From Pseudomonadota bacterium (GTDB taxonomy: Bacteria > Chloroflexota > UBA6077 > JAJPHF01): a stretch of DNA of 64,000 nucleotides. The first letter of the stretch is position 1, and the number at the start of each line of letters is the position of its first letter. Below the pieces are notes generated by a model that was not told where the DNA came from, ran no database searches, and was given only the letters and a program-made list of their open reading frames with translations. Positions 1 to 64,000 of the stretch are shown here, piece after piece. The stretch covers positions 1 through 64,000 of the forward strand of contig JAJPHF010000092.1 in assembly GCA_021325365.1 (NCBI GenBank), written 5' to 3'. Both the position numbers and the translations under genes were made by a program.

Positions 1-2
1 CG

Positions 3-833
3 GTGTCGATCCTGCCGCTGCACCAGCCGCTGCGCATCGCCGAGGACTTCGCCATGCTCGACGTGCTGAGCGGCGGGCGGCTGGAGTTCGGCGCCGGGCG
101 CGGCATGATGCACTCCGGCTACCGCGGCTTCGGCCTCGGCTGGGACGACGCTCAGGACCACATGAAGGAAGCCGTCACGCTGATCGACCGCGCCTGGACG
201 CAGGAGCGGGTCAGTTTTGAGGGCCGATACTATCAGGCCCGCGACGTGACCGTGCTGCCGCGCCCGCTCCAGCAGCCGCGGCCGCCCATCTGGGTCACGG
301 CGAACCTCGACCCGGAGAGCTTTCGCTGGGTGGGCGAGCAGGGCTACGACCTGATGACGCTGCCGTGGCTGTTCCCGCCCGAGGCGACGGCCGGGCGCAT
401 CCGGCTGTACCACGAGGCGCGAGCGGCGGCGGGTCACGCGGGCCGCGGGCGAGTGCTGGCGATGTATCCGGCGCACGTGGCGGAGACGAGCGCGCAGGCG
501 CGCGCGCAGGCCGAGCCGGCCTGGGCGAACTGGCGCGGCTTCATCATGCAGGAGCTGGCGGACGTGCCCGGCCGGGCGGAGCAGGCGGCGCAGCGGGAGC
601 GCATGCTGCAATGGGACAACATGGTGGCCGAGCGGCGCCTGATCGCGGGCGACGTCGAGGCGTGCGCGACCACGGTGCGCTGGCTGGCGGAGACGTTCGG
701 CATCACCGACCTGGGGCTGACGTTCCACTTCGGCGGGCTGGACCACGCGGCGGGCCTGCGTGCGGTGGAGCTATGGGGCCGCGAGGTCGCGCCCGCGGTG
801 CGCGCGGCGCTCCGGCCCGCGGGGGCCTCGTGA
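3..833 (+). CDS. LLM-class flavin-dependent oxidoreductase, 5' truncated by window edge
   Basis: Bacterial luciferase-like (LLM) monooxygenase of the TIM-barrel family that uses FMN or F420. The visible 276 residues begin inside the family's core, at the stretch LHQPLRIAEDFAMLDVLSGGRLEFGAGRG. This is the typical LLM strand-loop where 'AxLDxLSxGRxxxGxGxG' follows about 80 N-terminal residues, so roughly the first quarter lies outside the window. Later segments (FEGRYYQARDVTVLPRPLQQPRPPIW) are also typical. The open frame runs through the window start, so the true start is not visible. It is followed 13 bp later by a solute-binding protein and then a Rieske oxygenase, which suggests an oxidative catabolic operon. 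The substrate cannot be named. Confidence 0.85.
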   Translation: MSILPLHQPLRIAEDFAMLDVLSGGRLEFGAGRGMMHSGYRGFGLGWDDAQDHMKEAVTLIDRAWTQERVSFEGRYYQARDVTVLPRPLQQPRPPIWVTANLDPESFRWVGEQGYDLMTLPWLFPPEATAGRIRLYHEARAAAGHAGRGRVLAMYPAHVAETSAQARAQAEPAWANWRGFIMQELADVPGRAEQAAQRERMLQWDNMVAERRLIAGDVEACATTVRWLAETFGITDLGLTFHFGGLDHAAGLRAVELWGREVAPAVRAALRPAGAS

Positions 834-846
834 TGCGGATCGAGCG

Positions 847-1983
847 GTGACCCCCTTCGTGCGCAGCTTGCTCGCCGCTATGTGCCTGGCCGTGATCGCC
901 TGCGCGCCGACGGCGGCGGGGCGAGCGCCGGGGCCGGCAGCGGTGCCGGTCGCCGAGCCGGCGCCGCGCGCGGCGCTGGCGCCGGCGGCGCAGGCGCTCG
1001 TGGAGGCGGGGCGCAAGGAGGGCGGGCTGTCGCTGGTGTGGGGCGAGGGCTCGGTGGGCGGCAGCGACAGCCAGCAGGGCCTGGCGGCGGGGTTCGCTCG
1101 CTACTACGGGCTGAGCCTGCCGGTCAGCTTCACGCCCGGCCCCAGCATGAGCAACATCGTGCAGCGGCTGCTGCAGGAGTACCAGGCCGGCCGCCCGGCG
1201 ACGACCGACGTGGTGCTGGGTTACGGCAACCACATCGCAGCGCTCGCGCAGGCCGGGGCGCTGGAGCGCGTGGACTGGCAAGACTGGGCGCCGGCCATCC
1301 AGGACAGCGCGCTTATCGCGGGGGGCGGCGTGGCGGTGCCGATCCAGTCCAGCGTCATCGGCATCACCTACAACAGCGCGCGCCTGCGTCCCGACGAGGT
1401 GCCGCACAGCCTGCAAGACCTGCTGAAGCCGCAGTACAAGGGGCGCATCGCGGGCCAGAACGCCGCCGCCGGCTTCGACCAGTTGTCGATGCCGGACCTG
1501 TGGGGCGAGCAGCGCGTGCGCGACTACATGGCGCAGTTCGCCGACCAGGTGGCCGGCGTGCTGCGCTGCAACGAGAAGCAGCGGCTGGCGAGCGGCGAGT
1601 TCGACGTCTTTGCGCTCGACTGCAGCCACGGCGACACGCTGAAGCTCAAGCAGGCGGGAGCGCCGCTCGACTTCATGGTCGCCAGCGACGCGCCGCTGCT
1701 GAAGCCGATCTACATGGCGGTGCCGAAGAACGCCGTGCATCCCGCCGCGGCGAAGCTCTGGATCAACTACCTGCTGACGCGCGAGGCGCAGGACACGATC
1801 TATGCCGCGACGCGGATGGACAACCTCCACGTCCCCGGCTCGCACACGGCCGCCGACGTGGAGCGGCTCCAGGCCGGCGTGACGCGCTTCTACGAGGGCG
1901 ACCTGGAGTTCTTCCTGCAGAACGACGAGGCGCGGTTCGAGCCGCTGCGCGCCGACCTCATCCGCCTGCTCAAGAAATCGTAG
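847..1983 (+). CDS. ABC-type Fe3+/polyamine-class solute-binding lipoprotein
   Basis: Predicted periplasmic-binding-protein-fold lipoprotein of 378 residues. The start chosen is GTG at 847, which gives a short N-region, a hydrophobic stretch (LLAAMCLAVIA) and a lipobox ending at the Cys of VIAC. An upstream ATG at 760 would add an implausible charged extension. An Ala/Pro-rich linker follows, then a mature domain with features of extracellular solute-binding family 1: VVLGYGNHIAALAQAGALE, GITYNSARLRPDEVP, LLKPQYKGRIAGQN and a late AKLWINYLLTREAQ helix. No permease or ATPase is adjacent. It lies between a flavin monooxygenase and a Rieske oxygenase, so it probably delivers the substrate of that pathway. 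Confidence 0.82.
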   Translation: MTPFVRSLLAAMCLAVIACAPTAAGRAPGPAAVPVAEPAPRAALAPAAQALVEAGRKEGGLSLVWGEGSVGGSDSQQGLAAGFARYYGLSLPVSFTPGPSMSNIVQRLLQEYQAGRPATTDVVLGYGNHIAALAQAGALERVDWQDWAPAIQDSALIAGGGVAVPIQSSVIGITYNSARLRPDEVPHSLQDLLKPQYKGRIAGQNAAAGFDQLSMPDLWGEQRVRDYMAQFADQVAGVLRCNEKQRLASGEFDVFALDCSHGDTLKLKQAGAPLDFMVASDAPLLKPIYMAVPKNAVHPAAAKLWINYLLTREAQDTIYAATRMDNLHVPGSHTAADVERLQAGVTRFYEGDLEFFLQNDEARFEPLRADLIRLLKKS

Positions 1984-2017
1984 CGACGCGCGCACGACCG
2001 TGTGAGGGAGGGCAAGC

Positions 2018-3193
2018 ATGGCCGCCACGGAGCCCCAGCCGCGTTCTGGCGATCCGACCACCGACCCGACCGCCTTCGAGTACACGGGGCCGGGGACGCT
2101 GGCCGGCCGCTACCTGCGAATGTTCTGGCAGCCGGTGGCGCTGGCCGCCGACCTGCCCGCCGGCCATGCGAAGCCCATCCGCGTGATGAGCGAGGACTTC
2201 ACGCTGTACCGGGGCGAGGGCGGGCAGCCGCAGGTGGTGGCGCCGCGCTGCGCGCACCGCGGGACGCAGCTCTCGACCGGCTGGGTGGAGGGCGCCTGCC
2301 TCCGCTGCTTCTATCACGGCTGGAAGTACGACGCCTCCGGCCAGTGCGTCGAGATGCCGGCCGAAGACACGAGCTTCCCGTCCAAGGTGAAGATCCGCAG
2401 CTATCCGACCGAGGAGTACCTGGGCATCGTGTTCGCCTACCTCGGCGAGGGCGAGGCGCCCGCGTTCCCCCGCTGGCCCGAGCTGGAGGCGGAGGGGGTG
2501 CTCACGGCGACGAGCTACGTGCGCGCCTGCAACTACTTCAACGCGCTCGAGAACAGCCACGATCCGGTCCACCTGGCGTTCGTCCACCGCCGTTCAGCGT
2601 TCACCGAGAACGGGCTGATCGGCGTGCCGACGGTCGCGGCCGAGGAGACGCCCTGGGGCGTCGCCATCCACGCCACGCGGCGGGGCGGCACGGTGCGTAC
2701 CGTGCAGTTCTGCATGCCGAACATGACGCGCCGCACGAGCCCGCCGGACGATCCCGCGGAGACGCGCTGGCAGGAGGCGCTGGCCTGGCGCGTGCCGATC
2801 GACGACGGCGCCTACCGCAGCTTCAACCTCGACCTGGCGTTCCTGACGGGCGAGGCGGCGGAGCGCTACCGCCGGCTGCTCCAGGAGCGGGAGGCCGTCC
2901 GCGAGGCGGCCGGGTCGGTGGAGGAGCTAGCGGGCCGGGTGCTGCGCGGCGAGCTGGCGATCGACGCGATCAAGGACCACCCGAACGTGGTCAACATCCA
3001 GGACACGGTTGCCCAGGTGGGGCAGGGGGCGATCGCGGACCGCCGCGCCGAGCGCCTGGGCCGCTCCGACGTGGGCATCATCCTGATCCGCAAGATCTGG
3101 GAGCGGGAGCTGCAGGCGCTCGCCGACGGCCGGCCGCTGAAGCAGTGGCAGCGCCCCGAGCGGATCGCCCCCACCGTTGGTGCCGTTGGCTGA
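2018..3193 (+). CDS. Rieske [2Fe-2S] aromatic-ring-hydroxylating oxygenase, large subunit type
   Basis: A 391-residue terminal oxygenase component similar to phthalate 4,5-dioxygenase or vanillate demethylase oxygenases. The Rieske cluster ligands are visible: Cys78-X-His80, then 16 residues, then Cys97-X2-His100 (RCAH...RCFYHGWKYD). The mononuclear iron site lies in NALENSHDPVHLAFVH, which carries the two His ligands of the family and the bridging Asp that links Rieske and iron centres. The start ATG at 2018 follows a GGGAGGG ribosome-binding site. No dedicated reductase or ferredoxin gene lies beside it; the flavin reductase at 4694-5176 could be an electron donor, but that is conjecture. 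The substrate is unknown. Confidence 0.9.
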   Translation: MAATEPQPRSGDPTTDPTAFEYTGPGTLAGRYLRMFWQPVALAADLPAGHAKPIRVMSEDFTLYRGEGGQPQVVAPRCAHRGTQLSTGWVEGACLRCFYHGWKYDASGQCVEMPAEDTSFPSKVKIRSYPTEEYLGIVFAYLGEGEAPAFPRWPELEAEGVLTATSYVRACNYFNALENSHDPVHLAFVHRRSAFTENGLIGVPTVAAEETPWGVAIHATRRGGTVRTVQFCMPNMTRRTSPPDDPAETRWQEALAWRVPIDDGAYRSFNLDLAFLTGEAAERYRRLLQEREAVREAAGSVEELAGRVLRGELAIDAIKDHPNVVNIQDTVAQVGQGAIADRRAERLGRSDVGIILIRKIWERELQALADGRPLKQWQRPERIAPTVGAVG

Positions 3194-3350
3194 CGCGCGG
3201 CGCTCGCCCCTCCCGCTGGCAATCGGTCCCAACCCCCTCAGTGAAGGTATCCACGCCAACGCTGTGATGGTACGCACAGCGCCACGGCGGCCCCCCGCCT
3301 ACACTGAGCAGTAGCAGAGCATCCAGAGCCTGTTGCGGGAGGAAGCGCCG

Positions 3351-3557
3351 ATGGACAAGTGGAGCGTCGCGACGCGAGTGTTTGCCGGGGCCTGGGTCGT
3401 TCTTGGCCTGATCCTGGTGTTCAAGGTGTGGGCAGCCCTCACCGGACACTATGCGGTGGACTGGCAAGGCGAGCTGCGCTTCTGGGCGCTGATCGTCACT
3501 ACCAGCGCCGGGTTCCTGGCCACTCGCGCCAACCGCTCCGCCACGCGAGATCGCTGA
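3351..3557 (+). CDS. Small membrane protein, unknown function
   Basis: A 68-residue protein beginning MDKWSVATRV. ATG 3351 was chosen because GGGAGG lies about 8 bases upstream; an ATG/GTG further upstream would add only MREEAP. Two hydrophobic segments are visible, roughly residues 10-31 (VFAGAWVVLGLILVFKVWAALT) and 45-58 (FWALIVTTSAGFLA), with a basic C-terminal tail (TRANRSATRDR). This suggests two transmembrane helices with a cytoplasmic C-terminus. I do not recognise the family. It stands alone between the Rieske oxygenase and the convergent HMG-CoA-lyase-like gene. Confidence 0.55.
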   Translation: MDKWSVATRVFAGAWVVLGLILVFKVWAALTGHYAVDWQGELRFWALIVTTSAGFLATRANRSATRDR

Positions 3558-3705
3558 GCCAGCATGTGCAGTACGGACTACACGGAACGTATCGGCGATG
3601 GCCATCGGCACATGGCCGCAGGATAGGCACGCGCGGGCAGCGCCCGGCTTGGCCGGGTTCGCAGGACGACCGGAGCAACCCATCCAGAAACAGGAGTGAG
3701 GACCA

Positions 3706-3762
3706 ATGCACGACGAGAGTGTGAAGTGGGAGCGCGGTCGCGCGCTGGCGTGCGAGCAGTAG
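3706..3762 (+). CDS. Possible 18-residue peptide ORF
   Basis: ATG 3706 is preceded by a strong AGGAGTGAGG ribosome-binding site and opens an 18-codon frame (MHDESVKWERGRALACEQ) that ends in TAG. It could be a leader or a small peptide, but it could equally be the remnant of a longer deleted gene. Only the start signal supports it. Confidence 0.2.
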   Translation: MHDESVKWERGRALACEQ

Positions 3763-3772
3763 CGCGGCCGCG

Positions 3773-4690
3773 TCAGGACGCGGCGGGGAGCTGCGGGCGG
3801 GGGCCGGCGCGGAGCATGCGGCTAGGCACGTCGTGGCCGACGGCGTCGCGCATGAGGCGGGCGGCGGCGATGAGGGCGGCGAGGTCGACCCCCGTAGCAA
3901 CCCCTAGCTCGTCTAGCATGTAGACCAGATCCTCGGTGCAGATGTTGCCGGTGGCGCCGGGCGCGAAGGGGCAGGCGCCCACGCCGGCGACCGAGGCGTC
4001 GTAGCGGGCCACGCCCGCCTGCAAGCCGGCCAGCACGTTGGCCAGGCCGAGGCCGCGCGTGTCGTGGAAGTGCAGCCCGAGGACGAGCGTCGGCCAGCGC
4101 GCCCGCACGGCGTCCACCAGCGCCTCGACCTGGCGGGGGTTCGCCACGCCGATCGTGTCGGCCAGGGACACCTCGCTCACCCCCACGTCCACGAGGCGCT
4201 CGACGACGGCGAACACCTGGGCGACCGTGACCGGGCCCTCGTAGGGGCAGCCGAAGCTCGTGCTCACCACGCCGGCCACCGGCACGCCGGCCGGCGCGGC
4301 CAGCCGCACGATCTCGCGGCAGGCGGCGATCGAGTCGGCGATGGTCATGCGCAGGTTGCGCTGGTTCATCGTCTCGGTGCTGGAGGTGACGACGTTCAGC
4401 TCGTCGGCGCGCGCCGCGAGCGCCCGCTCGGCGCCGCGGGCGTTGGGGACGAGGGCGCTGTAGCGCACGCCGGGGGCGCGCGCGATCCGCGCCAGCACGG
4501 CCTCGGCGTCGGCCATCTGGGGCACGGCGCGGGGGCTGACGAAGCTGGTGACCTCGATGCGGCCGACGCCCGCGGCGCTGAGGGCGTCCACGATCGCCAC
4601 CTTGCGCTCGGTGGGGATGAAGGCCGGCTCGGACTGGAGGCCGTCGCGCGGCCCCACGTCCGTCACCAGCACGCGGTCGGGCAGGCGCAT
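3773..4690 (-). CDS. Hydroxymethylglutaryl-CoA lyase family protein
   Basis: A 305-residue DRE-TIM metallolyase that cleaves 3-hydroxy-3-methylglutaryl-CoA or a related 3-hydroxyacyl-CoA to acetyl-CoA and a keto product. The opening VTDVGPRDGLQSE carries the catalytic Arg15-Asp16-Gly17. The metal-binding FHDTRG and the active-site loop with cysteine (GVGACPFAPGATGN) are both present, and the length matches the bacterial family. It lies 3 bp downstream of the flavin reductase gene on the same strand, so the two are probably co-transcribed. Soil bacteria use this family in branched-chain or aromatic side-chain catabolism, and the exact acyl-CoA here is unknown. Confidence 0.88.
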   Translation of the reverse strand: MRLPDRVLVTDVGPRDGLQSEPAFIPTERKVAIVDALSAAGVGRIEVTSFVSPRAVPQMADAEAVLARIARAPGVRYSALVPNARGAERALAARADELNVVTSSTETMNQRNLRMTIADSIAACREIVRLAAPAGVPVAGVVSTSFGCPYEGPVTVAQVFAVVERLVDVGVSEVSLADTIGVANPRQVEALVDAVRARWPTLVLGLHFHDTRGLGLANVLAGLQAGVARYDASVAGVGACPFAPGATGNICTEDLVYMLDELGVATGVDLAALIAAARLMRDAVGHDVPSRMLRAGPRPQLPAAS

Positions 4691-4693
4691 GGG

Positions 4694-5176
4694 TCAGTCC
4701 GCGAGCGTGCGGTAGGCGCTGCGGAAGTACAGCAGCGGCTCGCCGTCGCGGGCGCCGGCCGCCTCGACGCGGCCGACGAAGATCGTGTGGTCGCCGCCCT
4801 CGTAGGCGTGTTCGACGCGGCAGTCGAGGTAGCCGATAGCGTGATCGAGCACGGGCGAGCCGGTGACCTCGGTATGGTACGGGATGCCCTCGAGCCGGCG
4901 CGCCTCCTCGACGCGGCGGCTGGCGCAGACGCGCGACACCTCTTCCTGCTCGCGGGCCAGGATGTTGATGGCGAAGATGTTGCTCTTGGCGACGACCTCG
5001 TGCATGATGGCGCTGCGGTCGATGCAGACCAGGACGAGCGGCGGGTCCAGCGACAGCGAGCAGAACGCGCTGGCGGTCATGCCGCGTAGCTCATCGTCGT
5101 GGCGGGAGGTGACGACGGTTACGCCGCTGGCCCAGTTGGACAGGGTACCGCGAAAGAGATCGGGATCGACGGGCAC
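4694..5176 (-). CDS. Flavin reductase-like (RutF/HpaC-type) FMN-binding protein
   Basis: A 160-residue split-barrel flavin reductase domain. Characteristic elements are FRGTLSNWASGVTVVTSR at the N-terminus, MTASAFCSLSLDPPLVLVCIDR (the family's 'T.sSf.slS.dPPl' signature) and a central NIFAINILAREQEEVSR helix. Such proteins reduce FMN or FAD with NAD(P)H for two-component monooxygenases. The LLM enzyme at the start of the window and that at 32557 are possible partners, but no gene next to it encodes an obvious oxygenase. A GGAGG ribosome-binding site precedes ATG 5176. The gene is divergent from the VOC gene at 5363, with a 186-bp shared upstream region. Confidence 0.85.
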   Translation of the reverse strand: MPVDPDLFRGTLSNWASGVTVVTSRHDDELRGMTASAFCSLSLDPPLVLVCIDRSAIMHEVVAKSNIFAINILAREQEEVSRVCASRRVEEARRLEGIPYHTEVTGSPVLDHAIGYLDCRVEHAYEGGDHTIFVGRVEAAGARDGEPLLYFRSAYRTLAD

Positions 5177-5362
5177 GGGCGGCCTCCTCCGGCAGGGTCT
5201 TGGGCGACCCGCCGCGCGGGCCGGCTAGCCGGAGTGTAGCAAACCCGCTCCCGGACGGGCCAACGCGTCATACAGGTTGCGGTGCTAGCCCGCGCCGCCG
5301 TCGGTTGCGTCGGGGCGTGCCGCACCGCTACCCTCGCCGGGAGACCAGGCAGGAGGGACAGT

Positions 5363-5728
5363 ATGTATACGGGTGGCAACTTGACCGTGATGGTGTCGGA
5401 CTTCAACCGCGCGGTGCGCTTCTACACCGAGACGCTCGGGCTCACGCTGAAGATGCGCGCGGGCGACGGCTGGGCGGAGATCGAGGCGCCCGGCGTGAAC
5501 ATCGGCCTGCACGCCGCCGGCCCCCACGGGCCGCAGCCAGGCGGTGCCGGCGGCATGTCGCTGGGCTTGCAGGTGGACGACCTGGAAGCCGCGATGGCGA
5601 CGCTCCGCGCCCGCGGCGTCGAGTTCGCGCCGCCGACGCAGGGCGAGGGCGTGCGCTTCGCCTTCTTCCACGATCCCGACCACACGCCGCTGTACCTGTG
5701 GGAGACGAAGGCCGCCGGCCATCCCTAG
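5363..5728 (+). CDS. VOC superfamily (glyoxalase/extradiol dioxygenase-fold) protein
   Basis: A 121-residue single VOC module with paired beta-alpha-beta-beta-beta units: MYTGGNLTVMVSDFNRAVRFYTETLGL, then GMSLGLQVDDLEAAMATLRARGVEF and FAFFHDPDHTPLYLWE. ATG 5363 was chosen because it follows AGGAGGGACAGT and begins at the first strand; an upstream start would add a non-conserved tail. Metal ligands cannot be assigned with certainty. Possible roles are lyase, isomerase or resistance protein. A fragment of a cupin gene follows in the same frame immediately after the stop. Confidence 0.75.
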   Translation: MYTGGNLTVMVSDFNRAVRFYTETLGLTLKMRAGDGWAEIEAPGVNIGLHAAGPHGPQPGGAGGMSLGLQVDDLEAAMATLRARGVEFAPPTQGEGVRFAFFHDPDHTPLYLWETKAAGHP

Positions 5729-6061
5729 CGGGAGAAACACCATGAGCCTGACGGCCTCCGCGCCGACCAGGTGTACCACCACTACAGTGGCGACCCGCTG
5801 GAGGTGCTGCTGCTGTACGCCGACGGCCACGGCGAGGTGCAGACGGTCGGCACGGACCTGGCGGCGGGGATACGGCCGCAGCTTCTCGTGCCGGGCGGCA
5901 CGTTCCACGTCTCGCGCGTGCGGCCAGGCGGCAGCTTCGCCTTCATGGGCACGACGGCCTGGCCGGCGCCCGCCCCGGCCGACTTCGAGCTGGGCGACCC
6001 CGCGCGGCTCATGACAGCTTATTCGGCGCTGCGCGAGCAGATCCAGGCATTCACGCGGTAG
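5729..6061 (+). pseudogene. Truncated cupin_5 (DUF985)-like gene
   Basis: Directly after the VOC stop codon the same frame reads EPDGLRADQVYHHYSGDPLEVLLL and continues to VPGGTFHVSRV and DFELGDPARL. These match the C-terminal two thirds of the small cupin_5/DUF985 family. The usual N-terminal 50-60 residues (with the 'HPEGGYY' segment) are missing, and the first in-frame start candidate is GTG 5771, which would cut into the conserved region. An ATG at 5742 is in another frame. I infer a 5'-deleted remnant, possibly created when the VOC gene was joined here. The last 11 bases overlap the convergent LysR gene. Confidence 0.55.
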
Positions 6062-7004
6062 CCCGCGGGAGGCGCGGGCGCGTGGCGGCTCGCCCGCGCC
6101 GGCCCGGCGCTTCTGCGCCATTGGCATCAGCCGCCGCGCGGGCGACGGCGAGGAACTGGCGGAGCAGCGGGGAGGAGTCGTCGCGGCGCCAGGCGACGGC
6201 CATCTCGACCGCGGCCGTCGCGTCGCGCAGCGGCCGATAGGCGACGCCGGCGCTGTGCAGTGTCTGGACCGAGCGCGGCACGAGCGAGACGCCGATCCCC
6301 GCGCCGACGAGCCGCGCGACCGTCTGCATCTGCATCGCCTCCTGCGCCAGCCGGGGGCGGAAGCCGGCGCGCTCGCAGAGGCCGAGAATCTGGTCGTAGA
6401 GGTCGGCCGCCAGGCGCCGGGGGAACAGCACCCACGGCTCGCCGGCGAGCGCGGCGATGGCCACGCGCCGCTGGGCGGCGAGCGGGTGGACGGCGGGCAG
6501 CGCCACGACCAGCGGCTCGCGCAGCACCGTCTCGGCGGCCAGCGCGGCGTCGGCCACCGGCGGGCGCACCAGCCCCGCCCGAATCTGCCCGCCGCGCAGC
6601 GCCTGAAGCTGCTCGGCGGTAGTCATCTCCTGCAGGACTAGCTCGACGCCGGGGAAGCGCGCGCGAAATGCCTGCACGATGCCGGGCAGCACGCTGTAGC
6701 TGGCGGCGCCGATGAACCCGACCGCGAGCGTGCCGACCTCGCCGCGGGCGGCGCGGCGCGCCGCGTGGGCCGCCTGCTCGGCGTGCGCTAGCACGGCCCG
6801 CGCCTCCCCGAGCAAGACGGCGCCGGCGTCGGTCAGGCGCACGTGGCGCTTGTCGCGCTCGAACAGCGGCACGCCCAGCTCGGCCTCGAGCTGGCGGATC
6901 TGGCGGCTGAGCGGGGGCTGGGCGAGGTGCAGGCGCGCGGCGGCGCGGCCGAAGTGCAGCTCCTCGGCCACGGCAACGAAGTAGCGCAGGTGGCGCAGCT
7001 CCAC
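6051..7004 (-). CDS. LysR-family transcriptional regulator
   Basis: A 317-residue LTTR. The N-terminal winged helix-turn-helix reads ELRHLRYFVAVAEELHFGRAAARLHLAQPPLSRQIRQLE, followed by FERDKRHVRLTDAG and an effector-binding domain (LAVGFIGAASYSVLPGIV). The start is placed at GTG 7004, because the family begins with 'MELRHLRYF'; a longer frame to 7073 exists but its extra residues are not family-like. The gene is divergent from leuC at 7344, and the 339-bp gap contains a LysR-type dyad. It probably controls the leuC-leuD group, or itself, in response to a carboxylic acid. Confidence 0.88.
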   Translation of the reverse strand: MELRHLRYFVAVAEELHFGRAAARLHLAQPPLSRQIRQLEAELGVPLFERDKRHVRLTDAGAVLLGEARAVLAHAEQAAHAARRAARGEVGTLAVGFIGAASYSVLPGIVQAFRARFPGVELVLQEMTTAEQLQALRGGQIRAGLVRPPVADAALAAETVLREPLVVALPAVHPLAAQRRVAIAALAGEPWVLFPRRLAADLYDQILGLCERAGFRPRLAQEAMQMQTVARLVGAGIGVSLVPRSVQTLHSAGVAYRPLRDATAAVEMAVAWRRDDSSPLLRQFLAVARAAADANGAEAPGRRGRAATRPRLPRATA

Positions 7005-7013
7005 GACAGTGGA

Positions 7014-7028
7014 ATACCCGGGAGGTAT
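7014..7028. promoter_or_regulatory. Candidate LysR-type operator (T-N11-A dyad)
   Basis: The sequence is ATACC-N5-GGTAT, a perfect 5-bp inverted repeat with the T-N11-A spacing typical of LTTR boxes. It lies 10 bases upstream of the GTG start of the LysR gene on its own strand, a position suited to autorepression. Binding is inferred from form and position only. Confidence 0.4.
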
Positions 7029-7343
7029 CAGTCTCTTACGAACAATGTATTGGACAGGCGCGCGGGCGGGCAACTACGCTATGTCGTGGAGCGCAAGTGC
7101 GGCGCTTGGAGAGGCCGGGGGCGCCGAGCCGCCGGGCGGCTGGCGAGCGAGAGGCGCGGGAAGCGCTCCGGCGGCTGAGAGGCTTGCCGCGAGCCAGCCG
7201 CTGGTGCGCTGGGCGTCACGTTTTTTATGGTAAGGTAGGCGGGCGGATGGCCGCGCCGCCGCCCGGGGCGCCTTCGCGGCTGCCTGGCCGCGCCGCGGCG
7301 ACTGTCGGCCGGCCCGCGAATCATCAGGAGACGAGGAGCGACC
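7029..7343. other. Divergent intergenic region between lysR and leuC
   Basis: No gene is apparent. A T-rich stretch near 7220-7236 is the least GC-rich part and may hold a promoter for leuC, but I could not pair a convincing -35 with it. The leuC ribosome-binding site (GAGGAG) lies at 7334-7339. Confidence 0.4.
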
Positions 7344-8758
7344 ATGCCCGAGCTATTGTTTGACAAGATCTGGAACAGCCACGTCGTCCGCGAGGAGCCG
7401 GGGCAGCCGACGCTCCTCTACATCGACCTGCACCTGATTCACGAGATCACGACGGCGCAGGCGTTCGAGGGCTTGCGGCTGAGCGGGCGGCGGGTGCGTC
7501 GCCCCGACCTCACGCTGGCGACGGTCGACCACAACGTGCCGACCGACCCGGGCCGCGACCACCTGCCGATCCGGGACGAGATCGCGCGGAAGCAGATCGA
7601 GACGCTGGCCCGCAACTGCCGCGAGTTTGGCATCAAGCTGGAGGGCATGGCGAGCAACGACCAGGGGATCGTACACGTCATCGGCCCGGAGCAGGGCTTT
7701 AGCCTGCCGGGCATGACGATCACCTGCGGCGACAGCCACACCGCGACGCACGGCGCGGTGGGCGCGCTGGCGTTCGGCATCGGCACGTCAGAGGTGGAGC
7801 ACGTGCTGGCAACGCAGACGCTGCCGCAGATGAAGCCGAAGACGATGGAGGTGCGCGTCGAGGGCAAGCTGCCGCCGGGCGTCACGGCGAAGGACGTGAT
7901 CCTGGGCATCATCGGCCACATCGGCGTGAGCGGCGGCGTGGGGCACGTGATCGAGTACACCGGCGAGGCGATCCGCGGCCTGTCGATGGAGGGGCGGATG
8001 ACCGTCTGCAACATGTCCATCGAGGCGGGCGCGCGGGCCGGCATGATCGCGCCCGACGACGTGACGTTCGCCTACTGCGAGGGGCGCCGCTACGCGCCGA
8101 AGGGAGCCGAGTGGGAGCGCGCGCTGGACTACTGGCGCTCGCTGCCGTCCGATCCGGGCGCCCGCTACGACAAGAGCGTCGTGCTGCGGGGCGAGGAGAT
8201 GGTGCCGTACGTCACCTGGGGCACGAACCCCGGGATGGTGCTGCCGGTGACGGGGCGCGTGCCCGACCCGGCGGAGATGGCGACGCCCGACGACCAGAAG
8301 GCGACGGCGCGCGCGCTGGAGTACATGGACCTGCGCCCGGGCACGGCGATCGCGGACATCCCCGTGGACCGCGTGTTCATCGGCTCGTGCACGAACTCGC
8401 GGCTGGACGACCTGCGCCTGGCGGCCCAGGTGGCGCGGGGCAAGCGGGTGAACCCGAAGGTGCGGGCGATGGTGGTGCCCGGCTCGGTGCAGGTCAAGCG
8501 GGCGGCCGAGGCGGAGGGGCTGGACAAGATCTTCGTCGAGGCGGGCTTCGACTGGCGCGAGCCGGGCTGCTCGATGTGCCTGGGCATGAACCCGGACATC
8601 CTGCAGCCGGGCGAGCGGTGCGCGTCGACCTCGAACCGGAACTTCGAGGACGCCAGGGCAAGGGCGGGCGCACGCACCTGGTGAGCCCGGCGATGGCGGC
8701 GGCGGCGGCGATCGCGGGCCACTTCGTGGACGTCCGCGACCTCGACCTGGAGCGCTAA
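7344..8758 (+). CDS. leuC: Aconitase-family hydratase large subunit (LeuC type), frameshifted near the 3' end
   Basis: Large subunit of a 3-isopropylmalate dehydratase or related hydro-lyase with a [4Fe-4S] cluster. Visible motifs are [45 protein letters not shown], and the cluster ligands in [10 protein letters not shown] and [10 protein letters not shown]. The uninterrupted frame from ATG 7344 stops at 8684 after a non-family tail. Around 8646-8651 the family sequence [20 protein letters not shown] continues in the frame that ends at TAA 8756-8758, so one base (probably a G in the GAGGGA run) is missing. This is either an assembly error or a real C-terminal loss. The partner leuD lies at 9433, separated by a toxin-antitoxin remnant. 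Dimethylmalate or citramalate dehydratase is an alternative role. Confidence 0.88.
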
Positions 8759-8842
8759 CATTCCTATTGGGCACCGGGCGCGACCCCGCCCCCGGTGCCC
8801 GTCCGACCCCGGATGCCGGTACAGGTCGTGGAGGGGGGGCTG

Positions 8843-9100
8843 ATGTCGTCCAGCAAGGACAAGCTGCACCAGCTAGTTGAAGAGCTGCCGCAGAGCGAGG
8901 TCCACGCCGCGGAGAGCATCCTGGCGTATCTGCGGGACATCGGCAGCGACCCGTTCCTGCGGGCGCTCGCACTCGCGCCCGTGGACGACGAGCCGACCAC
9001 GCCCGAAGAGGACGAAGGGGCCTCGGAAGCCTGGCAAGAGTACCTGCGCGGCGAGTTTCGCCCCTGGGAGGAAGTCCGGGAGGAGCTAGCCGGTGGTTGA
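8843..9100 (+). CDS. Probable antitoxin partner of a RelE-like toxin
   Basis: An 85-residue acidic protein (MSSSKDKLHQLVEELPQSEVHAAESILAYLRDIG, then a Glu/Asp-rich C-terminus ending in WEEVREELAGG). ATG 8843 follows a GGAGGGGGG ribosome-binding site. The helical N-terminus with acidic tail and the 8-bp overlap with the downstream RelE-like frame are typical of antitoxin genes. I do not recognise the exact family, and the antitoxin role is inferred from context. It sits between leuC and leuD. Confidence 0.6.
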   Translation: MSSSKDKLHQLVEELPQSEVHAAESILAYLRDIGSDPFLRALALAPVDDEPTTPEEDEGASEAWQEYLRGEFRPWEEVREELAGG

Positions 9101-9365
9101 GGGCCCGCCGTGGCGGGTAGCGATTACCGCGCGGGCAGAGCGCGAGATGAAGCAGCTCTCAGCCACCGATCAAGCGCGAATTCGGGCCGCGCTCGACGCT
9201 TGGGCCGCAGGTACCTGGCCCCGCGACGTGAAGAAGCTTGAGGGGAAAGCCAACGAGTAGCGTGTCCGGATCGGGGGCATCCGCATTCGGTTCGCGCGCG
9301 ATCCCCGAGCGCGAACAATCGTGGTCCTGCGCGTGCTACCCCGCGGCCGAGCTTACCGAGACTGA
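9093..9365 (+). pseudogene. RelE/ParE-like toxin gene interrupted by an amber codon
   Basis: From GTG 9093 the frame reads RVAITARAEREMKQLSA then RIRAALDAWAAG and VKKLEGKANE, followed by TAG at 9258-9260. It then continues in the same frame as RVRIGGIRIRFARD and IVVLRVLPRGRAYRD to TGA 9363-9365. Both halves match the RelE/ParE fold, whose members usually have Trp (ANEWRVR) where the stop lies, so TGG-to-TAG is the simplest change. A single truncated toxin is expected to be inactive. The start overlaps the antitoxin-like gene by 8 bp. Confidence 0.72.
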
Positions 9366-9432
9366 GCTGAACACGAGGGAGTCGCATCCGGGCCAGCAGC
9401 GCGGGTGCGCCGCCAGATTGGAGATCGCAGAG

Positions 9433-10041
9433 ATGGAGCCGTTTGTTCGCCGCACGGGCGTGCTGGCAGTGATGGACCGCGTGGACGTGGACACCGACCA
9501 GATCATCCCCAAGCAGTTCCTGAAGCGCATCGAGCGCACGGGCTACGAGGACGCGCTGTTCTTCGACTGGCGCTTCCGGCCCGACGGCTCGCTCAATCCC
9601 GACTTCGAGCTGAACCGGCCAGAGTACCAGGGCGCGAATGCGCTGGTGGCCGGGCGCAACTTCGGCTGCGGGTCGTCGCGCGAGCACGCGCCCTGGGCGC
9701 TCCACGACTACGGCATCGTGACGGTGATCGCGCCCAGCTTCGGCGACATCTTCCGCAACAACTGCTATCAGAACGGCATGCTGCCGGTGCAGCTCACGGA
9801 GAGCCAGGTGCGCGAGCTGATGGACCGCGCGAAGGCGCGGCCGGGCTGCAAGGTGACGGTGGACCTGGAGCAGCAGACGGTCACGCTGGACGACGGCTGG
9901 AGCGCGCACTTCGACATCGACCCCTTCCGCCGCGACTGTCTGCTGAAGGGCCTGGACGACATCGGGCTGACGCTGCAGCACGAGGACGAGATCGCCGCCT
10001 TCGAGCGGCAGCGCCCCGCCTGGCTGCCCGCCAAGCGCTAA
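9433..10041 (+). CDS. leuD: Aconitase-family hydratase small subunit (LeuD type)
   Basis: A 202-residue swivelling-domain subunit of a 3-isopropylmalate dehydratase-type enzyme, partner of the LeuC homologue at 7344. Characteristic segments are MDRVDVDTDQIIPKQFLKRI, FFDWRFRPDG, the ALVAGRNFGCGSSREHAPWAL substrate loop and IIAPSFGDIFRNNCYQNG-like text (VIAPSFGDIFRNNCYQNGML). ATG 9433 begins at the conserved first strand; a longer upstream frame overlaps the toxin remnant and is not family-like. The length equals that of normal LeuD. The pair could serve leucine synthesis, but no leuA or leuB is nearby and catabolic genes surround it, so a catabolic malate-analogue dehydratase is equally possible. 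Confidence 0.9.
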   Translation: MEPFVRRTGVLAVMDRVDVDTDQIIPKQFLKRIERTGYEDALFFDWRFRPDGSLNPDFELNRPEYQGANALVAGRNFGCGSSREHAPWALHDYGIVTVIAPSFGDIFRNNCYQNGMLPVQLTESQVRELMDRAKARPGCKVTVDLEQQTVTLDDGWSAHFDIDPFRRDCLLKGLDDIGLTLQHEDEIAAFERQRPAWLPAKR

Positions 10042-10058
10042 GCACTCAGCCAGGGATA

Positions 10059-10166
10059 GTGCGTAGGTTTGGCTTCGCCAAACCTACGCACCAACCTGGG
10101 CCGCCCGTTTAGGCGCATAACGCAGCGCCCGCGGCCCGCCCCGCCGATCTGGCCGGGGCGGGCCGC
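10059..10166. terminator. Two strong hairpins downstream of leuD
   Basis: The first is a perfect 15-bp stem (10059-10073 with 10077-10091) closed by a TTC loop. The second is a 12-bp GC stem (10131-10142 with 10155-10166) followed by TTTG. Neither has a long T-run. They probably stop transcription from leuC-leuD before the next operon, or are dispersed repeats. Confidence 0.5.
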
Positions 10167-10379
10167 TTTGCGTCTAGTCACCACCCACGCCGGCGCGCAG
10201 GTAGACGACCCGGGCACGGACAGGTAGGGCTCCAGTGGCCGATCGCGCGTTGCGCCTGGTCGGGCGCGGAGTTGAGCGGCAGGACGGCCGCGCCTATAAT
10301 CGCGCCAACACGCTGCCGGCCGCCGGGGCGCTCTCGGGGGAGAGCGTGCCCGGACGGGCGGCGAGGGAGCGAGGGCGCG
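10167..10379. other. Intergenic region upstream of a solute-binding protein
   Basis: No gene is apparent. A CCTATAAT match (TATAAT at 10294-10299) could be a -10 element for the gene at 10380, and GAGGGAGCGAGG just before the start is its ribosome-binding site. No good -35 was recognised. Confidence 0.3.
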
Positions 10380-11555
10380 ATGGCCCAGGGTGGCGCAAAG
10401 TCCAGCATCCGGGTGGCGAGACTGCTGGCGGGGCTGGCGCTGCTGGCGCTGGTCAGTTGCGGGCCGGGTGCGGCGCCGCGGCAAGCCGCCGGCGCTGGGG
10501 GGAGCGCGGCGGCGGGGACCGCGGCCGGGGCCGCGGGAGGCGCGGGCGAGGCGAGGGGCGGCGCGGGGACGGCCGCTGGCGCCGCGGGGAGCACCGGGAG
10601 CGCGGCTGGGCGCGTGGCGGCGAGCCCGGCGGCGCCGCTGAAGGTGCGGATCGGGACGACGGCGGTGGCCGCCGCGCTGGCGCCGCCGTATCTGGCGCGC
10701 GACACGGGCATCTACGAGCAGAACGGGCTGGTCGTCGACCTCATCAGCGTGGGCACCGGACCGCTGGCGGTGCAGGCGCTGCTGGCGGGCGAGCTGGACT
10801 TCGCCTACAACACCGCGCCGTCGCTCGTGACCGCCGATCTCAGCGGGGCCGACGTGGTGATGCTGGCTGGCGGCGTGAACACGATGATCTTCTCGCTGGT
10901 GGCGGGACCGGGCATCGAACGGGTCGAGGACCTGCGCGGCAAGCGGTTGGGCATCACGCGGCTGGGCACCTCCAGCGACTTCAACGCGCGGTACGTGCTG
11001 CGGCACTACGGGCTGGAGCCGGACGTCGACGTGACGATGGTGCAGATGGCCGGCATTCCGGAGATCCTGACGGGGCTGGCGGCGGGGGCGGTCGACGCGG
11101 GCATGATGTCGCACCCGACGGTGGTGAACGCCACGCAGCAGGGGTACCACGTCGTGCTGGACCTGGGGAAGCTGGGGCTGGAGTACCAGCACAACGGCGT
11201 GATGAGCACGCGTCACTACGTGGAGGAGCATCCGGACGCGGTGCGCGCGGTGCTGAAGTCGCACGTCGAGGCGATCCACCGCTTCAAGACCGACAAGGCG
11301 GCCGCCATCGACTCGCTAGCCCGCTTCACGAAGCTCAGCGACCCGACCATCCTAGAGGAGACCTGGCAGGCGTACGCGAACACCTACTTCGAGCGGGTGC
11401 CGTACGCCACGGTGCCGGGCATGCAGGTGGACATCGACGGCCTGGCGGCGACGATTCCGGCGGCCGCCGGGGTGCGGGCCGAGAGCTTTGTGGACAACCG
11501 CTTCATGGACGAGCTGGTGCGCGACGGGCTGATCGAGCGGCTATACGGGAGTTAG
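10380..11555 (+). CDS. NMT1/TauA-type ABC solute-binding lipoprotein
   Basis: A 391-residue lipoprotein. ATG 10380 follows GAGGGAGCGAGG and gives a signal peptide (LLAGLALLALVSC) with a lipobox ending at Cys. A linker of about 60 Gly/Ala residues follows. The mature domain is of the NMT1/SsuA/TauA class: IGTTAVAAALAPPYLARDTGIYEQNGL, QALLAGELDFAYNT, IERVEDLRGKRLGITRLGTSSDFNARYVLRHYGLEPD and FVDNRFMDELV. Such proteins bind sulfonates, thiamine precursors or aromatic and nitrogenous organics. It is followed 3 bp later by a maleate-isomerase-family enzyme and then by a second protein of the same class. No permease is next to it. Confidence 0.88.
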   Translation: MAQGGAKSSIRVARLLAGLALLALVSCGPGAAPRQAAGAGGSAAAGTAAGAAGGAGEARGGAGTAAGAAGSTGSAAGRVAASPAAPLKVRIGTTAVAAALAPPYLARDTGIYEQNGLVVDLISVGTGPLAVQALLAGELDFAYNTAPSLVTADLSGADVVMLAGGVNTMIFSLVAGPGIERVEDLRGKRLGITRLGTSSDFNARYVLRHYGLEPDVDVTMVQMAGIPEILTGLAAGAVDAGMMSHPTVVNATQQGYHVVLDLGKLGLEYQHNGVMSTRHYVEEHPDAVRAVLKSHVEAIHRFKTDKAAAIDSLARFTKLSDPTILEETWQAYANTYFERVPYATVPGMQVDIDGLAATIPAAAGVRAESFVDNRFMDELVRDGLIERLYGS

Positions 11556-11558
11556 CGC

Positions 11559-12302
11559 ATGAGCACGCAGTACGGCTGGCGGGCGCGGGTGGGGCACATC
11601 TCGCCGGCGCTGCTGGACACGTCGGCGGAGGAGTGCCGCAAGCTGCTGCCGCCGGGGGTGCTGCACGTGGGGCTGAGCATCAGCCAGCCGGTGCAGCGCA
11701 TGGCGCCGGACGAGCTGGACCAGGCGGGGCGGCTGATGGTGGACGCGGCGCGGCGCCTGGCCGCCGAGGAGGTGGACGTGATCGTGGCGGGCGGGGCGCC
11801 GGCCACGGCGCGGCAGGGCCCGGCGGCGGACGACGCGCTGCTGGGGGCGCTGCGCGAGGCGAGCGGGCTGCCCTGCACGACGGCCAACCGCGCGGTGGTG
11901 GAGGCGCTGGACGCGCTGGGGCTGCGGCGGGTGGTGGTCGTCTCGCCGTTCGTGGAGGCGCGCAACGAGGAGATCCGCGCGTATCTGGCAGCGGTCGGCG
12001 TGACGGTGGTGGCGACGCGGGGGCTGGGGCTGCCGCGCAACGTGGACATCGCCAGGCAGTCGGCCGCGACGCCGTACCAGATGGCCCGCGCGCTCGTGCG
12101 CGAGACGCCGGACGTGGACGGCGTGTACATCGCGTGCCCGCGCTGGCCGGTGGTGGACATCGTGGAGGCGCTGGAGACGGACCTGCGCAAGCCGGTGGTC
12201 GCGGGCGTGACGGCGATGATGTGGCACTGCCTGCGGCTGATCGGCGTGGGCGACCCGCCGCGCGGGTACGGGCGGCTGATGGAGACGCTGCGCGGCGCCT
12301 AG
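11559..12302 (+). CDS. Maleate isomerase / arylmalonate decarboxylase family (Asp/Glu racemase superfamily)
   Basis: A 247-residue enzyme of the Asp/Glu/hydantoin racemase fold. It begins GWRARVGHISPALLD, has the dioxyanion-hole region IVAGGAPATA and a second active-site loop GVYIACPRWP with Cys193. Maleate isomerases and racemases carry two catalytic cysteines. Here the first position has Gly-Gly-Ala instead of Cys, as in arylmalonate decarboxylase, which uses only the second Cys. I therefore infer a decarboxylase or a one-base isomerase rather than a classical racemase. It lies 3 bp after one solute-binding protein and 120 bp before another, so both probably import its substrate, perhaps a dicarboxylate. 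Confidence 0.78.
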   Translation: MSTQYGWRARVGHISPALLDTSAEECRKLLPPGVLHVGLSISQPVQRMAPDELDQAGRLMVDAARRLAAEEVDVIVAGGAPATARQGPAADDALLGALREASGLPCTTANRAVVEALDALGLRRVVVVSPFVEARNEEIRAYLAAVGVTVVATRGLGLPRNVDIARQSAATPYQMARALVRETPDVDGVYIACPRWPVVDIVEALETDLRKPVVAGVTAMMWHCLRLIGVGDPPRGYGRLMETLRGA

Positions 12303-12422
12303 CGAGCGGTGGGGAGCGGGGAGCCATCGGCCGGCGGCGGGTGGCTGCCGGCCGCGAGCGGCAGGTCGAAGCGCGGATGCCGGCCCCGGCGCGGAGCGCG
12401 GCGGGGGGAGAGGGAGGTCGCC

Positions 12423-13520
12423 ATGGGGGCTTCGGGCCAGTCCGGACCGCGCGCGCTCGTGGGCCTGCTGCTTGCGGCCGCGCTCGTCGCCTGCGCGGCG
12501 CCGGCGCGGCCGGCCGCGAGCGGGGAGGCGGCGCCAGCGGGCGAGGCGGCGGCGGGGGCGGCGGGCGCGGCCGCGGCGCCGGCCCGCCAGGCCGCGTCTG
12601 CTGCACCGACGGCCGCGCCCGCCGCCGCGCCGGAGCACACGACGCTGCTAGTGTCGACGACGTCGTCGGTGTTCCTGCCGCACAAGCTAGCGGAGGTGAA
12701 GGGGCTGTTCCTGGCGCAGGGGCTGGACACGGAGGTGGTGGTCACCAGCAGCAACGTGGAGGCGGCGGCGGTCGCCACGGGCGACGTGGACTTCTCGGGC
12801 CAGCTGCCCGCGGCCATCCGGCAGCGACTGGCGGGGCTGCCGATGGTCGGCACGGCGGCGGTGGTCGGGCACTCGACGCGGTATCTGGTGGCGTTGCCGC
12901 AGTACACGTCGATCGGCGACCTGCGCGGCAAGACGCTGACGGGCTCGTCGCCGGCAGGGAGCGACACGCAAGTGCTGCGGCGGGTGCTGAGCTTCTACGG
13001 GCTGGACCCGGACCAGGACGTGACGATTCTGAACGCGGGCGACGTGCCGGCGCGGTGGGCGGCGATTCAGAGCGGGCACGCCGAGGGGGGGCTGTTCGCG
13101 GGCGGGGACGTGCTGAAGGCGCAGGAGCTGGGGCTGCGGCCGGTGGTGCGGGTGGCCGACGTGCTGGACATGCCGGAGAACGGGCTGGCGGTGTCGGAGC
13201 GCAAGCTGGCGGAGCAACCGGAGCAGGTGAAGCGGGCGCTGCGGGCGCTATTGGATGCGGTGACGTTCGTGCGGAGCCAGCCGGACGAGGCGGCGCGGGT
13301 GCTGGCGGACTGGGTGGGCATCGACGAGCGGGCGGCGCGGGCGCAGATCGACGCGCTGATCCCGGCGCTGAGCCCGGACCTGACGGTTAGCGATGCGGAG
13401 CTGCAAGCGGTGATCGACGCGGAGCGGGCGGCGGCGGGCATCGAGCGGGAGTACAGCCCGGCGGACGTAACGGACTTCACGCTGCTGAACGAGGTGCTGC
13501 GCGAGCGCGGGCTGCGATAA
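12423..13520 (+). CDS. NMT1/TauA-type ABC solute-binding lipoprotein
   Basis: A 365-residue lipoprotein. ATG 12423 follows GAGGGAGG and yields LLLAAALVAC as signal and lipobox, then an Ala-rich linker. The mature domain resembles that of the protein at 10380: VSTTSSVFLPHKLAEVKGLFLAQGLD, VATGDVDFSGQLPAAIRQRLAGLP, IGDLRGKTLTGSSPAGSD and VLRRVLSFYGLDPDQDVTILNAGD. The C-terminus (YSPADVTDFTLLNEVLRERGL) is complete. It ends the region 1 catabolic cluster, 12 bp before the promoter of the tRNA genes. No transmembrane partner is encoded near it. Confidence 0.87.
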   Translation: MGASGQSGPRALVGLLLAAALVACAAPARPAASGEAAPAGEAAAGAAGAAAAPARQAASAAPTAAPAAAPEHTTLLVSTTSSVFLPHKLAEVKGLFLAQGLDTEVVVTSSNVEAAAVATGDVDFSGQLPAAIRQRLAGLPMVGTAAVVGHSTRYLVALPQYTSIGDLRGKTLTGSSPAGSDTQVLRRVLSFYGLDPDQDVTILNAGDVPARWAAIQSGHAEGGLFAGGDVLKAQELGLRPVVRVADVLDMPENGLAVSERKLAEQPEQVKRALRALLDAVTFVRSQPDEAARVLADWVGIDERAARAQIDALIPALSPDLTVSDAELQAVIDAERAAAGIEREYSPADVTDFTLLNEVLRERGLR

Positions 13521-13532
13521 GGAGAATAGGTC

Positions 13533-13561
13533 TTGAAGGTCGGCGGGGGATAGCGTATACT
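13533..13561 (+). promoter_or_regulatory. Sigma-70-type promoter of the tRNA operon
   Basis: TTGAAG (13533-13538), a 17-bp spacer and TATACT (13556-13561), ending 27 bases before the tRNA-Gly gene. A GCGGGG/CCCCGC hairpin lies in the leader. Originally it would have driven both tRNA-Gly and tRNA-Cys. Confidence 0.7.
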
Positions 13562-13588
13562 GTGCTGCGCGGGGCAACTCCCCGCGAT

Positions 13589-13660
13589 GCGGAAGTGGCT
13601 CAGTGGTAGAGCATCTCCTTGCCAAGGAGAGGGTCGCGGGTTCGAATCCCGTCTTCCGCT
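13589..13660 (+). tRNA. tRNA-Gly (GCC)
   Basis: A complete cloverleaf: acceptor GCGGAAG pairs with CTTCCGC, the D-arm is GCTC...GAGC, the anticodon loop TTGCCAA carries GCC, and the T-arm is CGCGGGTTCGAATCCCG. The discriminator is T and CCA is not encoded. It is the intact first gene of a tRNA-Gly/tRNA-Cys pair split by the integrative element. Confidence 0.95.
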
Positions 13661-13667
13661 CCCCGGC

Positions 13668-13742
13668 CGCGGCGCCGTGGTGGCCCCCAGCGTCGCTCTG
13701 TCCACGGGGGCGTGGCCAAGTGGTAAGGCGAGGGTCTGCAAA
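13668..13742 (+). repeat. attL: 75-bp direct repeat with the 5' half of tRNA-Cys
   Basis: Identical over 75 bp to 22715-22789. It contains 38 bp of spacer and the first 37 bases of tRNA-Cys (13706-13742), ending at the last base of the anticodon loop. Beyond 13742 the sequence (GCTCC) cannot pair with the 5' anticodon stem (AGGGT), so this left copy is a dead half-tRNA. Confidence 0.88.
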
Positions 13743-13790
13743 GCTCCTCGCCCGTCATTTCTCCAGTGCTACCGCCAGATTTGAGCCTCC

Positions 13791-13808
13791 TGTAGCAATC
13801 CTGTAGCA
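13791..13808 (+). repeat. Left arm-type integrase sites (TGTAGCA pair)
   Basis: TGTAGCA occurs at 13791-13797 and 13802-13808, 11 bp apart start to start. The same pair with the same 11-bp spacing and orientation occurs at 22665-22682 near the right end. This is the expected layout of arm-type binding sites for a tyrosine recombinase. Confidence 0.55.
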
Positions 13809-13833
13809 GCACCAGAGCCGTAGGAGACACCCT

Positions 13834-14952
13834 ATGGCTCGACGTGGCAACTCCGAAGGCAGTATCTACCAGCGGTCCGATGGTTACTGGGTGGCCGCAG
13901 TCTCCACGAGCGGCAAGCGTCGGGTAGTCTATGCTAAGACTCGACGGGAGGTCGCGGAGAAGCTCGCTGCACTCCAACAGGCAGCATCCACGGGTACCCT
14001 AGTCGGGGCGTCACGCCTGACGGTCAAGGACTTCATGCAGCAGTGGCTCGACGCCGCAAGCCTTACCTGTAAGCCATCCACGCTTTACGGCTACCGTGTC
14101 GTCGTCCGCTGTCATCTCGTTCCCGAAGTCGGCGCCCTCGCCCTCCAGAAGCTCGCGGCGCAGCACATCGTCCGCCTGTACCAGGCCAAGCGGCAGCAGG
14201 GACTCTCGCCGCGCCGTGTCCAGATCATCCACGCCGTACTACACCGAGCGTTGACAGAGGCGGTCCGTTGGCGGCTGGTCCCGCGCAACGTGGCTGATGA
14301 CGTGAAGCCGCCGCGCCAGGAGCACCAGGAGCCGCGAATCTGGAGCCTGGACGAGGTACGCGCCTTCGTGAACACGGCACAGTCTAGTGCGGACCGATAT
14401 GCACCTGCCCTGGTCCTGGCGCTCGCCCTGGGACTCCGTGAAAGTGAATTGCTCGGCCTGCGTTGGGACTCACTGTCCACGGAGCAGGGAACCATAACTG
14501 TAGACCGCGCGCTGACATGGGTGGGGGGTGTTCCAACCTGGGGGACGCCTAAAAGCCGAGCGGGCCGACGAGTGTTGCCATTGCCGCAGCCCGCACGCGA
14601 GGCGCTCGCACGGCTCCGCGAGCAGCAGGACCAAGACCGATTCAAGGCAGGTCATGACTGGCAGCCCACCGAGGGCAGGATCGTCACCAGCCGCGTGGGC
14701 ACGGTGCCGACACCGAACCGCCTGAAGGACACGCTGGATCGGCTCTGCGCGCGTGCAGCCGTACCACGTCTGACCGTTCACCAACTGCGTCACCAGTGCG
14801 CCTCACTCCTGTTCGCGGCAGGCGCGGACATCAAGCAGGTTCAGCACTTCCTCGGACACAGCCGCGCATCCGTGACGCTGGATGTATACATGCACCTACT
14901 CAACGCGACCAGCGGCGAGATGGCGCGACGACTGGATCAGATGTTGGGCTAG
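13834..14952 (+). CDS. int: Tyrosine-type site-specific integrase
   Basis: A 372-residue phage-type integrase. Domains in order: an N-terminal arm-binding domain (MARRGNSEGSIYQRSDGYWVAAVST), a SAM-like core-binding domain (about 60-150) and a catalytic domain. The catalytic residues are recognisable: Arg near 201 in LGLRESELLGLRW, Lys in TPKSRAGRRVL, HQLRH near 316-320, and GHSRASVTLDVYMHL with the nucleophilic Tyr near 351. It starts 91 bp inside the element, next to attL and the left arm sites. It presumably recombines within the tRNA-Cys anticodon loop. No excisionase was recognised. Confidence 0.95.
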   Translation: MARRGNSEGSIYQRSDGYWVAAVSTSGKRRVVYAKTRREVAEKLAALQQAASTGTLVGASRLTVKDFMQQWLDAASLTCKPSTLYGYRVVVRCHLVPEVGALALQKLAAQHIVRLYQAKRQQGLSPRRVQIIHAVLHRALTEAVRWRLVPRNVADDVKPPRQEHQEPRIWSLDEVRAFVNTAQSSADRYAPALVLALALGLRESELLGLRWDSLSTEQGTITVDRALTWVGGVPTWGTPKSRAGRRVLPLPQPAREALARLREQQDQDRFKAGHDWQPTEGRIVTSRVGTVPTPNRLKDTLDRLCARAAVPRLTVHQLRHQCASLLFAAGADIKQVQHFLGHSRASVTLDVYMHLLNATSGEMARRLDQMLG

Positions 14953-15065
14953 ACGGGAATTCTGCTCGCACGCGCGGAATGGCAGCGGGCAGAAGCTTGC
15001 TCGGGCGCTAGATGAGATGCTGTCCTACGAGGACCAGTAGAGCGCGATACAATAGTAAATGATAA

Positions 15066-15095
15066 GGGTAGGCGTCGTCCAGGCGATGCCTACCC
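15066..15095. terminator. Hairpin downstream of the integrase gene
   Basis: GGGTAGGCGTCG (15066-15077) pairs with CGATGCCTACCC (15084-15095), a 12-bp stem with one G-T pair and a 6-base loop, followed by CTATTA. It is probably a terminator for int, or an operator ahead of the next gene. Confidence 0.45.
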
Positions 15096-15134
15096 CTATT
15101 AGCTACACGAAATCGATAGTTACGGAGTATTATA

Positions 15135-16316
15135 ATGCGATTTTGCACAGAGCACGACGGCCACCCACCAGAGTGTTTATGTCTTCCACGAGAACCTTTC
15201 TGCGAACACGGCCATGAACTACTCGACGCCAAAGGCGAGCCGACCGATGTGCTGATGTGGGATGCTACGGGTTCGCCCGAGTGCGCCGAGTGTCACGCGC
15301 ACCACCTGATGGCTGTGCAGGCGATTTTGCGGCACGACAGTAAAGACACGTCGGCTTGTAAGCGTGGACACGCGGTTACAGCGATCTCTCACGGCATCCG
15401 CTGGAGCCAGGATGGCAAGCCCGAGGCGTACTGCAAGGATTGTGACCAGAGGATCAGGAAGGCCCGATCAGCGCCTGTTGAGGTTCACCCACGTGCGACG
15501 AGGCCGCGTCGTCTGGTACTCCAGCGACCAATTCCCCAGGCTGCCAAGCGCGGCCTGCGTGTAGTCATGCGGGGTGATGGCACCGTGGGCGGCATGCGGC
15601 ACGAGACGATCTTCGGCAACGTCATCCCGTTGTCCCCCGATGTCCCGCCACCACGACAACGCTCTTACGCGAGACGAGCACGAGCACTGGGCGCTGAGCC
15701 GACCCAGTATGATGGTGGGCAGATTGTCAAGAACTCCGCGAGCGGTATTTGTCATGGCTGCGGCGAGCGATTCCAACCCCATGAGGAGCTTGCTGTGGAC
15801 CACTGGATACCCGCGAGGGCTTTTCCCTTCCTGAGCCTGTCGAGCCAGAATCTGCGACTAATCCACCCTGCCTGTAATTCGAAACTGCAAGACCTGGTCC
15901 CTACAATCGAGGACGCCAAGCGCGACTCGATGCAGCATCTCGTCCCGCTGCTCCGAGCGATCAATCCGCTCAACGTTCGGTTCCGTGCCAGTGCGACGCC
16001 GCTGCACCCACGGGACGAGTCCGCAGGCCCGTTCGTGCGGTATGCGATCCCTGGCTTCAACCAGGATACCGACCAGGAATTCGATGAGCACGGCGAGCGG
16101 CATCCAGCCGTCGAGCGGTGGTTGCGGGCGCTGGAGCAGGTGCATGGACCTGTCGAGGCGTTTGACCGTCAGCGTGATGCCGTGTTCCAGGGGACGAGTC
16201 GACAATTCCATCCCGCGCTCAAGGATCACCTGGCGGCGACGTTGCCCGAGGAGTACTCGGAGCAATTTCGTCTACTTCGCGGGTACGGTAGCGTGTGGCT
16301 GCGTAAGGCAGTCTAG
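15135..16316 (+). CDS. HNH endonuclease-domain protein with Cys/His-rich N-terminus
   Basis: A 393-residue protein. The N-terminal 110 residues hold several Cys/His pairs (FCTEHDGHPPECLC, FCEHGHELLD, CAECHAHH, CKRGHA, YCKDCDQRIR) that suggest one or more zinc-binding modules, perhaps for DNA recognition. Near residues 200-260 lies an HNH-like nuclease motif: CHGCGERF, then LAVDHWIPARAF and SQNLRLIHPACNSKLQDL. A C-terminal region of about 130 residues is not recognised. ATG 15135 follows CGGAG. Its position after int makes it cargo of the element: a restriction-type (McrA-like), homing or packaging-related nuclease are all possible. No partner methylase is present. Confidence 0.7.
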   Translation: MRFCTEHDGHPPECLCLPREPFCEHGHELLDAKGEPTDVLMWDATGSPECAECHAHHLMAVQAILRHDSKDTSACKRGHAVTAISHGIRWSQDGKPEAYCKDCDQRIRKARSAPVEVHPRATRPRRLVLQRPIPQAAKRGLRVVMRGDGTVGGMRHETIFGNVIPLSPDVPPPRQRSYARRARALGAEPTQYDGGQIVKNSASGICHGCGERFQPHEELAVDHWIPARAFPFLSLSSQNLRLIHPACNSKLQDLVPTIEDAKRDSMQHLVPLLRAINPLNVRFRASATPLHPRDESAGPFVRYAIPGFNQDTDQEFDEHGERHPAVERWLRALEQVHGPVEAFDRQRDAVFQGTSRQFHPALKDHLAATLPEEYSEQFRLLRGYGSVWLRKAV

Positions 16317-16382
16317 AACGCGTTCGGGTCCCCGCCCACGAACGTCGTCGACTACTTGCGGGCTGGATATGCCTCGTCAGTA

Positions 16383-17936
16383 TTACTCAAGGGGTCTGCG
16401 GACTTCCTCAAGATTACGAGCATCTACAAAGCCAATCACACCGCTTGTCAATCTGACCCTGTAGAAGTCGCCGATAATTTCCAGAACCTCGAACAGTTCA
16501 CCACGCCCCAATTCGCCAACGGCTGCGCTTCCAATCACTGGCTGCTGAAGGACCGTAACGCGCTGATAGCGCAGACGGAACGCTGCATCTGTTTCTTCCT
16601 GAGTATGAGGCGATGGCGTTGCTGACTCGCCTTGCCTGCTAACTGATACCTCGCCCTCGCCTGTTGGCGTCGACTCCTGATATGGTGGCATGGGTATCCC
16701 AAGCTCGGCTCGTCTCTCGGCTTGGCGCTGCTTTATCTCAAGAACACTTCGTGATAAAAACGGATTCTCCGCTGATGTCGGAGCTGGTGTTTTTGGAGGT
16801 GGGCCATTCTTCTTGTATTCATTCGATGCCGCCCGAATGACGGGCGCTATATCTCGTCCGCTTGGCAGAGTTGCAATGACGTAGTCCTTCCCAGAAAGGG
16901 TGTGGATCACAGCATAATCACGGTAATGGACGTTGTGTTTCTCTACTACATCCATTTGCTGCGGGGTGGGAGCAGACACAGCAGATATATCACCGAGACT
17001 GATCCTTGTCAGGCGACTATCTTTCGCGAAAGGATAGTGCAAGAAGATGACATTGTGGTTCATGATACGGAGTCTACCATCAGTTACGTGCCCATCGTTC
17101 AGCATTGCCGCATCCCCGCTATACAGTAACTCCTCACCCCTAGCAGCGGCGTCATCGCGTTCGAATGCGCGAAGCAAGTTCGCACGCCACGCGTGAAATT
17201 CCTGCGGGGTTCTCCTGAAGAAATCGTGCTCCTCCTTTGTTGTTACACTGTCCATCCACCATTCCCACTCCATAGATCTAGCTTTCGACGGTGTAATGGT
17301 GCCAAGGACATGCTCATCAGATTGATATAGGAGCGACTCCATCTGAGACGCTGGTGTTGATAGCGTTTCACCTGGGAAAAATACTTGATCGCATCGGTGA
17401 CAGTAGTATAGCCGCTGCCACCGCTCCCTAGCCGATTGCCAACTTTTGTATAGAGCTTCCCTCCGTCGCGTGTCGATACCTCTCAGTGTGTTACGCGTAA
17501 CAGAGAACTCTCGACGTGTGAACAACAATCCAAGAAAAGCTGCTGCACCTATCCCTACAAGAGCACCACCAACACCGCCCGCGCCGCCATGGGTAAGAGA
17601 GCTAAGTCCAGACATGGCAGCGATAGCAATGAGAACTAGGAGCATCCAGCCCGAGCAGGAGATCGCCAGGCATCCGTTGTCTATGCCCGTACTGGTGCGT
17701 TGTGCGGGAGGGGCAAGCCTTTGACTGAGAGTCGTCTGGCTCCTGGCCGTGCCAGAGGTTTGTGCGCCACCCACGGTCCAGCCGCCACCCCGACCGAAGG
17801 AATAGGCGGCACCGCCAGTCTGTGCTGAATAGCGGTTCGTACTGATTCCGCTTTCATGGACCACGCTGACCTTTTGAACCTGGTCTACCTGGTGGCAACT
17901 AGGACAGGCGAGCGCCTCAGGGCGATGCTGCGACAC
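16383..17936 (-). CDS. Zinc-ribbon / transmembrane / PH-like / SH3 protein, unknown function
   Basis: A 517-residue protein starting at GTG 17936 (GGAGG five bases upstream). In order: a CPSCH zinc-ribbon half at residues 11-15; a Ser/Gly-rich stretch; two hydrophobic helices (about 92-111 and 118-138); a cytosolic segment with a second knuckle YYCHRCDQVFF near 180; a PH/GRAM-like beta region near 270-325 (GRLRIMNHNVIFLHYPF); a Pro/Gln-rich linker; and a C-terminal bacterial SH3 domain (about 450-512, ending GVIGFVDARNLEEV). The two cysteine pairs may form one zinc site across the membrane hairpin. I know no family with this architecture. It has markedly lower GC than the host genes. A membrane-linked sensor or effector is a guess. 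Confidence 0.7.
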   Translation of the reverse strand: MSQHRPEALACPSCHQVDQVQKVSVVHESGISTNRYSAQTGGAAYSFGRGGGWTVGGAQTSGTARSQTTLSQRLAPPAQRTSTGIDNGCLAISCSGWMLLVLIAIAAMSGLSSLTHGGAGGVGGALVGIGAAAFLGLLFTRREFSVTRNTLRGIDTRRREALYKSWQSARERWQRLYYCHRCDQVFFPGETLSTPASQMESLLYQSDEHVLGTITPSKARSMEWEWWMDSVTTKEEHDFFRRTPQEFHAWRANLLRAFERDDAAARGEELLYSGDAAMLNDGHVTDGRLRIMNHNVIFLHYPFAKDSRLTRISLGDISAVSAPTPQQMDVVEKHNVHYRDYAVIHTLSGKDYVIATLPSGRDIAPVIRAASNEYKKNGPPPKTPAPTSAENPFLSRSVLEIKQRQAERRAELGIPMPPYQESTPTGEGEVSVSRQGESATPSPHTQEETDAAFRLRYQRVTVLQQPVIGSAAVGELGRGELFEVLEIIGDFYRVRLTSGVIGFVDARNLEEVRRPLE

Positions 17937-18597
17937 CTAATCCTCCAGACCTGCGAGTGGCGTCTAGTATCTTGCAGCGCAGCGCCAAGGCCACGAGCGG
18001 AGTTCACTTGAGCGGCACGGGTAGAGGGAACATCAACTGGCGGCGCATCGGTCCACCCCCACACCCCATCTGGACTGAGCGCGCGTGCGGAGAATCAGGC
18101 TCTCCAGCGGAAGTAGCAGTTAGCAGGAATCGTACCACCGCCAATATACAGCGAGGACAGGAGCAGAGTCAAATTACGGCGGCAACAGGATCAGTGGCGG
18201 CGGCTGGCCCCAGCCCTGCCGCGCGAAAGCACGGCACATCCAATGATCCAACGGGCACGAGGAGTCTCCACCTGATCGGCCAGGGGGACCCCATGAGGAC
18301 TCTCCATCCCAGGCAGGATGTCCAGCGGTCCCATCCCGCTTCTGCTCGCCTGGTCTTCAGGGTACGGCACGGCCTGCTCACCGAAGGGTGGTCTGTGCTC
18401 GCCGCCACATGCCAGGCCGATAGTTCCTGCTGCTGACGACCACGACACCCACCGTCGCCGTCGCCGTGAACCCGCATGCCACAACCTTCTATCTCCTCCC
18501 GTTCTGCAACAAGCCTGCCATCGCCCCGTGGATCAACTCGTAGACCCCAATTCCATGTATCCCGACCGCGAGTGTCGAGCTAACCCTGAACGGCGAG
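17937..18597. other. 660-bp stretch without a confident gene
   Basis: Frames exist on both strands but none has a recognisable protein. The best candidate is a 102-codon minus-strand frame (18477 down to 18169) whose ATG follows AGAAGG at a good distance, but its sequence is low-complexity and unlike any family I know. It probably also contains the promoter of the minus-strand gene at 17936. Confidence 0.35.
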
Positions 18598-19149
18598 CTA
18601 TCCTCTAGCTTCTCCGAGCGCACGAGCCGCCTCATAAGCGAACTCCTTGTACGCGTCTCGAAAATTCCAGTCCTGGTAACGTCCTTTTATGGCGTTACAG
18701 GAGCTACAAAGTATCTGGATGTTATCTATATCATTACTGCCGCCGTGCCGAAGCGGTACGATATGATCCTCGGTCCAGCCCCAGGTTACTCCTCTGGTCG
18801 GATCATACCGTTCGGGACAGTAACGCAGACATCCCCAACACTTCTTACCGACTAACTCGTGCAAGAGCTTGACCTGGGCCAACGTGTGTGATCCAGGCGC
18901 TTGCCGACGCGCCTGCTGCTGCTTACGGCGCCTCAGCGTTTTCTTCGAGACGTTCAGCGGCGCCGTGCGGCCGTCGTCCTTTGCGGTCGGCTCCCACCAC
19001 TGGCAGAGCCAGCACAGCGTGTGACATGGGTCGTCTTCGTCACCGCTCCACCCGTGCAGCTTCGGACGCATGTAGAGACCGCAGGGGGAGTACCCCGTGG
19101 GGAGTTGTCTATGGGCGCGTCCGTCCCGTTCTAAGCACCAGAATGCCAT
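18598..19149 (-). CDS. HNH endonuclease
   Basis: A 183-residue protein with a canonical C-terminal HNH nuclease domain: CWGCLRYCPERYDPTRGVTW, then TEDHIVPLRHGGSNDIDNIQILCSSCNAIKGRYQDW, giving two CxxC zinc pairs, the catalytic DH and the N and second-His-equivalent positions. The N-terminal half has further cysteines (PCHTLCWLCQWW) and a basic helix (KKTLRRRKQQQARRQ) likely to contact DNA. In phages such small HNH proteins act in packaging or as free-standing homing enzymes. This one lies between the replication gene and the membrane protein of the element. ATG 19149 lacks a strong ribosome-binding site. Confidence 0.82.
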   Translation of the reverse strand: MAFWCLERDGRAHRQLPTGYSPCGLYMRPKLHGWSGDEDDPCHTLCWLCQWWEPTAKDDGRTAPLNVSKKTLRRRKQQQARRQAPGSHTLAQVKLLHELVGKKCWGCLRYCPERYDPTRGVTWGWTEDHIVPLRHGGSNDIDNIQILCSSCNAIKGRYQDWNFRDAYKEFAYEAARALGEARG

Positions 19150-19280
19150 CGCGAACCGTCATGCACGAGGGGATTGCTTCGCTTGCCACCGTGCCTATAT
19201 GTGTCACATACCATGCTCTTCTACTCCGTGATGGGGGCAGGCGCGCGGGCGTCACCGCTGCGCGCTGCCCCATCCGATCC

Positions 19281-19397
19281 TTAGTTAGTTGGTGTCGGGT
19301 CCGTATCGCTCTCGGCTTCGCCCTGTTCGTCCGCTGCATCGCCTGCCGCCTGTTCGACTTCGAGCCAGAGGTCCAGGTACCAGTTACCAGTTGTCAT
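19281..19397 (-). CDS. 38-residue acidic small protein
   Basis: ATG 19397 follows a good AGAAGGAAA ribosome-binding site and encodes MTTGNWYLDLWLEVEQAAGD followed by an Asp/Glu-rich tail, ending in TAA at 19281. Acidity and size recall small phage regulators or anti-restriction peptides, but no family is recognised. It lies between the primase and the HNH gene on the same strand, so it is likely part of that transcript. Confidence 0.45.
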   Translation of the reverse strand: MTTGNWYLDLWLEVEQAAGDAADEQGEAESDTDPTPTN

Positions 19398-19432
19398 CGC
19401 TGTTTCCTTCTCTGTTGTAACGATGTTTGAGA

Positions 19433-19538
19433 GGGTGACAGGTGACAAGCGGTGACAAGAAAATCAGGGTTATCTCGCGAAGCAAAGTGCAGGCAAAAAA
19501 ACCCCAGAAATCGTGTCATCCGCTGTCACCTGTCACCC
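19433..19538. repeat. Iteron-like inverted repeats beside the primase gene, candidate replication origin
   Basis: 19433-19457 contains GGGTGACAGGTGACA and a further GGTGACA. 19514-19538 contains the near-identical sequence inverted, separated by 56 bp that includes an A-rich tract. The GGTGACA units resemble the short direct iterons bound by P4-type primase-helicases (P4 uses GGTGAACAG-like repeats). Origin function is inferred. Confidence 0.45.
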
Positions 19539-19540
19539 GA

Positions 19541-21844
19541 TCAGAACGGCGGGGGACCGCTGAACATCTTCGTGGCTGGGATACGGTCCACGATCTTGAT
19601 GCCCTGCCACCCCCGCTCGCTCTTGGTGTGGTACTGCTGGAAGCCCTTCTCCTTGAGCCTGCTCGTTAGCTCAAGCTTCGTCAAGCGGTCGTACCCGTAG
19701 AAGTCGGCCCACTGGACAAACTGCTGATAGAGATCGTCCAGGCGTGTACGGGCGGTAGGCTCGCGCTCGGCCCACGCATCCAGGAATTGCTCGACTACAT
19801 CCATCTCGCTGCGGTATTCCTGATTCGCCTCGATCACATCAGGCGGCGTCATCAGGCCGTGCGCCTGCCATTCCAGACAGCCCGCGATGAGGAAGTTCAG
19901 GATGCCCGACGCCTCAGGCCACAGCTTCTTCTTCTTGAAGTGGATGTCCCGCTCGTGATCGGGGAAGCGGTAGTTGAACGGGATCAGCCGCACGCGGTCC
20001 CAGATAGCCTGATTGGACTCGGTGATCGTCGGGCGGTGATTCGTACCGACCCAGATTTTGCCCTCGAACTCGAAGTTGAAGAACTCGCCGTGCAGGAATC
20101 GGGCCGACATCGTGTCACCACCCGACAGACGCTTTACCAGGGCGACGGCGAGCCGTTGATTCTCTTCGGTCTCGCCCGCATCCACAAAGCGGGCACCGCG
20201 CAACGCGGCGATATCGTTCGGGATGCCCGAGGCGTTCTTGCCCTTGGTCATCAGCGTCGATGCCTGGGTGGTCGTGGCGTAGTCGCCCAGGATGTAGGTG
20301 GTGGTCTCGATCAGCGTACTTTTGCCGTTCGCCCCACAGCCGTAGGGAATGAATACCACCCGCTCGCCCGTCTCGCCAGTGATCGAATAACCCAAAGCAC
20401 GGCGGATGTAACCGATGTTGTCGGCGTTCTGCTGCATGATGCGATCCAGGAACTTCTCCCACTCGGGGCACGTCGCGCTGGCGTCGTACTTGACGGGGGC
20501 CAGCTTGCTAATCAGGTCTTCCCGCCGATGGTCTCGACACTGCCCTGTGCGGAGATCGATGGTGCCGTTGAGCACGTTCAGCAGCATGGGGTCACGGTCT
20601 AGCTGGCTGGAGTCGATCAGGATGCCAGGCTCGGACTTAACCAACTCGATCATCGCCTGGAGCTTCTTGGCGCTCTCGGATGCGGCCTGATGCTTGACCA
20701 GCGCGAGCCGCTTCGCGTCATCCTGGATGTTGGCGGCGTCCTTGAGCATCTCGCGCACCGTCTGCTTGGCGATCTGAGTGATGCGCGGTCCGTTGTCACG
20801 CACCCACCGCGTGCCATCCCATACCAAGAAGCACCCCCAGTCGGTGCAGTAGCGGAAGTCGTCGCCGTGCGCCGCTACCATGCGCTCCGCGTTGCCGTAG
20901 TCGGTGAGGCGGAAGTCCCGCGTAGGCGCTGACGCCACATCGGGCGCACTCGACACTTCTAGCCACTCGCAGACCTTGCCGACGACCTTCGGATCAACGC
21001 ACTCTTTCAGGTGGGTCCAACCCGTCGCGGTCTCATTGGCGGCTAGGCGCTCCGCTGTGGTCTGCACGCAGCGCACCCGATCCTCGACTTCATCGTCGCC
21101 TGCCACGGACGTGACCGCGCGAATGAAGTGCTCTACGTCGGTCTGCGCCCAGCCCGCGCGGAGCAGCCCGCCTGCCAGGGCCAGCGCGGCGTGGTGGCGA
21201 CTGCCCTCGGCGGGCCAGTAGCGCGCGAGCAGGGCGGCAGCGGCGAGCTTGCACACGGCCTGCATTAGCGCGTGGCCGTTGATCTGGAGCGGCGCGTCCT
21301 CCTGCACCCACTCCACAGGTTCACCACTCGGATGCACGCTCGGGGGGATGACGGTCTGCGCGCCGTTCGTGCGGAACTCAACGAGCATCGCGCGTTGCTT
21401 CGTCGCAATCGGGTCTTCAAACCGCTTGGTCTTAAGCACGGGATCGATCTGGTACCATCGATGACTCTCGGGGGTACTCGCGCGACCGTGAATCATGCCC
21501 GTGGCGGGCAGGAAGGATCGTGCGAGGGCGAGGGTTTCGGGGGCGTCTAAGTCGATGTCGGCCAGGCCCCCTGAGGGAGCCCCTGGCAGTAGGCTAATGT
21601 TCTGAGGATGGCCGTTGAAGTAGTCCCCGACCGTCTCTTCGGTCAGGCGAAGGTGCTGCCAGCCTGGGAGGTTCGGCACCTTCTCCTGGTACGGCACGGG
21701 GATAGGCGCGTAGCCCTGTTGGATATGATGCAGCGCCACAGCCCGCATACTGGTGGCGTCGGTTGCATTGGTGGGGGTAGTCACGGTAGAATGGTGTGAT
21801 GGCAGCGCGACGCTGCCACTCAGCGAATCATCGGGTCTAAACAC
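19541..21844 (-). CDS. P4-family primase-helicase (prim-pol + D5 + SF3 helicase)
   Basis: A 767-residue replication protein starting at GTG 21844 (GGAG upstream). An N-terminal archaeo-eukaryotic prim-pol domain (about 30-200) begins HHIQQGYAPIPVPYQEKVPNLPGW and has the metal-binding ADIDLDAPE and the HGRASTPESHRWY segment. A D5_N-like linker follows (about 310-440, TDWGCFLVWDGTRWV). The C-terminal superfamily 3 helicase has a Walker A GCGANGKSTLIE near 503, Walker B-like FVDAGETEENQ, sensor WVGTNHRP and arginine finger WDRVRLIPF. It should prime and unwind DNA at the element's own origin, most likely the iterons just past its 3' end. Full length, no frameshift. Confidence 0.93.
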   Translation of the reverse strand: MFRPDDSLSGSVALPSHHSTVTTPTNATDATSMRAVALHHIQQGYAPIPVPYQEKVPNLPGWQHLRLTEETVGDYFNGHPQNISLLPGAPSGGLADIDLDAPETLALARSFLPATGMIHGRASTPESHRWYQIDPVLKTKRFEDPIATKQRAMLVEFRTNGAQTVIPPSVHPSGEPVEWVQEDAPLQINGHALMQAVCKLAAAALLARYWPAEGSRHHAALALAGGLLRAGWAQTDVEHFIRAVTSVAGDDEVEDRVRCVQTTAERLAANETATGWTHLKECVDPKVVGKVCEWLEVSSAPDVASAPTRDFRLTDYGNAERMVAAHGDDFRYCTDWGCFLVWDGTRWVRDNGPRITQIAKQTVREMLKDAANIQDDAKRLALVKHQAASESAKKLQAMIELVKSEPGILIDSSQLDRDPMLLNVLNGTIDLRTGQCRDHRREDLISKLAPVKYDASATCPEWEKFLDRIMQQNADNIGYIRRALGYSITGETGERVVFIPYGCGANGKSTLIETTTYILGDYATTTQASTLMTKGKNASGIPNDIAALRGARFVDAGETEENQRLAVALVKRLSGGDTMSARFLHGEFFNFEFEGKIWVGTNHRPTITESNQAIWDRVRLIPFNYRFPDHERDIHFKKKKLWPEASGILNFLIAGCLEWQAHGLMTPPDVIEANQEYRSEMDVVEQFLDAWAEREPTARTRLDDLYQQFVQWADFYGYDRLTKLELTSRLKEKGFQQYHTKSERGWQGIKIVDRIPATKMFSGPPPF

Positions 21845-21919
21845 GAGGGATTAACTCCAAATAGCGTCGGAAATGCGATTCGTGGCCGTATTGTCCGCGC
21901 GAATAATGATTTTGAGGTA

Positions 21920-21948
21920 GCCTGCCGCCCTGCATTGGGGCGGCAGGC
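21920..21948. terminator. Hairpin between the small DNA-binding gene and the primase
   Basis: GCCTGCCGCCC pairs with GGGCGGCAGGC (11-bp stem, TGCATTG-type loop). It lies between two same-strand genes, so it may be an attenuator or a terminator for the upstream small gene; a TCTTGTTAT tail is on the plus strand only. Confidence 0.4.
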
Positions 21949-21958
21949 GTCTTGTTAT

Positions 21959-22144
21959 CTAGCGACTGGCCACGGTAGCTTCAGGGTGAGTGAGTCCGAT
22001 ACGCTCGCACTCGGTCTTAATGAGTCCCCGCAGCGTGTCGGCCATCGTCTCCTGCCGCTGCTGCGAGAGGTTCCGTAGCCAGACCTTCTCGGTGGGGGTC
22101 ATATAGAAACACAGGCCCTCGGCCCGCTTGTGGATCAGTTCCAT
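21959..22144 (-). CDS. Small ribbon-helix-helix-like protein
   Basis: 61 residues: FYMTPTEKVWLRNLSQQRQE followed by TMADTLRGLIKTECERIGL. A short beta-like strand followed by two amphipathic helices resembles ribbon-helix-helix repressors or mobilisation accessory proteins. It is the first gene of the leftward replication transcript, 62 bp from a TATAAT box, so a copy-number or integration regulator is plausible. No close family is recognised. Confidence 0.5.
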   Translation of the reverse strand: MELIHKRAEGLCFYMTPTEKVWLRNLSQQRQETMADTLRGLIKTECERIGLTHPEATVASR

Positions 22145-22205
22145 AGTCTTCTTTCTCTCTCGTGCTGTGCGTTTAATAGCTGGGGCTGTGCATACCCCCT
22201 ATTGT

Positions 22206-22211
22206 ATTATA
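22206..22211 (-). promoter_or_regulatory. Candidate -10 box for the leftward element genes
   Basis: TATAAT on the minus strand, preceded by CTG. It lies 62 bp upstream of ATG 22144. No good -35 hexamer was found, so activation or weak basal activity is possible. Confidence 0.4.
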
Positions 22212-22587
22212 CAGGACGCCGACCAGGTTTAGGCGCAAAAAGGCGTTATCGCCTTAGAAGCGCACAGAAATCCGCTAAGACGGGTAGTTACCGAACGAAG
22301 CTTTGCTTTTAGGCCAGTCTCGCGGGAGATGCTGGCAGCGACCGTAGAAAGCGCGGACGTGTTATCCAGTGGATGCACGATTCACTGGTCTATGGCGCGA
22401 TCCCCACGCTTCGCGCGGTGCTCCGCTCGTTCTCGTCGTCGGTCAATGGTTTGAGCGGGTGGCGGAGCCGCATGATGCAGCCAGCCGTGGTGAACGGCGG
22501 CTAGCTCCTGCGCGCCCCTACCCGAACATCCGTTCGTACGGCGGCTAACGCAAGTACCGTGCCAGCGGCGGGGATGAGCTAGGGGGC
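22212..22587. other. Right-end region of the element without a gene
   Basis: About 375 bp with no convincing reading frame on either strand. It leads into the right arm-type sites and attR. Confidence 0.4.
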
Positions 22588-22616
22588 TTGCTCGTGCAGG
22601 GAAGCTAGGGTAGAAT
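22588..22616 (+). promoter_or_regulatory. Element-borne candidate promoter facing tRNA-Cys
   Basis: TTGCTC (22588-22593), exactly 17 bp, then TAGAAT (22611-22616), pointing at the restored tRNA-Cys 137 bp downstream. It may replace the lost tRNA-operon promoter. Confidence 0.35.
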
Positions 22617-22664
22617 CTGCTACGCGATGAAATTGCTCTGGCGCTGCTGGAGCAGGAGCCTTTC

Positions 22665-22682
22665 TGTAGCAGCGTTGTAGCA
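22665..22682 (+). repeat. Right arm-type integrase sites (TGTAGCA pair)
   Basis: TGTAGCA at 22665-22671 and 22676-22682, 11 bp apart, matching the pair at 13791-13808 in sequence, spacing and orientation. Confidence 0.55.
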
Positions 22683-22714
22683 ACGGGAAGTGCCCGAGTA
22701 GGTCAGTCCGCAGG

Positions 22715-22789
22715 CGCGGCGCCGTGGTGGCCCCCAGCGTCGCTCTGTCCACGGGGGCGTGGCCAAGTGGTAAGGCGAGGGTCTGCAAA
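22715..22789 (+). repeat. attR: 75-bp direct repeat
   Basis: Second copy of the 75-bp repeat. Identity with attL stops exactly after the seventh base of the tRNA-Cys anticodon loop (22789), and the 3' half of the tRNA continues in chromosomal sequence. Confidence 0.88.
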
Positions 22790-22824
22790 ACCCTTATTCG
22801 GCGGTTCGAATCCGCCCGTCCCCT
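22753..22824 (+). tRNA. tRNA-Cys (GCA)
   Basis: A complete cloverleaf: acceptor GGGGGCG/CGTCCCC, anticodon stem AGGGT/ACCCT, loop CTGCAAA with GCA, T-arm GGCGGTTCGAATCCGCC. The discriminator U73 is typical of tRNA-Cys. CCA is not encoded. Its 5' half is supplied by the element and its 3' half by the chromosome. Confidence 0.95.
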
Positions 22825-22831
22825 CTAGTGG

Positions 22832-22855
22832 AGGCCCCGCTTTCGGGGCCTTTTT
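22832..22855 (+). terminator. Intrinsic terminator of the tRNA operon
   Basis: AGGCCCCG-CTTT-CGGGGCCT followed by a T-run (TTTTTC), 8 bp after tRNA-Cys. A classic rho-independent terminator. Confidence 0.85.
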
Positions 22856-23299
22856 CTTTGCCCTGAGCTGCTCCGCGGCCACTCCCAGTGGCATCCCCGA
22901 CCTGAGCCATCCTTATAGAGTCCCCGCCTTTGACGGGGCTACCCCTAGTATGCCAGTGTCCGATATGAACTACACTTGCTCAGCCAGGCTCTCCCGCAGC
23001 CCTCGCCACTAACCTTCCTTTGATAACGTCGTTCGTTGTGGCATTGATACCGTGTCGCACAGGTGGGCGGTAGCGAGTCTGCCCACCTGTGCGGGCCATG
23101 CCAACAAGGAGAGCGGCAGGACTCCCAAGACGGAGAGCATCAGGAGTGACGTTGATCCTTGTAATACCAAGTCGGCACATAGGCTCCGGTTGGAGTCCGT
23201 CGCCCGGAGGTAGCCATGCGACGGATCAAGCTGGCGCCGCACCTGATGGTGGAGGAGCTGGGGCAGCGCTATCCACCTCGGTGTGCTCGCACGCTCGCG
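22856..23299. other. Intergenic stretch with a hairpin and an IS630-like 5' remnant
   Basis: Contains a perfect 13-bp inverted repeat (23056-23068 with 23081-23093). At 23216, GGAGG precedes an ATG that opens MRRIKLAPHLMVEELGQRY, which looks like the N-terminus of IS630-type or related helix-turn-helix transposases; family similarity is then lost. No other gene is seen. Confidence 0.4.
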
Positions 23300-24046
23300 C
23301 TATGGAGTCCGGTGATTTCTCGGCTGCGGGGTGCCGCGACTTGCTGCCGCGGGGACGCCGGGGCTCGTGGGCGAGATGCCCTGCTCGATCGCGTAGATCG
23401 CCGCGGAGATGCGGTCGTTGATCTCTAGCTTGCGGAAGATGTTGGCGAGATGGTTTTGGACGGTGCGCACGCTGATGCTCAGCTCGCGAGCGATCTCCTT
23501 GTTCGACCGGCTCTGTGCGACCCAGCGCAGGACCTCTAGCTCGCGTGCCGAGAGCCCCGCGGCCGGGAGGGCGCCGGGAGCAGGAGCGCGGCCCGAGAGC
23601 GCTGGCGTGTGCGAGAAGGCTCGCAGCATCTCCTGGGCCACGCGCACGTGCAAGACGACGCTGCCTCCCGCGACCGTTCGGATCGTGGACAGCAGCTCCT
23701 GCGCCTGTACCTCTTTGGCGAGATACGCGGCGGCGCCCGAGCGGTAGATCTCCATGATGTGCTCGACGTCGTCGTAGCGCGTGAGCGCGATGACGGCCAC
23801 GCTGGGGTTGTTCTGCTTGATGAGGCGCGTGGCCTGGATGCCGTCCATGCCGGGCAGCACGATGTCCATCAGCACGACGTCGGGGAGCAGGTGGGCGACG
23901 AGGTCGAGCGCGGCCTCGGCCGAGTCGGCCTCGGCGACCACTTCCATGTCCGCCTCGCGGCTCAGGACTGCCTTGAGGCCCTCGCGAATGAGAAAGTGGT
24001 CGTCGCAGACCAGGATGCGGATGGGCTCGATCGAGACGTCCGCCAT
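23300..24046 (-). CDS. NarL/FixJ (LuxR-type) response regulator
   Basis: A 248-residue two-component response regulator. The receiver domain has the acidic pair Asp15-Asp16 (ILVCDDHFLIREGL), phospho-acceptor Asp61 (VVLMDIVLPGMDG), conserved Thr (VIALTRYD) and Lys (AYLAKEVQ). The C-terminal LuxR helix-turn-helix reads LSARELEVLRWVAQSRSNKEIARELSISVRTVQNHLANIFRKL. ATG 24046 follows AGGAG; a longer frame to 24409 is only antisense overlap of DUF1116. It lies 13 bp downstream of the DUF1116 gene on the same strand, so the two are probably co-transcribed. No histidine kinase is in the window. Confidence 0.92.
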   Translation of the reverse strand: MADVSIEPIRILVCDDHFLIREGLKAVLSREADMEVVAEADSAEAALDLVAHLLPDVVLMDIVLPGMDGIQATRLIKQNNPSVAVIALTRYDDVEHIMEIYRSGAAAYLAKEVQAQELLSTIRTVAGGSVVLHVRVAQEMLRAFSHTPALSGRAPAPGALPAAGLSARELEVLRWVAQSRSNKEIARELSISVRTVQNHLANIFRKLEINDRISAAIYAIEQGISPTSPGVPAAASRGTPQPRNHRTP

Positions 24047-24059
24047 GGGCCGGCTCCTG

Positions 24060-25523
24060 CTAGCTGATCGCCGCGGCAAGCGCCTCGAGCGCCGCGGCGA
24101 AGGCGGCCGGCGGCGCGTGGGCCACGCCGGCGCCGATCTGGCCGATCCCCGGCTCGCGGTGCGCGATGGCCGTGTTGATGAGCGGCGTGATACCTGTTTC
24201 CACGACCTTGCGCACGTCGATGCCCACCGGCGTGCCTTGCCCGCCCAGCGCGGGCAGCAGGAAGACCTCGTGCTCGGCCAGCGTGATCTCGCGCGCGAGC
24301 TGCGTCTGCTGCTGGCCCGCCCGCGTGTCGCGGAGGCCCAGGAACGGGACGAGCGCCGGGGCGGTCGCCATCGCCATCCCGCCGAGCCCCACCGTTTCCA
24401 TGATGGCACTGTCGCCGATGTCGCGGCAGGCGTCCGCGGCAGTGTAGCCGGGGAAGTAGAGGCCCTGCACCAGGTCGGCCGGGCCGGTGAACCAGCGATC
24501 GCCCAGGCCGCTCACCCGCAGGCCCAGCTCGACACCGTTGCGGGCCATCGCCGTGACCAGGCTGCTGTCCGGCACGCCGTGGGCGGCGTCGGCGGCGGCC
24601 TTGGCCGCGCCCATCGCCAGGTTCAGGAAGAACTGGTCGTTGTTGCGAGTGAGGAAGCGCATCACGCGGTCGAGCCGGTCGCCGTCCCGCCGCAGCGCCG
24701 CCGTGAGGTGCGGGGCGATGGCGCGCACGAAGAGCGCCGTCGACGCCAGGTTGCGCATGTGCAGCTCGTCGCCCATCTGCAGCGCCTGGGCGACGAGCGC
24801 GTTCAGGTCGAGCCCGCCGGCGTCGGCGATCGCGGCGCGCAGCGCCGGCGCTAGCTCGTCGCGCATCCAGCGCAGCCGCTCCAGCACCTCGGGCTGCGTC
24901 GCGCCGAAACGCAGCACCTTGCCCATGCCCTCGTTGATCGTGACGTAGGCGCGATTGCCCGTGGCGCGGTTCTCGACGACGAAGACGGGCATGGACGCGG
25001 TGATGATGCCGGTCATCGGGCCGACGGCGGCGTGGGCGTGGCACGGCGCGATGCGGATCGCACCTTCGGCCAGCCGGCGCGCTGCCTCGGCCGGGTCGGC
25101 GGCCAACCCCTCGTACACCGCCCCCACCGCCACGGCGCCGCGCTGCAGCGGGCACATCGCGTCCCAGGCGATCGGGGGGCCGGCGTGCAGCACGAGGTCG
25201 TGCGCCATGCCGGGGAGCGCGTCGCCGGCCGTCAGTACGTCCACGAGCACGGGCTGGCTGTCGAGCAGGCGGCGCACGGCCGTCGCGTTCGCCGCCTCGA
25301 TGCGGGCCGCGGCGCTCGCCTGGCCGGGGCGGTCGCGCGCGTCGCCGGCCGTGAGCCGCGCGAGCAGGCCCGCCAGGCGCGCGTCGCCGCCGGCAGGCGG
25401 CTGCCAGTCCACCTGCACCACGGGCGCCTGCTGACGCTGCAGCTCCGCGGCAAACAGCTCCAGCCCAACGTTCACCACGCGGGGTGGGCCGCCGAGCAGC
25501 GCCCGCGCCTTCTCCGTCGCCAT
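24060..25523 (-). CDS. DUF1116 protein (YlbE/AllG-like), oxamate carbamoyltransferase-type subunit, copy 1
   Basis: A 487-residue DUF1116 member. Hallmarks: VVNVGLELFAAELQRQQAPVVQVDW, ATAVRRLLDSQPVLVDVLTAGDALPGM, LHAGPPIAWDAMCPLQRGA, GPMTGIITASMPVF, MGDELHMRNLASTALF, GLGDRWFTGPADLVQGLYFPGY and HREPGIGQIGAGVAHAP. In enterobacteria the DUF1116 protein works with FdrA and DUF2877 as oxamate carbamoyltransferase, which converts oxalurate plus phosphate to oxamate and carbamoyl phosphate. Here it is separated from its FdrA partner by a toxin-antitoxin pair on the other strand, and a response regulator follows. No DUF2877 accompanies this copy. Confidence 0.9.
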   Translation of the reverse strand: MATEKARALLGGPPRVVNVGLELFAAELQRQQAPVVQVDWQPPAGGDARLAGLLARLTAGDARDRPGQASAAARIEAANATAVRRLLDSQPVLVDVLTAGDALPGMAHDLVLHAGPPIAWDAMCPLQRGAVAVGAVYEGLAADPAEAARRLAEGAIRIAPCHAHAAVGPMTGIITASMPVFVVENRATGNRAYVTINEGMGKVLRFGATQPEVLERLRWMRDELAPALRAAIADAGGLDLNALVAQALQMGDELHMRNLASTALFVRAIAPHLTAALRRDGDRLDRVMRFLTRNNDQFFLNLAMGAAKAAADAAHGVPDSSLVTAMARNGVELGLRVSGLGDRWFTGPADLVQGLYFPGYTAADACRDIGDSAIMETVGLGGMAMATAPALVPFLGLRDTRAGQQQTQLAREITLAEHEVFLLPALGGQGTPVGIDVRKVVETGITPLINTAIAHREPGIGQIGAGVAHAPPAAFAAALEALAAAIS

Positions 25524-25560
25524 GCCGCCTCCGCTATCGCCTAATATAACGATGGAACGT

Positions 25561-25572
25561 CAAAACGTTTTG
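25561..25572. promoter_or_regulatory. Palindrome in front of the toxin-antitoxin genes
   Basis: CAAAACGTTTTG is a perfect 12-bp palindrome ending 8 bp before ATG 25581, with a TATAAC box about 20 bp upstream. It is a likely autoregulatory operator for the antitoxin. Confidence 0.4.
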
Positions 25573-25580
25573 GAGTCAGG

Positions 25581-25814
25581 ATGCGCGGCGACATGGTTCG
25601 CTCCACCATTTATCTAGACGCGGCGCTGCACCAGGCGCTACGGCTCAAGGCTGCTACCGCTCATCGCAGTATGTCCGACATCGTCAACGACGCTCTCCGC
25701 TCGCTGCTACGCGAAGACGAGGAGGATCTGGCCGCCTTCGCCGAGCGCGAGCAGGAACCGTCGATAAGCTACGAGACTTTCCTGGCCCAGCTCAAGGCCG
25801 ATGGCACGCTATGA
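25581..25814 (+). CDS. Antitoxin of a RelE/ParE-type module
   Basis: 77 residues beginning MRGDMVRSTIYLDAALHQAL. A short strand (RSTIYLD) followed by helices (LKAATAHRSMSDIVNDALRSLL) forms a ribbon-helix-helix/CopG fold, and the acidic C-terminus (EDEEDLAAFAEREQE) is the likely toxin-binding tail. A second ATG at 25593 is an alternative start. The stop overlaps the toxin start by 14 bp, which is typical translational coupling. The pair lies between the DUF1116 and FdrA genes and runs opposite to both. Confidence 0.85.
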   Translation: MRGDMVRSTIYLDAALHQALRLKAATAHRSMSDIVNDALRSLLREDEEDLAAFAEREQEPSISYETFLAQLKADGTL

Positions 25815-26064
25815 CCTCATCGTCAAGCCGTCCGTCGCCAAGGACCTCCGTGGCATCCCGCGGGCGGACGTGCGCCGCATCCTGGAATGCATGGAAGCCT
25901 TACGCGACGACCCGCGCCCGCCTGGAGCCGAGAAGCTCTCGGCGCAGGAGCGTTACCGCATCCGGCAGGGCAACTATCGCATCCTCTACACGGTAGCCGA
26001 TGCCGCGCTCACGGTCGAGATAGTGAAAGTAGGACATCGGCGCGACGTGTATCGCGAGCCTTGA
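25801..26064 (+). CDS. RelE/ParE-family toxin
   Basis: An 87-residue mRNA interferase or gyrase-toxin fold protein: MARYDLIVKPSVAKDLRGIP, then AEKLSAQERYRIRQGNYRILYTV and IVKVGHRRDVYRE. The basic RYRIRQGNYRILY strand and the C-terminal HRRDVY carry the residues used by RelE for ribosome-dependent cleavage. It appears complete, unlike the RelE remnant at 9093. It overlaps the antitoxin by 14 bp and ends 7 bp from the convergent end of the FdrA gene. Confidence 0.9.
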   Translation: MARYDLIVKPSVAKDLRGIPRADVRRILECMEALRDDPRPPGAEKLSAQERYRIRQGNYRILYTVADAALTVEIVKVGHRRDVYREP

Positions 26065-26071
26065 GCCGAGC

Positions 26072-27628
26072 CTATCCGCTCGCCGGGGCGGCGCGCAGGG
26101 CGATGGCCGCGGCCGCCCGCGCCGCCTGCGCGTTGGTCGGGAACACGAGCGCGCCCACGGCGCGCAGCGCCGCCTCCTGTGGGCGGAGGCCCTGCGGGTC
26201 GCCGTCGGTCCCGCAGACCGACACCACTACCGGCAGGTAGCGCCCCGCCGCCTCGGCCCGCGCCCGCGCCTCGGCCAGCGTCGGCGCGAGCGCGCCCGCC
26301 GGGTCGGCGTGCGCGCCGTAGCCGAGGATGACGTCCAGCAGCAGCACGGCCGTTTCGGGGTCGTCGGCCTCGGCGAGCAGCCGTTCGGCCCGCAGACTGC
26401 CGTCGATCATCGGGTGGGGCCGGCCGACCGTGAACTCGTCGGCGCCCAGGTCCACGATCGTATGGCCCACGGACTGGCGCGGCGCCGGCAGGCGGCGGTC
26501 CTCGGCCAAGGGGACGTTCGAGTAGACGGTGAGCTGCGGCTGCAGGACCACCTGCGCCTCGTAGGCGAGGGTGCCGCCCGCGTAGAGCCCGCGGAGGTAC
26601 TGCTGGCTGGGCGCGAGCCGCGCGGCCTCGGCGCGGAGCGCGGCGAGCGGCTGGGGCGCGGCGTCGAGCGCCGGCTGCTCGCCCGCCAGGCGGATCGCCA
26701 GCGCCGCCGCCTGGTCGAGCGTGGTCACGGGATGGGCGCCCGCCCGCTGGGCGCTCTCCGGCCGCGCGTTCAGGAAGCAGGTCACCACCGGCTTCCGCAG
26801 GTCGCGGATGCGCTCGTACACCGCCGCGGCCGGCACGAGGTCGGGCGGCTTGGAGACCAGCACCAGCACCGCCGTCGCCGGATCGTCGGCGAGCAGGTCG
26901 ATGCCCTGCCGCATCATCAGGCCGCCGACCGCGGCCGCCATGTCGCGGCTACCCGTTCCGATGCCGTGCGAGACGCCCGAACCGTAGCGGTGCACGAGGC
27001 TGCTGACCGCCTGCAAGCCGGTGCCGGAGGCGGAGACGAGCCCGATCGGCCCCCGCCGCACGGCGTTGGCAAAGCCGAGCCCCACGCCGCCGATGAGCGC
27101 CGTACCCGCGTCGGGGCCCATCAAGAGCAGGCCCCGCCGCGCGGCCAGCCGCTTGAGCGCGACTTCCTGGTCCAGCGGGACGTTGTCGCTGAACAGGAGC
27201 ACGTGCAGGTCGCGCTGGAGCGCCTTCTCCGCATCGGCGGCGGCGAACTGGCCCGGCACGGAGACGATCGCCAGGTTCGCCTCCGGCAGCGCGCGCAGCG
27301 CCGCGTCGAGCGTGCGCGCGCGCGGCAGCGCGGCCCGCTCGCCGCCGGCGCTCGGCGGCTCCAGCAGGCGAACGGTGGCCGCAAGCGCTCGCTCGGCCGC
27401 GGCGGCCGAGTCGGCGGCGACGCCGATCAGCAGGTCGGCCGGGCCGGCCGCGTGGCCCGCGTCGTCGAGCAGCCCGGCCTCGGCCATGAGCGCCTTGTTC
27501 GGCCCGGTGGCCATCATCGCCGCCGCGCGGAGCACCCCCGGCAGGCTGGTCAGCTCGCCGGACAGCCGCATCAGGACCACCGAGTCCCGGTAGCTGTTGG
27601 GCCGGACCAGCGCGCGGACCACGACCAT
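26072..27628 (-). CDS. fdrA: FdrA/AllF-like acyl-CoA synthetase-fold protein, copy 1
   Basis: A 518-residue protein of the FdrA family, which has the succinyl-CoA-synthetase-like Rossmann and flavodoxin domains. Hallmarks: VVVRALVRPNSYRDSVVLM, TGPNKALMAEAGLL, LHVLLFSDNVPLDQEVALKRLA, LLMGPDAGTALIGGVGLGFAN, GLVSASGTGLQAVSSLVHRYGSGVSHGIGTGSRD, and PHPMIDGSLRAERL with VVSVCGTDGDPQGLRPQE near the end. With DUF1116 and DUF2877 proteins it forms the carbamoyl-transferring enzyme of allantoin fermentation. It points toward its DUF1116 partner but a toxin-antitoxin pair separates them. It is divergent from the carbamate kinase at 27983, which would use the carbamoyl phosphate. Confidence 0.9.
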   Translation of the reverse strand: MVVVRALVRPNSYRDSVVLMRLSGELTSLPGVLRAAAMMATGPNKALMAEAGLLDDAGHAAGPADLLIGVAADSAAAAERALAATVRLLEPPSAGGERAALPRARTLDAALRALPEANLAIVSVPGQFAAADAEKALQRDLHVLLFSDNVPLDQEVALKRLAARRGLLLMGPDAGTALIGGVGLGFANAVRRGPIGLVSASGTGLQAVSSLVHRYGSGVSHGIGTGSRDMAAAVGGLMMRQGIDLLADDPATAVLVLVSKPPDLVPAAAVYERIRDLRKPVVTCFLNARPESAQRAGAHPVTTLDQAAALAIRLAGEQPALDAAPQPLAALRAEAARLAPSQQYLRGLYAGGTLAYEAQVVLQPQLTVYSNVPLAEDRRLPAPRQSVGHTIVDLGADEFTVGRPHPMIDGSLRAERLLAEADDPETAVLLLDVILGYGAHADPAGALAPTLAEARARAEAAGRYLPVVVSVCGTDGDPQGLRPQEAALRAVGALVFPTNAQAARAAAAIALRAAPASG

Positions 27629-27982
27629 CGCCAGCGTCGTCCTCTCTCGCCGCGGGCAGCGCCGGGAGCCGGGCGTGCCCCAGGGCGCTCTCGCTGCCAG
27701 TGTACTTCATGCCGCGCCGCACCCGCGCGACCGCGCGCCGGCCCGGCGCGACGGTGGGCCGCCCGCCAGCCCAGCCCCGGCGCCAAACCGGCGGGGGGCT
27801 AGGTAATCGCGGCAAGAGCCGGGCACGCCGCGCTAGGTACACGTTAGGTAGATCACACGATTGTCGGTGAGTAGCGGCGCGTCGATACTTGAGGCCTAAT
27901 CAGGGCTTGAGGCCGCATCGGAAGTCGCCGTCTGCCGCGCGAGCCGGGCGGCCAGCGGCCGCTCTCGCGCCTGGAGGTGAAC
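27629..27982. other. Divergent intergenic region between fdrA and carbamate kinase
   Basis: No gene is apparent. The A/T-richer part near 27838-27870 (TAGGTACACGTTAGGTAGATC, then CACGATTGTCGG) is the likely site of divergent promoters, but no clear hexamer pair was found. GGAGG at 27973-27977 is the ribosome-binding site of the carbamate kinase gene. Confidence 0.35.
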
Positions 27983-29053
27983 GTGCCGGCAAGTGGCGAC
28001 CACACGCCATCGCCCGGCGCGGCGCGTACGCCGGCCCCGCTGGCGGTCGTGGCGTTCGGGGGCAACGCGATCGTCCGCCCGGGCCAGCGAGGCCTGCCCG
28101 GCGAGCAGGCGGACAACCTGCGGCCGATGGCGCGCGAGATCGGCGCGCTGATCGAGGCGGGCTGGCGGGTGGCCGTTACCCACGGCAACGGCCCGCAGGT
28201 CGGGCACATCCAGCTCCAGCAAGCCGCCGCGGCGCCCGCCGTCCCGGCGATGCCGCTGGACGTGTGCGGGGCGATGAGCCAGGGGCAGATCGGGTACCTG
28301 CTGGAGCAAGCGATCGCGGCCGAGCTGGCGCGGCGCCGCCTCCCCGTCCCGATCGCGAGCGTGCTCACCCAGACGCTCGTCGCGCCCGACGACGCCGCGT
28401 TCGAGCGCCCCACCAAGCCTATCGGGCCGTTCTACGACGCGGCGACCGCGCGCCGCTTGCAAGCCCGGCACGGCTGGTCGCTCGTCTCCGAGGCCGGCCG
28501 CGGCTTCCGGCGCCTGGTGCCGTCGCCCGCGCCGCGGCGGCTCGTCGAGCGCGACGCGATCCGGCTCCTCGTCGGCGCCGGGGTGCTGGTGATCGCCGCG
28601 GGCGGCGGCGGGGTGCCGGTCGTCCCGCTGCCGGATGGGGCATACCGCGGCGTGGAGGCGGTGATCGACAAGGACCGCGCGGCGTGCCTGCTCGCCCGCG
28701 AGCTGGGCGCGGCGGCGCTCATCCTGCTGACCGAGGTGCCGGCCGTCGCGGTCCACTACGGCACGCCGCGGCAGCGGGACCTCGGCGCCGTGAGCCTGGC
28801 CGAGCTAGAGGCGCTGGCGGCGGCGGGGCACTTCCCGCCGGGCAGCATGGGGCCGAAAGTCGAGGCGGCGGTCGAGTTCGTGCGCGGGGGCGGTGGGCGC
28901 GCGGTGATCACGACGCCGGCCCTGCTGGGCGAGGCGCTCGCCGGGCGGGCGGGGACGCGGGTGTACGGCGACCACACGGCGCCGCCGCCCCCGGACGTCG
29001 CTGGCGAGGCCCTGGCGCGGCGCGCGGACCGGCGGCCGGTGTGCAGCAGTTGA
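27983..29053 (+). CDS. arcC: Carbamate kinase
   Basis: A 356-residue amino acid kinase that makes ATP from carbamoyl phosphate. Family motifs: VVAFGGNAIVRPGQ, VAVTHGNGPQVGHIQLQQ, LDVCGAMSQGQIGYLLEQ, the PTKPIGPFYD loop, LVIAAGGGGVPVVPL, VEAVIDKDRAACLLARELGA and GSMGPKVEAAVEFV. GTG 27983 was chosen because GGAGG lies five bases upstream; GTG 27977 would leave no spacing. The protein is about 45 residues longer than ArcC, mostly at its two ends. Its position next to FdrA/DUF1116 fits ATP recovery from oxalurate-type carbamoyl donors. Confidence 0.92.
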   Translation: MPASGDHTPSPGAARTPAPLAVVAFGGNAIVRPGQRGLPGEQADNLRPMAREIGALIEAGWRVAVTHGNGPQVGHIQLQQAAAAPAVPAMPLDVCGAMSQGQIGYLLEQAIAAELARRRLPVPIASVLTQTLVAPDDAAFERPTKPIGPFYDAATARRLQARHGWSLVSEAGRGFRRLVPSPAPRRLVERDAIRLLVGAGVLVIAAGGGGVPVVPLPDGAYRGVEAVIDKDRAACLLARELGAAALILLTEVPAVAVHYGTPRQRDLGAVSLAELEALAAAGHFPPGSMGPKVEAAVEFVRGGGGRAVITTPALLGEALAGRAGTRVYGDHTAPPPPDVAGEALARRADRRPVCSS

Positions 29054-29138
29054 CGTATCTCGCCGTTAGCTGGCACACTTGGGGCCACCGCGGATGCGCT
29101 CGCCCAGCGTCACTTGCTGTTGTTCGAGGTTGGCGACC

Positions 29139-29933
29139 ATGACGGCACCCTCCCCCGCGCGCATCCCACTCGGCTCTAGCCCGCGCAATCACTGGCGGGT
29201 CTCGGCGGACACCGTCGACCTGACGCGCCCGGCCGTGCCGCCGCGCCCGCTGCACCTCGACGCCGAGCCGCAGCGGCTCATAATCGACGCCGCGCGAACG
29301 GCGATGGTCGTGGTGGACATGCAGAACGACTTCTGCTCGCCCGCGGGCTGGCTCGCCCATATCGGCGTGGACGTGACGCCCGCCCGGGGCCCAATCGAGC
29401 CGCTGCGGGAGCTGCTGCCGGCACTGCGGGCAGCGGATATGCCCGTCGTCTGGGTCAACTGGGGCAACCGGCCCGACCGGCTGAACCTCAGCCCCGCGCT
29501 CCATCACGTCTACAAGCCGACGGGCGAGGGCGTGGGGCTGGGCGATCCGCTGCCGGGCCACGGCGCGCGGGTGCTGGAGCGCGGGAGCTGGGCGGCCGCG
29601 GTGGTGGACGAACTGGCGCCGGCCGAGGGCGACGTGCGGGTCGACAAGTACCGCATGAGCGGCTTCTGGGACACCGAGCTGGACAGCATCCTGCGGAACC
29701 TGGGGATCACCACGCTGCTCTTCGGCGGCGTGAACGCCGATCAGTGCGTGCTGGCCACGCTGATGGACGCGAACTTCCTCGGCTACGACTGCGTGCTGGT
29801 GCGCGACTGCACCGCCACCACGTCGCCGGACTACTGCATGCAGGCGACGCTCTACAACGTGAAACAGTGCTTCGGCTTCGTCGCCGACAGCCAGGCGCTC
29901 CGCGAGGCGATCGCGGCGCTGGGGAAGGAGTAG
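29139..29933 (+). CDS. Isochorismatase-family amidohydrolase, RutB-like
   Basis: A 264-residue cysteine hydrolase. The catalytic triad is visible: Asp in MVVVDMQNDFCSPAGW, Lys in VDKYRMSGFWDTELD, Cys in GVNADQCVLATLMDANFLGYD. The spacing and the text ELAPAEGDVRVDKYRMSGF closely resemble ureidoacrylate amidohydrolase RutB, which releases carbamate from a ureido compound. ATG 29139 is preceded by GAGG and gives the RutB-like N-terminus. A ureide or N-carbamoyl substrate would fit the neighbouring carbamate kinase and FdrA/DUF1116 genes. Biuret hydrolase is an alternative. Confidence 0.85.
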   Translation: MTAPSPARIPLGSSPRNHWRVSADTVDLTRPAVPPRPLHLDAEPQRLIIDAARTAMVVVDMQNDFCSPAGWLAHIGVDVTPARGPIEPLRELLPALRAADMPVVWVNWGNRPDRLNLSPALHHVYKPTGEGVGLGDPLPGHGARVLERGSWAAAVVDELAPAEGDVRVDKYRMSGFWDTELDSILRNLGITTLLFGGVNADQCVLATLMDANFLGYDCVLVRDCTATTSPDYCMQATLYNVKQCFGFVADSQALREAIAALGKE

Positions 29934-29935
29934 GC

Positions 29936-30358
29936 ATGGACCCACTGGCGAAGCCGCCCGCCCAGTACCGCGCATACCGCATCGAGCCCGGGGCCACCAA
30001 CCGGCTGGTCGTCGTCTTCGACCCGCTGGCCGAGGACGTGTCGTTCATCCACTGCGTGGAGATCTGGGACGAGGGCGGCGCCCAGCCGCCGAACGTCCAT
30101 GCCAACGCCGACGAGATCTTCTACATCCTGAAGGGCGAGGCGCGGGCGCACTGCGACGGACGCACTTTCGCACTCCAGGCGGGCGACAGCTTCCTCGCGC
30201 CGCGCGGCAAGACGCACCAGATCGAGAACGCCGGCCCGGGGCGCATGTACGCGCTCTGCACGATGATCCCGAACGACGGCTTCGCGGAGCTGATCCGCCA
30301 GGGCGTGCCGGACGCGCTCGACGACGAAGACCTCGCGGTGCTGCGGCGGCTGGCATGA
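29936..30358 (+). CDS. Cupin-domain protein
   Basis: A 140-residue single cupin barrel. Motif 1 is recognisable in PPNVHANADEIFYILKGEARAHC and motif 2 in LAPRGKTHQIENAG, with His and Glu positions suited to bind a metal ion. The gene starts 2 bp after the isochorismatase stop and ends overlapping the UbiD start (ATGA), so it belongs to the same operon. Possible roles are a ureidoglycolate-lyase-like or dioxygenase-like reaction, or a sensor. The substrate is unknown. Confidence 0.8.
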   Translation: MDPLAKPPAQYRAYRIEPGATNRLVVVFDPLAEDVSFIHCVEIWDEGGAQPPNVHANADEIFYILKGEARAHCDGRTFALQAGDSFLAPRGKTHQIENAGPGRMYALCTMIPNDGFAELIRQGVPDALDDEDLAVLRRLA

Positions 30359-31698
30359 CGGTCCATGACCTGCGCACCTGCCTGGACGCGCTGCGCCAGG
30401 CGGGCGAGGTGTACGACATCTACCGCGAGGTGGACCCGGTGCGGGAGCTGGGCGCGGTGCTGCGCGCCTGCGAGCGCGCCGAGAAGGCCGGCTACTTCCA
30501 CCACGTGCGGGGCTACGACGTGCCCGTGGTGGGCAGCGTGCTCAGCTCGCAGAAGCAGGTGGCGCTCGCGCTCGGCTGCCCCGTGGAGGCGGTCGCCGGG
30601 CGCATGGGCGAGGCGACCGAGCGGCCGCTGCCGCCGGCGCTGGCCGAGGGGCCGGCGCCCTGCCAGGAAGTGCAGGTGCGACCGCCGCTCGACCTGATGG
30701 CCTGGCCCATCCCCACCCACTCCCCGCTCGACGCCGGACCGTTCATCACGGCCGGCGTGGTGATCGCCCGCGACCCCGCCGACGGCCGCCACAACCTGTC
30801 GTACAACCGCATGCAGGTGTTCGGGCCGGACCGGGCGGGCGTGAACATCAACGTGTGGCGGCACCTGAAGGAGTTCTTCGACGCGATCGAGCCGGAGGGG
30901 CGCAGCCTGCCGTTCTGCGTGGCGATCGGCCCCGACCCGGTTGTGATGATGGCCGCGGCCTTCCGCTACGATGGCGACGAGTACGAGATCGCCGGCGCCC
31001 TGCGGGGCGCCCCCATCCCGGTCGTGCGGGCGCTGACCTGCGACGTGCTGGTGCCCGCGTACAGCGAGATCGTGCTGGAGTGCGAGCTGCTGCCCGGCGA
31101 GCGGGCGCACGAGGGGCCGATGGCCGAGTTCACGGGGCACTACTCGGGCGCCGGCCAGCGGCACGTGGCGCGCGTGAACGCCATCACCCACCGGCGCGGC
31201 CCCATCTTCCAGACGATGAACGGCGGCGGCTACGAGCACGTCAGCCTGGGGAACACGATCACCCGCGAGCCGCTGCTGGCACGGTTCATCGAGCACATCA
31301 CGAAGCGGCTCGTGGCCGTCCACCTGCCGCCCTACGCCTCGGGCTTCACGGCGATCGTCAGCCTGGACCGGCCGGCGCCCGGCGAGGCGCGCAACGTGGC
31401 GCTCGCCGCGATGGCCGCCCACGTCAACGTCAAGCAGGTGATCCTGGTCGACGCCGACATCGACGTGTACGACCCCGCCGCCGTGCTGTGGGCGGTCTCG
31501 ACGCGCGTGCGCTGGGACCAGGACGTGGTGCCGATCCCGGGGATCCACGGCAACGAGCTGGACCCGACGGCCGACGACGACGGCGTGCAGTGCAAGACCA
31601 TCATCGACGCGACGCTGGACGCCGCGGCGCGCGAGCGGTACGTGAAGGTCACGTATCCGCCCGTCGACCTGGCCAGCTACCTGGGAGCGGCGCCGTAG
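30355..31698 (+). CDS. UbiD-family prenylated-FMN decarboxylase
   Basis: A 447-residue (de)carboxylase. UbiD features: VVIARDPADGRHNLSYNRMQVFGPDR (substrate and prFMN/Mn-binding region with Arg), PFCVAIGPDPVVMMAAAFR, and ECELLPGERAHEGPMAEFTGHYSG, which holds the Glu-Arg-Glu catalytic network and the EGP-x3-FTG motif. Also SARTVR-like VSTRVRWDQDVVPIPG near the end. It requires prenyl-FMN made by a UbiX partner, which is not in the window. It overlaps the cupin gene by 4 bp and is followed 2 bp later by an SDR gene. The likely substrate is an alpha,beta-unsaturated or aromatic acid. Confidence 0.92.
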   Translation: MTVHDLRTCLDALRQAGEVYDIYREVDPVRELGAVLRACERAEKAGYFHHVRGYDVPVVGSVLSSQKQVALALGCPVEAVAGRMGEATERPLPPALAEGPAPCQEVQVRPPLDLMAWPIPTHSPLDAGPFITAGVVIARDPADGRHNLSYNRMQVFGPDRAGVNINVWRHLKEFFDAIEPEGRSLPFCVAIGPDPVVMMAAAFRYDGDEYEIAGALRGAPIPVVRALTCDVLVPAYSEIVLECELLPGERAHEGPMAEFTGHYSGAGQRHVARVNAITHRRGPIFQTMNGGGYEHVSLGNTITREPLLARFIEHITKRLVAVHLPPYASGFTAIVSLDRPAPGEARNVALAAMAAHVNVKQVILVDADIDVYDPAAVLWAVSTRVRWDQDVVPIPGIHGNELDPTADDDGVQCKTIIDATLDAAARERYVKVTYPPVDLASYLGAAP

Positions 31699-31700
31699 CC

Positions 31701-32486
31701 GTGGCCGAGCCGTCGAGCGCGCCGGCGGCCGCGCGCCCGCTGGCGGGGCGGGTGGCCGTCGTGACGGGCGGCGGGCGCGGGCTGGGGCGCGCGATCGCGC
31801 TAGCCTACGCGGCAGCGGGGGCGCGGCTCGTGCTCGCGGCGCGCACGCGGGCCGAGATCGAGCAGGTGGCGGCGCTGGCGACGGCGCGGGGCGCCCGCGC
31901 GCTGGCGGTGCCGACGGACGTGCGCGACGCGGCGGCGGTCGAGCGGCTGGTCGCGGCGACGCTGGAGGCGTTCGGCCAGATCGACGTGCTGGTGAACAAC
32001 GCCGGGGTGGGCCAGGGGATCGCGGGCCGGCCCATCGGGTCGCTGCTCGACGTCGAGCCGGCCGTGTGGGACGAGATTTTCGCGGTCAACTGCCGCGGGC
32101 CGTTCCTGTGCGCGCGGGCGGCGCTGCCGGCCATGCTGGCGCGCGGCCGGGGCGCGATCATCAACATCACGTCGGAGCTGGCGTGGAAGGTCTTTCCGGG
32201 CACGGCGCCCTACGGGCCGACGAAGGCCGCGGTGGAGCAGCTTACCCGCATCATGGCGGCCGAGTTCGGGCCACGGGGCGTCCGCGTGAACGCGCTGCAC
32301 CCGGGCGGCCCGGTCGACACGGCGATCTTCGGGCCGAACTTCCCGTCGACCGCGCCGGAGCGGCTGCGCCCGCCCGAGCTTATCGGGCCGGCGGCGGTCT
32401 GGCTGGCGTCCGACGCCGCGGCCGACGTGTGCGGGGCGGTGATCGACGCCCGCGCCTGGAACGCCGAGCACGGCATTGCCAGTTGA
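31701..32486 (+). CDS. Short-chain dehydrogenase/reductase
   Basis: A 261-residue classical SDR. GTG 31701 begins VAEPSSAP and lies 2 bp after the UbiD stop. Motifs: cofactor loop VVTGGGRGLGRAIAL, Arg after strand 2 (AARTRAEI) suggesting NADP(H), NNAG (VLVNNAGVGQG), catalytic Ser in NITSELAW and YxxxK in YGPTKAAVEQL. The C-terminal PPELIGPAAVWLASDAAADVCGAVI is typical. It probably oxidises or reduces a hydroxy or keto intermediate of the UbiD pathway. Confidence 0.9.
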   Translation: MAEPSSAPAAARPLAGRVAVVTGGGRGLGRAIALAYAAAGARLVLAARTRAEIEQVAALATARGARALAVPTDVRDAAAVERLVAATLEAFGQIDVLVNNAGVGQGIAGRPIGSLLDVEPAVWDEIFAVNCRGPFLCARAALPAMLARGRGAIINITSELAWKVFPGTAPYGPTKAAVEQLTRIMAAEFGPRGVRVNALHPGGPVDTAIFGPNFPSTAPERLRPPELIGPAAVWLASDAAADVCGAVIDARAWNAEHGIAS

Positions 32487-32556
32487 TGGGACGGCGGGGA
32501 GCGCCGCGCGGCGCTGACCCCGAGTGCGCCGGCGCGGGCCGGCGAGGAGGTAGGGC

Positions 32557-33543
32557 GTGAGACTGGGGCTCTCCCTGTGGCCCGACCGCGATCCGCGGGC
32601 GCTGGCCGAGCTGGCGGCCGCGGCCGAGGACGCCGGCTTCGACGACCTGTGGCTGCCCGACCACTACAACCTGCGCGACTGCGGGGTGGTGCTCACGCTC
32701 TGCGCCGCGCGCACGCGCCGCATCCGTCTGGGCACGGCGGTCGTGGCAGTCCTGCTGCGGCACCCGGCGATCCTCGCCTCGTTCTTCGCCACGCTGGACG
32801 AGATCTCGGACGGCCGGGCGCTGGCGGGCTTGGGCCCCGGCGGCTTCGAGGTGAAGAGCGAGCTGGCCGTCGGCACGCCCAGCCCCCTCTCGGCCACCCG
32901 CGAGGCGGTGCGGATCGTCCGCGACCTGTGCGCCGGCGAGCGGGTGGCGCTGCCCGGGGCGCGCGCCTTCCCGGTGACGAACGCGGGCCTCGCCTTCCGC
33001 CGCCCCGCGATTCCCATCTGGCTCGCGGGCCGCGGCGTGCGCATGCTGGAGCTGGCCGGCGAGGTGGCGGACGGCGTCATCACGCACGGCCTGGCGCGCG
33101 GCTACCTGGACCTGGTGAACGAGCAGGTGGCCGCGGGCGCGGCGCGCGGCGGCCGGCGCCGCGCGGACTGCCAGGTGGCGCTGATGTTCGAGATGCACTT
33201 GGACGAGGACTTGCAGCGCGCCCGCGACACGCTCCGGCCCGGCTGCCTGATGATGGCGGGCGGCGAGTACGCCGAGGCGCTCATCCCCCGTTACGGCCTC
33301 GATCCGGCGAAGGTGGCCCCCCTGCGGGCGGCCCTGCGCGCGGGCGATTCGGGCGCCGTGCGCCTGCTGGACGACGACATGGTCGACGCGTTCGCGGTCG
33401 GCGGGCCGCCGGGCTTCGTCGTCGAGCGGCTGCAAGCGATCCGCGACGCGGGCGTGGACGCGCTCATCGTCGGACCCGGCAAGCACGCCGACGCGGCGAC
33501 GATCGCGCGGCTCGGCAAGGTGCTGCACGAGGCGTACGGATGA
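32557..33543 (+). CDS. LLM-class (F420-type) flavin-dependent oxidoreductase
   Basis: A 328-residue TIM-barrel oxidoreductase starting at GTG 32557 after GGAGGTAGGGC. Typical segments: MRLGLSLWPDRDP, LAELAAAAEDAGFDDLWLPDHYN, RTRRIRLGTAVVAVLLRHPAILASFFATLDEISDGRALAGLGPGG and IPIWLAGRGVRMLELAGEVADGVITHG. These match F420-dependent methylene-tetrahydromethanopterin-reductase-like LLM proteins more than FMN alkanal monooxygenases. It overlaps the next gene by 4 bp (ATGA), so it is translationally coupled to the opine-type dehydrogenase. Confidence 0.88.
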   Translation: MRLGLSLWPDRDPRALAELAAAAEDAGFDDLWLPDHYNLRDCGVVLTLCAARTRRIRLGTAVVAVLLRHPAILASFFATLDEISDGRALAGLGPGGFEVKSELAVGTPSPLSATREAVRIVRDLCAGERVALPGARAFPVTNAGLAFRRPAIPIWLAGRGVRMLELAGEVADGVITHGLARGYLDLVNEQVAAGAARGGRRRADCQVALMFEMHLDEDLQRARDTLRPGCLMMAGGEYAEALIPRYGLDPAKVAPLRAALRAGDSGAVRLLDDDMVDAFAVGGPPGFVVERLQAIRDAGVDALIVGPGKHADAATIARLGKVLHEAYG

Positions 33544-34646
33544 GCGTGGCCGTCCTGGGCTCGGGCGCGGGCGCGCTGGCCGTCGCCGCCGACCTGGCGC
33601 GCGCCGGCCGCGATCCCGTGCTCGCCGACCTGCCGGCCTTCGCCGCGAACCTGGCGCCCGTCCGCGCGCGGGGCGGCGTGACGATGATGCTAGGCTGGGA
33701 CGGCCCGCAGGTCGCGCCGGTGCGGGTGGCCGACGACCTGGCGGCCGCGCTGCGCGGCGCCGACCTGGCGATCCTCGTCGTGCCCTGCTTCGGCCACGCG
33801 CCGTTCCTGGAGGCGCTGGCGCCGCTGCTGCACGACGGGCAGACGCTGCTCTTCTTCGGCGAGGGCAGCGGCACGCTTACGGCGCGGCGGGCGCTCCGGG
33901 CGGCCGGCAAGCGCGGCTTGCGTCTGGCCGAGACGAACACGCTGCCGTACGCCGCGCGCGTCGCCGGCCCGGGCGCCGTCAGCGCCGAGCGTAAGAGCGG
34001 CGGCGTGCTGCTGGCGGCGCTGCCCACGAGCGACACAGACGGCGTGCTCGCCCTCGTCCAAGACGTGTGGCCGTACCTCGCGCCGGCCGAATCGGTCTGG
34101 GAGACGGTGCTCGTCAACTACAATGCCATGGACCACGTGCCGACGGTGATCGCGAACGCGGGCGCGCTGGAGAACCGGACGGGTGGGATGCTGCTCTGGG
34201 GCGAGGGGGCGACGCCGAGCGTGGTGCGCGTGATCGAGGCCGTGGACGGCGAGATCCTGGCGCTGCGCGCGGCGCTCGGGCTGCGCGACCGGCGGCGCTA
34301 CCGCGACTTCCTCATCGCGCAGGGCTTCGCGCCGCCGAGCGACGATAGGCTGTACGCAGTGATGCAGGCGAGCCGGCTGATGGCCGCGCGCGTGGCCGCG
34401 GGCCCGGGCGCGCTGGGGACCCGCTACCTGACGGAGGACGTGCCGTACGCGCTGCGCCTGATCGCCAGCATCGGCGATGCGGTGGGCGTGGCGACGCCGG
34501 TGATCGACGGGCTGATCGCGCTGGCCGCGGCGCTGCTCGGCCGCGACCTGCGCCGCGAGGGGCGCACCCTGGCGGACTTCGGCCTGGCCGGGCTGGACGC
34601 CGCCGGGCTGCGGCGCTTCGCGGCGACGGGCGAGGGAGCGGCGTGA
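33540..34646 (+). CDS. NAD/NADP octopine/nopaline dehydrogenase family protein, copy 1
   Basis: A 368-residue opine-type dehydrogenase. The N-terminal Rossmann domain begins SVAVLGSGAGALAVAADLARAG (GxGxxA form) and contains LAILVVPCFGHAPFLEAL and LFFGEGSGTLTARR. The C-terminal helical domain holds the VNYNAMDHVPTVIANAGALENR His-containing active-site segment and YLTEDVPYALRLIASIGDAVGVATPVIDGLI. Enzymes of this family make or oxidise N-(1-carboxyalkyl)amino acids. The product of 37976-39094 is a close paralogue that shares long identical blocks. ATG 33540 overlaps the upstream stop. Confidence 0.9.
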   Translation: MSVAVLGSGAGALAVAADLARAGRDPVLADLPAFAANLAPVRARGGVTMMLGWDGPQVAPVRVADDLAAALRGADLAILVVPCFGHAPFLEALAPLLHDGQTLLFFGEGSGTLTARRALRAAGKRGLRLAETNTLPYAARVAGPGAVSAERKSGGVLLAALPTSDTDGVLALVQDVWPYLAPAESVWETVLVNYNAMDHVPTVIANAGALENRTGGMLLWGEGATPSVVRVIEAVDGEILALRAALGLRDRRRYRDFLIAQGFAPPSDDRLYAVMQASRLMAARVAAGPGALGTRYLTEDVPYALRLIASIGDAVGVATPVIDGLIALAAALLGRDLRREGRTLADFGLAGLDAAGLRRFAATGEGAA

Positions 34647-34757
34647 GCGATGCTACACGACCCTGGAGTGACGTAGGGACGCGCGGTGAGGGAGGCGGCC
34701 GAGCCTAATCGGCTCGCCGCGGCGCCCGGCCGGCGGCCGGGCGAGAGGAGCGGAGTC

Positions 34758-35819
34758 ATGCGGCTACACGGTCGAGCGTGGCTGGCGCCGGTCCTGGCGC
34801 TCGTGATGGCGGGCGCGGCTTGTAGCGCGGGCAGCGGCGGGACCGCGGCCCAGCCGAGCAAGCCGGCGGCGCCGGCGAGCGGCGGGCAGGCGACCGCGCC
34901 GGGCGCGGGCGCGCCCGACAAGGTGTCCTTCCGGCTCGGCTTCTTCCTCGCCGGCCAGCGCCTGCCCTACGTCACGGCGCTCGAGAAAGGCTACTACCAG
35001 GCCGAGAACCTCGACGTGGACCTGCGCGAGGGCGAGGGCGGCGTCGCGAACGCGCAGCTCGTGGCGAACGGCAACCTGATGATCGCCGAGAGCGACGCGG
35101 CGAGCACGGCCTCGCTGCGTGACAAGGGGATCAACCTGAAGGTGATCGCCACGTTCGGCCAGGTCACCTCGATGGCGATCGTCGCCTGGAAGGACGCCGG
35201 CGTGAACACGCCCGCCGACCTCGCCGGCAAGCGGCTGGGCGTCACGCCCGGCGAGGTGCCGCTGCTGATGCTGCCGGCCTACCTGGCGAACAACAAGGTC
35301 GACCCGGCCTCGGTCCGCCAGGTGCCGCTCGACGGCGCGACGAAGTTCACGACGTTCATCAACCATCAGACCGACGCGGCCACGACCTACATCACGAGCT
35401 TGCCGGCCCCATACTTTGCGCAGCAGGACCAGTTCAATCTGTTCATGTACAGCGACAGCGGTCTGTCGATGCTGGCCGATAGCCTGATGGTGACCGACGA
35501 CACGATTCGCAATCAGCCGGATGTGCTGCGGCGCTTCTTGCGGGCGACGGTGCGCGCTTTGAAGGACTGCGAGGCGGACGCCGCCGCGTGCGCGCAGTAT
35601 GCCAAGCAGTTCAAGGAGACCGCCGATCCCGACCTGTTGCTCAAGCAGTGGTCGCTCTGGGTGCCGCTGTGGCACACGGCGAACACGCGGGACAAGCCGA
35701 TCGGCTGGATGGCGGAGCAAGACTGGGTGGCGACGCTCGACATCCTGCGCAAGAACGGGCTGCTGAACACGCCCACGCAGCCGTCGGACGTCTACACCAA
35801 CGACTTTCTGCCGTCGTAG
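34758..35819 (+). CDS. NMT1/TauA-type ABC solute-binding lipoprotein
   Basis: A 353-residue lipoprotein; ATG 34758 follows GAGAGGAGCGG. The signal peptide WLAPVLALVMAGAAC ends in a lipobox Cys. A short linker precedes an NMT1/SsuA domain: SFRLGFFLAGQRLPYVTALEKGYYQAENLDVDL, NAQLVANGNLMIAESDAAS, GVNTPADLAGKRLGVTPGEVPLL and PTQPSDVYTNDFLPS at the C-terminus. It is followed by a matching permease and ATPase, so here the full importer is encoded. The location after an opine-type dehydrogenase suggests uptake of an N-substituted amino acid or a similar nitrogenous compound. Confidence 0.9.
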   Translation: MRLHGRAWLAPVLALVMAGAACSAGSGGTAAQPSKPAAPASGGQATAPGAGAPDKVSFRLGFFLAGQRLPYVTALEKGYYQAENLDVDLREGEGGVANAQLVANGNLMIAESDAASTASLRDKGINLKVIATFGQVTSMAIVAWKDAGVNTPADLAGKRLGVTPGEVPLLMLPAYLANNKVDPASVRQVPLDGATKFTTFINHQTDAATTYITSLPAPYFAQQDQFNLFMYSDSGLSMLADSLMVTDDTIRNQPDVLRRFLRATVRALKDCEADAAACAQYAKQFKETADPDLLLKQWSLWVPLWHTANTRDKPIGWMAEQDWVATLDILRKNGLLNTPTQPSDVYTNDFLPS

Positions 35820-35895
35820 AGCGAGGCCGCATTCGGTGAGAGCTTCGGCCGCTAGCGGTTTGCATAGTTTTTGAACGGGTCGGCAGCGTCGCGGT

Positions 35896-35940
35896 TGCGG
35901 CCTCGACGGCCGCCGCGGGCGACAAGCAACCCGCGCTACG
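35896..35940. repeat. Dispersed GC-rich intergenic repeat
   Basis: GCGGCCTCGACGGCCGC followed by CGGGC-N9-CCCGCGCTAC. It is related to copies near 37698-37721, 37779-37822 and 43174-43205. It lies between the binding protein and permease genes. Confidence 0.45.
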
Positions 35941-36012
35941 GCCGGTTGGGCTCTGGCCGCTCAGGCATTCGGCAAACGGCTCTAGGCGCGCGAGGGCTAG
36001 AGGGAGATCGCG

Positions 36013-36783
36013 GTGCGCAAGATCCCGCGCTGGCTGGAGGCGGTGCTGGTCGTCACCGTGACGATCGGGCTGTGGGAGCTGATCGTCTGGGCCTTCCACG
36101 TCAAGCCGTTCATCGTGCCGGCGCCGTCGCTGGTGGTGAAGCGGATCATCGCCCAGCCGGGCCTGTTCCTGGGTAACTCCTGGTACACCATGCAGGAGAT
36201 CGCCGTGGGCTTCGCCGCGGCGGTGGTCGTCGGCGTGCTGCTCGGCGTGCTGCTGGAGTCGTGGCCCTGGCTGGCGCGCACCGTCTACCCGCTGCTCGTC
36301 TCGACGCAGACGATCCCGAAGGTAGCGCTGGCGCCGCTGTTCATCATCTGGTTCGGCTTCGACATGACGCCGAAGATCATGATCACGTTCCTGATCGCCT
36401 TCTTCCCGGTCATCGTGGACACGGCCGGCGGGCTGGCGTCCGTCGATCCGGAGCTGCTGCGGCTCGCGCGGGTGATGCAGGGGAACGCCTGGCGGACGTT
36501 CTGGAAGGTGCGCCTGCCGAGCGCGCTGCCGCAGATGTTCGCCGGGTTCAAGGTGGCGTCCACCCTGGCCGTCGTGGGCGCGGTGGTGGGCGAGTTCGTG
36601 GGCGCCGACCGCGGGCTGGGCTGGCTGCTGATCCAGGCGAACGGCCAGGCCGACACCAGCCTGGCGTTCGCCGCCGTCCTGCTCATGGCGATCGTCGGCA
36701 CGCTGCTGTTCGAGCTAGTCGTACTGGCGGAGAGGTTGATCATTCCATGGCACACAACGGCGCAGAGCGAGCGGACCGCGTAG
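36013..36783 (+). CDS. ABC transporter permease (SsuC/TauC type)
   Basis: A 256-residue inner-membrane protein with about six transmembrane helices (for example LEAVLVVTVTIGLWELIVWAF, EIAVGFAAAVVVGVLLGVLL, PKIMITFLIAFFPVIVDTAGG). The cytoplasmic EAA loop reads LARVMQGNAWRTFWKVRLPSALPQMFAG. GTG 36013 follows AGAGGGAG and overlaps no gene; the 3' end overlaps the ATPase start by 37 bp. With the binding protein at 34758 and the ATPase at 36747 it forms a complete importer of the sulfonate/nitrate/taurine class. Confidence 0.93.
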   Translation: MRKIPRWLEAVLVVTVTIGLWELIVWAFHVKPFIVPAPSLVVKRIIAQPGLFLGNSWYTMQEIAVGFAAAVVVGVLLGVLLESWPWLARTVYPLLVSTQTIPKVALAPLFIIWFGFDMTPKIMITFLIAFFPVIVDTAGGLASVDPELLRLARVMQGNAWRTFWKVRLPSALPQMFAGFKVASTLAVVGAVVGEFVGADRGLGWLLIQANGQADTSLAFAAVLLMAIVGTLLFELVVLAERLIIPWHTTAQSERTA

Positions 36784-37610
36784 CGCTGGAGCCGCCGCCC
36801 GCCCGCGACCGCTACGTGGTGATCGACCACGTCAGCCACACCTTCCGGCGCCAGCAGCTAGGCAGCCTGGAGGTGCTGCGCGACGTGAGCCTGACGCTCG
36901 GGCGCGGCGAGTTCGTGGTGCTCGTCGGCCCGAGCGGCTGCGGCAAGTCCACGCTGCTGTCGATGGTGGCCGGGCTGCTGCGGCCGACGCAGGGGACGAT
37001 CACGATCGACGGCCAGCCGGTCACGGGGCCGAGCCCCCACCTGGGCATGGTGTTCCAGCGGCCGCTGCTGCTGACGTGGCGCACGACGCTCGACAACGTG
37101 CTGCTGCAAGCGGAGATGCGGGGGCTGCCGCGCCGCGCCTACGTGGATCACGCGCGCGAGCTGCTGGACCAGGTGGGCCTGGCGGGCTTCGAGCACTGCC
37201 GGCCGCACGAGCTATCAGGCGGCATGCAGCAGCGCGTAGCGCTTTGCCGGGCGCTGATCTGCCAGCCGACGCTCCTGCTGATGGACGAGCCGTTCGCCGC
37301 GCTCGACGCGCTCACGCGCGAGCAGATGGCGCTCGACCTCCAGCACCTCGGCCTGAGCCGCGGCGTGGCCGTGCTGTTCGTCACGCACTCGATCACCGAG
37401 GCGGTGCTGCTGGGCAACCGCATCGTCGTCATGTCGGCGCGGCCGGGCCGCATCGCCGGGGTGGTTGAGCCGCCGCTGGAGCGGCCGATCGACCTGCCAG
37501 AGATGAACTCGCGCGCGTTTGGCGACGCCTGTGCGGCCGTCCGCGAGCTGCTGGTGCGCGAGGGCGCGTTCGGCCGGCCCGACGCCGCCGCGAGCGGGCT
37601 CATTAGCTAA
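36747..37610 (+). CDS. ABC transporter ATP-binding protein (SsuB/TauB type)
   Basis: A 287-residue ATPase. Walker A VGPSGCGKSTLLSM, Q-loop VFQRPLLLTWRT, signature ELSGGMQQRVALCRAL, Walker B LLLMDEPFAALDALTR and the switch His in VLFVTHSITEAV are intact. ATG 36747 overlaps the permease gene by 37 bp, which suggests coupled translation. It energises uptake through the permease at 36013. The length and sequence fit the nitrate/sulfonate/taurine subfamily. Confidence 0.94.
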   Translation: MAHNGAERADRVALEPPPARDRYVVIDHVSHTFRRQQLGSLEVLRDVSLTLGRGEFVVLVGPSGCGKSTLLSMVAGLLRPTQGTITIDGQPVTGPSPHLGMVFQRPLLLTWRTTLDNVLLQAEMRGLPRRAYVDHARELLDQVGLAGFEHCRPHELSGGMQQRVALCRALICQPTLLLMDEPFAALDALTREQMALDLQHLGLSRGVAVLFVTHSITEAVLLGNRIVVMSARPGRIAGVVEPPLERPIDLPEMNSRAFGDACAAVRELLVREGAFGRPDAAASGLIS

Positions 37611-37975
37611 GGATGCGAGTGGAAGCGAGGCGAGCCTACGGCATGGTGCACAGTGGGTGAGCGGTTGGCGGCGCCGGATTGGGGGCCGGGACGGCCGCGG
37701 GCGGGCAGGACACCCGCCCCGACGGCACGCCGAGGGGCCGGTGGCGCGCGGTGGGTCGATGGTGAGCGGCGCCGGGTTGGCGGCCTCGACGGCCGCGGGC
37801 GGGCATGAAACCCGCCCCTACACCACGTCGCGTGCTCGGTTAGAGCGGGTGGCACGATGATCGGACCGAGCGACGCCGGCCGGGCGGCGCCGCTGTGCTG
37901 CGCCGCTGCGATGACTGGATGACGCTGTATCACGCGAGATTTACGCTGGCGGGCTTGGAATTGGGAGAGGTGGGC
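37611..37975. other. Intergenic region with two tandem-like GC-rich repeats
   Basis: Two related units about 100 bp apart (37663-37721 and 37765-37822) each end in a hairpin of the form GCGGGCGGGCA-N5-CCCGCCCC. They resemble the copies at 35896 and 43174. No gene is seen. GGGAGAGG before 37976 is the ribosome-binding site of the next gene. Confidence 0.5.
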
Positions 37976-39094
37976 ATGAGAGTCGCAGTGCTGGGCTCCG
38001 GCGGGGGCGCCCTGGCCGTGGCCGCGGACCTCGCGCAGGCGGGCCACCAGGCGGTGCTGGCCGACCTGCCGGCGTTCGCCGCGAACCTGGCGCCGGTGCG
38101 CGAGCAGGGCGGCGTGCGCGTCGGCGCGGGGCTCTACGGCTGGCGGGTGCAGCCCGTGGCCGTGGCGGCGGGCGTGGCCGAGGCGGTGGCGGGCGCCGAG
38201 CTAGTAATCGTCGTGGTGCCCTGCTTTGGGCACGAGCCGTTCGTCGAAGTGCTCACGCCGCTGCTCCAGGAGGGCCAGGCGCTCCTCTTCTTCGGCGAGG
38301 GCAGCGGCTCGATCATCGCGCGGCAGGCCCTCCTGCGGGCGGGCAAGGGCGGCGTCCGCGTCGGCGAGACGAACACGCTGCCGTACCTCGCGCGCCCGGC
38401 CGGGCCGGGCGGCGTGACGGCCGACCGCAAGACCGGCGGCGTCCTGCTGGCCGGGCTGCCCGCCGACCAGACCGCCGGCCTGGTCGCCCTGATCCACGAC
38501 GTGTGGGACTACGTCACCCCGGCCGGGTCGGTGTGGGAGACGGTGCTGGTCAACTACAACGCCATCGACCACGTCGCCACGATCGTTACGAACGTCGGCA
38601 CGCTGGAGAACCGGATGGGCGGCATGCTGCTCTGGGGCGAGGGCGCCACGCCGAGCGTGGTGCGCGCCATCGAGGCGGTGGACGGCGAGCTATTCGCCAT
38701 CCGGCAGGCGCTCGGGCTGCGCGACCGGCGGCGCTACCGCGACTTCCTCATCGCCCAGGGCTTCGCCCCGGACGCCGGCGACCTGTACGCGGTGATGCGC
38801 GCCAGCAAGCTCGTCCAGGGCTACGTGGCGACGGGGCCGCAGGCGCTCCAGACGCGCTTCCTGACCGAGGACGTGCCCTACGCGCTCGTGCTGGCGGCCT
38901 CGCTCGGCGACGCGGTCGGCGTGGACACGCCGGTGATCGACGGCCTGATCGCCCTCACCTCGGTCATGCTCCAGCGCGACTTCCGGGCCGAGGGCCGGAC
39001 GCTGGCGACGCTGGGCCTCGGCGGGCTGGACGCCGCGGGCCTGCGGCGGTTCGCGGAGACGGGCACGACCGCCGCCGCGGGGGTGAGCGCGTGA
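37976..39094 (+). CDS. NAD/NADP octopine/nopaline dehydrogenase family protein, copy 2
   Basis: A 372-residue paralogue of the protein at 33540. The Rossmann motif is VAVLGSGGGALAVAADLAQAG. Shared blocks include ADLPAFAANLAPVR, ETNTLPYLAR, MLLWGEGATPSVVRAIEAVDGE, GLRDRRRYRDFLIAQGFAP and LTEDVPYAL. The active-site segment is LVNYNAIDHVATIVTN. It overlaps the amidohydrolase start by 4 bp (GTGA), so it leads the operon that continues into the grd-like genes. An opine or N-alkyl amino acid is a plausible substrate for the pathway, but this is inference. Confidence 0.9.
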   Translation: MRVAVLGSGGGALAVAADLAQAGHQAVLADLPAFAANLAPVREQGGVRVGAGLYGWRVQPVAVAAGVAEAVAGAELVIVVVPCFGHEPFVEVLTPLLQEGQALLFFGEGSGSIIARQALLRAGKGGVRVGETNTLPYLARPAGPGGVTADRKTGGVLLAGLPADQTAGLVALIHDVWDYVTPAGSVWETVLVNYNAIDHVATIVTNVGTLENRMGGMLLWGEGATPSVVRAIEAVDGELFAIRQALGLRDRRRYRDFLIAQGFAPDAGDLYAVMRASKLVQGYVATGPQALQTRFLTEDVPYALVLAASLGDAVGVDTPVIDGLIALTSVMLQRDFRAEGRTLATLGLGGLDAAGLRRFAETGTTAAAGVSA

Positions 39095-40479
39095 GCCCGA
39101 GTGCGCCCCCGGTCGTCGCGATCCGCAACGTCACCGCCCTCGTCGGCGAGGACTTCACACCGCGGGTAGTGGACCTCGCGCTGGGCGACGGTCGGATCAC
39201 GGGGATCGCGCCGGCGGGGCAGGGCGAGGCCGCGGACGGTGCCGGCGCTGGCGGCGCGGCGCTCGACGGCCGCGGCCTGCTGGCCGTGCCCGGCTTCGCC
39301 GACGTCCATGACCACTTCCGCTTCCTGACGCCCGGCCTGCCGATCGGCGAGGGCCTGAAGCTCGACGAGTACCTGCGGGTGATGTGGCAGACCGGCCAGG
39401 CGATGGGGCCGACTGAGTATCGCCTGGGCGCCCGCCTGACGGCGCTCCAGCGGCTGAAGATGGGCATGACGACCGTCGTGGACCACTGCTACACCTTCCA
39501 CGCGCCCGGTCTCGACGAGGCGTCGCTGGAGGGCTACGCCGAGTGCGGCGTGCGCTGGCTGTACGCCCGCGGCATCATGACGCGGCCCTACGAGCCGGTG
39601 TGCGAGACCTGGGACGCGGCGGCCGCGCGGATGCGCGCGCTGGTCGAGGACGGCCGCGTGCCCGCCGACCGCTTCTTCGTGGCGCCGGTCAGCATCCGCC
39701 AGACCCACCCCGACGAGTACCGCCGCGCGCGCGACCTGGCCGACGCGCTGGGCTGCGGCCTGTACACGCACGTCTCCGAGACGGCGGCCGAGCAGGAGGT
39801 GTGGCAGCGCGAGTGCGGCGCCACGCCGATCCGCGCGCTCGACCAGCTAGGGTTCCTCACGCCGCGGACGGTGCTCGTCCACTGCGTCATCCTCGACGAC
39901 GGCGAGATCGCGCTGCTGCGCGAGCGGGGCTGCCACGTCGTCCACTGCCCGACGAACCACATGAAGCTCGCCAAGGGCTTCACGCGCGTGCCCGATCTCT
40001 TGCGCGCGGGCGTGAACGTGTGCATCGGCCTTGACGGGTCGAGCGACATGCTGGTCGAGATGCGCAGCGAGCTAGGGATGCACGCCGCCCACCGCCTCGA
40101 CCCGACCGCCGTGTCGAAGCTCGACGCGCTGCGCATGGCGACGATCAACGGCGCCCGCGCCCTCGGGCTCGGCGAGACGACGGGCCTCATCGCGCCGGGG
40201 CGCGCGGCCGACCTGGTGCTGATCGACCTGCGCTCGCTGCTGCAGACGCCCGTCGTGGACCCGGTCTACGCGCTCGTCTACGCCACGCACGCCGGCCTGA
40301 TCCGCCACGTGCTGGTCGACGGACGGCTGGTCGTCCGCGACGGGCGTTCGACGCTCGTGGACGAGGACGCGCTGCTCGAAGAAGCCGAGGCCATCGTGGC
40401 GGCCTACCTGCGCCGTATCGGCTTCGAGCCGGGGCCCTGGCTCGCGCCGGCCCCGGCCCACCTCGCGGGGAGCTACTGA
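39091..40479 (+). CDS. Amidohydrolase-superfamily (deaminase/chlorohydrolase-like) metal hydrolase
   Basis: A 462-residue TIM-barrel hydrolase starting at GTG 39091. Metal ligands are recognisable: HxH in FADVHDHFRFL, His in LYTHVSETAAEQEVW, His in VLVHCVILDD and Asp in GLDGSSDMLVEM. The arrangement matches the SsnA/guanine deaminase/atrazine-chlorohydrolase group, which uses one metal ion to hydrolyse C-N or C-Cl bonds. The C-terminal small domain (GLIAPGRAADLVLIDL, VRHVLVDGRLVV-like) is present. The gene is coupled to the opine-type dehydrogenase upstream, and the GrdE-like gene starts 2 bp after its stop. Confidence 0.9.
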   Translation: MSPSAPPVVAIRNVTALVGEDFTPRVVDLALGDGRITGIAPAGQGEAADGAGAGGAALDGRGLLAVPGFADVHDHFRFLTPGLPIGEGLKLDEYLRVMWQTGQAMGPTEYRLGARLTALQRLKMGMTTVVDHCYTFHAPGLDEASLEGYAECGVRWLYARGIMTRPYEPVCETWDAAAARMRALVEDGRVPADRFFVAPVSIRQTHPDEYRRARDLADALGCGLYTHVSETAAEQEVWQRECGATPIRALDQLGFLTPRTVLVHCVILDDGEIALLRERGCHVVHCPTNHMKLAKGFTRVPDLLRAGVNVCIGLDGSSDMLVEMRSELGMHAAHRLDPTAVSKLDALRMATINGARALGLGETTGLIAPGRAADLVLIDLRSLLQTPVVDPVYALVYATHAGLIRHVLVDGRLVVRDGRSTLVDEDALLEEAEAIVAAYLRRIGFEPGPWLAPAPAHLAGSY

Positions 40480-40481
40480 CC

Positions 40482-41759
40482 ATGCTGACACGCACCACCC
40501 ATCCGGTCCGCGAGGTCGCGGCGGGCGCCGCCGGCTACCGCGACGGCCGCCTGTCGCTCGACCTCGACGCGCTGACGGCGCTCGTGACCGACGATCCGCG
40601 CATCGCCGCGGCCCACCTCGCCGTCGTCCAGCCGGGCGAGCGCACGCGCGTGCTGAACGTGCTCGACGTGTTCGACGCGCGCAAGAAAGAGGACGGCCCG
40701 ACCTATCCCGGCTTCGACGGTCCGCCGGTCGCCGCCGGGAGCGGTCGGACCCACGTGCTCGACGGCTTCCAGATCGTCGCCTCGGGCCTGCTGCCCACCG
40801 GCGAGGGCGGGCTGATGGTCGCCCGCCAGGCGTTCATCGACTACTGGGGCGAGGGCGCGCGCTGGAGCCCGTTCGCGGCGACACCGACACTGGCCGTCGA
40901 CGTGCGCCTCGATCCGGCGATCCAGGACAAGGCGGTGGCCGACGACGCCGTGCGCCGCGCGCTGATCCGCCTCTCGACGGCCATCGGCGCGCTGGCCGTG
41001 GACGCAGCCGACGGCGCCGACGAGCAGGTTCCGGCCTCGTGGGAGCGCCCGTCGGCCGCGGCCGGCGGCCCGCCGCGCGTCGCCTACGTCTACCAGATCC
41101 AGTCGCAGGGCGCGCTGCTGGAGACGTTCCTCTACGGCGCCGACATCGCCTTCATGTACCCGACGCTGATCGAGGCCGCGGAATTGCTCGACGGGGCGAT
41201 GGTCTCGGGCAACCACGGCCTGCAGACGAACCCGACGGTCCACCACACCAGCAACCCGGTCCTGCGGCGGCTGCTGGCGGAGGAGCGCGCCGGGCGCCTG
41301 ACTCTCTTGCCCGTCGTGCTGATGGAGGGCCATCACAAGTCCACGCCCGCCAAGCAGCGCTCGGCGGCCCACGCGGTGCAGCTCCTGCGCGCGCTGCGGG
41401 CCGAGGGCGCCGTGTTCACCCAGGAGGGCGGCGGCATGTCGATCGTCGACCAGATGCTGACGATCGAGGGCGCCACCGCGGCCGGCATCCGCTGCGTGGG
41501 CATCACCTACGAGATGGCCGGCGAGCAAGGCGCCGACACGCCGCTGATCTACTACTCGTCGGCCGCGCGCCACCTGGTGTCCACGGGCAACCGCGAGGAG
41601 CGCGTGACGGTGGACGCCGCCGAGCGCGTCGTCGGCCTGGACACCGGGGAATCCACCTTCGGTGCCAATCTGGGCGGGCCGCTGACCGTGCCGCTGTACG
41701 CGCTCTACTGCTCGACCTCGCAGGTGGGCGGGACGCGCGTGCGCGCCGTGGCCGTGTAG
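40482..41759 (+). CDS. grdE: Glycine/sarcosine/betaine reductase component B alpha/beta subunit homologue (GrdE-like), atypical
   Basis: A 425-residue relative of GrdE, the proprotein that is normally cleaved before a cysteine to give a pyruvoyl group that binds the amino substrate. Matching segments: LAVVQPGERTRVLNVLDVF, AAGSGRTHVLDGFQIVASG, RVAYVYQIQSQGALLETFLYG (family VGYVYMLQTQGLLHDTYVYG) and SGNHGLQTNPTVHHTSNP (family SGNC...NPTYVHMNN). Where clostridial GrdE has the processing Cys after SGN, this protein has His245, so self-cleavage to a pyruvoyl group is not expected. The start ATG 40482 is 2 bp after the amidohydrolase stop, and grdB follows 9 bp after its end. Confidence 0.85.
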   Translation: MLTRTTHPVREVAAGAAGYRDGRLSLDLDALTALVTDDPRIAAAHLAVVQPGERTRVLNVLDVFDARKKEDGPTYPGFDGPPVAAGSGRTHVLDGFQIVASGLLPTGEGGLMVARQAFIDYWGEGARWSPFAATPTLAVDVRLDPAIQDKAVADDAVRRALIRLSTAIGALAVDAADGADEQVPASWERPSAAAGGPPRVAYVYQIQSQGALLETFLYGADIAFMYPTLIEAAELLDGAMVSGNHGLQTNPTVHHTSNPVLRRLLAEERAGRLTLLPVVLMEGHHKSTPAKQRSAAHAVQLLRALRAEGAVFTQEGGGMSIVDQMLTIEGATAAGIRCVGITYEMAGEQGADTPLIYYSSAARHLVSTGNREERVTVDAAERVVGLDTGESTFGANLGGPLTVPLYALYCSTSQVGGTRVRAVAV

Positions 41760-41768
41760 GAGCAAGGT

Positions 41769-43067
41769 ATGAAGATCGTTCACTACCTCAATCAGTTCTT
41801 CGCCGGCATCGGTGGCGAGGAGAAGGCCGACGTCGGCCTCGAGGCGCGCGCCGAGGCCATCGGCCCCGCCCGGCTGCTGGCGCAGAAGCTAGGCGGCGCG
41901 TCGGTGGTCACCGTGATCTGCGGCGACAACTACGCCGCCGAGCACCTGGACGCCGTGACCGACGAGCTGGCGCGGCTGGTGGCCGCCGAGCAGCCGGACG
42001 CCGTGGTGCTCGGCCCGGCCTTCAACGCGGGACGCTACGGGCTGGTGTGCGCGGCGCTGGCGGCGGAGCTTCCCGCGCGGACGGGCGTGCCGGCGATCAC
42101 CGGCCTGTACGAGGAGAACGCCGCGCTGGAGCTGTACCGCAGCCGCGCGCTGATCGCGCGCACGGGCAAGTCGGCGGCGAACATGGCGGCGGCGATGGAG
42201 ACGATCGCGCGGCTCGTGCCGCGCCTGGCGGCCGGCGAGTGCATCGAGGACCCGGCCGCCGCGGGGCTGTACGGGTCGGGCGGCCGCCGCAACCAGGTCG
42301 TCGAGCGTCCGGCCGCCGACCGCGCGGTGGACATGCTGCTGGGGCTGCTCGCCGGCGAGGAGGTCGGCACCGAGCTGGCGGTGCCGGAGTTCGAGCCGAT
42401 CGCCCCGCCCGCGCCGGTGCCCAACCTCGGCCGGGCGAAGGTGGCGCTGGTCACCGAGGGCGGTCTGGTGCCGCACGACAACCCGGACGGCCTGACGACG
42501 GGCTGGTCGGAGCGCTGGGCGTCGTACCCGGTGGAGGAGCTGGTCGGCCACCCCGAGCGCTTCCAGGCCATCCACGGCGGTTACGACACGGAGCACGTCA
42601 ACCGCTCGCCGTTCCGGCTGGTGCCGGCCGACGTGGTCCGCGAGATGGTGGCCGAGGGGCGGATCGGCGAGCTGCACGACCGCTACTACGTGACGGCGGG
42701 CATGGCAACGCCGGTGCGCAACGCCCGCGCGATGGGCGCGCAGATCGCGGACGAACTGAAACGCCAGGGGGTGGACGCGGTCATCCTCACCGCTACCTGA
42801 GGCTCCGGCACTCGCTGCGGGTCAGCGATGGCACAGGAGATCGAGCGGGCCGGCATCCCGACCGCGGTGTTCACCGCGCTGGACACGATCGCGCAGAGCG
42901 TCGGCTGCTACCGCATCGTCCGCGGGGCGGGCGTGCTGCACGTGACCGGCAACCCGGCGCTCACGCCGCCCCAGGAGCGCGCCTGGCGGCGGCGGCTCAT
43001 CGAGCGGGCGCTGCAGGCGCTGCAAACGCCGGTGGAGCGTCCCGAGGTGTTCGCGGCGGGCGGCTGA
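41769..43067 (+). CDS. grdB: Glycine/sarcosine/betaine reductase selenoprotein B homologue (GrdB-like), in-frame TGA as selenocysteine
   Basis: A 432-residue selenoprotein if TGA at 42798-42800 is read as selenocysteine (residue 344). The N-terminal part matches GrdB: MKIVHYLNQFFAGIGGEEKAD, NPDGLTTGWSERWASY and GGYDTEHVNRSPFRLVPADVVREM. The frame then reads DAVILTAT-Sec-GSGTRCGSAMAQEIERAGIP and continues to NPALTPPQERAWRRRLIERALQAL, matching the known 'Sec-GTCTRCGATM-KEIE-AGIP' site and C-terminus. The upstream and downstream parts are in the same frame, so no frameshift is needed. Canonical GrdB has Sec-x2-Cys-x2-Cys; here the first Cys is Gly347 and Cys350 is kept. A gene caller would stop at 42800. 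It should act with GrdE and GrdA on an N-substituted glycine-like substrate. Confidence 0.88.
42801..42830 (+). promoter_or_regulatory. Candidate bacterial SECIS hairpin of grdB
   Basis: Immediately 3' of the TGA, 42812-42817 pairs with 42823-42828 (6-bp stem TCGCTG/CAGCGA) around the 5-base loop CGGGT. The GGU of the loop lies 20-22 bases after the UGA, close to the position of GGUC in the E. coli fdhF SECIS loop. This is the form SelB needs, but bacterial SECIS elements vary and a fold calculation was not possible. Confidence 0.5.
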
Positions 43068-43173
43068 GCTAGTGAATCGTGGACGCTGCTGGCGAATGTT
43101 GCGCCCGCCTGAGACTGTCCGTGTCGGCGGCGCCGGGGCTGCGGCCTGCGGCGCTTGCAGTATTCCGCGCCAC

Positions 43174-43205
43174 AGGCCGCGGGCGGCCACGAGAGCCGCC
43201 CCTAC
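43174..43205. repeat. Dispersed GC-rich intergenic repeat
   Basis: GGCCGCGGGCGGCCAC-N4-AGCCGCCCCTAC, a degenerate copy of the hairpin repeats at 37698 and 37796. It lies in the 256-bp gap between grdB and the permease, which otherwise holds no gene. Confidence 0.45.
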
Positions 43206-43323
43206 GACACCCGTCTGTTCCCCGGCGGATTCGCCAGCAGTATCAATCGTACATGGCGCGGCGTGCTGGGCATGCCCAGCGCACCGCGCCATCGGCTAGG
43301 AGCAAGGTGGCGGGAGCCAGGGA

Positions 43324-45108
43324 ATGGCGTTAGCAAGAACGTTGCGGCGCGGCGCGGCGAGTGCGGCGCTCCACCGGCGGGGCGGGCCCGAGGGCGGCGC
43401 GGTGCTGCTGTCGCTGCCGGCCGTGCTGCTGCTGCTCGGCGCGCTCGTGGGGCCGCTGGCGATCCTCCTGGCCTACAGCGTCGGGCTGCTCGGCGACGAC
43501 ACGCCGCTCGGCCTCTCGCGGTACGCCGAGGTGCTGACCGACGGCTTCTACCTCGGCGTGCTCGGCTCGACGCTGCGGCTGGGCGCGCTGGTGACGGCCG
43601 CCACGCTCGCGCTCGGCTACCCGCTGGCGTGGGCGGTGGCGCAGGCGCGCGGCCGGCGCCGCACGCTGCTGCTGGCCATCGTGATCGCGCCGCTGCTCAC
43701 CAATATCCTCGTGCGGACGCTCGGCTGGGTGGTCATCCTCGACGACAACGGCATCCTGAACGCCGCCCTGCGCGCCGTCTCGGGCGGCCATCTCAGCCAG
43801 CGCTTCCTGGGCACCGACGTGGGCATCACGATCGCGCTCACGCACGTCTTCCTGCCGTTCATGGTGCTGCCGATGCTCACCACGCTTGAGCGCATCGCGC
43901 CGTCCCTGCGCGAGAGCGCCGCCGTCTACGGCGCCCATCCGGTCGTCGTCTTCTGGCGCGTGATCCTGCCGCTCAGCGTGCCCGGCATCCTCGCCGGCGC
44001 CACGCTCGTGTTCCTGCTGGCGACGGGCGCGCTACTCACGCCGCTCATCGTCGGCCAGGGCCGCGTCTGGGTGCTGCCCACGCTCATCTACGAGCAGATC
44101 CAGCTTGTCCACTGGGGGCGCGCGGCGGCGCTGGCGGTGACGCTGTTCGGCGCCTCGCTGCTCGCCATCCTGCTCTCCCAGTGGCTCGGCCAGCGCCTGG
44201 CGGGCAGCTACGCGCGCGGCGCGCCCGGGGGCCTGGCGCGGGCCTGGGCGCAGGTTGGCGGCGAGCTAGGGGTGCGCCTCTGCGCCGCGCTGCGGGGCGC
44301 ACCGACCTTCGCGCGCGGGCTGCGGCTGGCGGGGCAGGGCTTCGTCGCGCTCGTCCTGCTCTACCTGCTGTTCCCGCTCGGCGTGGTGATCAAGACCGCG
44401 TTCGACGCGAGCCCCGTGATCCAGGCCGGCTTCGGCGGCTTCACCCTGCGCTGGTTCGAGGCGCTGTTCGCCGACAGCCGCTATCTCGACGCCCTGCTGC
44501 TCTCGCTGCGCCTGGCGCTGCTCACGGCCGTCGTAGACCTGGCGCTCGGCATTCCGGCCGCCCACGCGCTCGTGCGGGGCAGCTTCCCCGGCCGCGGCCC
44601 GCTGCTGGCGTTCCTGCTGTCGCCGCTGCTGATCCCGCACATGGTGCTGGCGATCGGCCTGGTGCTCTACTTCCAGGCGCTCGGGGCCGGGCCGAGCTTC
44701 CTGCGGCTGCTCGTCGTCCACCTGGTCATCGCCCTGCCCTACGTCGTGCGCATCCTGGTGACGGCGTTCCAGAGCGTCGATCCCCGGCTCGAGGAGTCGG
44801 CGCACACGCTCGGCGCCAGCCGGCTCACCGTGCTGCGGCGCGTGACGCTCCCGCTGGTGAAGCCGGCGCTGTTCGCCGCCATGCTCTTCTCGTTCCTGGT
44901 CTCGTTCGACGAGGCGACGATTACCGTACTGGTGGCCGGCGCGGGCAACGTTACGCTGCCGGTGCGCATCTTCAGCCAGCTCACGCAGCAGTGGACGGCG
45001 GCCGTCGCGGCGCTCTCGACCATCTGGATCGCCTGGACGCTGCTGATGCTCGTGATCATCGAGCGGCTGGTGGGGCTAAGCGCCTTCGGCACGGAGCGGC
45101 AGGCATGA
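43324..45108 (+). CDS. Fused ABC transporter permease (PotB-PotC / iron type)
   Basis: A 594-residue membrane protein made of two complete permease modules. Module 1 (about 25-300) has LRESAAVYGAHPVVVFWRVILPLSVPGI as its EAA loop. Module 2 (about 345-590) has LEESAHTLGASRLTVLRRVTLPLVKPAL. Each has about six transmembrane helices. In most bacteria PotB and PotC, or the iron-type permeases, are separate proteins or a two-domain FbpB-like chain. It overlaps the ATPase gene by 4 bp. Together with 45105 and 46471 it forms one importer of the polyamine/iron/opine class placed between grdB and grdA. Confidence 0.92.
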   Translation: MALARTLRRGAASAALHRRGGPEGGAVLLSLPAVLLLLGALVGPLAILLAYSVGLLGDDTPLGLSRYAEVLTDGFYLGVLGSTLRLGALVTAATLALGYPLAWAVAQARGRRRTLLLAIVIAPLLTNILVRTLGWVVILDDNGILNAALRAVSGGHLSQRFLGTDVGITIALTHVFLPFMVLPMLTTLERIAPSLRESAAVYGAHPVVVFWRVILPLSVPGILAGATLVFLLATGALLTPLIVGQGRVWVLPTLIYEQIQLVHWGRAAALAVTLFGASLLAILLSQWLGQRLAGSYARGAPGGLARAWAQVGGELGVRLCAALRGAPTFARGLRLAGQGFVALVLLYLLFPLGVVIKTAFDASPVIQAGFGGFTLRWFEALFADSRYLDALLLSLRLALLTAVVDLALGIPAAHALVRGSFPGRGPLLAFLLSPLLIPHMVLAIGLVLYFQALGAGPSFLRLLVVHLVIALPYVVRILVTAFQSVDPRLEESAHTLGASRLTVLRRVTLPLVKPALFAAMLFSFLVSFDEATITVLVAGAGNVTLPVRIFSQLTQQWTAAVAALSTIWIAWTLLMLVIIERLVGLSAFGTERQA

Positions 45109-46253
45109 GCACGCTCACACTGCGCGGGCTGAGCAAGCGCTTCGCCGGGGCCGGGCCGGCGGCGGTCGACGGCGTCGACCTGACTATCCCGGAGGGGACG
45201 CTCGTCACCCTCCTGGGGCCCTCCGGCTGCGGCAAGACGACGCTCTTGCGGCTCATCACCGGCTTCCTGCAGCCCGACGCGGGCTCCATCCTGATCGGCG
45301 GCGAGGACGTCACCCACCTGCCGCCGCACCGCCGCGACATCGGCATGGTCTACCAGAGCTACGCCCTGTGGCCGCACATGTCGGTCGCCGAGAACGTCGC
45401 GTTCGGCCTGGAGATGCGCGGCGTGGCGCGCGCCGAGCGGGCGCGGCGCGTCGCGGAGGCGCTGGCGCTCGTCGGGCTGGCGGAGTACGGCGACCGCGCG
45501 CCGACGCAGCTCTCGGGCGGGCAGCAGCAGCGAGTGGCGCTCGCCCGCGCGCTCGTCATCCGCCCGCGCGTGCTGCTCCTCGACGAGCCGCTGTCGAGCC
45601 TCGATGCGAACCTGCGCAAGGACCTACGCTTCCACATTCGGGAGCTGCAGCAGCAGCTTCGCGTGACCACCGTGTTCGTGACCCATGATCAGGAAGAGGC
45701 CCTCGCGGTGTCCGACCACGTCGTGCTGATGCGCGGCGGGCGGATCGTGCAGATGGGCTCGGGCGAGGAGCTGTATCGCCGTCCCGGCTCGGCCTTCGCG
45801 ATGACCTTCATGGGCGACGCGAACATCTTGGACGGGATCGTGAGCGCGATCGACACGACGGGCGTGCGGCTCGCCACGCCGCTGGGCGAGCTGCGCTGCG
45901 AGCCGCCCGCGGCGGTGCTGCGCGCCCTCACGATTCAGGAGCGGGTGCGCGTCGGCATCCGGCCCGAGGACGTGGGGCTCGCGCCGCTGGACACGCCGCC
46001 CGCCGACGGCAACGGGGCGGCGCCCGACGCGGCGCTGCGGGTGGTGGGCCGCGTGTGCAGCGCCACCTTCCTCGGCCCCTGGCAGCGATTCGAGGTCGAG
46101 GCGGGCGAGCCGAACACGCGCCTGCACGTGCGGCTGCCCACCGTCACCCCCGACAGCGCGGCGAACGGCCAGCGCCTGCAGCCTGGCGATGCCGTGGGGC
46201 TGCGGATCGCCCCGGGGGCGGTGGCGATCCTGCGGGAGATGCCAGGATCGTGA
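45105..46253 (+). CDS. ABC transporter ATP-binding protein (PotA/FbpC type)
   Basis: A 382-residue ATPase. Walker A LLGPSGCGKTTLLRL, Q-loop VYQSYALWPHMSVAENVAFGL, signature LSGGQQQRVALARALV, Walker B LLLDEPLSSLDANLRKDL and switch VFVTHDQEEALAVSD. A C-terminal TOBE-type regulatory domain follows (RVGIRPEDVGLAPL, then RVVGRVCSATFLGPWQRFEVE). This is the layout of spermidine/putrescine or iron importers. ATG 45105 overlaps the permease stop. It drives the fused permease upstream. Confidence 0.94.
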   Translation: MSTLTLRGLSKRFAGAGPAAVDGVDLTIPEGTLVTLLGPSGCGKTTLLRLITGFLQPDAGSILIGGEDVTHLPPHRRDIGMVYQSYALWPHMSVAENVAFGLEMRGVARAERARRVAEALALVGLAEYGDRAPTQLSGGQQQRVALARALVIRPRVLLLDEPLSSLDANLRKDLRFHIRELQQQLRVTTVFVTHDQEEALAVSDHVVLMRGGRIVQMGSGEELYRRPGSAFAMTFMGDANILDGIVSAIDTTGVRLATPLGELRCEPPAAVLRALTIQERVRVGIRPEDVGLAPLDTPPADGNGAAPDAALRVVGRVCSATFLGPWQRFEVEAGEPNTRLHVRLPTVTPDSAANGQRLQPGDAVGLRIAPGAVAILREMPGS

Positions 46254-46323
46254 CGTGTAATGGCTGCGGCACTCGGACCGGACGCCGGCCTGATGGAGAT
46301 AGAGAAAATAGTCGGGTACACTC

Positions 46324-46378
46324 GCCGGCCTGAAGGCCGGACCCCAGCCAAGTCCGGTGGCCCGGCCTTCAGGCCGGC
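46324..46378. repeat. Perfect 17-bp inverted repeat
   Basis: GCCGGCCTGAAGGCCGG (46324-46340) and its exact complement at 46362-46378, with a 21-bp loop. It may be a dispersed palindrome or a partial terminator within the transporter operon, between the ATPase and the binding protein. Confidence 0.6.
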
Positions 46379-46470
46379 ATTGTGGGCCAATAATTCGGGT
46401 GGGACAGGGCATTAGTTCTTGACGACGAGCGGCCAGGGCCGGCCCGCGGCCCGGAAAGGGAAGTCCCGCG

Positions 46471-47595
46471 ATGACCGTCCGAACCTATGGAGCGCGGCGC
46501 ACGCTGCTGGCCGCGCTGGCGCTCCTCCTGACGGCGTGTGGCGGCGCCGCCAGCGCGCCGGCCCAGCCCACGCCGGCGGCTACCGCCGCCGGCCAGACCG
46601 GTGCCGACAGCGGCAACCCCTACACGGCGCTCTGCCCGCCCAGCAGCGCCCCCCGCAGCATGGTGCTGGCCATCTGGGGCGGGCCGCACGAGAGCATCAT
46701 GAAGGAAGGGCTGGCGGGCTTCACGCAGCTCACGGGCATCCAGGTCGAGCTGACGCTCGACAGCGCGCGCGACCGGCTGACGAAGCTGAACGCCGAGAAG
46801 GGCAGCCCGAGCATCGACGTGGCGATGGTCTCGATCGATTCGGTGCCGCGCCTGCTGGCCACCGGCGTCGTGATGCCGGCCGCGACCGACGTGCCGAACG
46901 TCGCGGACATGGCGCCGGTGGCGCGCGTGGACGGCGGCTATGGGATCAGCCTGCTGCAAGAGGGCATTGGCTACAATCCTCAGTACGTCACGACCCCGCC
47001 GACGTCGTGGAGCGACCTGCTGAAGCCCGAGTGGGCCGGGCACCTGGCGTGGCCCAGCATGCCCAACGCCACCTCGCTCGCCGTGCTGACGATGATCGCC
47101 AAGGCGAACGGCGGCTCGGAGGCGAACTTCCAGCCGGGCATCGACGCCGTCGCGCGCATCGCGCCGGGCGTGAAGACGTTTTACGCGCAGGAGCCGCAGA
47201 TCGAGCCGCAGTATCAGAGCGGCGACGTCTGGATCGCGCCGGCCATCGCGGGGTTGGTGCAGTCAATGAAGGAGAAGGGCGGCCCGGTCGCGGTGAGCAT
47301 CCCGAAGGAGGGCGGCCCGATCCTGATGAACGTGGCGACCATCCCGGTCGGGGTGAAGAACCTTGGCTGCTCGAAGGCGCTGGTCGGCTGGCTGCTCTCC
47401 GAGGCCGTCCAGCGCCCCTACGCGGAGCAGTTGTTCTACGGCCCGGCCAACCACGCGGTCACGCTGCCGCCCGACGTGAAGCAGCGCGTGTACCCGCAGG
47501 ACGAGGCGTCGGCCGTGACGATCGATTGGAAGACGATCAGCGAGAAGCAGTCGGACATCCTCGACCAGTGGAACCGTCAGGTAGTCGGCCGCTAA
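46471..47595 (+). CDS. PotD-like ABC solute-binding lipoprotein
   Basis: A 374-residue lipoprotein of extracellular solute-binding family 1. The signal sequence RRTLLAALALLLTAC ends in a lipobox. The mature domain has MVLAIWGGPHESIMKEGLAGFTQLTGIQVEL, LTKLNAEKGSPSIDVAMVSIDSVPRLLATGVV, EGIGYNPQYVTTPPTSWSDLLKPEWAGHLAWP and KNLGCSKALVGWLLSEAVQRPYAEQLFYG, typical of PotD/iron or opine-binding proteins. AAAGGGAAG precedes ATG 46471. The GrdA-like gene begins only 23 bp after its stop, which links transport and the selenoprotein reductase in one transcript. Confidence 0.9.
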   Translation: MTVRTYGARRTLLAALALLLTACGGAASAPAQPTPAATAAGQTGADSGNPYTALCPPSSAPRSMVLAIWGGPHESIMKEGLAGFTQLTGIQVELTLDSARDRLTKLNAEKGSPSIDVAMVSIDSVPRLLATGVVMPAATDVPNVADMAPVARVDGGYGISLLQEGIGYNPQYVTTPPTSWSDLLKPEWAGHLAWPSMPNATSLAVLTMIAKANGGSEANFQPGIDAVARIAPGVKTFYAQEPQIEPQYQSGDVWIAPAIAGLVQSMKEKGGPVAVSIPKEGGPILMNVATIPVGVKNLGCSKALVGWLLSEAVQRPYAEQLFYGPANHAVTLPPDVKQRVYPQDEASAVTIDWKTISEKQSDILDQWNRQVVGR

Positions 47596-47618
47596 GGCGG
47601 CCCGGAAAGGAGGGAAGC

Positions 47619-48092
47619 GTGGCCATCGACCTACGCGGCAAGAAAGTCATCGCCATCGGCGAGCGCGACGGCGTGCAGGGGCAGGCCATCGCCGCGGCGG
47701 TGCAGAGCGCCGGGGCGGAGGTGCTGCTGCAGATCACGCAGTGCTTCGTCTGAACGGCCGCGGGAGCCATGGACCTGGAGGAGCAGGAGCGCATCAAGCA
47801 GACGGTGGAGGCGAACGGCGGCGCGGACGACATCGTGGCGATCCTCGGGTCGCCCGATGCCGAGTCGGCCGGGATGTTCGCGGAGACCGTCAGCCTGGGC
47901 GATCCGACCTACGCCGGGGCCCTGGCGGGAGTTTCGTTGAAACTCCCCGTGTATCACGTGACCGAGCCCGAGATCAAAGCCATCGTCGATCCCGCGGTGT
48001 ACGCGGAGCAGATCGAGATGATGGAGATCGCCCTGGACACCGACGCCATCCGGCAGGCCGTCCAGGAGGTGCGCGCCCGCGCGGCCGACTGA
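47619..48092 (+). CDS. grdA: Glycine/sarcosine/betaine reductase selenoprotein A (GrdA-like), in-frame TGA as selenocysteine
   Basis: A 157-residue selenoprotein when TGA at 47751-47753 is read as selenocysteine (residue 45). From GTG 47619 (AAAGGAGGG upstream) the sequence is DLRGKKVIAIGERDGVQGQA, then LLQITQCFV-Sec-TAAGAMDLEEQERIK and SPDAESAGMFAETVSLGDPTYAGALAGVSLKLPVYHVTEPE. This matches canonical GrdA, with its CxxU redox motif CFV-Sec-TAAGAMDLE, along the whole length. Both halves are in one frame. GrdA carries the Se-carboxymethyl intermediate from component B to component C (GrdC/GrdD). GrdC/D, thioredoxin and Sec-insertion genes are not in this window. No clear SECIS hairpin was recognised by eye. 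Confidence 0.93.
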
Positions 48093-48419
48093 TCCCCGAT
48101 CCGGCCCGGGGGTCGCCTACGGAGGCGGGCCCTCACCCCGACCCTCTCCCAGGGGGAGAGGGAGTAAGGGAACGCCAGCGCCGGCTTCGGTATGAGCCGC
48201 TCTAGCACCCCGCTGGGGGCCGCGGCAGCGGATGTGTCCGCTGCCGCGGCCCCCAGGCACCCCCCCAAGCGACAAGGAGGTTCCCGTAAGCCGGGTCCGG
48301 GGGGAAGGCGTGGCGTGCGTGCTGGCGCACGTGGCCGGCCTCGTGCCGCTCGACTGCAAGCCGTGGCCCGAGCTGTGGGCTCTGGTCGAGGGCGTCGCCT
48401 CGTAGAGCCGCGCGGCGGG
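48093..48419. terminator. Intergenic region after grdA with a 20-bp perfect hairpin
   Basis: 48213-48232 pairs perfectly with 48237-48256 around a TGTG loop, a very stable GC hairpin 120 bp after grdA that may end the transcript although no T-run follows. Upstream, 48130-48170 contains a CCCTCACCCCGACCCTCTCCC/GGGAGAGGGAG element of the kind dispersed in many GC-rich genomes. A 31-codon open stretch near 48310-48404 is not convincing as a gene. Confidence 0.5.
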
Positions 48420-49820
48420 CTACGCCGCCGGCCACCGCGCCGCGAAGGCGCGGCCGGCGGCCACGAAGCACTCGGCCGGGGGATGCACGAGCCCGGCCCC
48501 CACCTGGCCGATGCCCGGCTCGCGGTGGGCGATCCCCGTGTTGATCACCGGCAGGATGCCGGTGCGCAGCACGCGGCGCACGTCGATGCCCAGCGGCGTC
48601 CCGCGGAAGTCGAGGATCGGCACGCGGTAGGCGTCGTGCTCCGTCACCGTGATCTCGTACATCGTCTGCGTGTGGCGCAGCGCGTCGGCCGGCGTGCCGC
48701 CCATGAACTGCACGATGGCGGGCGCGGCAGCCATGGCGAACGCCCCGAGGCCGGTCGTCTCGGTGATCGCGCTGTCGCCGATGTCCGGGTTGGCGTCCGC
48801 GGGGCCGTAGCCCGCGAAGTACAGCCCCTCCACGATCTGGCTCGGCCCCGTGAACCAGCGCCCGCCCAGCCCGCTCACGCGGATGCCGAACTCGGTGCCA
48901 TTGCGGGCCATCGTCGTGACCATCGTGCTGCCGGCCACGCCGCTCGCCGCGTCGCCGGCCAGCTTGCCGGCCAGCATCGAGAAGTTCAAGCCGAAGTGAT
49001 CGTTGCCGGCGATGAAGGCAAGCGCGGCGGCGGCCTGGTCGCTGGGCCATCCTGCCGTCGCCAGCCGCGGAGCCAGCCGCCGGAACAGCAGCGACGTGAG
49101 CGCCTTGTTGCGGTTGTGGCACTCGTCGCCCATCTGGATGGCCTCCGCGAACAGCGGACGCAGCTCGATCGGCTCGCCGCCCCGCAGCGCCGCCGCGACC
49201 AGCGGCCCGAACACGTCGCGGAACCACCGCAGCCGATCCAGCACGTCGGGCCCGTTGGCGCCGTAGCGCAGCGCGCGGCCTAGCCCCTCGTTGAACGCGG
49301 AGTACACGGCGCCGTCGCCCGCGGCGTCGGCCACCACGCAGAGCGGCATCGACCAGGTCGTGATGCCGGCCATCGGCCCGATCGCGCCGTGCTCGTGGCA
49401 GGGCGCGAACTCGATCTCGCCGGACGCCGCCAGGCGCTCGGCCGCCTCCGGCGTGTCGGCCAGCCCCTCGTACATCGCCGCGCCGACGACAGCGCCGCGC
49501 ATCGGGCCGCACATGGCCTCCCAGGCGATCGGCGGCCCGGCGTGCAGGAAGGTGCGGCGCGTCATCCCCGGGATCACCTCGTGCGCCGGGCGCACGTCCA
49601 CCAGCAGCGGCCGCGCCCCGAGCAGCCGCGCGGCGGCCTCCTGATTGGCGGCGTCGATCGCCGGGTCGGCCAGCAGGCGCCCCAGCGCGCCGTCGAGCGT
49701 GTCGAGCGGCGGGCGCCAGTCCACGCGCTCGACCGGCACCCCCTGCGCCGCGAGCGTGGCCGCGAACAGGTCCACGCCGACGTTCACGGCGTGCAGCGGC
49801 GTGTGGAGCAGGTCGCTCAT
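48420..49820 (-). CDS. DUF1116 protein (YlbE/AllG-like), copy 2
   Basis: A 466-residue paralogue of the protein at 24060. Shared hallmarks: HAVNVGVDLFAATLAAQGVPVERVDW, ARPLLVDVRPAHEVIPGM, LHAGPPIAWEAMCGPMRGAV, GPMAGITTWSMPL, IQMGDECHNRNKALTSLLFRR, GLGGRWFTGPSQIVEGLYFAGY and AHREPGIGQVGAGLVHPP. ATG 49820 follows CGGAGG and overlaps the FdrA stop by 4 bp, so here DUF2877, FdrA and DUF1116 form one tight operon. It is presumably a subunit of an oxamate carbamoyltransferase-like complex. Confidence 0.91.
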   Translation of the reverse strand: MSDLLHTPLHAVNVGVDLFAATLAAQGVPVERVDWRPPLDTLDGALGRLLADPAIDAANQEAAARLLGARPLLVDVRPAHEVIPGMTRRTFLHAGPPIAWEAMCGPMRGAVVGAAMYEGLADTPEAAERLAASGEIEFAPCHEHGAIGPMAGITTWSMPLCVVADAAGDGAVYSAFNEGLGRALRYGANGPDVLDRLRWFRDVFGPLVAAALRGGEPIELRPLFAEAIQMGDECHNRNKALTSLLFRRLAPRLATAGWPSDQAAAALAFIAGNDHFGLNFSMLAGKLAGDAASGVAGSTMVTTMARNGTEFGIRVSGLGGRWFTGPSQIVEGLYFAGYGPADANPDIGDSAITETTGLGAFAMAAAPAIVQFMGGTPADALRHTQTMYEITVTEHDAYRVPILDFRGTPLGIDVRRVLRTGILPVINTGIAHREPGIGQVGAGLVHPPAECFVAAGRAFAARWPAA

Positions 49821-51334
49821 CGCGGCACCTCCGGGGCGGGAAGGCCCCGCGCCAGCGCGGCGGCCACGACGGCAGCGTGGGCGTTGCGGCTGTGGACCTG
49901 GGCGCCTGCGGCTTCCAGCCGCCGGCGCTGGGCCGCGAGCCCCTGCGGGTCGCGCGCCGTCCCACACAGCGACACCACCACGGCCAGCGCCCGGCCGGCG
50001 TCGCGGGCCGTCGCCCGCGCGCGCTCGATGGCCGGGGCTAGCTCGCCGGCGGGGTCCAGGTGCGCCCCGTAGCCCAGCACCACGTCCAGCAGCACCACCT
50101 CGACCGTCGGGTCCCGCGCCGCCGCCGCGAGCGCGTCGCCGCGCAGCCCGTTGTCGATCATCGGGTGGGGGCGCCCCCGCGTGTACTCGTCGCTGCCGTA
50201 GTCCACGACCTGGTGCCGCGCCGTGCCGGGTAGCGAGCCATCGAGGTTCGAGTCGACCGCTCCCAGGCGCTCGCGCAAGAGCAGGAGCGCTTCCTGGGCG
50301 AGCGTGCCGCCGGCGAACAGGCCGCGCAGACCGCCGCCCGCGTCAGCCGCGGCGGGCGCCCCCGGCGCGGCCTCGGCCGTGGGCGCCGGCCGCCCCGCGG
50401 CTAGGGCCGTCGCGGCGTCGGCCGCCTCCGCCAGCGTGCGCGCCCACGTGACCCCGGCGGGCAGCTCGACGGGCGCCGCGCCCAGGAGGCAGGCGACGAC
50501 TGGCTTGCCGCCGGCCGCCGCCGCGGCGAGTACGGCACGCGCCACCGTGGGCGACGGCGGCTTCGAGACGAGCACGACGACCCGCGTCGCCGGGTCGGCC
50601 GCCAGCAGCGCGAGCGCCCGCCGCGTGGTGCGGCCCCCGACCGCCTCCGCGAGGTCGCGCCCGCCCGTGCCGATCGCCTGCGAGACACCGACGCCCGCCT
50701 CGTCGAGGAGGCAGCTCACCTGCTGGATCCCCGTCCCCGACGCGCCGACGATGCCCACCGGGCCGGGCCGCACCGCGTTGGCGAAGCCCAGCCCCACCCC
50801 CGCGAGGATGCTGGTGCCGCAGTCCGGCCCCATTAGCAGCAGGTCGCGCTCGTCGGCCAGGGTCTTCAGGCGCACCTCGTCGGCGAGCGGGACGTTGTCG
50901 CTGAACAGGAAGACGTGCAGGCCCGCCCGCAGCGCCTCCTCGGCCTCCAGCGCGGCGTAGACGCCGGGCACCGAGACGACGGCGAGATTGGCGGACGGGG
51001 CGCGCGTCACGGCGGCGCGCAGGCTGCGCGCCGCCACTTCCCCGAAGCGGGGCGCCGCGCCCTGGCCGCGCAGCAGCGCCAGCCCGGCGTCCAGCGCCGC
51101 GTCGGCCGCGGCCCCGTCGTCGGCGCGCACGCACAGGAGCAGGTCGCTCGGCCCCGCCGCCTCGGTCGCCGCGCTGAGGAGCCCGCTCGCGCGCAGGCTC
51201 TCCTTGTTCGCGGCCGTGCCCATGAGCGCGTCGGCGGCCTGGACGCCGGGCATCCCGCGCAGCGCCTGCGCGACCTGCATCAGGCGCACCGAGTCGGCGT
51301 AGGTGTCCTTCTCGATGCGCGCCCGCACTACCAT
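49817..51334 (-). CDS. fdrA: FdrA/AllF-like protein, copy 2
   Basis: A 505-residue FdrA family member. Hallmarks: MVVRARIEKDTYADSVRLMQ, GTAANKESLRASGLL, LHVFLFSDNVPLADEVRLKTLA, LLMGPDCGTSILAGVGLGFANAVRPGP, IVGASGTGIQQVSCLLDE, GVSQAIGTGGRDL, PHPMIDNGLRGDAL and VVVSLCGTARDPQGL. ATG 51334 follows GGAGGAG and overlaps the DUF2877 gene by 7 bp. It is related to but clearly diverged from copy 1 at 26072. The complete trio suggests that this copy, rather than copy 1, keeps the canonical three-subunit arrangement. Confidence 0.91.
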   Translation of the reverse strand: MVVRARIEKDTYADSVRLMQVAQALRGMPGVQAADALMGTAANKESLRASGLLSAATEAAGPSDLLLCVRADDGAAADAALDAGLALLRGQGAAPRFGEVAARSLRAAVTRAPSANLAVVSVPGVYAALEAEEALRAGLHVFLFSDNVPLADEVRLKTLADERDLLLMGPDCGTSILAGVGLGFANAVRPGPVGIVGASGTGIQQVSCLLDEAGVGVSQAIGTGGRDLAEAVGGRTTRRALALLAADPATRVVVLVSKPPSPTVARAVLAAAAAGGKPVVACLLGAAPVELPAGVTWARTLAEAADAATALAAGRPAPTAEAAPGAPAAADAGGGLRGLFAGGTLAQEALLLLRERLGAVDSNLDGSLPGTARHQVVDYGSDEYTRGRPHPMIDNGLRGDALAAAARDPTVEVVLLDVVLGYGAHLDPAGELAPAIERARATARDAGRALAVVVSLCGTARDPQGLAAQRRRLEAAGAQVHSRNAHAAVVAAALARGLPAPEVPR

Positions 51335-52401
51335 GCGCCCTCCTCCGTGGTGGGTGGCGTGGCGGCGCGCGCTTGCAGGTGCAGGCGCGCGCCGAGCAGG
51401 ATGCCGAGGGCCACGTCGGCGCCCGACGTATGGCCGAGCGCCAGCGTGCGCGCCAGCGCTCCCGCGAGGCGGCTGGCATCGGGGGCCACGAGCGCCTGCA
51501 ATAGTGTACCGGCACTCTCGCCGACCGCGCCCGTCGCCGCGCAGGCCAGGAGCGCCTCGCTCACCGGCGTCGTCTGCCCCCGTGCGGCGCGCCGGATGAG
51601 GAGCCCCGCGGCCCGCCAGCGGCGGCGCTCCGGCTCGAATTCCCGCCCCAGGAAATAACCCGCGGCGAGCATCCCGCCCAGCACGTCGTCGGCGGACGGG
51701 GTCAGCCCCGGTCCCAGCCCGACGAGCGCCCGCGCCGCCGCCTCCACTCCCCCGAGGTCGTCCTGCCGCAGCGCGCGCATCAGGAGGGCGAGGTGCCTGC
51801 GGGCACGCTCCCGCCAATCCAAAGTCGCCGGCTCGCCACACCGGTTCTCGCAGACGCTGAGCCCGGCGATGAGGTAGGGCGGGGGCTCGTCCCCCGCCGC
51901 CCGGCCGGTGCCGCTCAGGTCGATAGTTCCGGCAACCGCCCTCGGCGCATCCGTCGGGGTGCCACAGACGAGGGCCGCCAGGCTCTCCGGCGGCGCCTGC
52001 TCCGCCAGGAGATGCGACAAGGCGTCGAGCCGCGCCCGCAAGATGGTAGCGCACCAGACGAGGCTGCCAGCCGACGGCCGCGGGTCCCACAGCGCCCCGG
52101 CGCGAGCGACCAGCGCGACGGCCGCCGTCTCGACGGTCAGCTGCCCGCCGCCGACGGTCACCTGGCTCCGCGGCTCCAGGCCGAGCAGCGGCCTGTCCGG
52201 CCGCGATGCGAAGGGCAAGCGCAGCCCGAAGGGAAGCCGCTCGGCGTCTGCGGTCGTCAGGGCCACTATCCGGTCGCCGACGCGCAGGTAGGCGGCGCGC
52301 GCGTAGACGCCAAGCACCCGGGCGGGCCGGCGCGGCCCGTGGACGAGGCTCGCCACCGGCCGCGCGACCTCGACCAGCGTCCGGGCAGGCGGCTCGATCA
52401 T
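51328..52401 (-). CDS. DUF2877 protein (YlbF/AllH-like)
   Basis: A 357-residue DUF2877 member. The diagnostic segment is VGLGPGLTPSADDVLGGMLAAGYF near residues 225-250, a Gly-rich loop found in the third subunit of oxamate carbamoyltransferase. The N-terminal region (LVHGPRRPARVLGVYARAAYLRVGDRIVALTT) is also typical. It is the first gene of the operon DUF2877-FdrA-DUF1116, with a 7-bp overlap to FdrA. ATG 52401 has only a weak GGGGAC ribosome-binding site. Together the three should convert a ureido acid such as oxalurate to carbamoyl phosphate. Confidence 0.85.
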   Translation of the reverse strand: MIEPPARTLVEVARPVASLVHGPRRPARVLGVYARAAYLRVGDRIVALTTADAERLPFGLRLPFASRPDRPLLGLEPRSQVTVGGGQLTVETAAVALVARAGALWDPRPSAGSLVWCATILRARLDALSHLLAEQAPPESLAALVCGTPTDAPRAVAGTIDLSGTGRAAGDEPPPYLIAGLSVCENRCGEPATLDWRERARRHLALLMRALRQDDLGGVEAAARALVGLGPGLTPSADDVLGGMLAAGYFLGREFEPERRRWRAAGLLIRRAARGQTTPVSEALLACAATGAVGESAGTLLQALVAPDASRLAGALARTLALGHTSGADVALGILLGARLHLQARAATPPTTEEGAW

Positions 52402-52600
52402 GTCCCCATATCTGCGTGATGCTGCGTTTGCCAGTCGCCAAGTGGCTATTGTGCCCGTGGGACGCCCCGTCGCCGGCCATACGCAGCCATTCAGCGCCAG
52501 GACGGACGTACAGCCGCTCTCTTGGCCCTTGCGCCACTATGCATTGGCTGGATCGTAGGGCAGGGCCCGTCCCCTGCCGCCCGGCCGGGGCGGATTGTCC

Positions 52601-53641
52601 CTACGGCGCGCTGGGTAGCCCAAGCTCGCCGGCGACGCGGCGGGCGATGGTGAAGTCGGCGAGGTCCGACGGCTTGGCGTCGGCCGGGGCGCCGGCGGTC
52701 GCGCGCATCAGGTCGAGGTAGGCGGCCATCTGCGCGTCCGTGGGCAGGCCGTTCGGCGAGTAGGTGTCGGCCACCAGGTCGTAGGCGCGCGCCGCGTCCT
52801 CGGGCGACAGGTCCAGCCACTCCCCGATTTTCTGGATGACCAGGTCGCGCTGATTCTGGATCAGCGGCAGGGCGCGGGCGGTGGCGCGGAGCGCCCGCGC
52901 CACCTTGTCCGGCTGCTCGCGCAGCAGCGCCTCGGTGCCGCCGAAGCCCGCCTGCGGAATCTCCAGGATGGTGCCGATCCGCAGCAGCGTCGGGAAGCCG
53001 CGCTTCTCCGCGACGAGGTTCGACGGCACCGCGGACGTGCTGGCGTCGGCGGCGTTCGACTCCAGCGCCGCGATGCGCTCCAGGTCGCCGCCGATCGCCA
53101 CGATGGCCACGTCGGGCAGGTTGTAATAGTCGATCAGCTTGCGCGACTCGAACGCGGTGAGCGTGCCGAGGCTCTCCACGCCGATGCGCTTGCCGGCGAG
53201 CTGCGAGACGTCGGTGATCTCGGGACGCACGGTGAGCACGTGCTGCAGCTTCACCGAGTGGAACTGCACGATCTTCGACGGCCCACCCTGCGAGGCGTGC
53301 GCGCCGATGGCCGAGAGCAGCGTGGTGAAGTCCAGCTCGCCCGCGAGCAGCGCCGGGATCACCGAGTTGCCCCGCACCTGCACGAACTCCGGGTCCAGGC
53401 CCTCTTCCGCATAGTAGCCGAGCCGGTCGGCCAGCGTGGCCGGCAGGAAGCTGAGCGACGGCGACGAGGTGCCGATGCCCAGGCGCTCGCGCGGGCGCGG
53501 CGCGGTGGCGGCGGGCGCCGCCGGGCTCCCCCCGGCCGCCGGCCGCGGAGGCGGCGCGGCGGGAGCGGGCTGCGCCGCCGGCGGCGCGCACGCCGCCACG
53601 AGCCCGCCGACGAGCATGGCCATCACCAGGTAGCGGTACAC
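52601..53641 (-). CDS. NMT1/TauA-type ABC solute-binding lipoprotein
   Basis: A 346-residue lipoprotein. GTG 53641 follows GGGGAGGGA and gives LVMAMLVGGLVAAC as signal and lipobox, then a Pro/Ala linker. The mature domain reads LGIGTSSPSLSFLPATLADRLGYYAEEGLDPEFVQV, SVIPALLAGELDFTTLLSAIG, SQLAGKRIGVESLGTLTAFESRKLI and TIARRVAGELGLPSAP. It lies 200 bp upstream of the DUF2877-FdrA-DUF1116 operon on the same strand and may supply its ureide substrate. No permease is adjacent. Confidence 0.88.
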   Translation of the reverse strand: MYRYLVMAMLVGGLVAACAPPAAQPAPAAPPPRPAAGGSPAAPAATAPRPRERLGIGTSSPSLSFLPATLADRLGYYAEEGLDPEFVQVRGNSVIPALLAGELDFTTLLSAIGAHASQGGPSKIVQFHSVKLQHVLTVRPEITDVSQLAGKRIGVESLGTLTAFESRKLIDYYNLPDVAIVAIGGDLERIAALESNAADASTSAVPSNLVAEKRGFPTLLRIGTILEIPQAGFGGTEALLREQPDKVARALRATARALPLIQNQRDLVIQKIGEWLDLSPEDAARAYDLVADTYSPNGLPTDAQMAAYLDLMRATAGAPADAKPSDLADFTIARRVAGELGLPSAP

Positions 53642-53821
53642 CGGTCGTCCCTCCCCTGGCGCGCTTTCCGTCGGCCCCGCGCGCCTCACCCTCGGAGAGG
53701 GAAGGCGGAGCCGGGGAGCCGCTGGCCCCATGCCGACGGGACGCCAGGCGCGTGCTGGCTGGATTGTATGCGCGGTCGGCGCCCGCCGCCAACCGCCGCA
53801 CTCGCCCCCGGCCAGCCGCCG

Positions 53822-54931
53822 TCAGGGAATGTACCGCTCGTCTTGCAGGAACAGCTCGCTGGGTATGGTGGTGCCCAGCCCGCGCGCCTGGCAGAGCTGG
53901 TAGATGCGCGCGCCGACGGCCGCGAACTGGATGCCGTCGCCGCGCAGGATCAGGCCAGTGATCTGCTCGGACGAGGTGCGGCCGGGGTGCTGGCCGAGCA
54001 TCACGTCGCCCAGCAGCGGCAGGTGCTCCCAGTCCACGCGCGACGGCTGGCCCCAGTAGTCACGGCCGTGCTCGGGGATTACCTCGACGCCGCCGATAGC
54101 GTAGCGCTACCACATCGGCCCGTGGCGGTTGGTCGTCAGCACGTCGCAGCGCTCCCAGCCCGCCAAGTCCAGCTCCAGGTCCTTCACGCCCGTGATGAAC
54201 TGGCCCGGCTCCAGCCACTCGCCCAGCACCACCGGTTCGGGCGCGTTCGTCGCGGTGACGACGAAGTCGGCGCCCCGCACAGCCTCGCGCGCCGAGGCCA
54301 CCGGCACGATTTCGACGCCGGCCTCGGCGCTCCAGCGCGCGGCGAACGCTTGGCTGTGACCCGGCGTCGGACTGTAGACCTGGATGCGGCTGAGCGGCCG
54401 CACCGCCGCGTTGCACAGCACCTCGGCCTGCGCTTGCCAGCCCGTGCCGATGAGCCCCATCACCCGCGCGTCCTGACGCGCCAGGTACTTCGTGCCGATG
54501 GCGGCCGTGCCCGCGACGCGGAACTTCTGCAGGTAGCCGTCGTGGATGATGGCCAGCAGCTCGCCGGTGCGCGAGCTATACAGGTACAGCAGGCCGCAGA
54601 ACTTGCGATCGGGCGTGCCCGGCACGCGAATCTCGCGGAGATGGTCGCCACGCCGCACGTAGGTAATGACGTCGGAGTCGATGCGGTCGCAGACGACGTC
54701 CAGCCCGGCGATGGCGCCCGTGAGCGAGGTCAGCGCGTGGTGGATCGGGTCGCCGCCCTCGGGGAACTGGGGGCCGTAGTCCGCGCGCTGGCGCGGCGTG
54801 AACACGCGGTACGGGGGCGCGTTGATGGCGCGCCCCTGCGCGTGCTCGCGGTGCGCCTCCTCGAGCGCGTCGATGACCTCCGTGGCGGTCAGCACCTGTT
54901 CGACGGTCGGGTTGTCGATAATCAGCGTCAC
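53822..54931 (-). CDS. Ornithine cyclodeaminase / mu-crystallin family protein with an internal amber codon
   Basis: From GTG 54931 (GAGGGGGC upstream) the frame encodes an NAD(P)-binding protein of the ornithine cyclodeaminase family: TLIIDNPTVEQVLTATEVIDALEEAHREHA, GLLYLYSSRTGELLAIIHDGYLQKFRVAGTAAIGTKYLAR (the conserved 'RTaA.sala.kyLA' region), ARVMGLIGTGWQAQAEVLCN (Rossmann loop) and FVVTATNAPEPVVLGEWLEPGQFITGV. It meets TAG at 54107-54109 after NRHGPMW, then continues in frame as RYAIGGVEVIPEHGRDYW to a stop at 53822, a normal family C-terminus. Either a recent nonsense mutation or a sequencing difference is likely. The truncated product lacks about 95 residues. Confidence 0.8.
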
Positions 54932-55114
54932 GCTGCCCCCTCGGCGCGAGAGTTCGAGCCGCCGCGGCCGCTCGCGTCCTAGCCCGCGGGCGCTCCTGCC
55001 ACCGCGACCACGCCAGACCATCATACCGGAGATGGCACTTCGAGAGTGGCACGCTCCTTGCTTTAGACAAAGTAGGCGCGAAAGAGCGCATGAAGTGGAA
55101 AGAGGGAGGGCAAA

Positions 55115-55192
55115 ATGCCTGTGCTGCTGTGGCTTCTCGGCGTGCCCCTGGGGTTAGTTATCCTACTCTGGCTGCTTGGTATCGTCCGCTAG
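55115..55192 (+). CDS. 25-residue hydrophobic membrane peptide
   Basis: ATG 55115 follows AGAGGGAGGG and encodes a single-helix peptide rich in Leu, Val and Ile that begins MPVLLWLLGVPLG and ends in LGIVR. It resembles the very small hydrophobic proteins common in bacteria, whose function is unknown. The helix could span the membrane once. Confidence 0.5.
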   Translation: MPVLLWLLGVPLGLVILLWLLGIVR

Positions 55193-55218
55193 CCCGCTTA
55201 GATGTGATTCGGGCCCAA

Positions 55219-55261
55219 CAACCGCACGAAGCGGCGAGTGTCTTGCCGCTTCGTGCGGTTG
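55219..55261. terminator. 17-bp perfect hairpin
   Basis: CAACCGCACGAAGCGGC pairs with GCCGCTTCGTGCGGTTG around a 9-base loop, between the small peptide gene and the convergent gene ending at 55367. It may act as a bidirectional terminator. Confidence 0.55.
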
Positions 55262-55366
55262 TGCTGCCCACGCCCTGCCAGGTTCTCGGCTAGGTATCGT
55301 CAATAGCTCCTGCTGGTCGGCCCCTATGGCGAGTTGCCCTGATATCTGGGCGGTCTTCGCCGAGGC

Positions 55367-57028
55367 TTACTCCACGGCTGTTACCAGCAGGTGGCTGAAG
55401 CGCGCCTCGGCCCGCGCATCGATGAGACTACCGACGCCGAAGCCGATCCAGCCCTGGCGGAGCGCGTCGTCGCGGGCGCGGCCCACCTCCGTGCCGTCGA
55501 GCAGCAAGGTGATGGCGCTGCCGCGCGCTCGCACGCCCAAGCGGTTCGTCGCAGTGCCGTGCTGGATGGCGGCCGCCGGGGTCCAGTCGATCAGGCGGGC
55601 GTCGTCGCCGTTCGTGTGGCGCAGGAGCAGGAAGCGCCCGGCGTTAGGGTCGACCAGGAAGGAGTAGTAGTCACCGTCCTCCTGCCGGCGGAAGTCCAGG
55701 AACGCGTAGGCGTCGTCGGTCGGCGCCACCAGGCGCGCGTCGATCTCGGCCTGGAAGTCGCCGAAGGGCTCGGGGTAGGCCACGTACGCGGCGCCGCCAC
55801 TACCCGCCAGCCGCGCCACCAGATACTCGCCGTCCCGGTAGCCGAGACGCCGCCGCGTGGGGTCGCCCGACTCCAGGGGCCAGCCGCTCGCCGGGTCCGT
55901 GAAGTCGTCGCGCAGCAGCACGCGCCCCGTCGTGGCAGACTCCCCGTTGGACGCGGCGGGGGGCGGCGGCGTGCCCGGACCGGCCGTCGGCGTCGCAGCT
56001 GGCCCGAGCGTGGACCTGGGCAGCACGGTGGACGCGGTCGCGGCGGCGGGACTGGCCGCGGACACGGAGGCCGCGCCGGACGGGGTCGGCGCGCGGGCGG
56101 CGGGGCCGCCGACCAGGCCGTCGCCCGGCGCGAAGCTGGGCTCCTCCGGCGCCGCGTCGCTCGGCGCGCCGGCCGCGAGTATCCCTACCGGGAAGTAGTA
56201 CGTCACGTCCCCCTGGGGCCAGTGCGCCGTCACGGCCAGCACGTAGGCCCCCGGCGCCACCGTAGGCTGCCAGGTGACGGCAGCACCCGGCGGCAGCTCC
56301 GTCTCCAACACCAGCGGCTCCGTTGGCTTGCTGTACACTCGCAGCGTCAGCCCGCTCGGTTCGGGGCCGTCGATGTCGAACTCGATCGGCTCGCCCGCCG
56401 GCCAGGCCAGCACGGTATCGAAGGCGGGCGGCGCCACGTCCGCGCACACGCCGGGCGCGGGCGCCTCGCCGGGCGCGGCGGTCGGCGTCCAGCAGTAGCT
56501 GCCGCGCACGCCGTCGTAGGTCGCCGTCCCGAACCGCAGCTGGATCGTGGGCGGCTGCGGCCCGGCCTCCGATGGCGCCGCTGGCACCTGCGCCGGCGGC
56601 ACGGGCGGCGGCGCTGGCGGGGGCCCGGACGTCTCGGGCGCGGGCGGCACGTTGGTCGGGCTGGGCCCCGCTGGCGACGATGGCGCGGTCTGGTCAGCCG
56701 GCGCCGGCGACGCTCCGGTCGCGGTAGCCGTCGCGGCCGGCGCGGCGGCGCCGGCCGCGGGCGTGGGGAGCGCCGCCGTGGGCGACGCGGTGAGTAGAAA
56801 CGGCGTCGGCGAGAGCGGCGACGGCAGCGCCCCGGGCAGGCCAGGCGTGGGGAGCGGCGTGGGCAGCGACAGCGTCGGCAGCGGCCGCGGCACGAACCGT
56901 GTCGGCGTGGGCAGGAACTGCGCGAACGCGGCGTCCGGGCCGGCGGCCGCTCCGCCCCGGTTCCCCAACGCGCTGACCACCATCATGCCGAGCGCGCAGA
57001 CGAGCGCGAGCGCCGGCCGCGAGTACAT
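55367..57028 (-). CDS. Secreted Thr/Pro-rich protein with C-terminal beta-sandwich domain
   Basis: A 553-residue exported protein. An N-terminal signal-like helix (ALALVCALGMMVVSALG) is followed by about 130 residues of low-complexity Pro/Thr/Ala/Ser, then a beta-rich domain (about 170-290, QLRFGTATYDGVRGSYCW with two cysteines). A second linker leads to a C-terminal LamG/3-keto-disaccharide-hydrolase-like domain (about 375-553: LLRDDFTDPASGWP, GEYLVARLAG, YAFLDFRRQEDGDYYSFLVD, ITLLLDGTEVG). This architecture is very common in Chloroflexota surface proteins. It probably binds a polymer outside the cell, and no catalytic residues can be assigned. Confidence 0.75.
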   Translation of the reverse strand: MYSRPALALVCALGMMVVSALGNRGGAAAGPDAAFAQFLPTPTRFVPRPLPTLSLPTPLPTPGLPGALPSPLSPTPFLLTASPTAALPTPAAGAAAPAATATATGASPAPADQTAPSSPAGPSPTNVPPAPETSGPPPAPPPVPPAQVPAAPSEAGPQPPTIQLRFGTATYDGVRGSYCWTPTAAPGEAPAPGVCADVAPPAFDTVLAWPAGEPIEFDIDGPEPSGLTLRVYSKPTEPLVLETELPPGAAVTWQPTVAPGAYVLAVTAHWPQGDVTYYFPVGILAAGAPSDAAPEEPSFAPGDGLVGGPAARAPTPSGAASVSAASPAAATASTVLPRSTLGPAATPTAGPGTPPPPAASNGESATTGRVLLRDDFTDPASGWPLESGDPTRRRLGYRDGEYLVARLAGSGGAAYVAYPEPFGDFQAEIDARLVAPTDDAYAFLDFRRQEDGDYYSFLVDPNAGRFLLLRHTNGDDARLIDWTPAAAIQHGTATNRLGVRARGSAITLLLDGTEVGRARDDALRQGWIGFGVGSLIDARAEARFSHLLVTAVE

Positions 57029-57264
57029 ACTAGGCTCCCCCGTGAGTCGCCAGCTGTCGATAGTGTTTCACAGGGCTCGCCCGCGCGGCTAGAATCCGCC
57101 GCTCACAGGCGCGGCTCAGCTGATGCGGCAGTATGGATCATGGACGACGGCCGCTCCAAGCCCCGGCTCCACGGGAAGTCGTTGGTGGCGCTAGCCTGCT
57201 GGCGCGAGCCGCCCGCCTGGGCGATAATGGCGCATCCTGATCCCCAGCGCGGAGGCGAGCGCAC

Positions 57265-57504
57265 ATGGCAGCAGAGCTAGGCAGCCCGCCGACGTACCCC
57301 GTGATGGGGCTGCTGCGGCAGCATGGGCGGGCCGCGGCGCTGAGCGCAGCGGGGGTAGCGTTTGCGCTGGCGGTGGGCGGCAGCCACGACCGCGGCGCCG
57401 CGAGCATCCTGCGCGGCCTGGCCTGGGCGGCGGTGGCGGGCGCGGCCGTCAAGAACCTCGCCGAGCTGAACCAGGTCGTCGCCGAGACGCTGCTGCCGCA
57501 GTAA
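57265..57504 (+). CDS. Small membrane-associated protein, unknown function
   Basis: A 79-residue protein (MAAELGSPPTYPVMGLLRQH) with an Ala/Gly-rich hydrophobic segment at about 23-38 (AALSAAGVAFALAVGG) and another at about 48-62. The start ATG 57265 lies 12 bp after GGAGGCGAG. No family is recognised. It stands alone between two genes on the opposite strand. Confidence 0.5.
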   Translation: MAAELGSPPTYPVMGLLRQHGRAAALSAAGVAFALAVGGSHDRGAASILRGLAWAAVAGAAVKNLAELNQVVAETLLPQ

Positions 57505-57606
57505 CCCCGGCACCGCGCGGTTCGGCCGGCGCGCGAGACGGTGCGGACACACGCAGGGCGGGGCGCCCAGATGGACGTCCCGGCCTCTCGTGTCTCGGCA
57601 GCGCTG

Positions 57607-58029
57607 CTACTGCGCCCGGCCGGCGAACACCTCGAGCGTCTCGGGCTCGGTGGCCCAGCCGGCCTCGGAGAGATCGACGCCGGTGCCCACCGGATCGTGT
57701 AGGCGGAATTCGGCGTAGCGGCCGTCGCGCGGGCGCGGCGCGATGCCCGTCTGCGCGCCCGCGTCCTTCGCCGTGCGGCCCGTCGCCTCGATGTCGTCCA
57801 CCAGGAAGCCGAAGTGGTCGATGCCCTCCCGCTCGCCGTTCGCCGGCAGGATGGCCAGGTTGATGTAGCCATCCGACAGGTAGACCGCGCGCTTTTCCTC
57901 GGGCGGGCCGCCGGGCGTCTCCGGCCGCGCGATGACCTGGATCATGCCGAAGGTCTTCATGTAGAAGTCGGCCAGCCCGCGCGTGTTCTCCGTGCGAATC
58001 GCGATGTGCCGAATCTTCGCCTGCGCCAT
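57607..58029 (-). CDS. VOC superfamily protein (glyoxalase-like)
   Basis: A 140-residue VOC module: KIRHIAIRTENTRGLADFYMKTFGM, EEKRAVYLSDGYINLAILP and GIDHFGFLVDDIEATGRTAKDAGA, then YAEFRLHDPVGTGVDLSE. The His and Glu positions (HIAIR, HFGFLV, VDLSE) fit a metal-dependent lyase or dioxygenase. ATG 58029 follows GAGGGGGCGAG; an upstream frame to 58161 adds an unrelated tail. It is a single gene, and its substrate is unknown. Confidence 0.82.
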   Translation of the reverse strand: MAQAKIRHIAIRTENTRGLADFYMKTFGMIQVIARPETPGGPPEEKRAVYLSDGYINLAILPANGEREGIDHFGFLVDDIEATGRTAKDAGAQTGIAPRPRDGRYAEFRLHDPVGTGVDLSEAGWATEPETLEVFAGRAQ

Positions 58030-58221
58030 CTCGCCCCCTCCCGCGCCGCGCGCCGCGCGGCGTCTATGCCCGATCCTGACTACTGCCGTTATACATCGGG
58101 CCCGTGCCCGCGGCCAGCCCGCCCCCAGCGCTGCCCGCCACGAGCAAGCGCTATGCCTCACCAGCTACCGACGAGATGAACCCGCCGGGCGGAGATACAG
58201 TACGGGAGCGGTATGGATGCT

Positions 58222-58259
58222 ACAGGATCGATCCTGTTACTATCTAGACAGACTAGACA
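58222..58259. promoter_or_regulatory. Palindrome and direct repeat before the Phd/VapC genes
   Basis: ACAGGATCGATCCTGT (58222-58237) is a perfect 16-bp palindrome. CTAGACA occurs at 58244-58250 and 58253-58259, just before ATG 58277. These are probable antitoxin operator sites. Confidence 0.5.
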
Positions 58260-58276
58260 TTACGGAGAGATAGACA

Positions 58277-58519
58277 ATGCAGTGGCAAGTTCAAGAGGCG
58301 AAGCAAAGGTTCAGTCAGCTTGTCCAGCGCGCGATCGACGAGGGCCCCCAGGTTGTGACTCGGCACGGCAGAGATGTCGTGGTGGTCGTGGCGGCCGACG
58401 AATTCCGTCGCCTGACCAGCAACAAGCCAGACTTCAAAGAGTTCCTACTGTCCGGCCCTGATCTTAGCGCCCTGGACCTGGAACGCGTCCGGGACCTGCC
58501 ACGAGACGTCGACTTATGA
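58277..58519 (+). CDS. Phd/YefM-family antitoxin
   Basis: An 80-residue antitoxin: MQWQVQEAKQRFSQLVQRAIDEGPQVVTRHGRDVVVVVAADEFRRL is the conserved Phd/YefM DNA-binding fold. The C-terminal part (DLSALDLERVRDLPRDVDL) is the acidic toxin-neutralising tail. CGGAGAG lies before the start. It overlaps the toxin gene by 4 bp (ATGA). Confidence 0.93.
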   Translation: MQWQVQEAKQRFSQLVQRAIDEGPQVVTRHGRDVVVVVAADEFRRLTSNKPDFKEFLLSGPDLSALDLERVRDLPRDVDL

Positions 58520-58932
58520 GCTTTCTGCTGGATACGAACGTCATCTCGGAAGCACGGCGGCCTCAAGGCAACACGGGGGTCAAGGCCTGGCTCGCGTCGA
58601 TCCCCGCGGATGGCCTACACGTAAGCGTTCTGGTAGTGGGAGAGATTCGACGTGGGATTGAACGGCTACGCCGGCGCGATCCGGCACAGGCCGCCATTTA
58701 CGAGGCTTGGCTTGCCACGCTCCGCCGCGACTACAGCGACCGCATACTTCCTGTCACGGTAGAGATCGCCGAACAGTGGGGACGGCTAAGCGTTCCCAAT
58801 CCCGTCGCGACGGCGGACGGTTTAATGGCGGCAACAGCGATAGTGCATGACCTGACACTCGTAACTCGGAACACCGATCATTTCGCTCGCACCGGTGTAC
58901 TCCTCCTGAATCCATTCGAGCCTGGCGCTTGA
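58516..58932 (+). CDS. vapC: PIN-domain toxin (VapC)
   Basis: A 138-residue PIN ribonuclease. The acidic active-site residues are visible: Asp6 in FLLDTNVISEARRP, Glu in VVGEIRRGIERL, Asp in ATADGLMAATA and Asp near the end in VTRNTDHFARTG. VapC toxins cleave initiator tRNA or rRNA. It is translationally coupled to the antitoxin upstream. The module appears intact. Confidence 0.93.
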   Translation: MSFLLDTNVISEARRPQGNTGVKAWLASIPADGLHVSVLVVGEIRRGIERLRRRDPAQAAIYEAWLATLRRDYSDRILPVTVEIAEQWGRLSVPNPVATADGLMAATAIVHDLTLVTRNTDHFARTGVLLLNPFEPGA

Positions 58933-59028
58933 GCTACTTGCCCGGCGCCGAGTGGCCCCGGGTTGCGCGCTGCCCTATAACCAGCAACATTGAGTCCGAG
59001 CCGCGCGAGCGGGCCAGGAGGCAGGCGC

Positions 59029-60441
59029 GTGCAGCAAGTCGCCGTAGACGTGGTGGTGGTCGGCGCCGGCTTCGCCGGGCTGGTGGCGGCCGTGCGCGCG
59101 CAGGAGCAGGGCGCCCGCGTGGCGCTGCTGGAGAAGACGCCGGTCGCGCCCAGCTGGAGCAACTCGCGCCTCAGCGGCGGCAGCTTCTCGGCGGCCGGCC
59201 TCTCGCCGCTCGCGCCCACCGACGCGATCGTCGCGAAGCTCATGCAGGACACCCAGGGGGCCGCGAGCGAGCCGCTGGCGCGCGCCTGGGCGGCCGCCTG
59301 CCCGCGCGTCTACGCCTGGCTGCGCGCCCACGGCACCCGCTGGGTCCACCTGCGCGGCCAGCTCGTGATGGCGCCCGTGCGCCCGAACCGGCGCGGCTCG
59401 CGGTGGCTCGGCCGCGGCCCCGACGTGACGCTGCGCCGCCTGCAAGCCCGCTTTCTCGCGGGCGGGGGCCAGTACTGGGGCGACACGGCGGCGCGCGAGC
59501 TGCGCCAGCGGCACGGCCGCGTGGTGGGCCTGGTCGCGCGGCGCCTGGACGCGGACGCCGAGATCGAGCTCGCCAGCCGCGCGGTGATCCTGGCCGACGG
59601 CGGCTTCCAGGCCAACCCGACGCTGCTGCGCCGCTACGCCAACGTCGCGCGGCCCCAGCGGCTGTTCCTGCGCGGCGCGGGCACCGGCAGCGGCGACGCA
59701 CTCGCCATGGCCCTTGCCGCCGGCGCGAAGCTGGCCCACGGCGAGGCGATCTTCGGCCACCTGCTACACGCCGACGCCGTGCGCAACGCCCAGCTCTGCC
59801 ACTTCCCGTTCGTCGATCGCATCGCCAACAGCGCGCTCGTCGTCGGCCCGGACGGACGCCGCTTCGCCGACGAGGGCCTGGGCGCGCTCGCCGTGGCCAA
59901 CCGCATCGCGCGCCTGCCCGATCCGGGCGCCACCTGGCTCGTCTTCGACCGCCGCCTGTGGGAGACGGTCGGCCGCTACAACCAGGCCGTGCCGCCCAAC
60001 CCCAACCTGCTGCTCGCCGGCGCCCGTGTCGAGGTGGCCGACGACGCGGCCGCGCTCGCGGCGCGCATCGGCGTGCCGGCCGAGGCGCTCGGCGCGACGC
60101 TGGACGCCTACAACACCGCGCTGGCCGCGGGGCAGGGCCGGGCGCTGCCGGTGCCGCGCGGCGGGACGGCGCCGCCGCTCGCGGCGCCGCTGGTCGCCGT
60201 GCCGCTCGTCGTCGGCCTCACCTACACGCTCGGCGGCCCGCTGATCGACGCGCGGGCGCGGGTCGTGGACGCCGCCGACCGCCCGATCCCCGGCCTGTAC
60301 GCAGCGGGGCTGACGGCGGGCGGCCTGGCCGGCGGCCCGAAGCCCGCCACCGCCGGCGGCATCGGTACCGCCCTGCCGCTCGGCTTCCTGGCCGGCGAGC
60401 ACGCCGCCCGCGCGGCGCTCCAGCCCAACGCGATGGCGTGA
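59029..60441 (+). CDS. FAD-dependent oxidoreductase (fumarate reductase/KSTD-like)
   Basis: A 470-residue flavoprotein of the succinate dehydrogenase/fumarate reductase flavoprotein fold. GTG 59029 follows AGGAGG. The dinucleotide-binding motif is VVVVGAGFAGLVAAVRAQEQGARVALLEKT. LSGGSFSAAG, ANPTLLRRYA, GTGSGDALAMALAAGAKL, and the C-terminal VVGLTYTLGGPLIDARARV with AGGLAGGPKPATAGGIGTALPLG complete the fold. It resembles tricarballylate dehydrogenase or flavocytochrome-c-like enzymes without a heme domain. It is followed directly by a fragment of a binding-protein gene. The substrate, probably an unsaturated acid or a steroid-like ketone, is unknown. Confidence 0.88.
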   Translation: MQQVAVDVVVVGAGFAGLVAAVRAQEQGARVALLEKTPVAPSWSNSRLSGGSFSAAGLSPLAPTDAIVAKLMQDTQGAASEPLARAWAAACPRVYAWLRAHGTRWVHLRGQLVMAPVRPNRRGSRWLGRGPDVTLRRLQARFLAGGGQYWGDTAARELRQRHGRVVGLVARRLDADAEIELASRAVILADGGFQANPTLLRRYANVARPQRLFLRGAGTGSGDALAMALAAGAKLAHGEAIFGHLLHADAVRNAQLCHFPFVDRIANSALVVGPDGRRFADEGLGALAVANRIARLPDPGATWLVFDRRLWETVGRYNQAVPPNPNLLLAGARVEVADDAAALAARIGVPAEALGATLDAYNTALAAGQGRALPVPRGGTAPPLAAPLVAVPLVVGLTYTLGGPLIDARARVVDAADRPIPGLYAAGLTAGGLAGGPKPATAGGIGTALPLGFLAGEHAARAALQPNAMA

Positions 60442-60789
60442 GCGCACGCTGGACTACAGCGGCGTCGACGCCGATGGCCGCGTCCTGCAGTCGGGGGCGC
60501 GCATCTTCAAGACCGACAAGGACCTCGCGGTGGCGACGATCATGCGCTACGGCCGCATCGACGATCCCGCCGTCGCCGAGGCCACGCGCGCCTACTACCT
60601 GGACAACCTCAAGAACGACATGGCGCTCACGCCCCGCGCCGTCCAGAACAGCCTGGAAGTTATGGCCGCGAACGAGCCGAGGCGCTCGGCGCCCGGCCCG
60701 AGCAATTCCTCGACGGCAGCTTCATCGACCGCATCAAGGCGAGCGGCTACGTCGAGCAGGTGTGGCGCGGCGCTGGCGCCGCGCCCTGA
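60440..60789 (+). pseudogene. 3' remnant of an NMT1-type solute-binding protein gene
   Basis: Right after the flavoprotein stop, one frame reads TLDYSGVDADGRVLQSGARI, FKTDKDLAVATIMRY and YYLDNLKNDMALTPRAVQ. Near 60680 the family text shifts by one base to EALGARPEQFLDGSFIDRIKASGYVEQVW, ending at TGA 60787-60789. This is the C-terminal third of an NMT1/TauA-type binding protein with its 5' two thirds deleted and one frameshift. Confidence 0.65.
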
Positions 60790-60830
60790 TCGGGAGATGT
60801 GGGGCCTCCCCCACGCCCCCCCTGCCTGCC

Positions 60831-63221
60831 CTATTCGGGCGGCGGTTCGGGGTGCAGCGCCCGCCAGACCTTCTCGGCAGTGAGGGGGAGGGAGCGGAAG
60901 CGAACGCCAGTGGCTGCGGCGACGGCGTTGGCGAGGAGGCCGGTTACGCAGTCGATGCTGATCTCGCCGACGCCCTTCGCGCCGAACGGGCCCGTCGGCT
61001 CGTAGGAGTCGGCGAACACCTGCTGGAACGGCGGGACGTCGCCCACCGTGGGCAGGCGGTAGTCGGAGAAGTTCGGGTTGAGCGGCCGTCCCTCGTCGTA
61101 CAGCAGCCCCTCGCTCAGCACGTAGCCGAGCCCCTGCACGACGCCGCCCTCCACCTGCCCCTCGGCCAGCATCGGGTTCAGCACCGTGCCGATGTCCGTC
61201 GCCGCGACGTAGCGCAGCACCCGCACCTGGCCGGTGTCGGGGTCCACCTCGACCTCGGCGGCGTGCGCCGCGAAGTTGTAGGCGCCCGACTCGTTGCCGT
61301 AGTTGTCGTGCGCCGGCTCCATCGCCTCGGAGGGCGGGTCGAAGACGGCGGTCGCCACCAGCGCCGCGCCGTCGCCGCGTGTCAGCAGCGCCCGCGCCAC
61401 CTCGGCCACGCTCAGCCCGCGGTCGGTGCCCGCGACGGCAATGCGGCCCTCGGCCAGCATCAGATCGGCGGGGTTCGCCTCCAGCAGGCTCGCCGCCTCG
61501 GCCAGCAGCCGCTCGCGCAGCTCGGCGCCCGCGCGCCGCACCGCCTCGCCCGCGGTGTAGGCCAGGCGGCTGGACACCGAGCCGCGCCCATAGACGTGGA
61601 CGTCGGTATCGGGCATGTCGATGTCCACGTCGGCGATCCGCAAGCCGATGGCGTCGGCGGCGATCTGGCAGAGCACCGTGCGGCTGCCCTGGCCGCTCTC
61701 GCCCTCGCCCGACAGGATCATCGCCCGCCCCGCGTGGTCCAGCCGGATCGTCGCGGTCGACGCCTCGGGGGTGTCGCCGTGCCGCGACCCGCTCACCTGC
61801 ACCGCGCACGAGACGGCCATGCCGCGAAGGGGTTGACCTACCCCCCCTGCCCCCCCTCCCGGCGCGGGAAGGGGGGAGGACGGCCGGCCCAGCCAGCCAC
61901 CGGCTCCCCCCTTCCGTGGTAGGGAAGGGGGGCTGGGGAGGCTAAGTCCGCCCCGCGCCTCCCACCCGATCATCTCGGCCACCCGCTCCAGGCACTGCGC
62001 GACCTCGCAGCTATTCACGCGGTGGCCGTGGACCGACACGGAATTCGGGCCGATCAGGTTGCGGCGGTGTAGCTCGACCGGGTCGAGGCCCAGCCGCTCG
62101 GCCGCCATGTCCAGCACCTGGTCGAGCGCGAAGTGCGTCGAGGGCTGGCCGAAGCCGCGCAGCGCGCCCGTCGGGATGTTGTTCGTGTAGACGAGGTAGG
62201 CGTCGGTCTGGACGTTTGGGTTGCGGAACAGCATGTCATGGCGCAGCGCGGCCACCTTCAGGATGGCCGGCGCCTTCGCGGTGTAGGCGCCGTTGTCGGC
62301 GACGATCCGCAGCCGCTTGGCGGTGATCGTGCCGTCGGCGCGGAAGCCCATCGCGATCTCCACGCGCATCGGCACGCGCGGCCGCGTCGCCTGGAACTCC
62401 TCCTCGCGGCGGTTGATCAGCTTCACGGGCCGCCCCGTCTTGATCGCCAGCAGCCCCGCGATCATGACGTTGTTGTCGTCGCAGTTCTTGCCGCCGAAGC
62501 CGCCGCCGATGTGCGGCTGGATCACCCGCACGGTGCGCTCGTCCAGCGCGAGCGCGTGGGCGATGCGCTGGCGGGCGAGTGCGGGCGTCTGGGTGTTCAT
62601 CCAGACCGTCAGCTTGCCGCTCGGGCTGTAGTCGGCCACCGTGCCGATCGTCTCAAGCGAGCCGTGGAACTGGAGCGCGCTCTGGAAGGTGTCCTCGATC
62701 ACCAGGTCGGCCGCGGCCAGGCCGCGCTCGACGTCGCCGCGCGTGACGTGCAGCGCCTGGACGACGTTCGAGCCGCGCTGGGGGTGCAGCAGCGGCGCAT
62801 CCTCGCCCATCGCCGCGAGCGGGTCGAACAGCGCCGGTAGCTCCTCGTACTCGACCTCGATCAGCCCCAGCGCCTCCTCGGCCGCCGCGGCGTCGAGCGC
62901 GGCGACGGCGGCCACCTCCTCGCCGACGTAGCGCACGCGGTCGCTGGCGAGCACCGGCTGGTCGCGCACGCTGGCGCCCCACAGCCGTCCCGGCGTGTCG
63001 GCGGCCGTGAGCACGGCCTTCACGCCCGGCACGCGGCGGGCGCGGCTCGTGTCGATGCCGACGATGCGCGCGTGCGCGTAGGGGCTGCGCAGCACCCGCG
63101 CCACCAGCAGCCCCGGCAGCGCGAGGTCGGCCACGTAGCGCGCGCGGCCCGTGACCTTCTCCACGCCGTCGACGCGCGGCAGCGAGCGCCCCACCGCCCA
63201 GGTCTCTTGCGCCAGCGCCAT
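60831..63221 (-). CDS. Xanthine dehydrogenase-family molybdopterin-binding (large) subunit
   Basis: A 796-residue molybdenum hydroxylase large subunit (CoxL/XdhB-like). The N-terminal a/b hammerhead domain reads SLPRVDGVEKVTGRARYVADLALPGLLVARVLRSPYAHARI. Cofactor motifs include IQPHIGGGFGGKNCDDNN, RGFGQPSTHFALDQ, GESGQGSRTVLCQIAADA and the C-terminal catalytic GAKGVGEISID Glu. Near residues 420-460 about 42 residues (SLPSPPSLPRKGGAGG and following) are not family-like and correspond to an inserted DNA repeat. ATG 63221 begins MALAQETWAVGRSLPRVDG. The iron-sulfur and FAD subunits are not next to it; it may accept electrons to proteins encoded elsewhere. Confidence 0.92.
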   Translation of the reverse strand: MALAQETWAVGRSLPRVDGVEKVTGRARYVADLALPGLLVARVLRSPYAHARIVGIDTSRARRVPGVKAVLTAADTPGRLWGASVRDQPVLASDRVRYVGEEVAAVAALDAAAAEEALGLIEVEYEELPALFDPLAAMGEDAPLLHPQRGSNVVQALHVTRGDVERGLAAADLVIEDTFQSALQFHGSLETIGTVADYSPSGKLTVWMNTQTPALARQRIAHALALDERTVRVIQPHIGGGFGGKNCDDNNVMIAGLLAIKTGRPVKLINRREEEFQATRPRVPMRVEIAMGFRADGTITAKRLRIVADNGAYTAKAPAILKVAALRHDMLFRNPNVQTDAYLVYTNNIPTGALRGFGQPSTHFALDQVLDMAAERLGLDPVELHRRNLIGPNSVSVHGHRVNSCEVAQCLERVAEMIGWEARGGLSLPSPPSLPRKGGAGGWLGRPSSPLPAPGGGAGGVGQPLRGMAVSCAVQVSGSRHGDTPEASTATIRLDHAGRAMILSGEGESGQGSRTVLCQIAADAIGLRIADVDIDMPDTDVHVYGRGSVSSRLAYTAGEAVRRAGAELRERLLAEAASLLEANPADLMLAEGRIAVAGTDRGLSVAEVARALLTRGDGAALVATAVFDPPSEAMEPAHDNYGNESGAYNFAAHAAEVEVDPDTGQVRVLRYVAATDIGTVLNPMLAEGQVEGGVVQGLGYVLSEGLLYDEGRPLNPNFSDYRLPTVGDVPPFQQVFADSYEPTGPFGAKGVGEISIDCVTGLLANAVAAATGVRFRSLPLTAEKVWRALHPEPPPE
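61835..61947. repeat. Palindromic repeat inserted in frame in the molybdenum hydroxylase gene
   Basis: Contains two GC hairpins: CCCCCCTCCC...GGGAAGGGGGG (61851-61876) and CCCCCCTTCC (61906-61915) with GGAAGGGGGG (61923-61932). Such C-run/G-run palindromes are typical of dispersed intergenic repeats. The stretch is translated as a Pro/Gly-rich linker without a stop. Confidence 0.6.
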
Positions 63222-63388
63222 CGCTCCTCCCGGCCGCGATCGTCGCCCCAGGGCCAACGGCGGGGCCGTCCCCGCCCGTCGTTCCTGGTGCCAGTGGCCC
63301 GGATTGTAGGCAGTCCCCCCCACGCGGGCAAGCACCGGCGCGGGCGCGGCTATGCTACACTCCCGTAGCCAGCACCCGGGAGACTGCC

Positions 63389-64000
63389 GTGCGACTGCCC
63401 TGCCGGCGCCCGCTTCGCCCTGATACCGCCGCCCGTCGCGGCGCCGGCCTGCTCGCCCTGCTCGCGGCCCTGAGCCTGGCGGCCTGCCAGGCGCCGGGCG
63501 CGTCGGCGCCCGCCCAGCCGGCGGCCCCGGCCCCGCCGGCCGCGCCCGGCAGCGCGTCTGCCGCCGCGGCGCCGGCCGCCACGCCCGCGGGCAGCCCGGC
63601 CGCGCCGCCCGCGCCCCAGCACGTCGTGCTCGCCATCCCCGCGAAGAGCCTGGCGTTCCTGCCCTACTTCGTGGGCGTGGACCAGGGCCTCTACGAGGCC
63701 GACGGCATCCAGCTCGAGATCCAGGTAATGCAGTCGAACCTGGCCGTCGCCGCCATGACCGCGGGCGAGCTGGCCTACACCGCCTCGACGGGCTCGTCGA
63801 TCCAGGCGGCGGTGGCCGATCAGCCGTTCAAGGTCGTGCTGTTCATGGTCAAGGACATGATCTTCTCCGTCGTCGGGGCGCCCGAGATCACGTCGCTGGC
63901 CGACCTGCGCGGCAAGACGATCGCCATCACGAACCTCACCGCCTCCGACGACTACGCCTGGCGGGCAGCCGTGCGCGCGCAGGGCGTCTCGCCCGACGAC
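63389..64000 (+). CDS. NMT1/TauA-type ABC solute-binding lipoprotein, 3' truncated by window edge
   Basis: From GTG 63389 (CGGGAG upstream) the frame is open to the end of the window. It encodes a signal peptide (GLLALLAALSLAAC) with lipobox Cys, an Ala/Pro linker of about 45 residues, then VVLAIPAKSLAFLPYFVGVDQGLYEADGIQLEI, MTAGELAYTASTGSSIQAAVADQPFKV and ITSLADLRGKTIAITNLTASDDYAWRAAVRAQG. These are typical of the NMT1/SsuA class. It is divergent from the molybdenum hydroxylase gene, 168 bp away. The C-terminal half lies beyond the window. Confidence 0.88.
   Translation, partial: MRLPCRRPLRPDTAARRGAGLLALLAALSLAACQAPGASAPAQPAAPAPPAAPGSASAAAAPAATPAGSPAAPPAPQHVVLAIPAKSLAFLPYFVGVDQGLYEADGIQLEIQVMQSNLAVAAMTAGELAYTASTGSSIQAAVADQPFKVVLFMVKDMIFSVVGAPEITSLADLRGKTIAITNLTASDDYAWRAAVRAQGVSPDD

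What the first reader, a model, noticed from the sequence alone, without database searches (positions are those of the whole stretch)
42798..42800. In-frame TGA in grdB is a selenocysteine codon, followed by a SECIS-like hairpin
The N-terminal 343 codons and the following 88 codons are in one frame and together match GrdB. The TGA falls exactly where GrdB has Sec (TAT-Sec-GSGTRCG). A 6-bp stem with a 5-base loop containing GGU lies 12-28 bases downstream, close to the loop position in E. coli fdhF. A standard gene caller would report two fragments.
Basis: partly seen in the sequence, partly recalled or inferred. Interest (0 to 1): 0.93.

Follow-up and report, generated by a model that had tools for sequence, protein, structure and literature searches.

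The report
Selenocysteine TGA in Chloroflexota reductase gene
A TGA triplet inside a gene of a bacterium that is probably a member of the Chloroflexota sits exactly where the related genes examined also have TGA, so what gene callers report as two fragments is predicted to be one selenium-containing reductase; the partner subunit encoded next to it lacks the cysteine that classic glycine reductases turn into a cofactor, which suggests a different, still unknown substrate.

Summary
TGA 42798-42800 joins 343 and 88 codons in one frame; the halves match contiguous parts of the GrdB-family profile with TGA at the selenocysteine (Sec) position. The 18 nearest homologues all stop there, 98 of 98 alignments from 95 public loci have TGA there, and the downstream frame is conserved in 32 other proteins. 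The 6-bp hairpin exists, is more stable than most synonymous recodings (p 0.016) and lies in register with Rfam SECIS_4, but below its threshold. A second in-frame TGA lies at the CxxU site of grdA, 4.6 kb beyond grdB. The window's own genome is not held, so its Sec genes are untested; most relatives have them. Sec here is textbook. Less ordinary: it is not a recognisable glycine or sarcosine reductase. The partner lacks the pyruvoyl cysteine, published GrdB/GrdF motifs fail, and grdD was found in 0 of 26 non-clostridial loci (15 hold grdC) against 47 of 50 clostridial-type loci with grdC. Verdict: real selenoprotein gene of a pyruvoyl-less, apparently GrdD-less variant with unknown substrate.

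The parts
40482..41759 (+). alpha subunit of component B (PF09338, GrdE/GrdG/GrdI/FarE-like); lacks both cysteines of the pyruvoyl motif
   Evidence: PF09338 E 5e-77; only two cysteines, residues 338 and 410; SGNH...LQT where clostridial partners read SGNCVSACDKN; NF040793 141.5 of 780 bits, FarE 62.2 of 675
41769..43067 (+). grdB-family selenoprotein gene, 432 residues when TGA is read through (without the final stop)
   Evidence: TIGR01918 389 bits, cut-off 65; PF07355 E 3e-114
42798..42800 (+). in-frame TGA, predicted selenocysteine codon (residue 344)
   Evidence: profile position 346 between contiguous halves; TGA in 98 of 98 covering alignments; 18 of 18 nearest homologues end here
42812..42828 (+). 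SECIS-like hairpin, 6-bp stem, loop CGGGU
   Evidence: in register with Rfam SECIS_4 at 42801-42838 but under its gathering score
43324..45108 (+). ABC transporter permease (two BPD_transp_1 stretches)
45105..46253 (+). ABC transporter ATPase with TOBE domain (start codon not examined)
46471..47595 (+). extracellular solute-binding protein
47619..48092 (+). grdA, selenoprotein A, 157 residues when TGA is read through
   Evidence: PF04723 E 2.4e-59; NF040748 206.5 bits, cut-off 130
47751..47753 (+). in-frame TGA in grdA, predicted selenocysteine codon (CFV-Sec)
   Evidence: no SECIS-like hairpin found by my search

Best explanation
The TGA at 42798-42800 lies in frame inside one grdB-family gene at the family's selenocysteine position and is predicted to be read as selenocysteine, so that the two fragments a gene caller sees would be one selenoprotein, likely the catalytic subunit of a reductase that works with the selenoprotein GrdA encoded 4.6 kb beyond it. 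Shown: frame, position, conservation on both sides, TGA or a stop at that place in the relatives examined, the hairpin, and a second in-frame TGA at the CxxU site of grdA. Inferred: a SelB-type factor bound to the hairpin 12-28 bases after UGA would deliver the selenocysteine tRNA. The selenolate would attack the CH2-X carbon of an imported X-CH2-COO- compound and release X; the carboxymethyl group would pass to the selenocysteine of GrdA and then to GrdC, as in the known glycine, sarcosine and betaine reductases. Because the partner has no cysteine at the pyruvoyl site and neither the published glycine nor the sarcosine motif fits, the substrate is probably not glycine but a substituted or quaternary glycine, or another acetate with a leaving group.
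For: Two halves contiguous on the profile; 18 of 18 nearest homologues end at the site; 98 of 98 TGA in 95 loci; 15 of 15 places in 9 of 400 Chloroflexota genomes hold one internal TGA; 32 other proteins conserve the C-terminal frame; grdA with its own in-frame TGA; hairpin p 0.016, SECIS_4 register; Sec genes in most relatives, all three (selA, selB, tRNA-Sec) in G086, an apparent relative of the window's organism; TGA is an ordinary stop elsewhere in the window, e.g. 8682-8684. Partner without pyruvoyl cysteine; motifs not met.
Against: No genome for the window, so its own selA, selB, selC and selD are untested. SECIS_4 is under its gathering score; overall folding is unremarkable; only 47 of the 76 relatives' GU-loop hairpins have the loop at about the window's position, and 22 of 98 have none. 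The grdA TGA has no such hairpin. One of the 120 listed homologues has Cys at the site. selD was not searched anywhere. No grdC or grdD in the window. Substrate and chemistry are inference.
Confidence: 0.9

Rival explanations
1. The TGA is a true stop and the gene is a pseudogene, or the TGA is a sequencing error.
For: A TGA splits the gene; only the 343-codon part carries the Pfam domain.
Against: The same break is in all 18 nearest homologues and TGA stands there in 98 of 98 alignments; the part after it stays conserved, 32 other proteins at 44-95% identity.
Confidence: 0.02
2. TGA is a sense codon for Trp or Cys throughout this genome.
For: 34 of 120 listed homologues carry W at this place, apparently called with TGA as Trp.
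Against: Genes of the window end in TGA at family-typical lengths, such as 7344-8684, grdB itself at 43065-43067 and grdA at 48090-48092. The place is the family's Sec site, and selB is present in 20 of 22 related genomes.
Confidence: 0.02
3. Two separate proteins are made: the 343-residue part, and a 79-residue part from the internal ATG 42828.
For: Gene callers report both pieces; the start ATG is present in the window.
Against: The conserved GSGTRCG stretch just after TGA lies before that ATG and would be in neither protein; both pieces align as one chain in the family.
Confidence: 0.04
4. It is an ordinary glycine or sarcosine reductase of the known kind (shares the Sec reading with the best explanation and differs on the substrate).
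For: Highest curated score is to sarcosine GrdF, 412 bits; grdA nearby; Chloroflexi (Dehalococcoidia) glycine reductases are in print (PMC9751293, passages).
Against: Under the glycine, sarcosine and betaine cut-offs; no cysteine at the pyruvoyl site; the GrdB motif fits 54 of 60 rows with a two-cysteine partner but 0 of 19 rows of the window's clade, the GrdF motif 0 of 19. Part of the mismatch is spacing: one gap is one residue short in the window.
Confidence: 0.25

Closest known systems
Glycine reductase component B, GrdB with GrdE (clostridial type)
   Same: Family, Sec position, partner gene directly upstream, GrdA with CxxU
   Different: UxxGxxC instead of UxxCxxC; partner lacks the pyruvoyl cysteine; GrdB motif and TIGR01917 cut-off not met
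Sarcosine reductase component B, GrdF with GrdG
   Same: Highest curated score, 412 bits; IHGGYD stretch shared with the GrdF motif
   Different: Cut-off is 800; IHGGYDT for IHGGYDR and TAGMAT for TTGTGT; partner lacks the two cysteines that the annotated GrdG beside GrdF has
Betaine reductase component B, GrdH with GrdI
   Same: Partner without the two cysteines, as in the Enterococcus gilvus pair and as PMC10838667 says of GrdI (passages)
   Different: NF040795 338 of 775 bits; distant on the tree, where the E. gilvus branch is long
Fluoroacetate reductase FarB with FarE
   Same: FarE lacks both cysteines and FarB lacks CxxC (PMC10838667, passages); the window's pair shows like losses
   Different: FarE model 62 of 675 bits; no FarB sequence was compared; neighbours differ
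Rfam SECIS_4 (RF01990)
   Same: Same register directly after UGA, full model length; over threshold at grdB or grdF in 5 of 5 clostridial loci tested and in Chloroflexi L004
   Different: 19 bits in the window, gathering score 38; also not over threshold in Chloroflexi L034 and L021

Membership tests
GrdB-family selenoprotein B (PF07355 / TIGR01918) | Profile score over the curated cut-off | tested here: met
   389.1 of 65.45 bits; 382.4 of 22
GrdB-family selenoprotein B (PF07355 / TIGR01918) | Sec codon at the family position | tested here: met
GrdB-family selenoprotein B (PF07355 / TIGR01918) | UxxCxxC after Sec (motif as given in PMC13188914) | tested here: not met
   U-GSGTRC, i.e. UxxGxxC; 27 to 28 of 98 relatives' alignments also lack the first Cys: 7 + 18 + 2 + 1 = 28
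Selenoprotein gene (bacterial Sec decoding) | selA, selB, selC, selD in the same genome | not testable with these tools
   no genome held; relatives; selD not searched
Selenoprotein gene (bacterial Sec decoding) | SECIS hairpin just after UGA | tested here: inconclusive
   hairpin present, p 0.016; SECIS_4 below gathering score
Glycine reductase GrdB (TIGR01917) | Curated score and published GrdB motif | tested here: not met
   368.1 of 602.2 bits; motif not matched
Sarcosine reductase GrdF (NF040794) | Curated score and published GrdF motif | tested here: not met
   412.1 of 800 bits; motif not matched
Betaine reductase GrdH (NF040795) | Curated score | tested here: not met
   337.6 of 775 bits
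Fluoroacetate reductase (FarE, NF053623) | Curated score of the alpha subunit | tested here: not met
   62.2 of 675 bits
Glycine/sarcosine reductase complex | Partner proprotein with the pyruvoyl-forming cysteine | tested here: not met
Glycine/sarcosine reductase complex | Selenoprotein A with CxxU | tested here: met
Glycine/sarcosine reductase complex | Component C (GrdC and GrdD) | tested here: inconclusive
   neither found in the 64-kb window; relatives: GrdC over cut-off in 17 of 22 genomes, GrdD in 2 of 22, both clostridial
Any of the above | Enzymatic activity and substrate | not testable with these tools
   needs protein

The most novel reading that the evidence does not exclude
Outside Clostridia, Synergistota and Spirochaetota, component-B selenoenzymes form a separate, diversified set of selenium-dependent carboxymethyl reductases that work without the pyruvoyl cofactor, act on non-glycine substrates brought in by dedicated transporters, and feed GrdA and a GrdC that acts without GrdD, so that the acetyl group leaves by a route other than GrdD-made acetyl phosphate. 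One Chloroflexota genome (G001) carries nine such B genes.
Probability: 0.4. Interest if true: 0.65.

Novelty: new variant of a known kind. Interest (0 to 1): 0.42.

Why it matters
The Sec codon adds a member to a known selenoprotein family and shows again how such genes are split or mistranslated: 34 of 120 listed homologues carry W at the Sec site. The wider gain is a testable claim: a group of these enzymes outside the classic phyla lacks two parts treated as standard for glycine reductase, the pyruvoyl-forming cysteine and GrdD, while keeping the selenocysteine codons of GrdB and GrdA. If right, selenium-dependent cleavage of substituted acetates takes place in several other phyla on substrates that nobody has assigned.

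Tried and rejected
Pseudogene, sequencing error, altered code and two-protein readings were considered and rejected on conservation. A route from creatinine or hydantoins to sarcosine was considered because of the amidohydrolase at 39091-40479, the AllG/FdrA/AllH-like genes and a carbamate kinase with an isochorismatase-family protein at 27977-29933; nothing tested it and the GrdF motif fails, so it is not claimed. My first idea on seeing no NF040747 (GrdD) hits, that component C is wholly absent, was wrong: GrdC is over cut-off in 17 of 22 genomes. A hairpin after the grdA TGA was looked for and not found. No solved structure matched by sequence. The plasmid collection gave only relatives under 60%. 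In one search, 9 of 120 rows missed my pattern; 7 of them end at the same place and 2 (P0043, P0088) are full-length rows that I did not examine further.

Full report
WHAT IS THERE. The TGA at 42798-42800 is in frame with the ATG at 41769 and with the 88 codons up to the TGA stop at 43065-43067. Read through, the 432-residue product scores 389 bits against TIGR01918 (cut-off 65) and 382 against PF07355. Scanned apart, the first 343 residues match TIGR01918 positions 1-345 and the last 88 match 347-430, so the TGA takes the one missing position. In 71% GC DNA an open frame means little, so I rest nothing on openness.

CONSERVATION. A protein search returned 5490 homologues from a capped candidate list, 120 of them listed. 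The nearest 18 (58-93% identical) all end at this position. Over the 120: 76 end there by my pattern, 34 carry W there (apparently TGA called as Trp), 1 carries C, and 9 missed the pattern, 7 of which end at the same place. A search with the last 79 codons found 33 proteins, one the window's own; the other 32 are 44-95% identical. In the 95 grdB loci fetched by then from public genomes, 98 alignments cover the site and all 98 have TGA; a few are overlapping copies of one place, and the loci are the best of a capped list, so this is not a census. In a sample of 400 Chloroflexota genomes 9 have a match at E <= 1e-60, 15 places, each with one TGA inside; that search scored at most four candidates a genome. 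Scored in full, one of these genomes, G001, has nine copies, one of which also holds a TAG.

A SECOND SEC GENE. Codons from GTG 47619 read CFV-TGA-T at 47751-47753 and go on to a stop at 48090-48092. Read through, this is selenoprotein A: PF04723 E 2.4e-59, NF040748 206.5 bits against 130. In 22 related genomes grdA is over cut-off in 18, each with one TGA; it was not found in G001, G010, G013 and G341.

HAIRPIN. The 6-bp stem with loop CGGGU is at 42812-42828. The folding energy of the 48-base region is unremarkable (z -0.79; p 0.22 against synonymous recoding). A perfect hairpin with GU in the loop and at least this stable came in 1.55% of 2000 synonymous recodings; I wrote that definition after seeing the hairpin. 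Of the 98 relatives' sequences 76 have a hairpin of that kind (47 of them with the loop at about the window's place), mean -4.49 kcal/mol against -1.16 in recodings, 48 of 98 at p <= 0.05 from 60 recodings each. The sequences are related, so these are not independent tests. Rfam SECIS_4 aligns over its full length at 42801-42838 and is the best family there, but at 19 bits against a gathering score of 38. Of 8 loci tested, SECIS_4 is over threshold in the five clostridial ones (58.7-64.2 bits) and in Chloroflexi L004 (44.9), not in Chloroflexi L034 and L021. I found no such hairpin after the grdA TGA. This supports a SECIS element; it does not prove one.

DECODING GENES. No genome is held for the window. 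It is probably Chloroflexota: the 93% relative of the alpha subunit is named so, and the aconitase-family protein of 7344-8684 is 84% identical to one in G086, a genome in the same order as G001, the genome of the Chloroflexi loci L004 and L034. In 22 related genomes selB is over cut-off in 12 of 13 plus 8 of 9 (controls 2 of 14), selA in 18 (controls 1 of 14), tRNA-Sec in 20 (controls 5 of 14, so this is the weakest test). selD was not searched. G086 has selA, selB, tRNA-Sec, grdC and grdA, with AllG- and FdrA-like genes after grdA on the other strand as in the window, but no grdB match in its assembly. TGA is a plain stop elsewhere in the window, for example at 8682-8684.

WHICH REDUCTASE. 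The curated models for glycine (368 of 602 bits), sarcosine (412 of 800) and betaine (338 of 775) component B are all missed; the alpha subunit scores 141.5 of 780 for GrdG and 62 of 675 for FarE. In clostridial alpha subunits a segment reads SGNCVSACDKN; in the window it reads SGNHGLQTN, and the protein's two cysteines lie elsewhere. That a cysteine of GrdE becomes an N-terminal pyruvoyl group I take from PMC9908766 (passages read); that both conserved cysteines serve the processing, and that FarE and GrdI lack them and FarB lacks CxxC, from PMC10838667 (passages read). I paired 90 of 100 distinct grdB rows with a same-strand alpha gene within 3.5 kb. With the window, 60 of 91 partners have both cysteines, 25 neither, 5 only the second, 1 only the first. 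Those without both come from Chloroflexota, Actinomycetota, Tectimicrobiota, Myxococcota, Thermodesulfobacteriota, Pseudomonadota and Planctomycetota (names as in the records), plus the betaine-type pair of Enterococcus gilvus. The published GrdB motif (PMC9751293, passages read) fits 54 of 60 rows with a two-cysteine partner, 0 of 30 without, 0 of 19 in the window's clade and 3 of 10 with no partner found; the GrdF motif fits 1 of the 60, the annotated GrdF itself, and none of the rest. In the window the decisive differences are IHGGYDT and TAGMAT; one gap is also a residue short. The residue three after Sec is Cys in 57 of 57 alignments with a two-cysteine partner, 7 of 27 without, 6 of 14 unpaired. 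On a FastTree tree of 119 rows the window's clade lies in a largely Chloroflexota part, beside L021 (Anaerolineales) and L076 (Acidimicrobiia), local support 97.

DOWNSTREAM PARTS. GrdC is over cut-off in 17 of 22 genomes, GrdD in 2, both clostridial. Locus by locus, grdD was found in 47 of 50 Bacillota/Synergistota/Spirochaetota loci that hold grdC (61 loci in all) and in 0 of 26 others, the window included, 15 of which hold grdC. The query was one GrdD, from E. gilvus, so a very diverged one could be missed; several of the 26 share a genome, and contig ends cut some loci. The order alpha-grdB-grdC-grdA occurs in L011, L014, L021, L045, L055, L061, L076, L139 and L141 (L055 has other genes between; L014 keeps both partner cysteines). 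Of the neighbours scanned, transport genes turned up in L131, L135, L136 and L140 (family-5 binding proteins), L138 (ABC ATPase), L055 (TRAP) and L021 (Bmp-type ABC), and none among those scanned in L132, L133, L134 and L139. In L021 an MttB, a corrinoid protein and an MtmB follow, which suggests methylated amines for that relative only.

MECHANISM. Shown: the anatomy above. From the literature (PMC9908766 and PMC13188914, passages read): component B binds the substrate and releases the amine, GrdA carries the intermediate, component C makes acetyl phosphate. Inferred: the window's enzyme does the first steps on a substrate imported by the ABC system that lies between grdB and grdA. With no cysteine at the pyruvoyl site, that group should be missing, which favours a substituted or quaternary glycine or another CH2-X acetate. 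The fate of the acetyl group without GrdD is open.

NOVELTY. Sec in grdB is long known (PMC1794560, passages read), and Chloroflexi grd genes are in print (PMC9751293). In seven literature searches I saw no paper describing the joint absence of the pyruvoyl cysteine and GrdD across these phyla. I read passages of six papers (those named here and PMC8547467), no whole text and no supplements. As a selenoprotein the finding is ordinary; as a reductase it looks like a new variant.

Noticed in passing
47619-48092: A second selenoprotein gene, grdA, with in-frame TGA at 47751-47753; not mentioned in the finding given.
   Followed up: yes
G001 (loci L083, L092, L095, L097, L100-L104): Nine grdB-family copies in one Chloroflexota genome, one of them with a TAG besides the TGA.
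   Followed up: partly
L021:13818-18613: MttB, corrinoid protein and MtmB genes beside grdB, grdC and grdA in an Anaerolineales genome; Rfam PYLIS_3 (pyrrolysine insertion) matches at 15045-15144.
   Followed up: no
24060-29933 and 48420-52401: Two AllG/FdrA-type sets in one window, one beside a carbamate kinase and an isochorismatase-family gene, the other with an AllH-like gene right after grdA.
   Followed up: no
13589-22825: A D5_N/Prim-Pol primase gene with lower GC3 (0.81) between tRNA-Gly and tRNA-Cys genes looks like an integrated element.
   Followed up: no
3-3193 and 32557-33543: Luciferase-like monooxygenase and Rieske genes suggest an organism that uses oxygen, unusual company for glycine-reductase-type genes.
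   Followed up: no
database proteins P0020-P0121: 34 of 120 listed homologues have W at the Sec site, apparently gene-called with TGA as Trp.
   Followed up: partly
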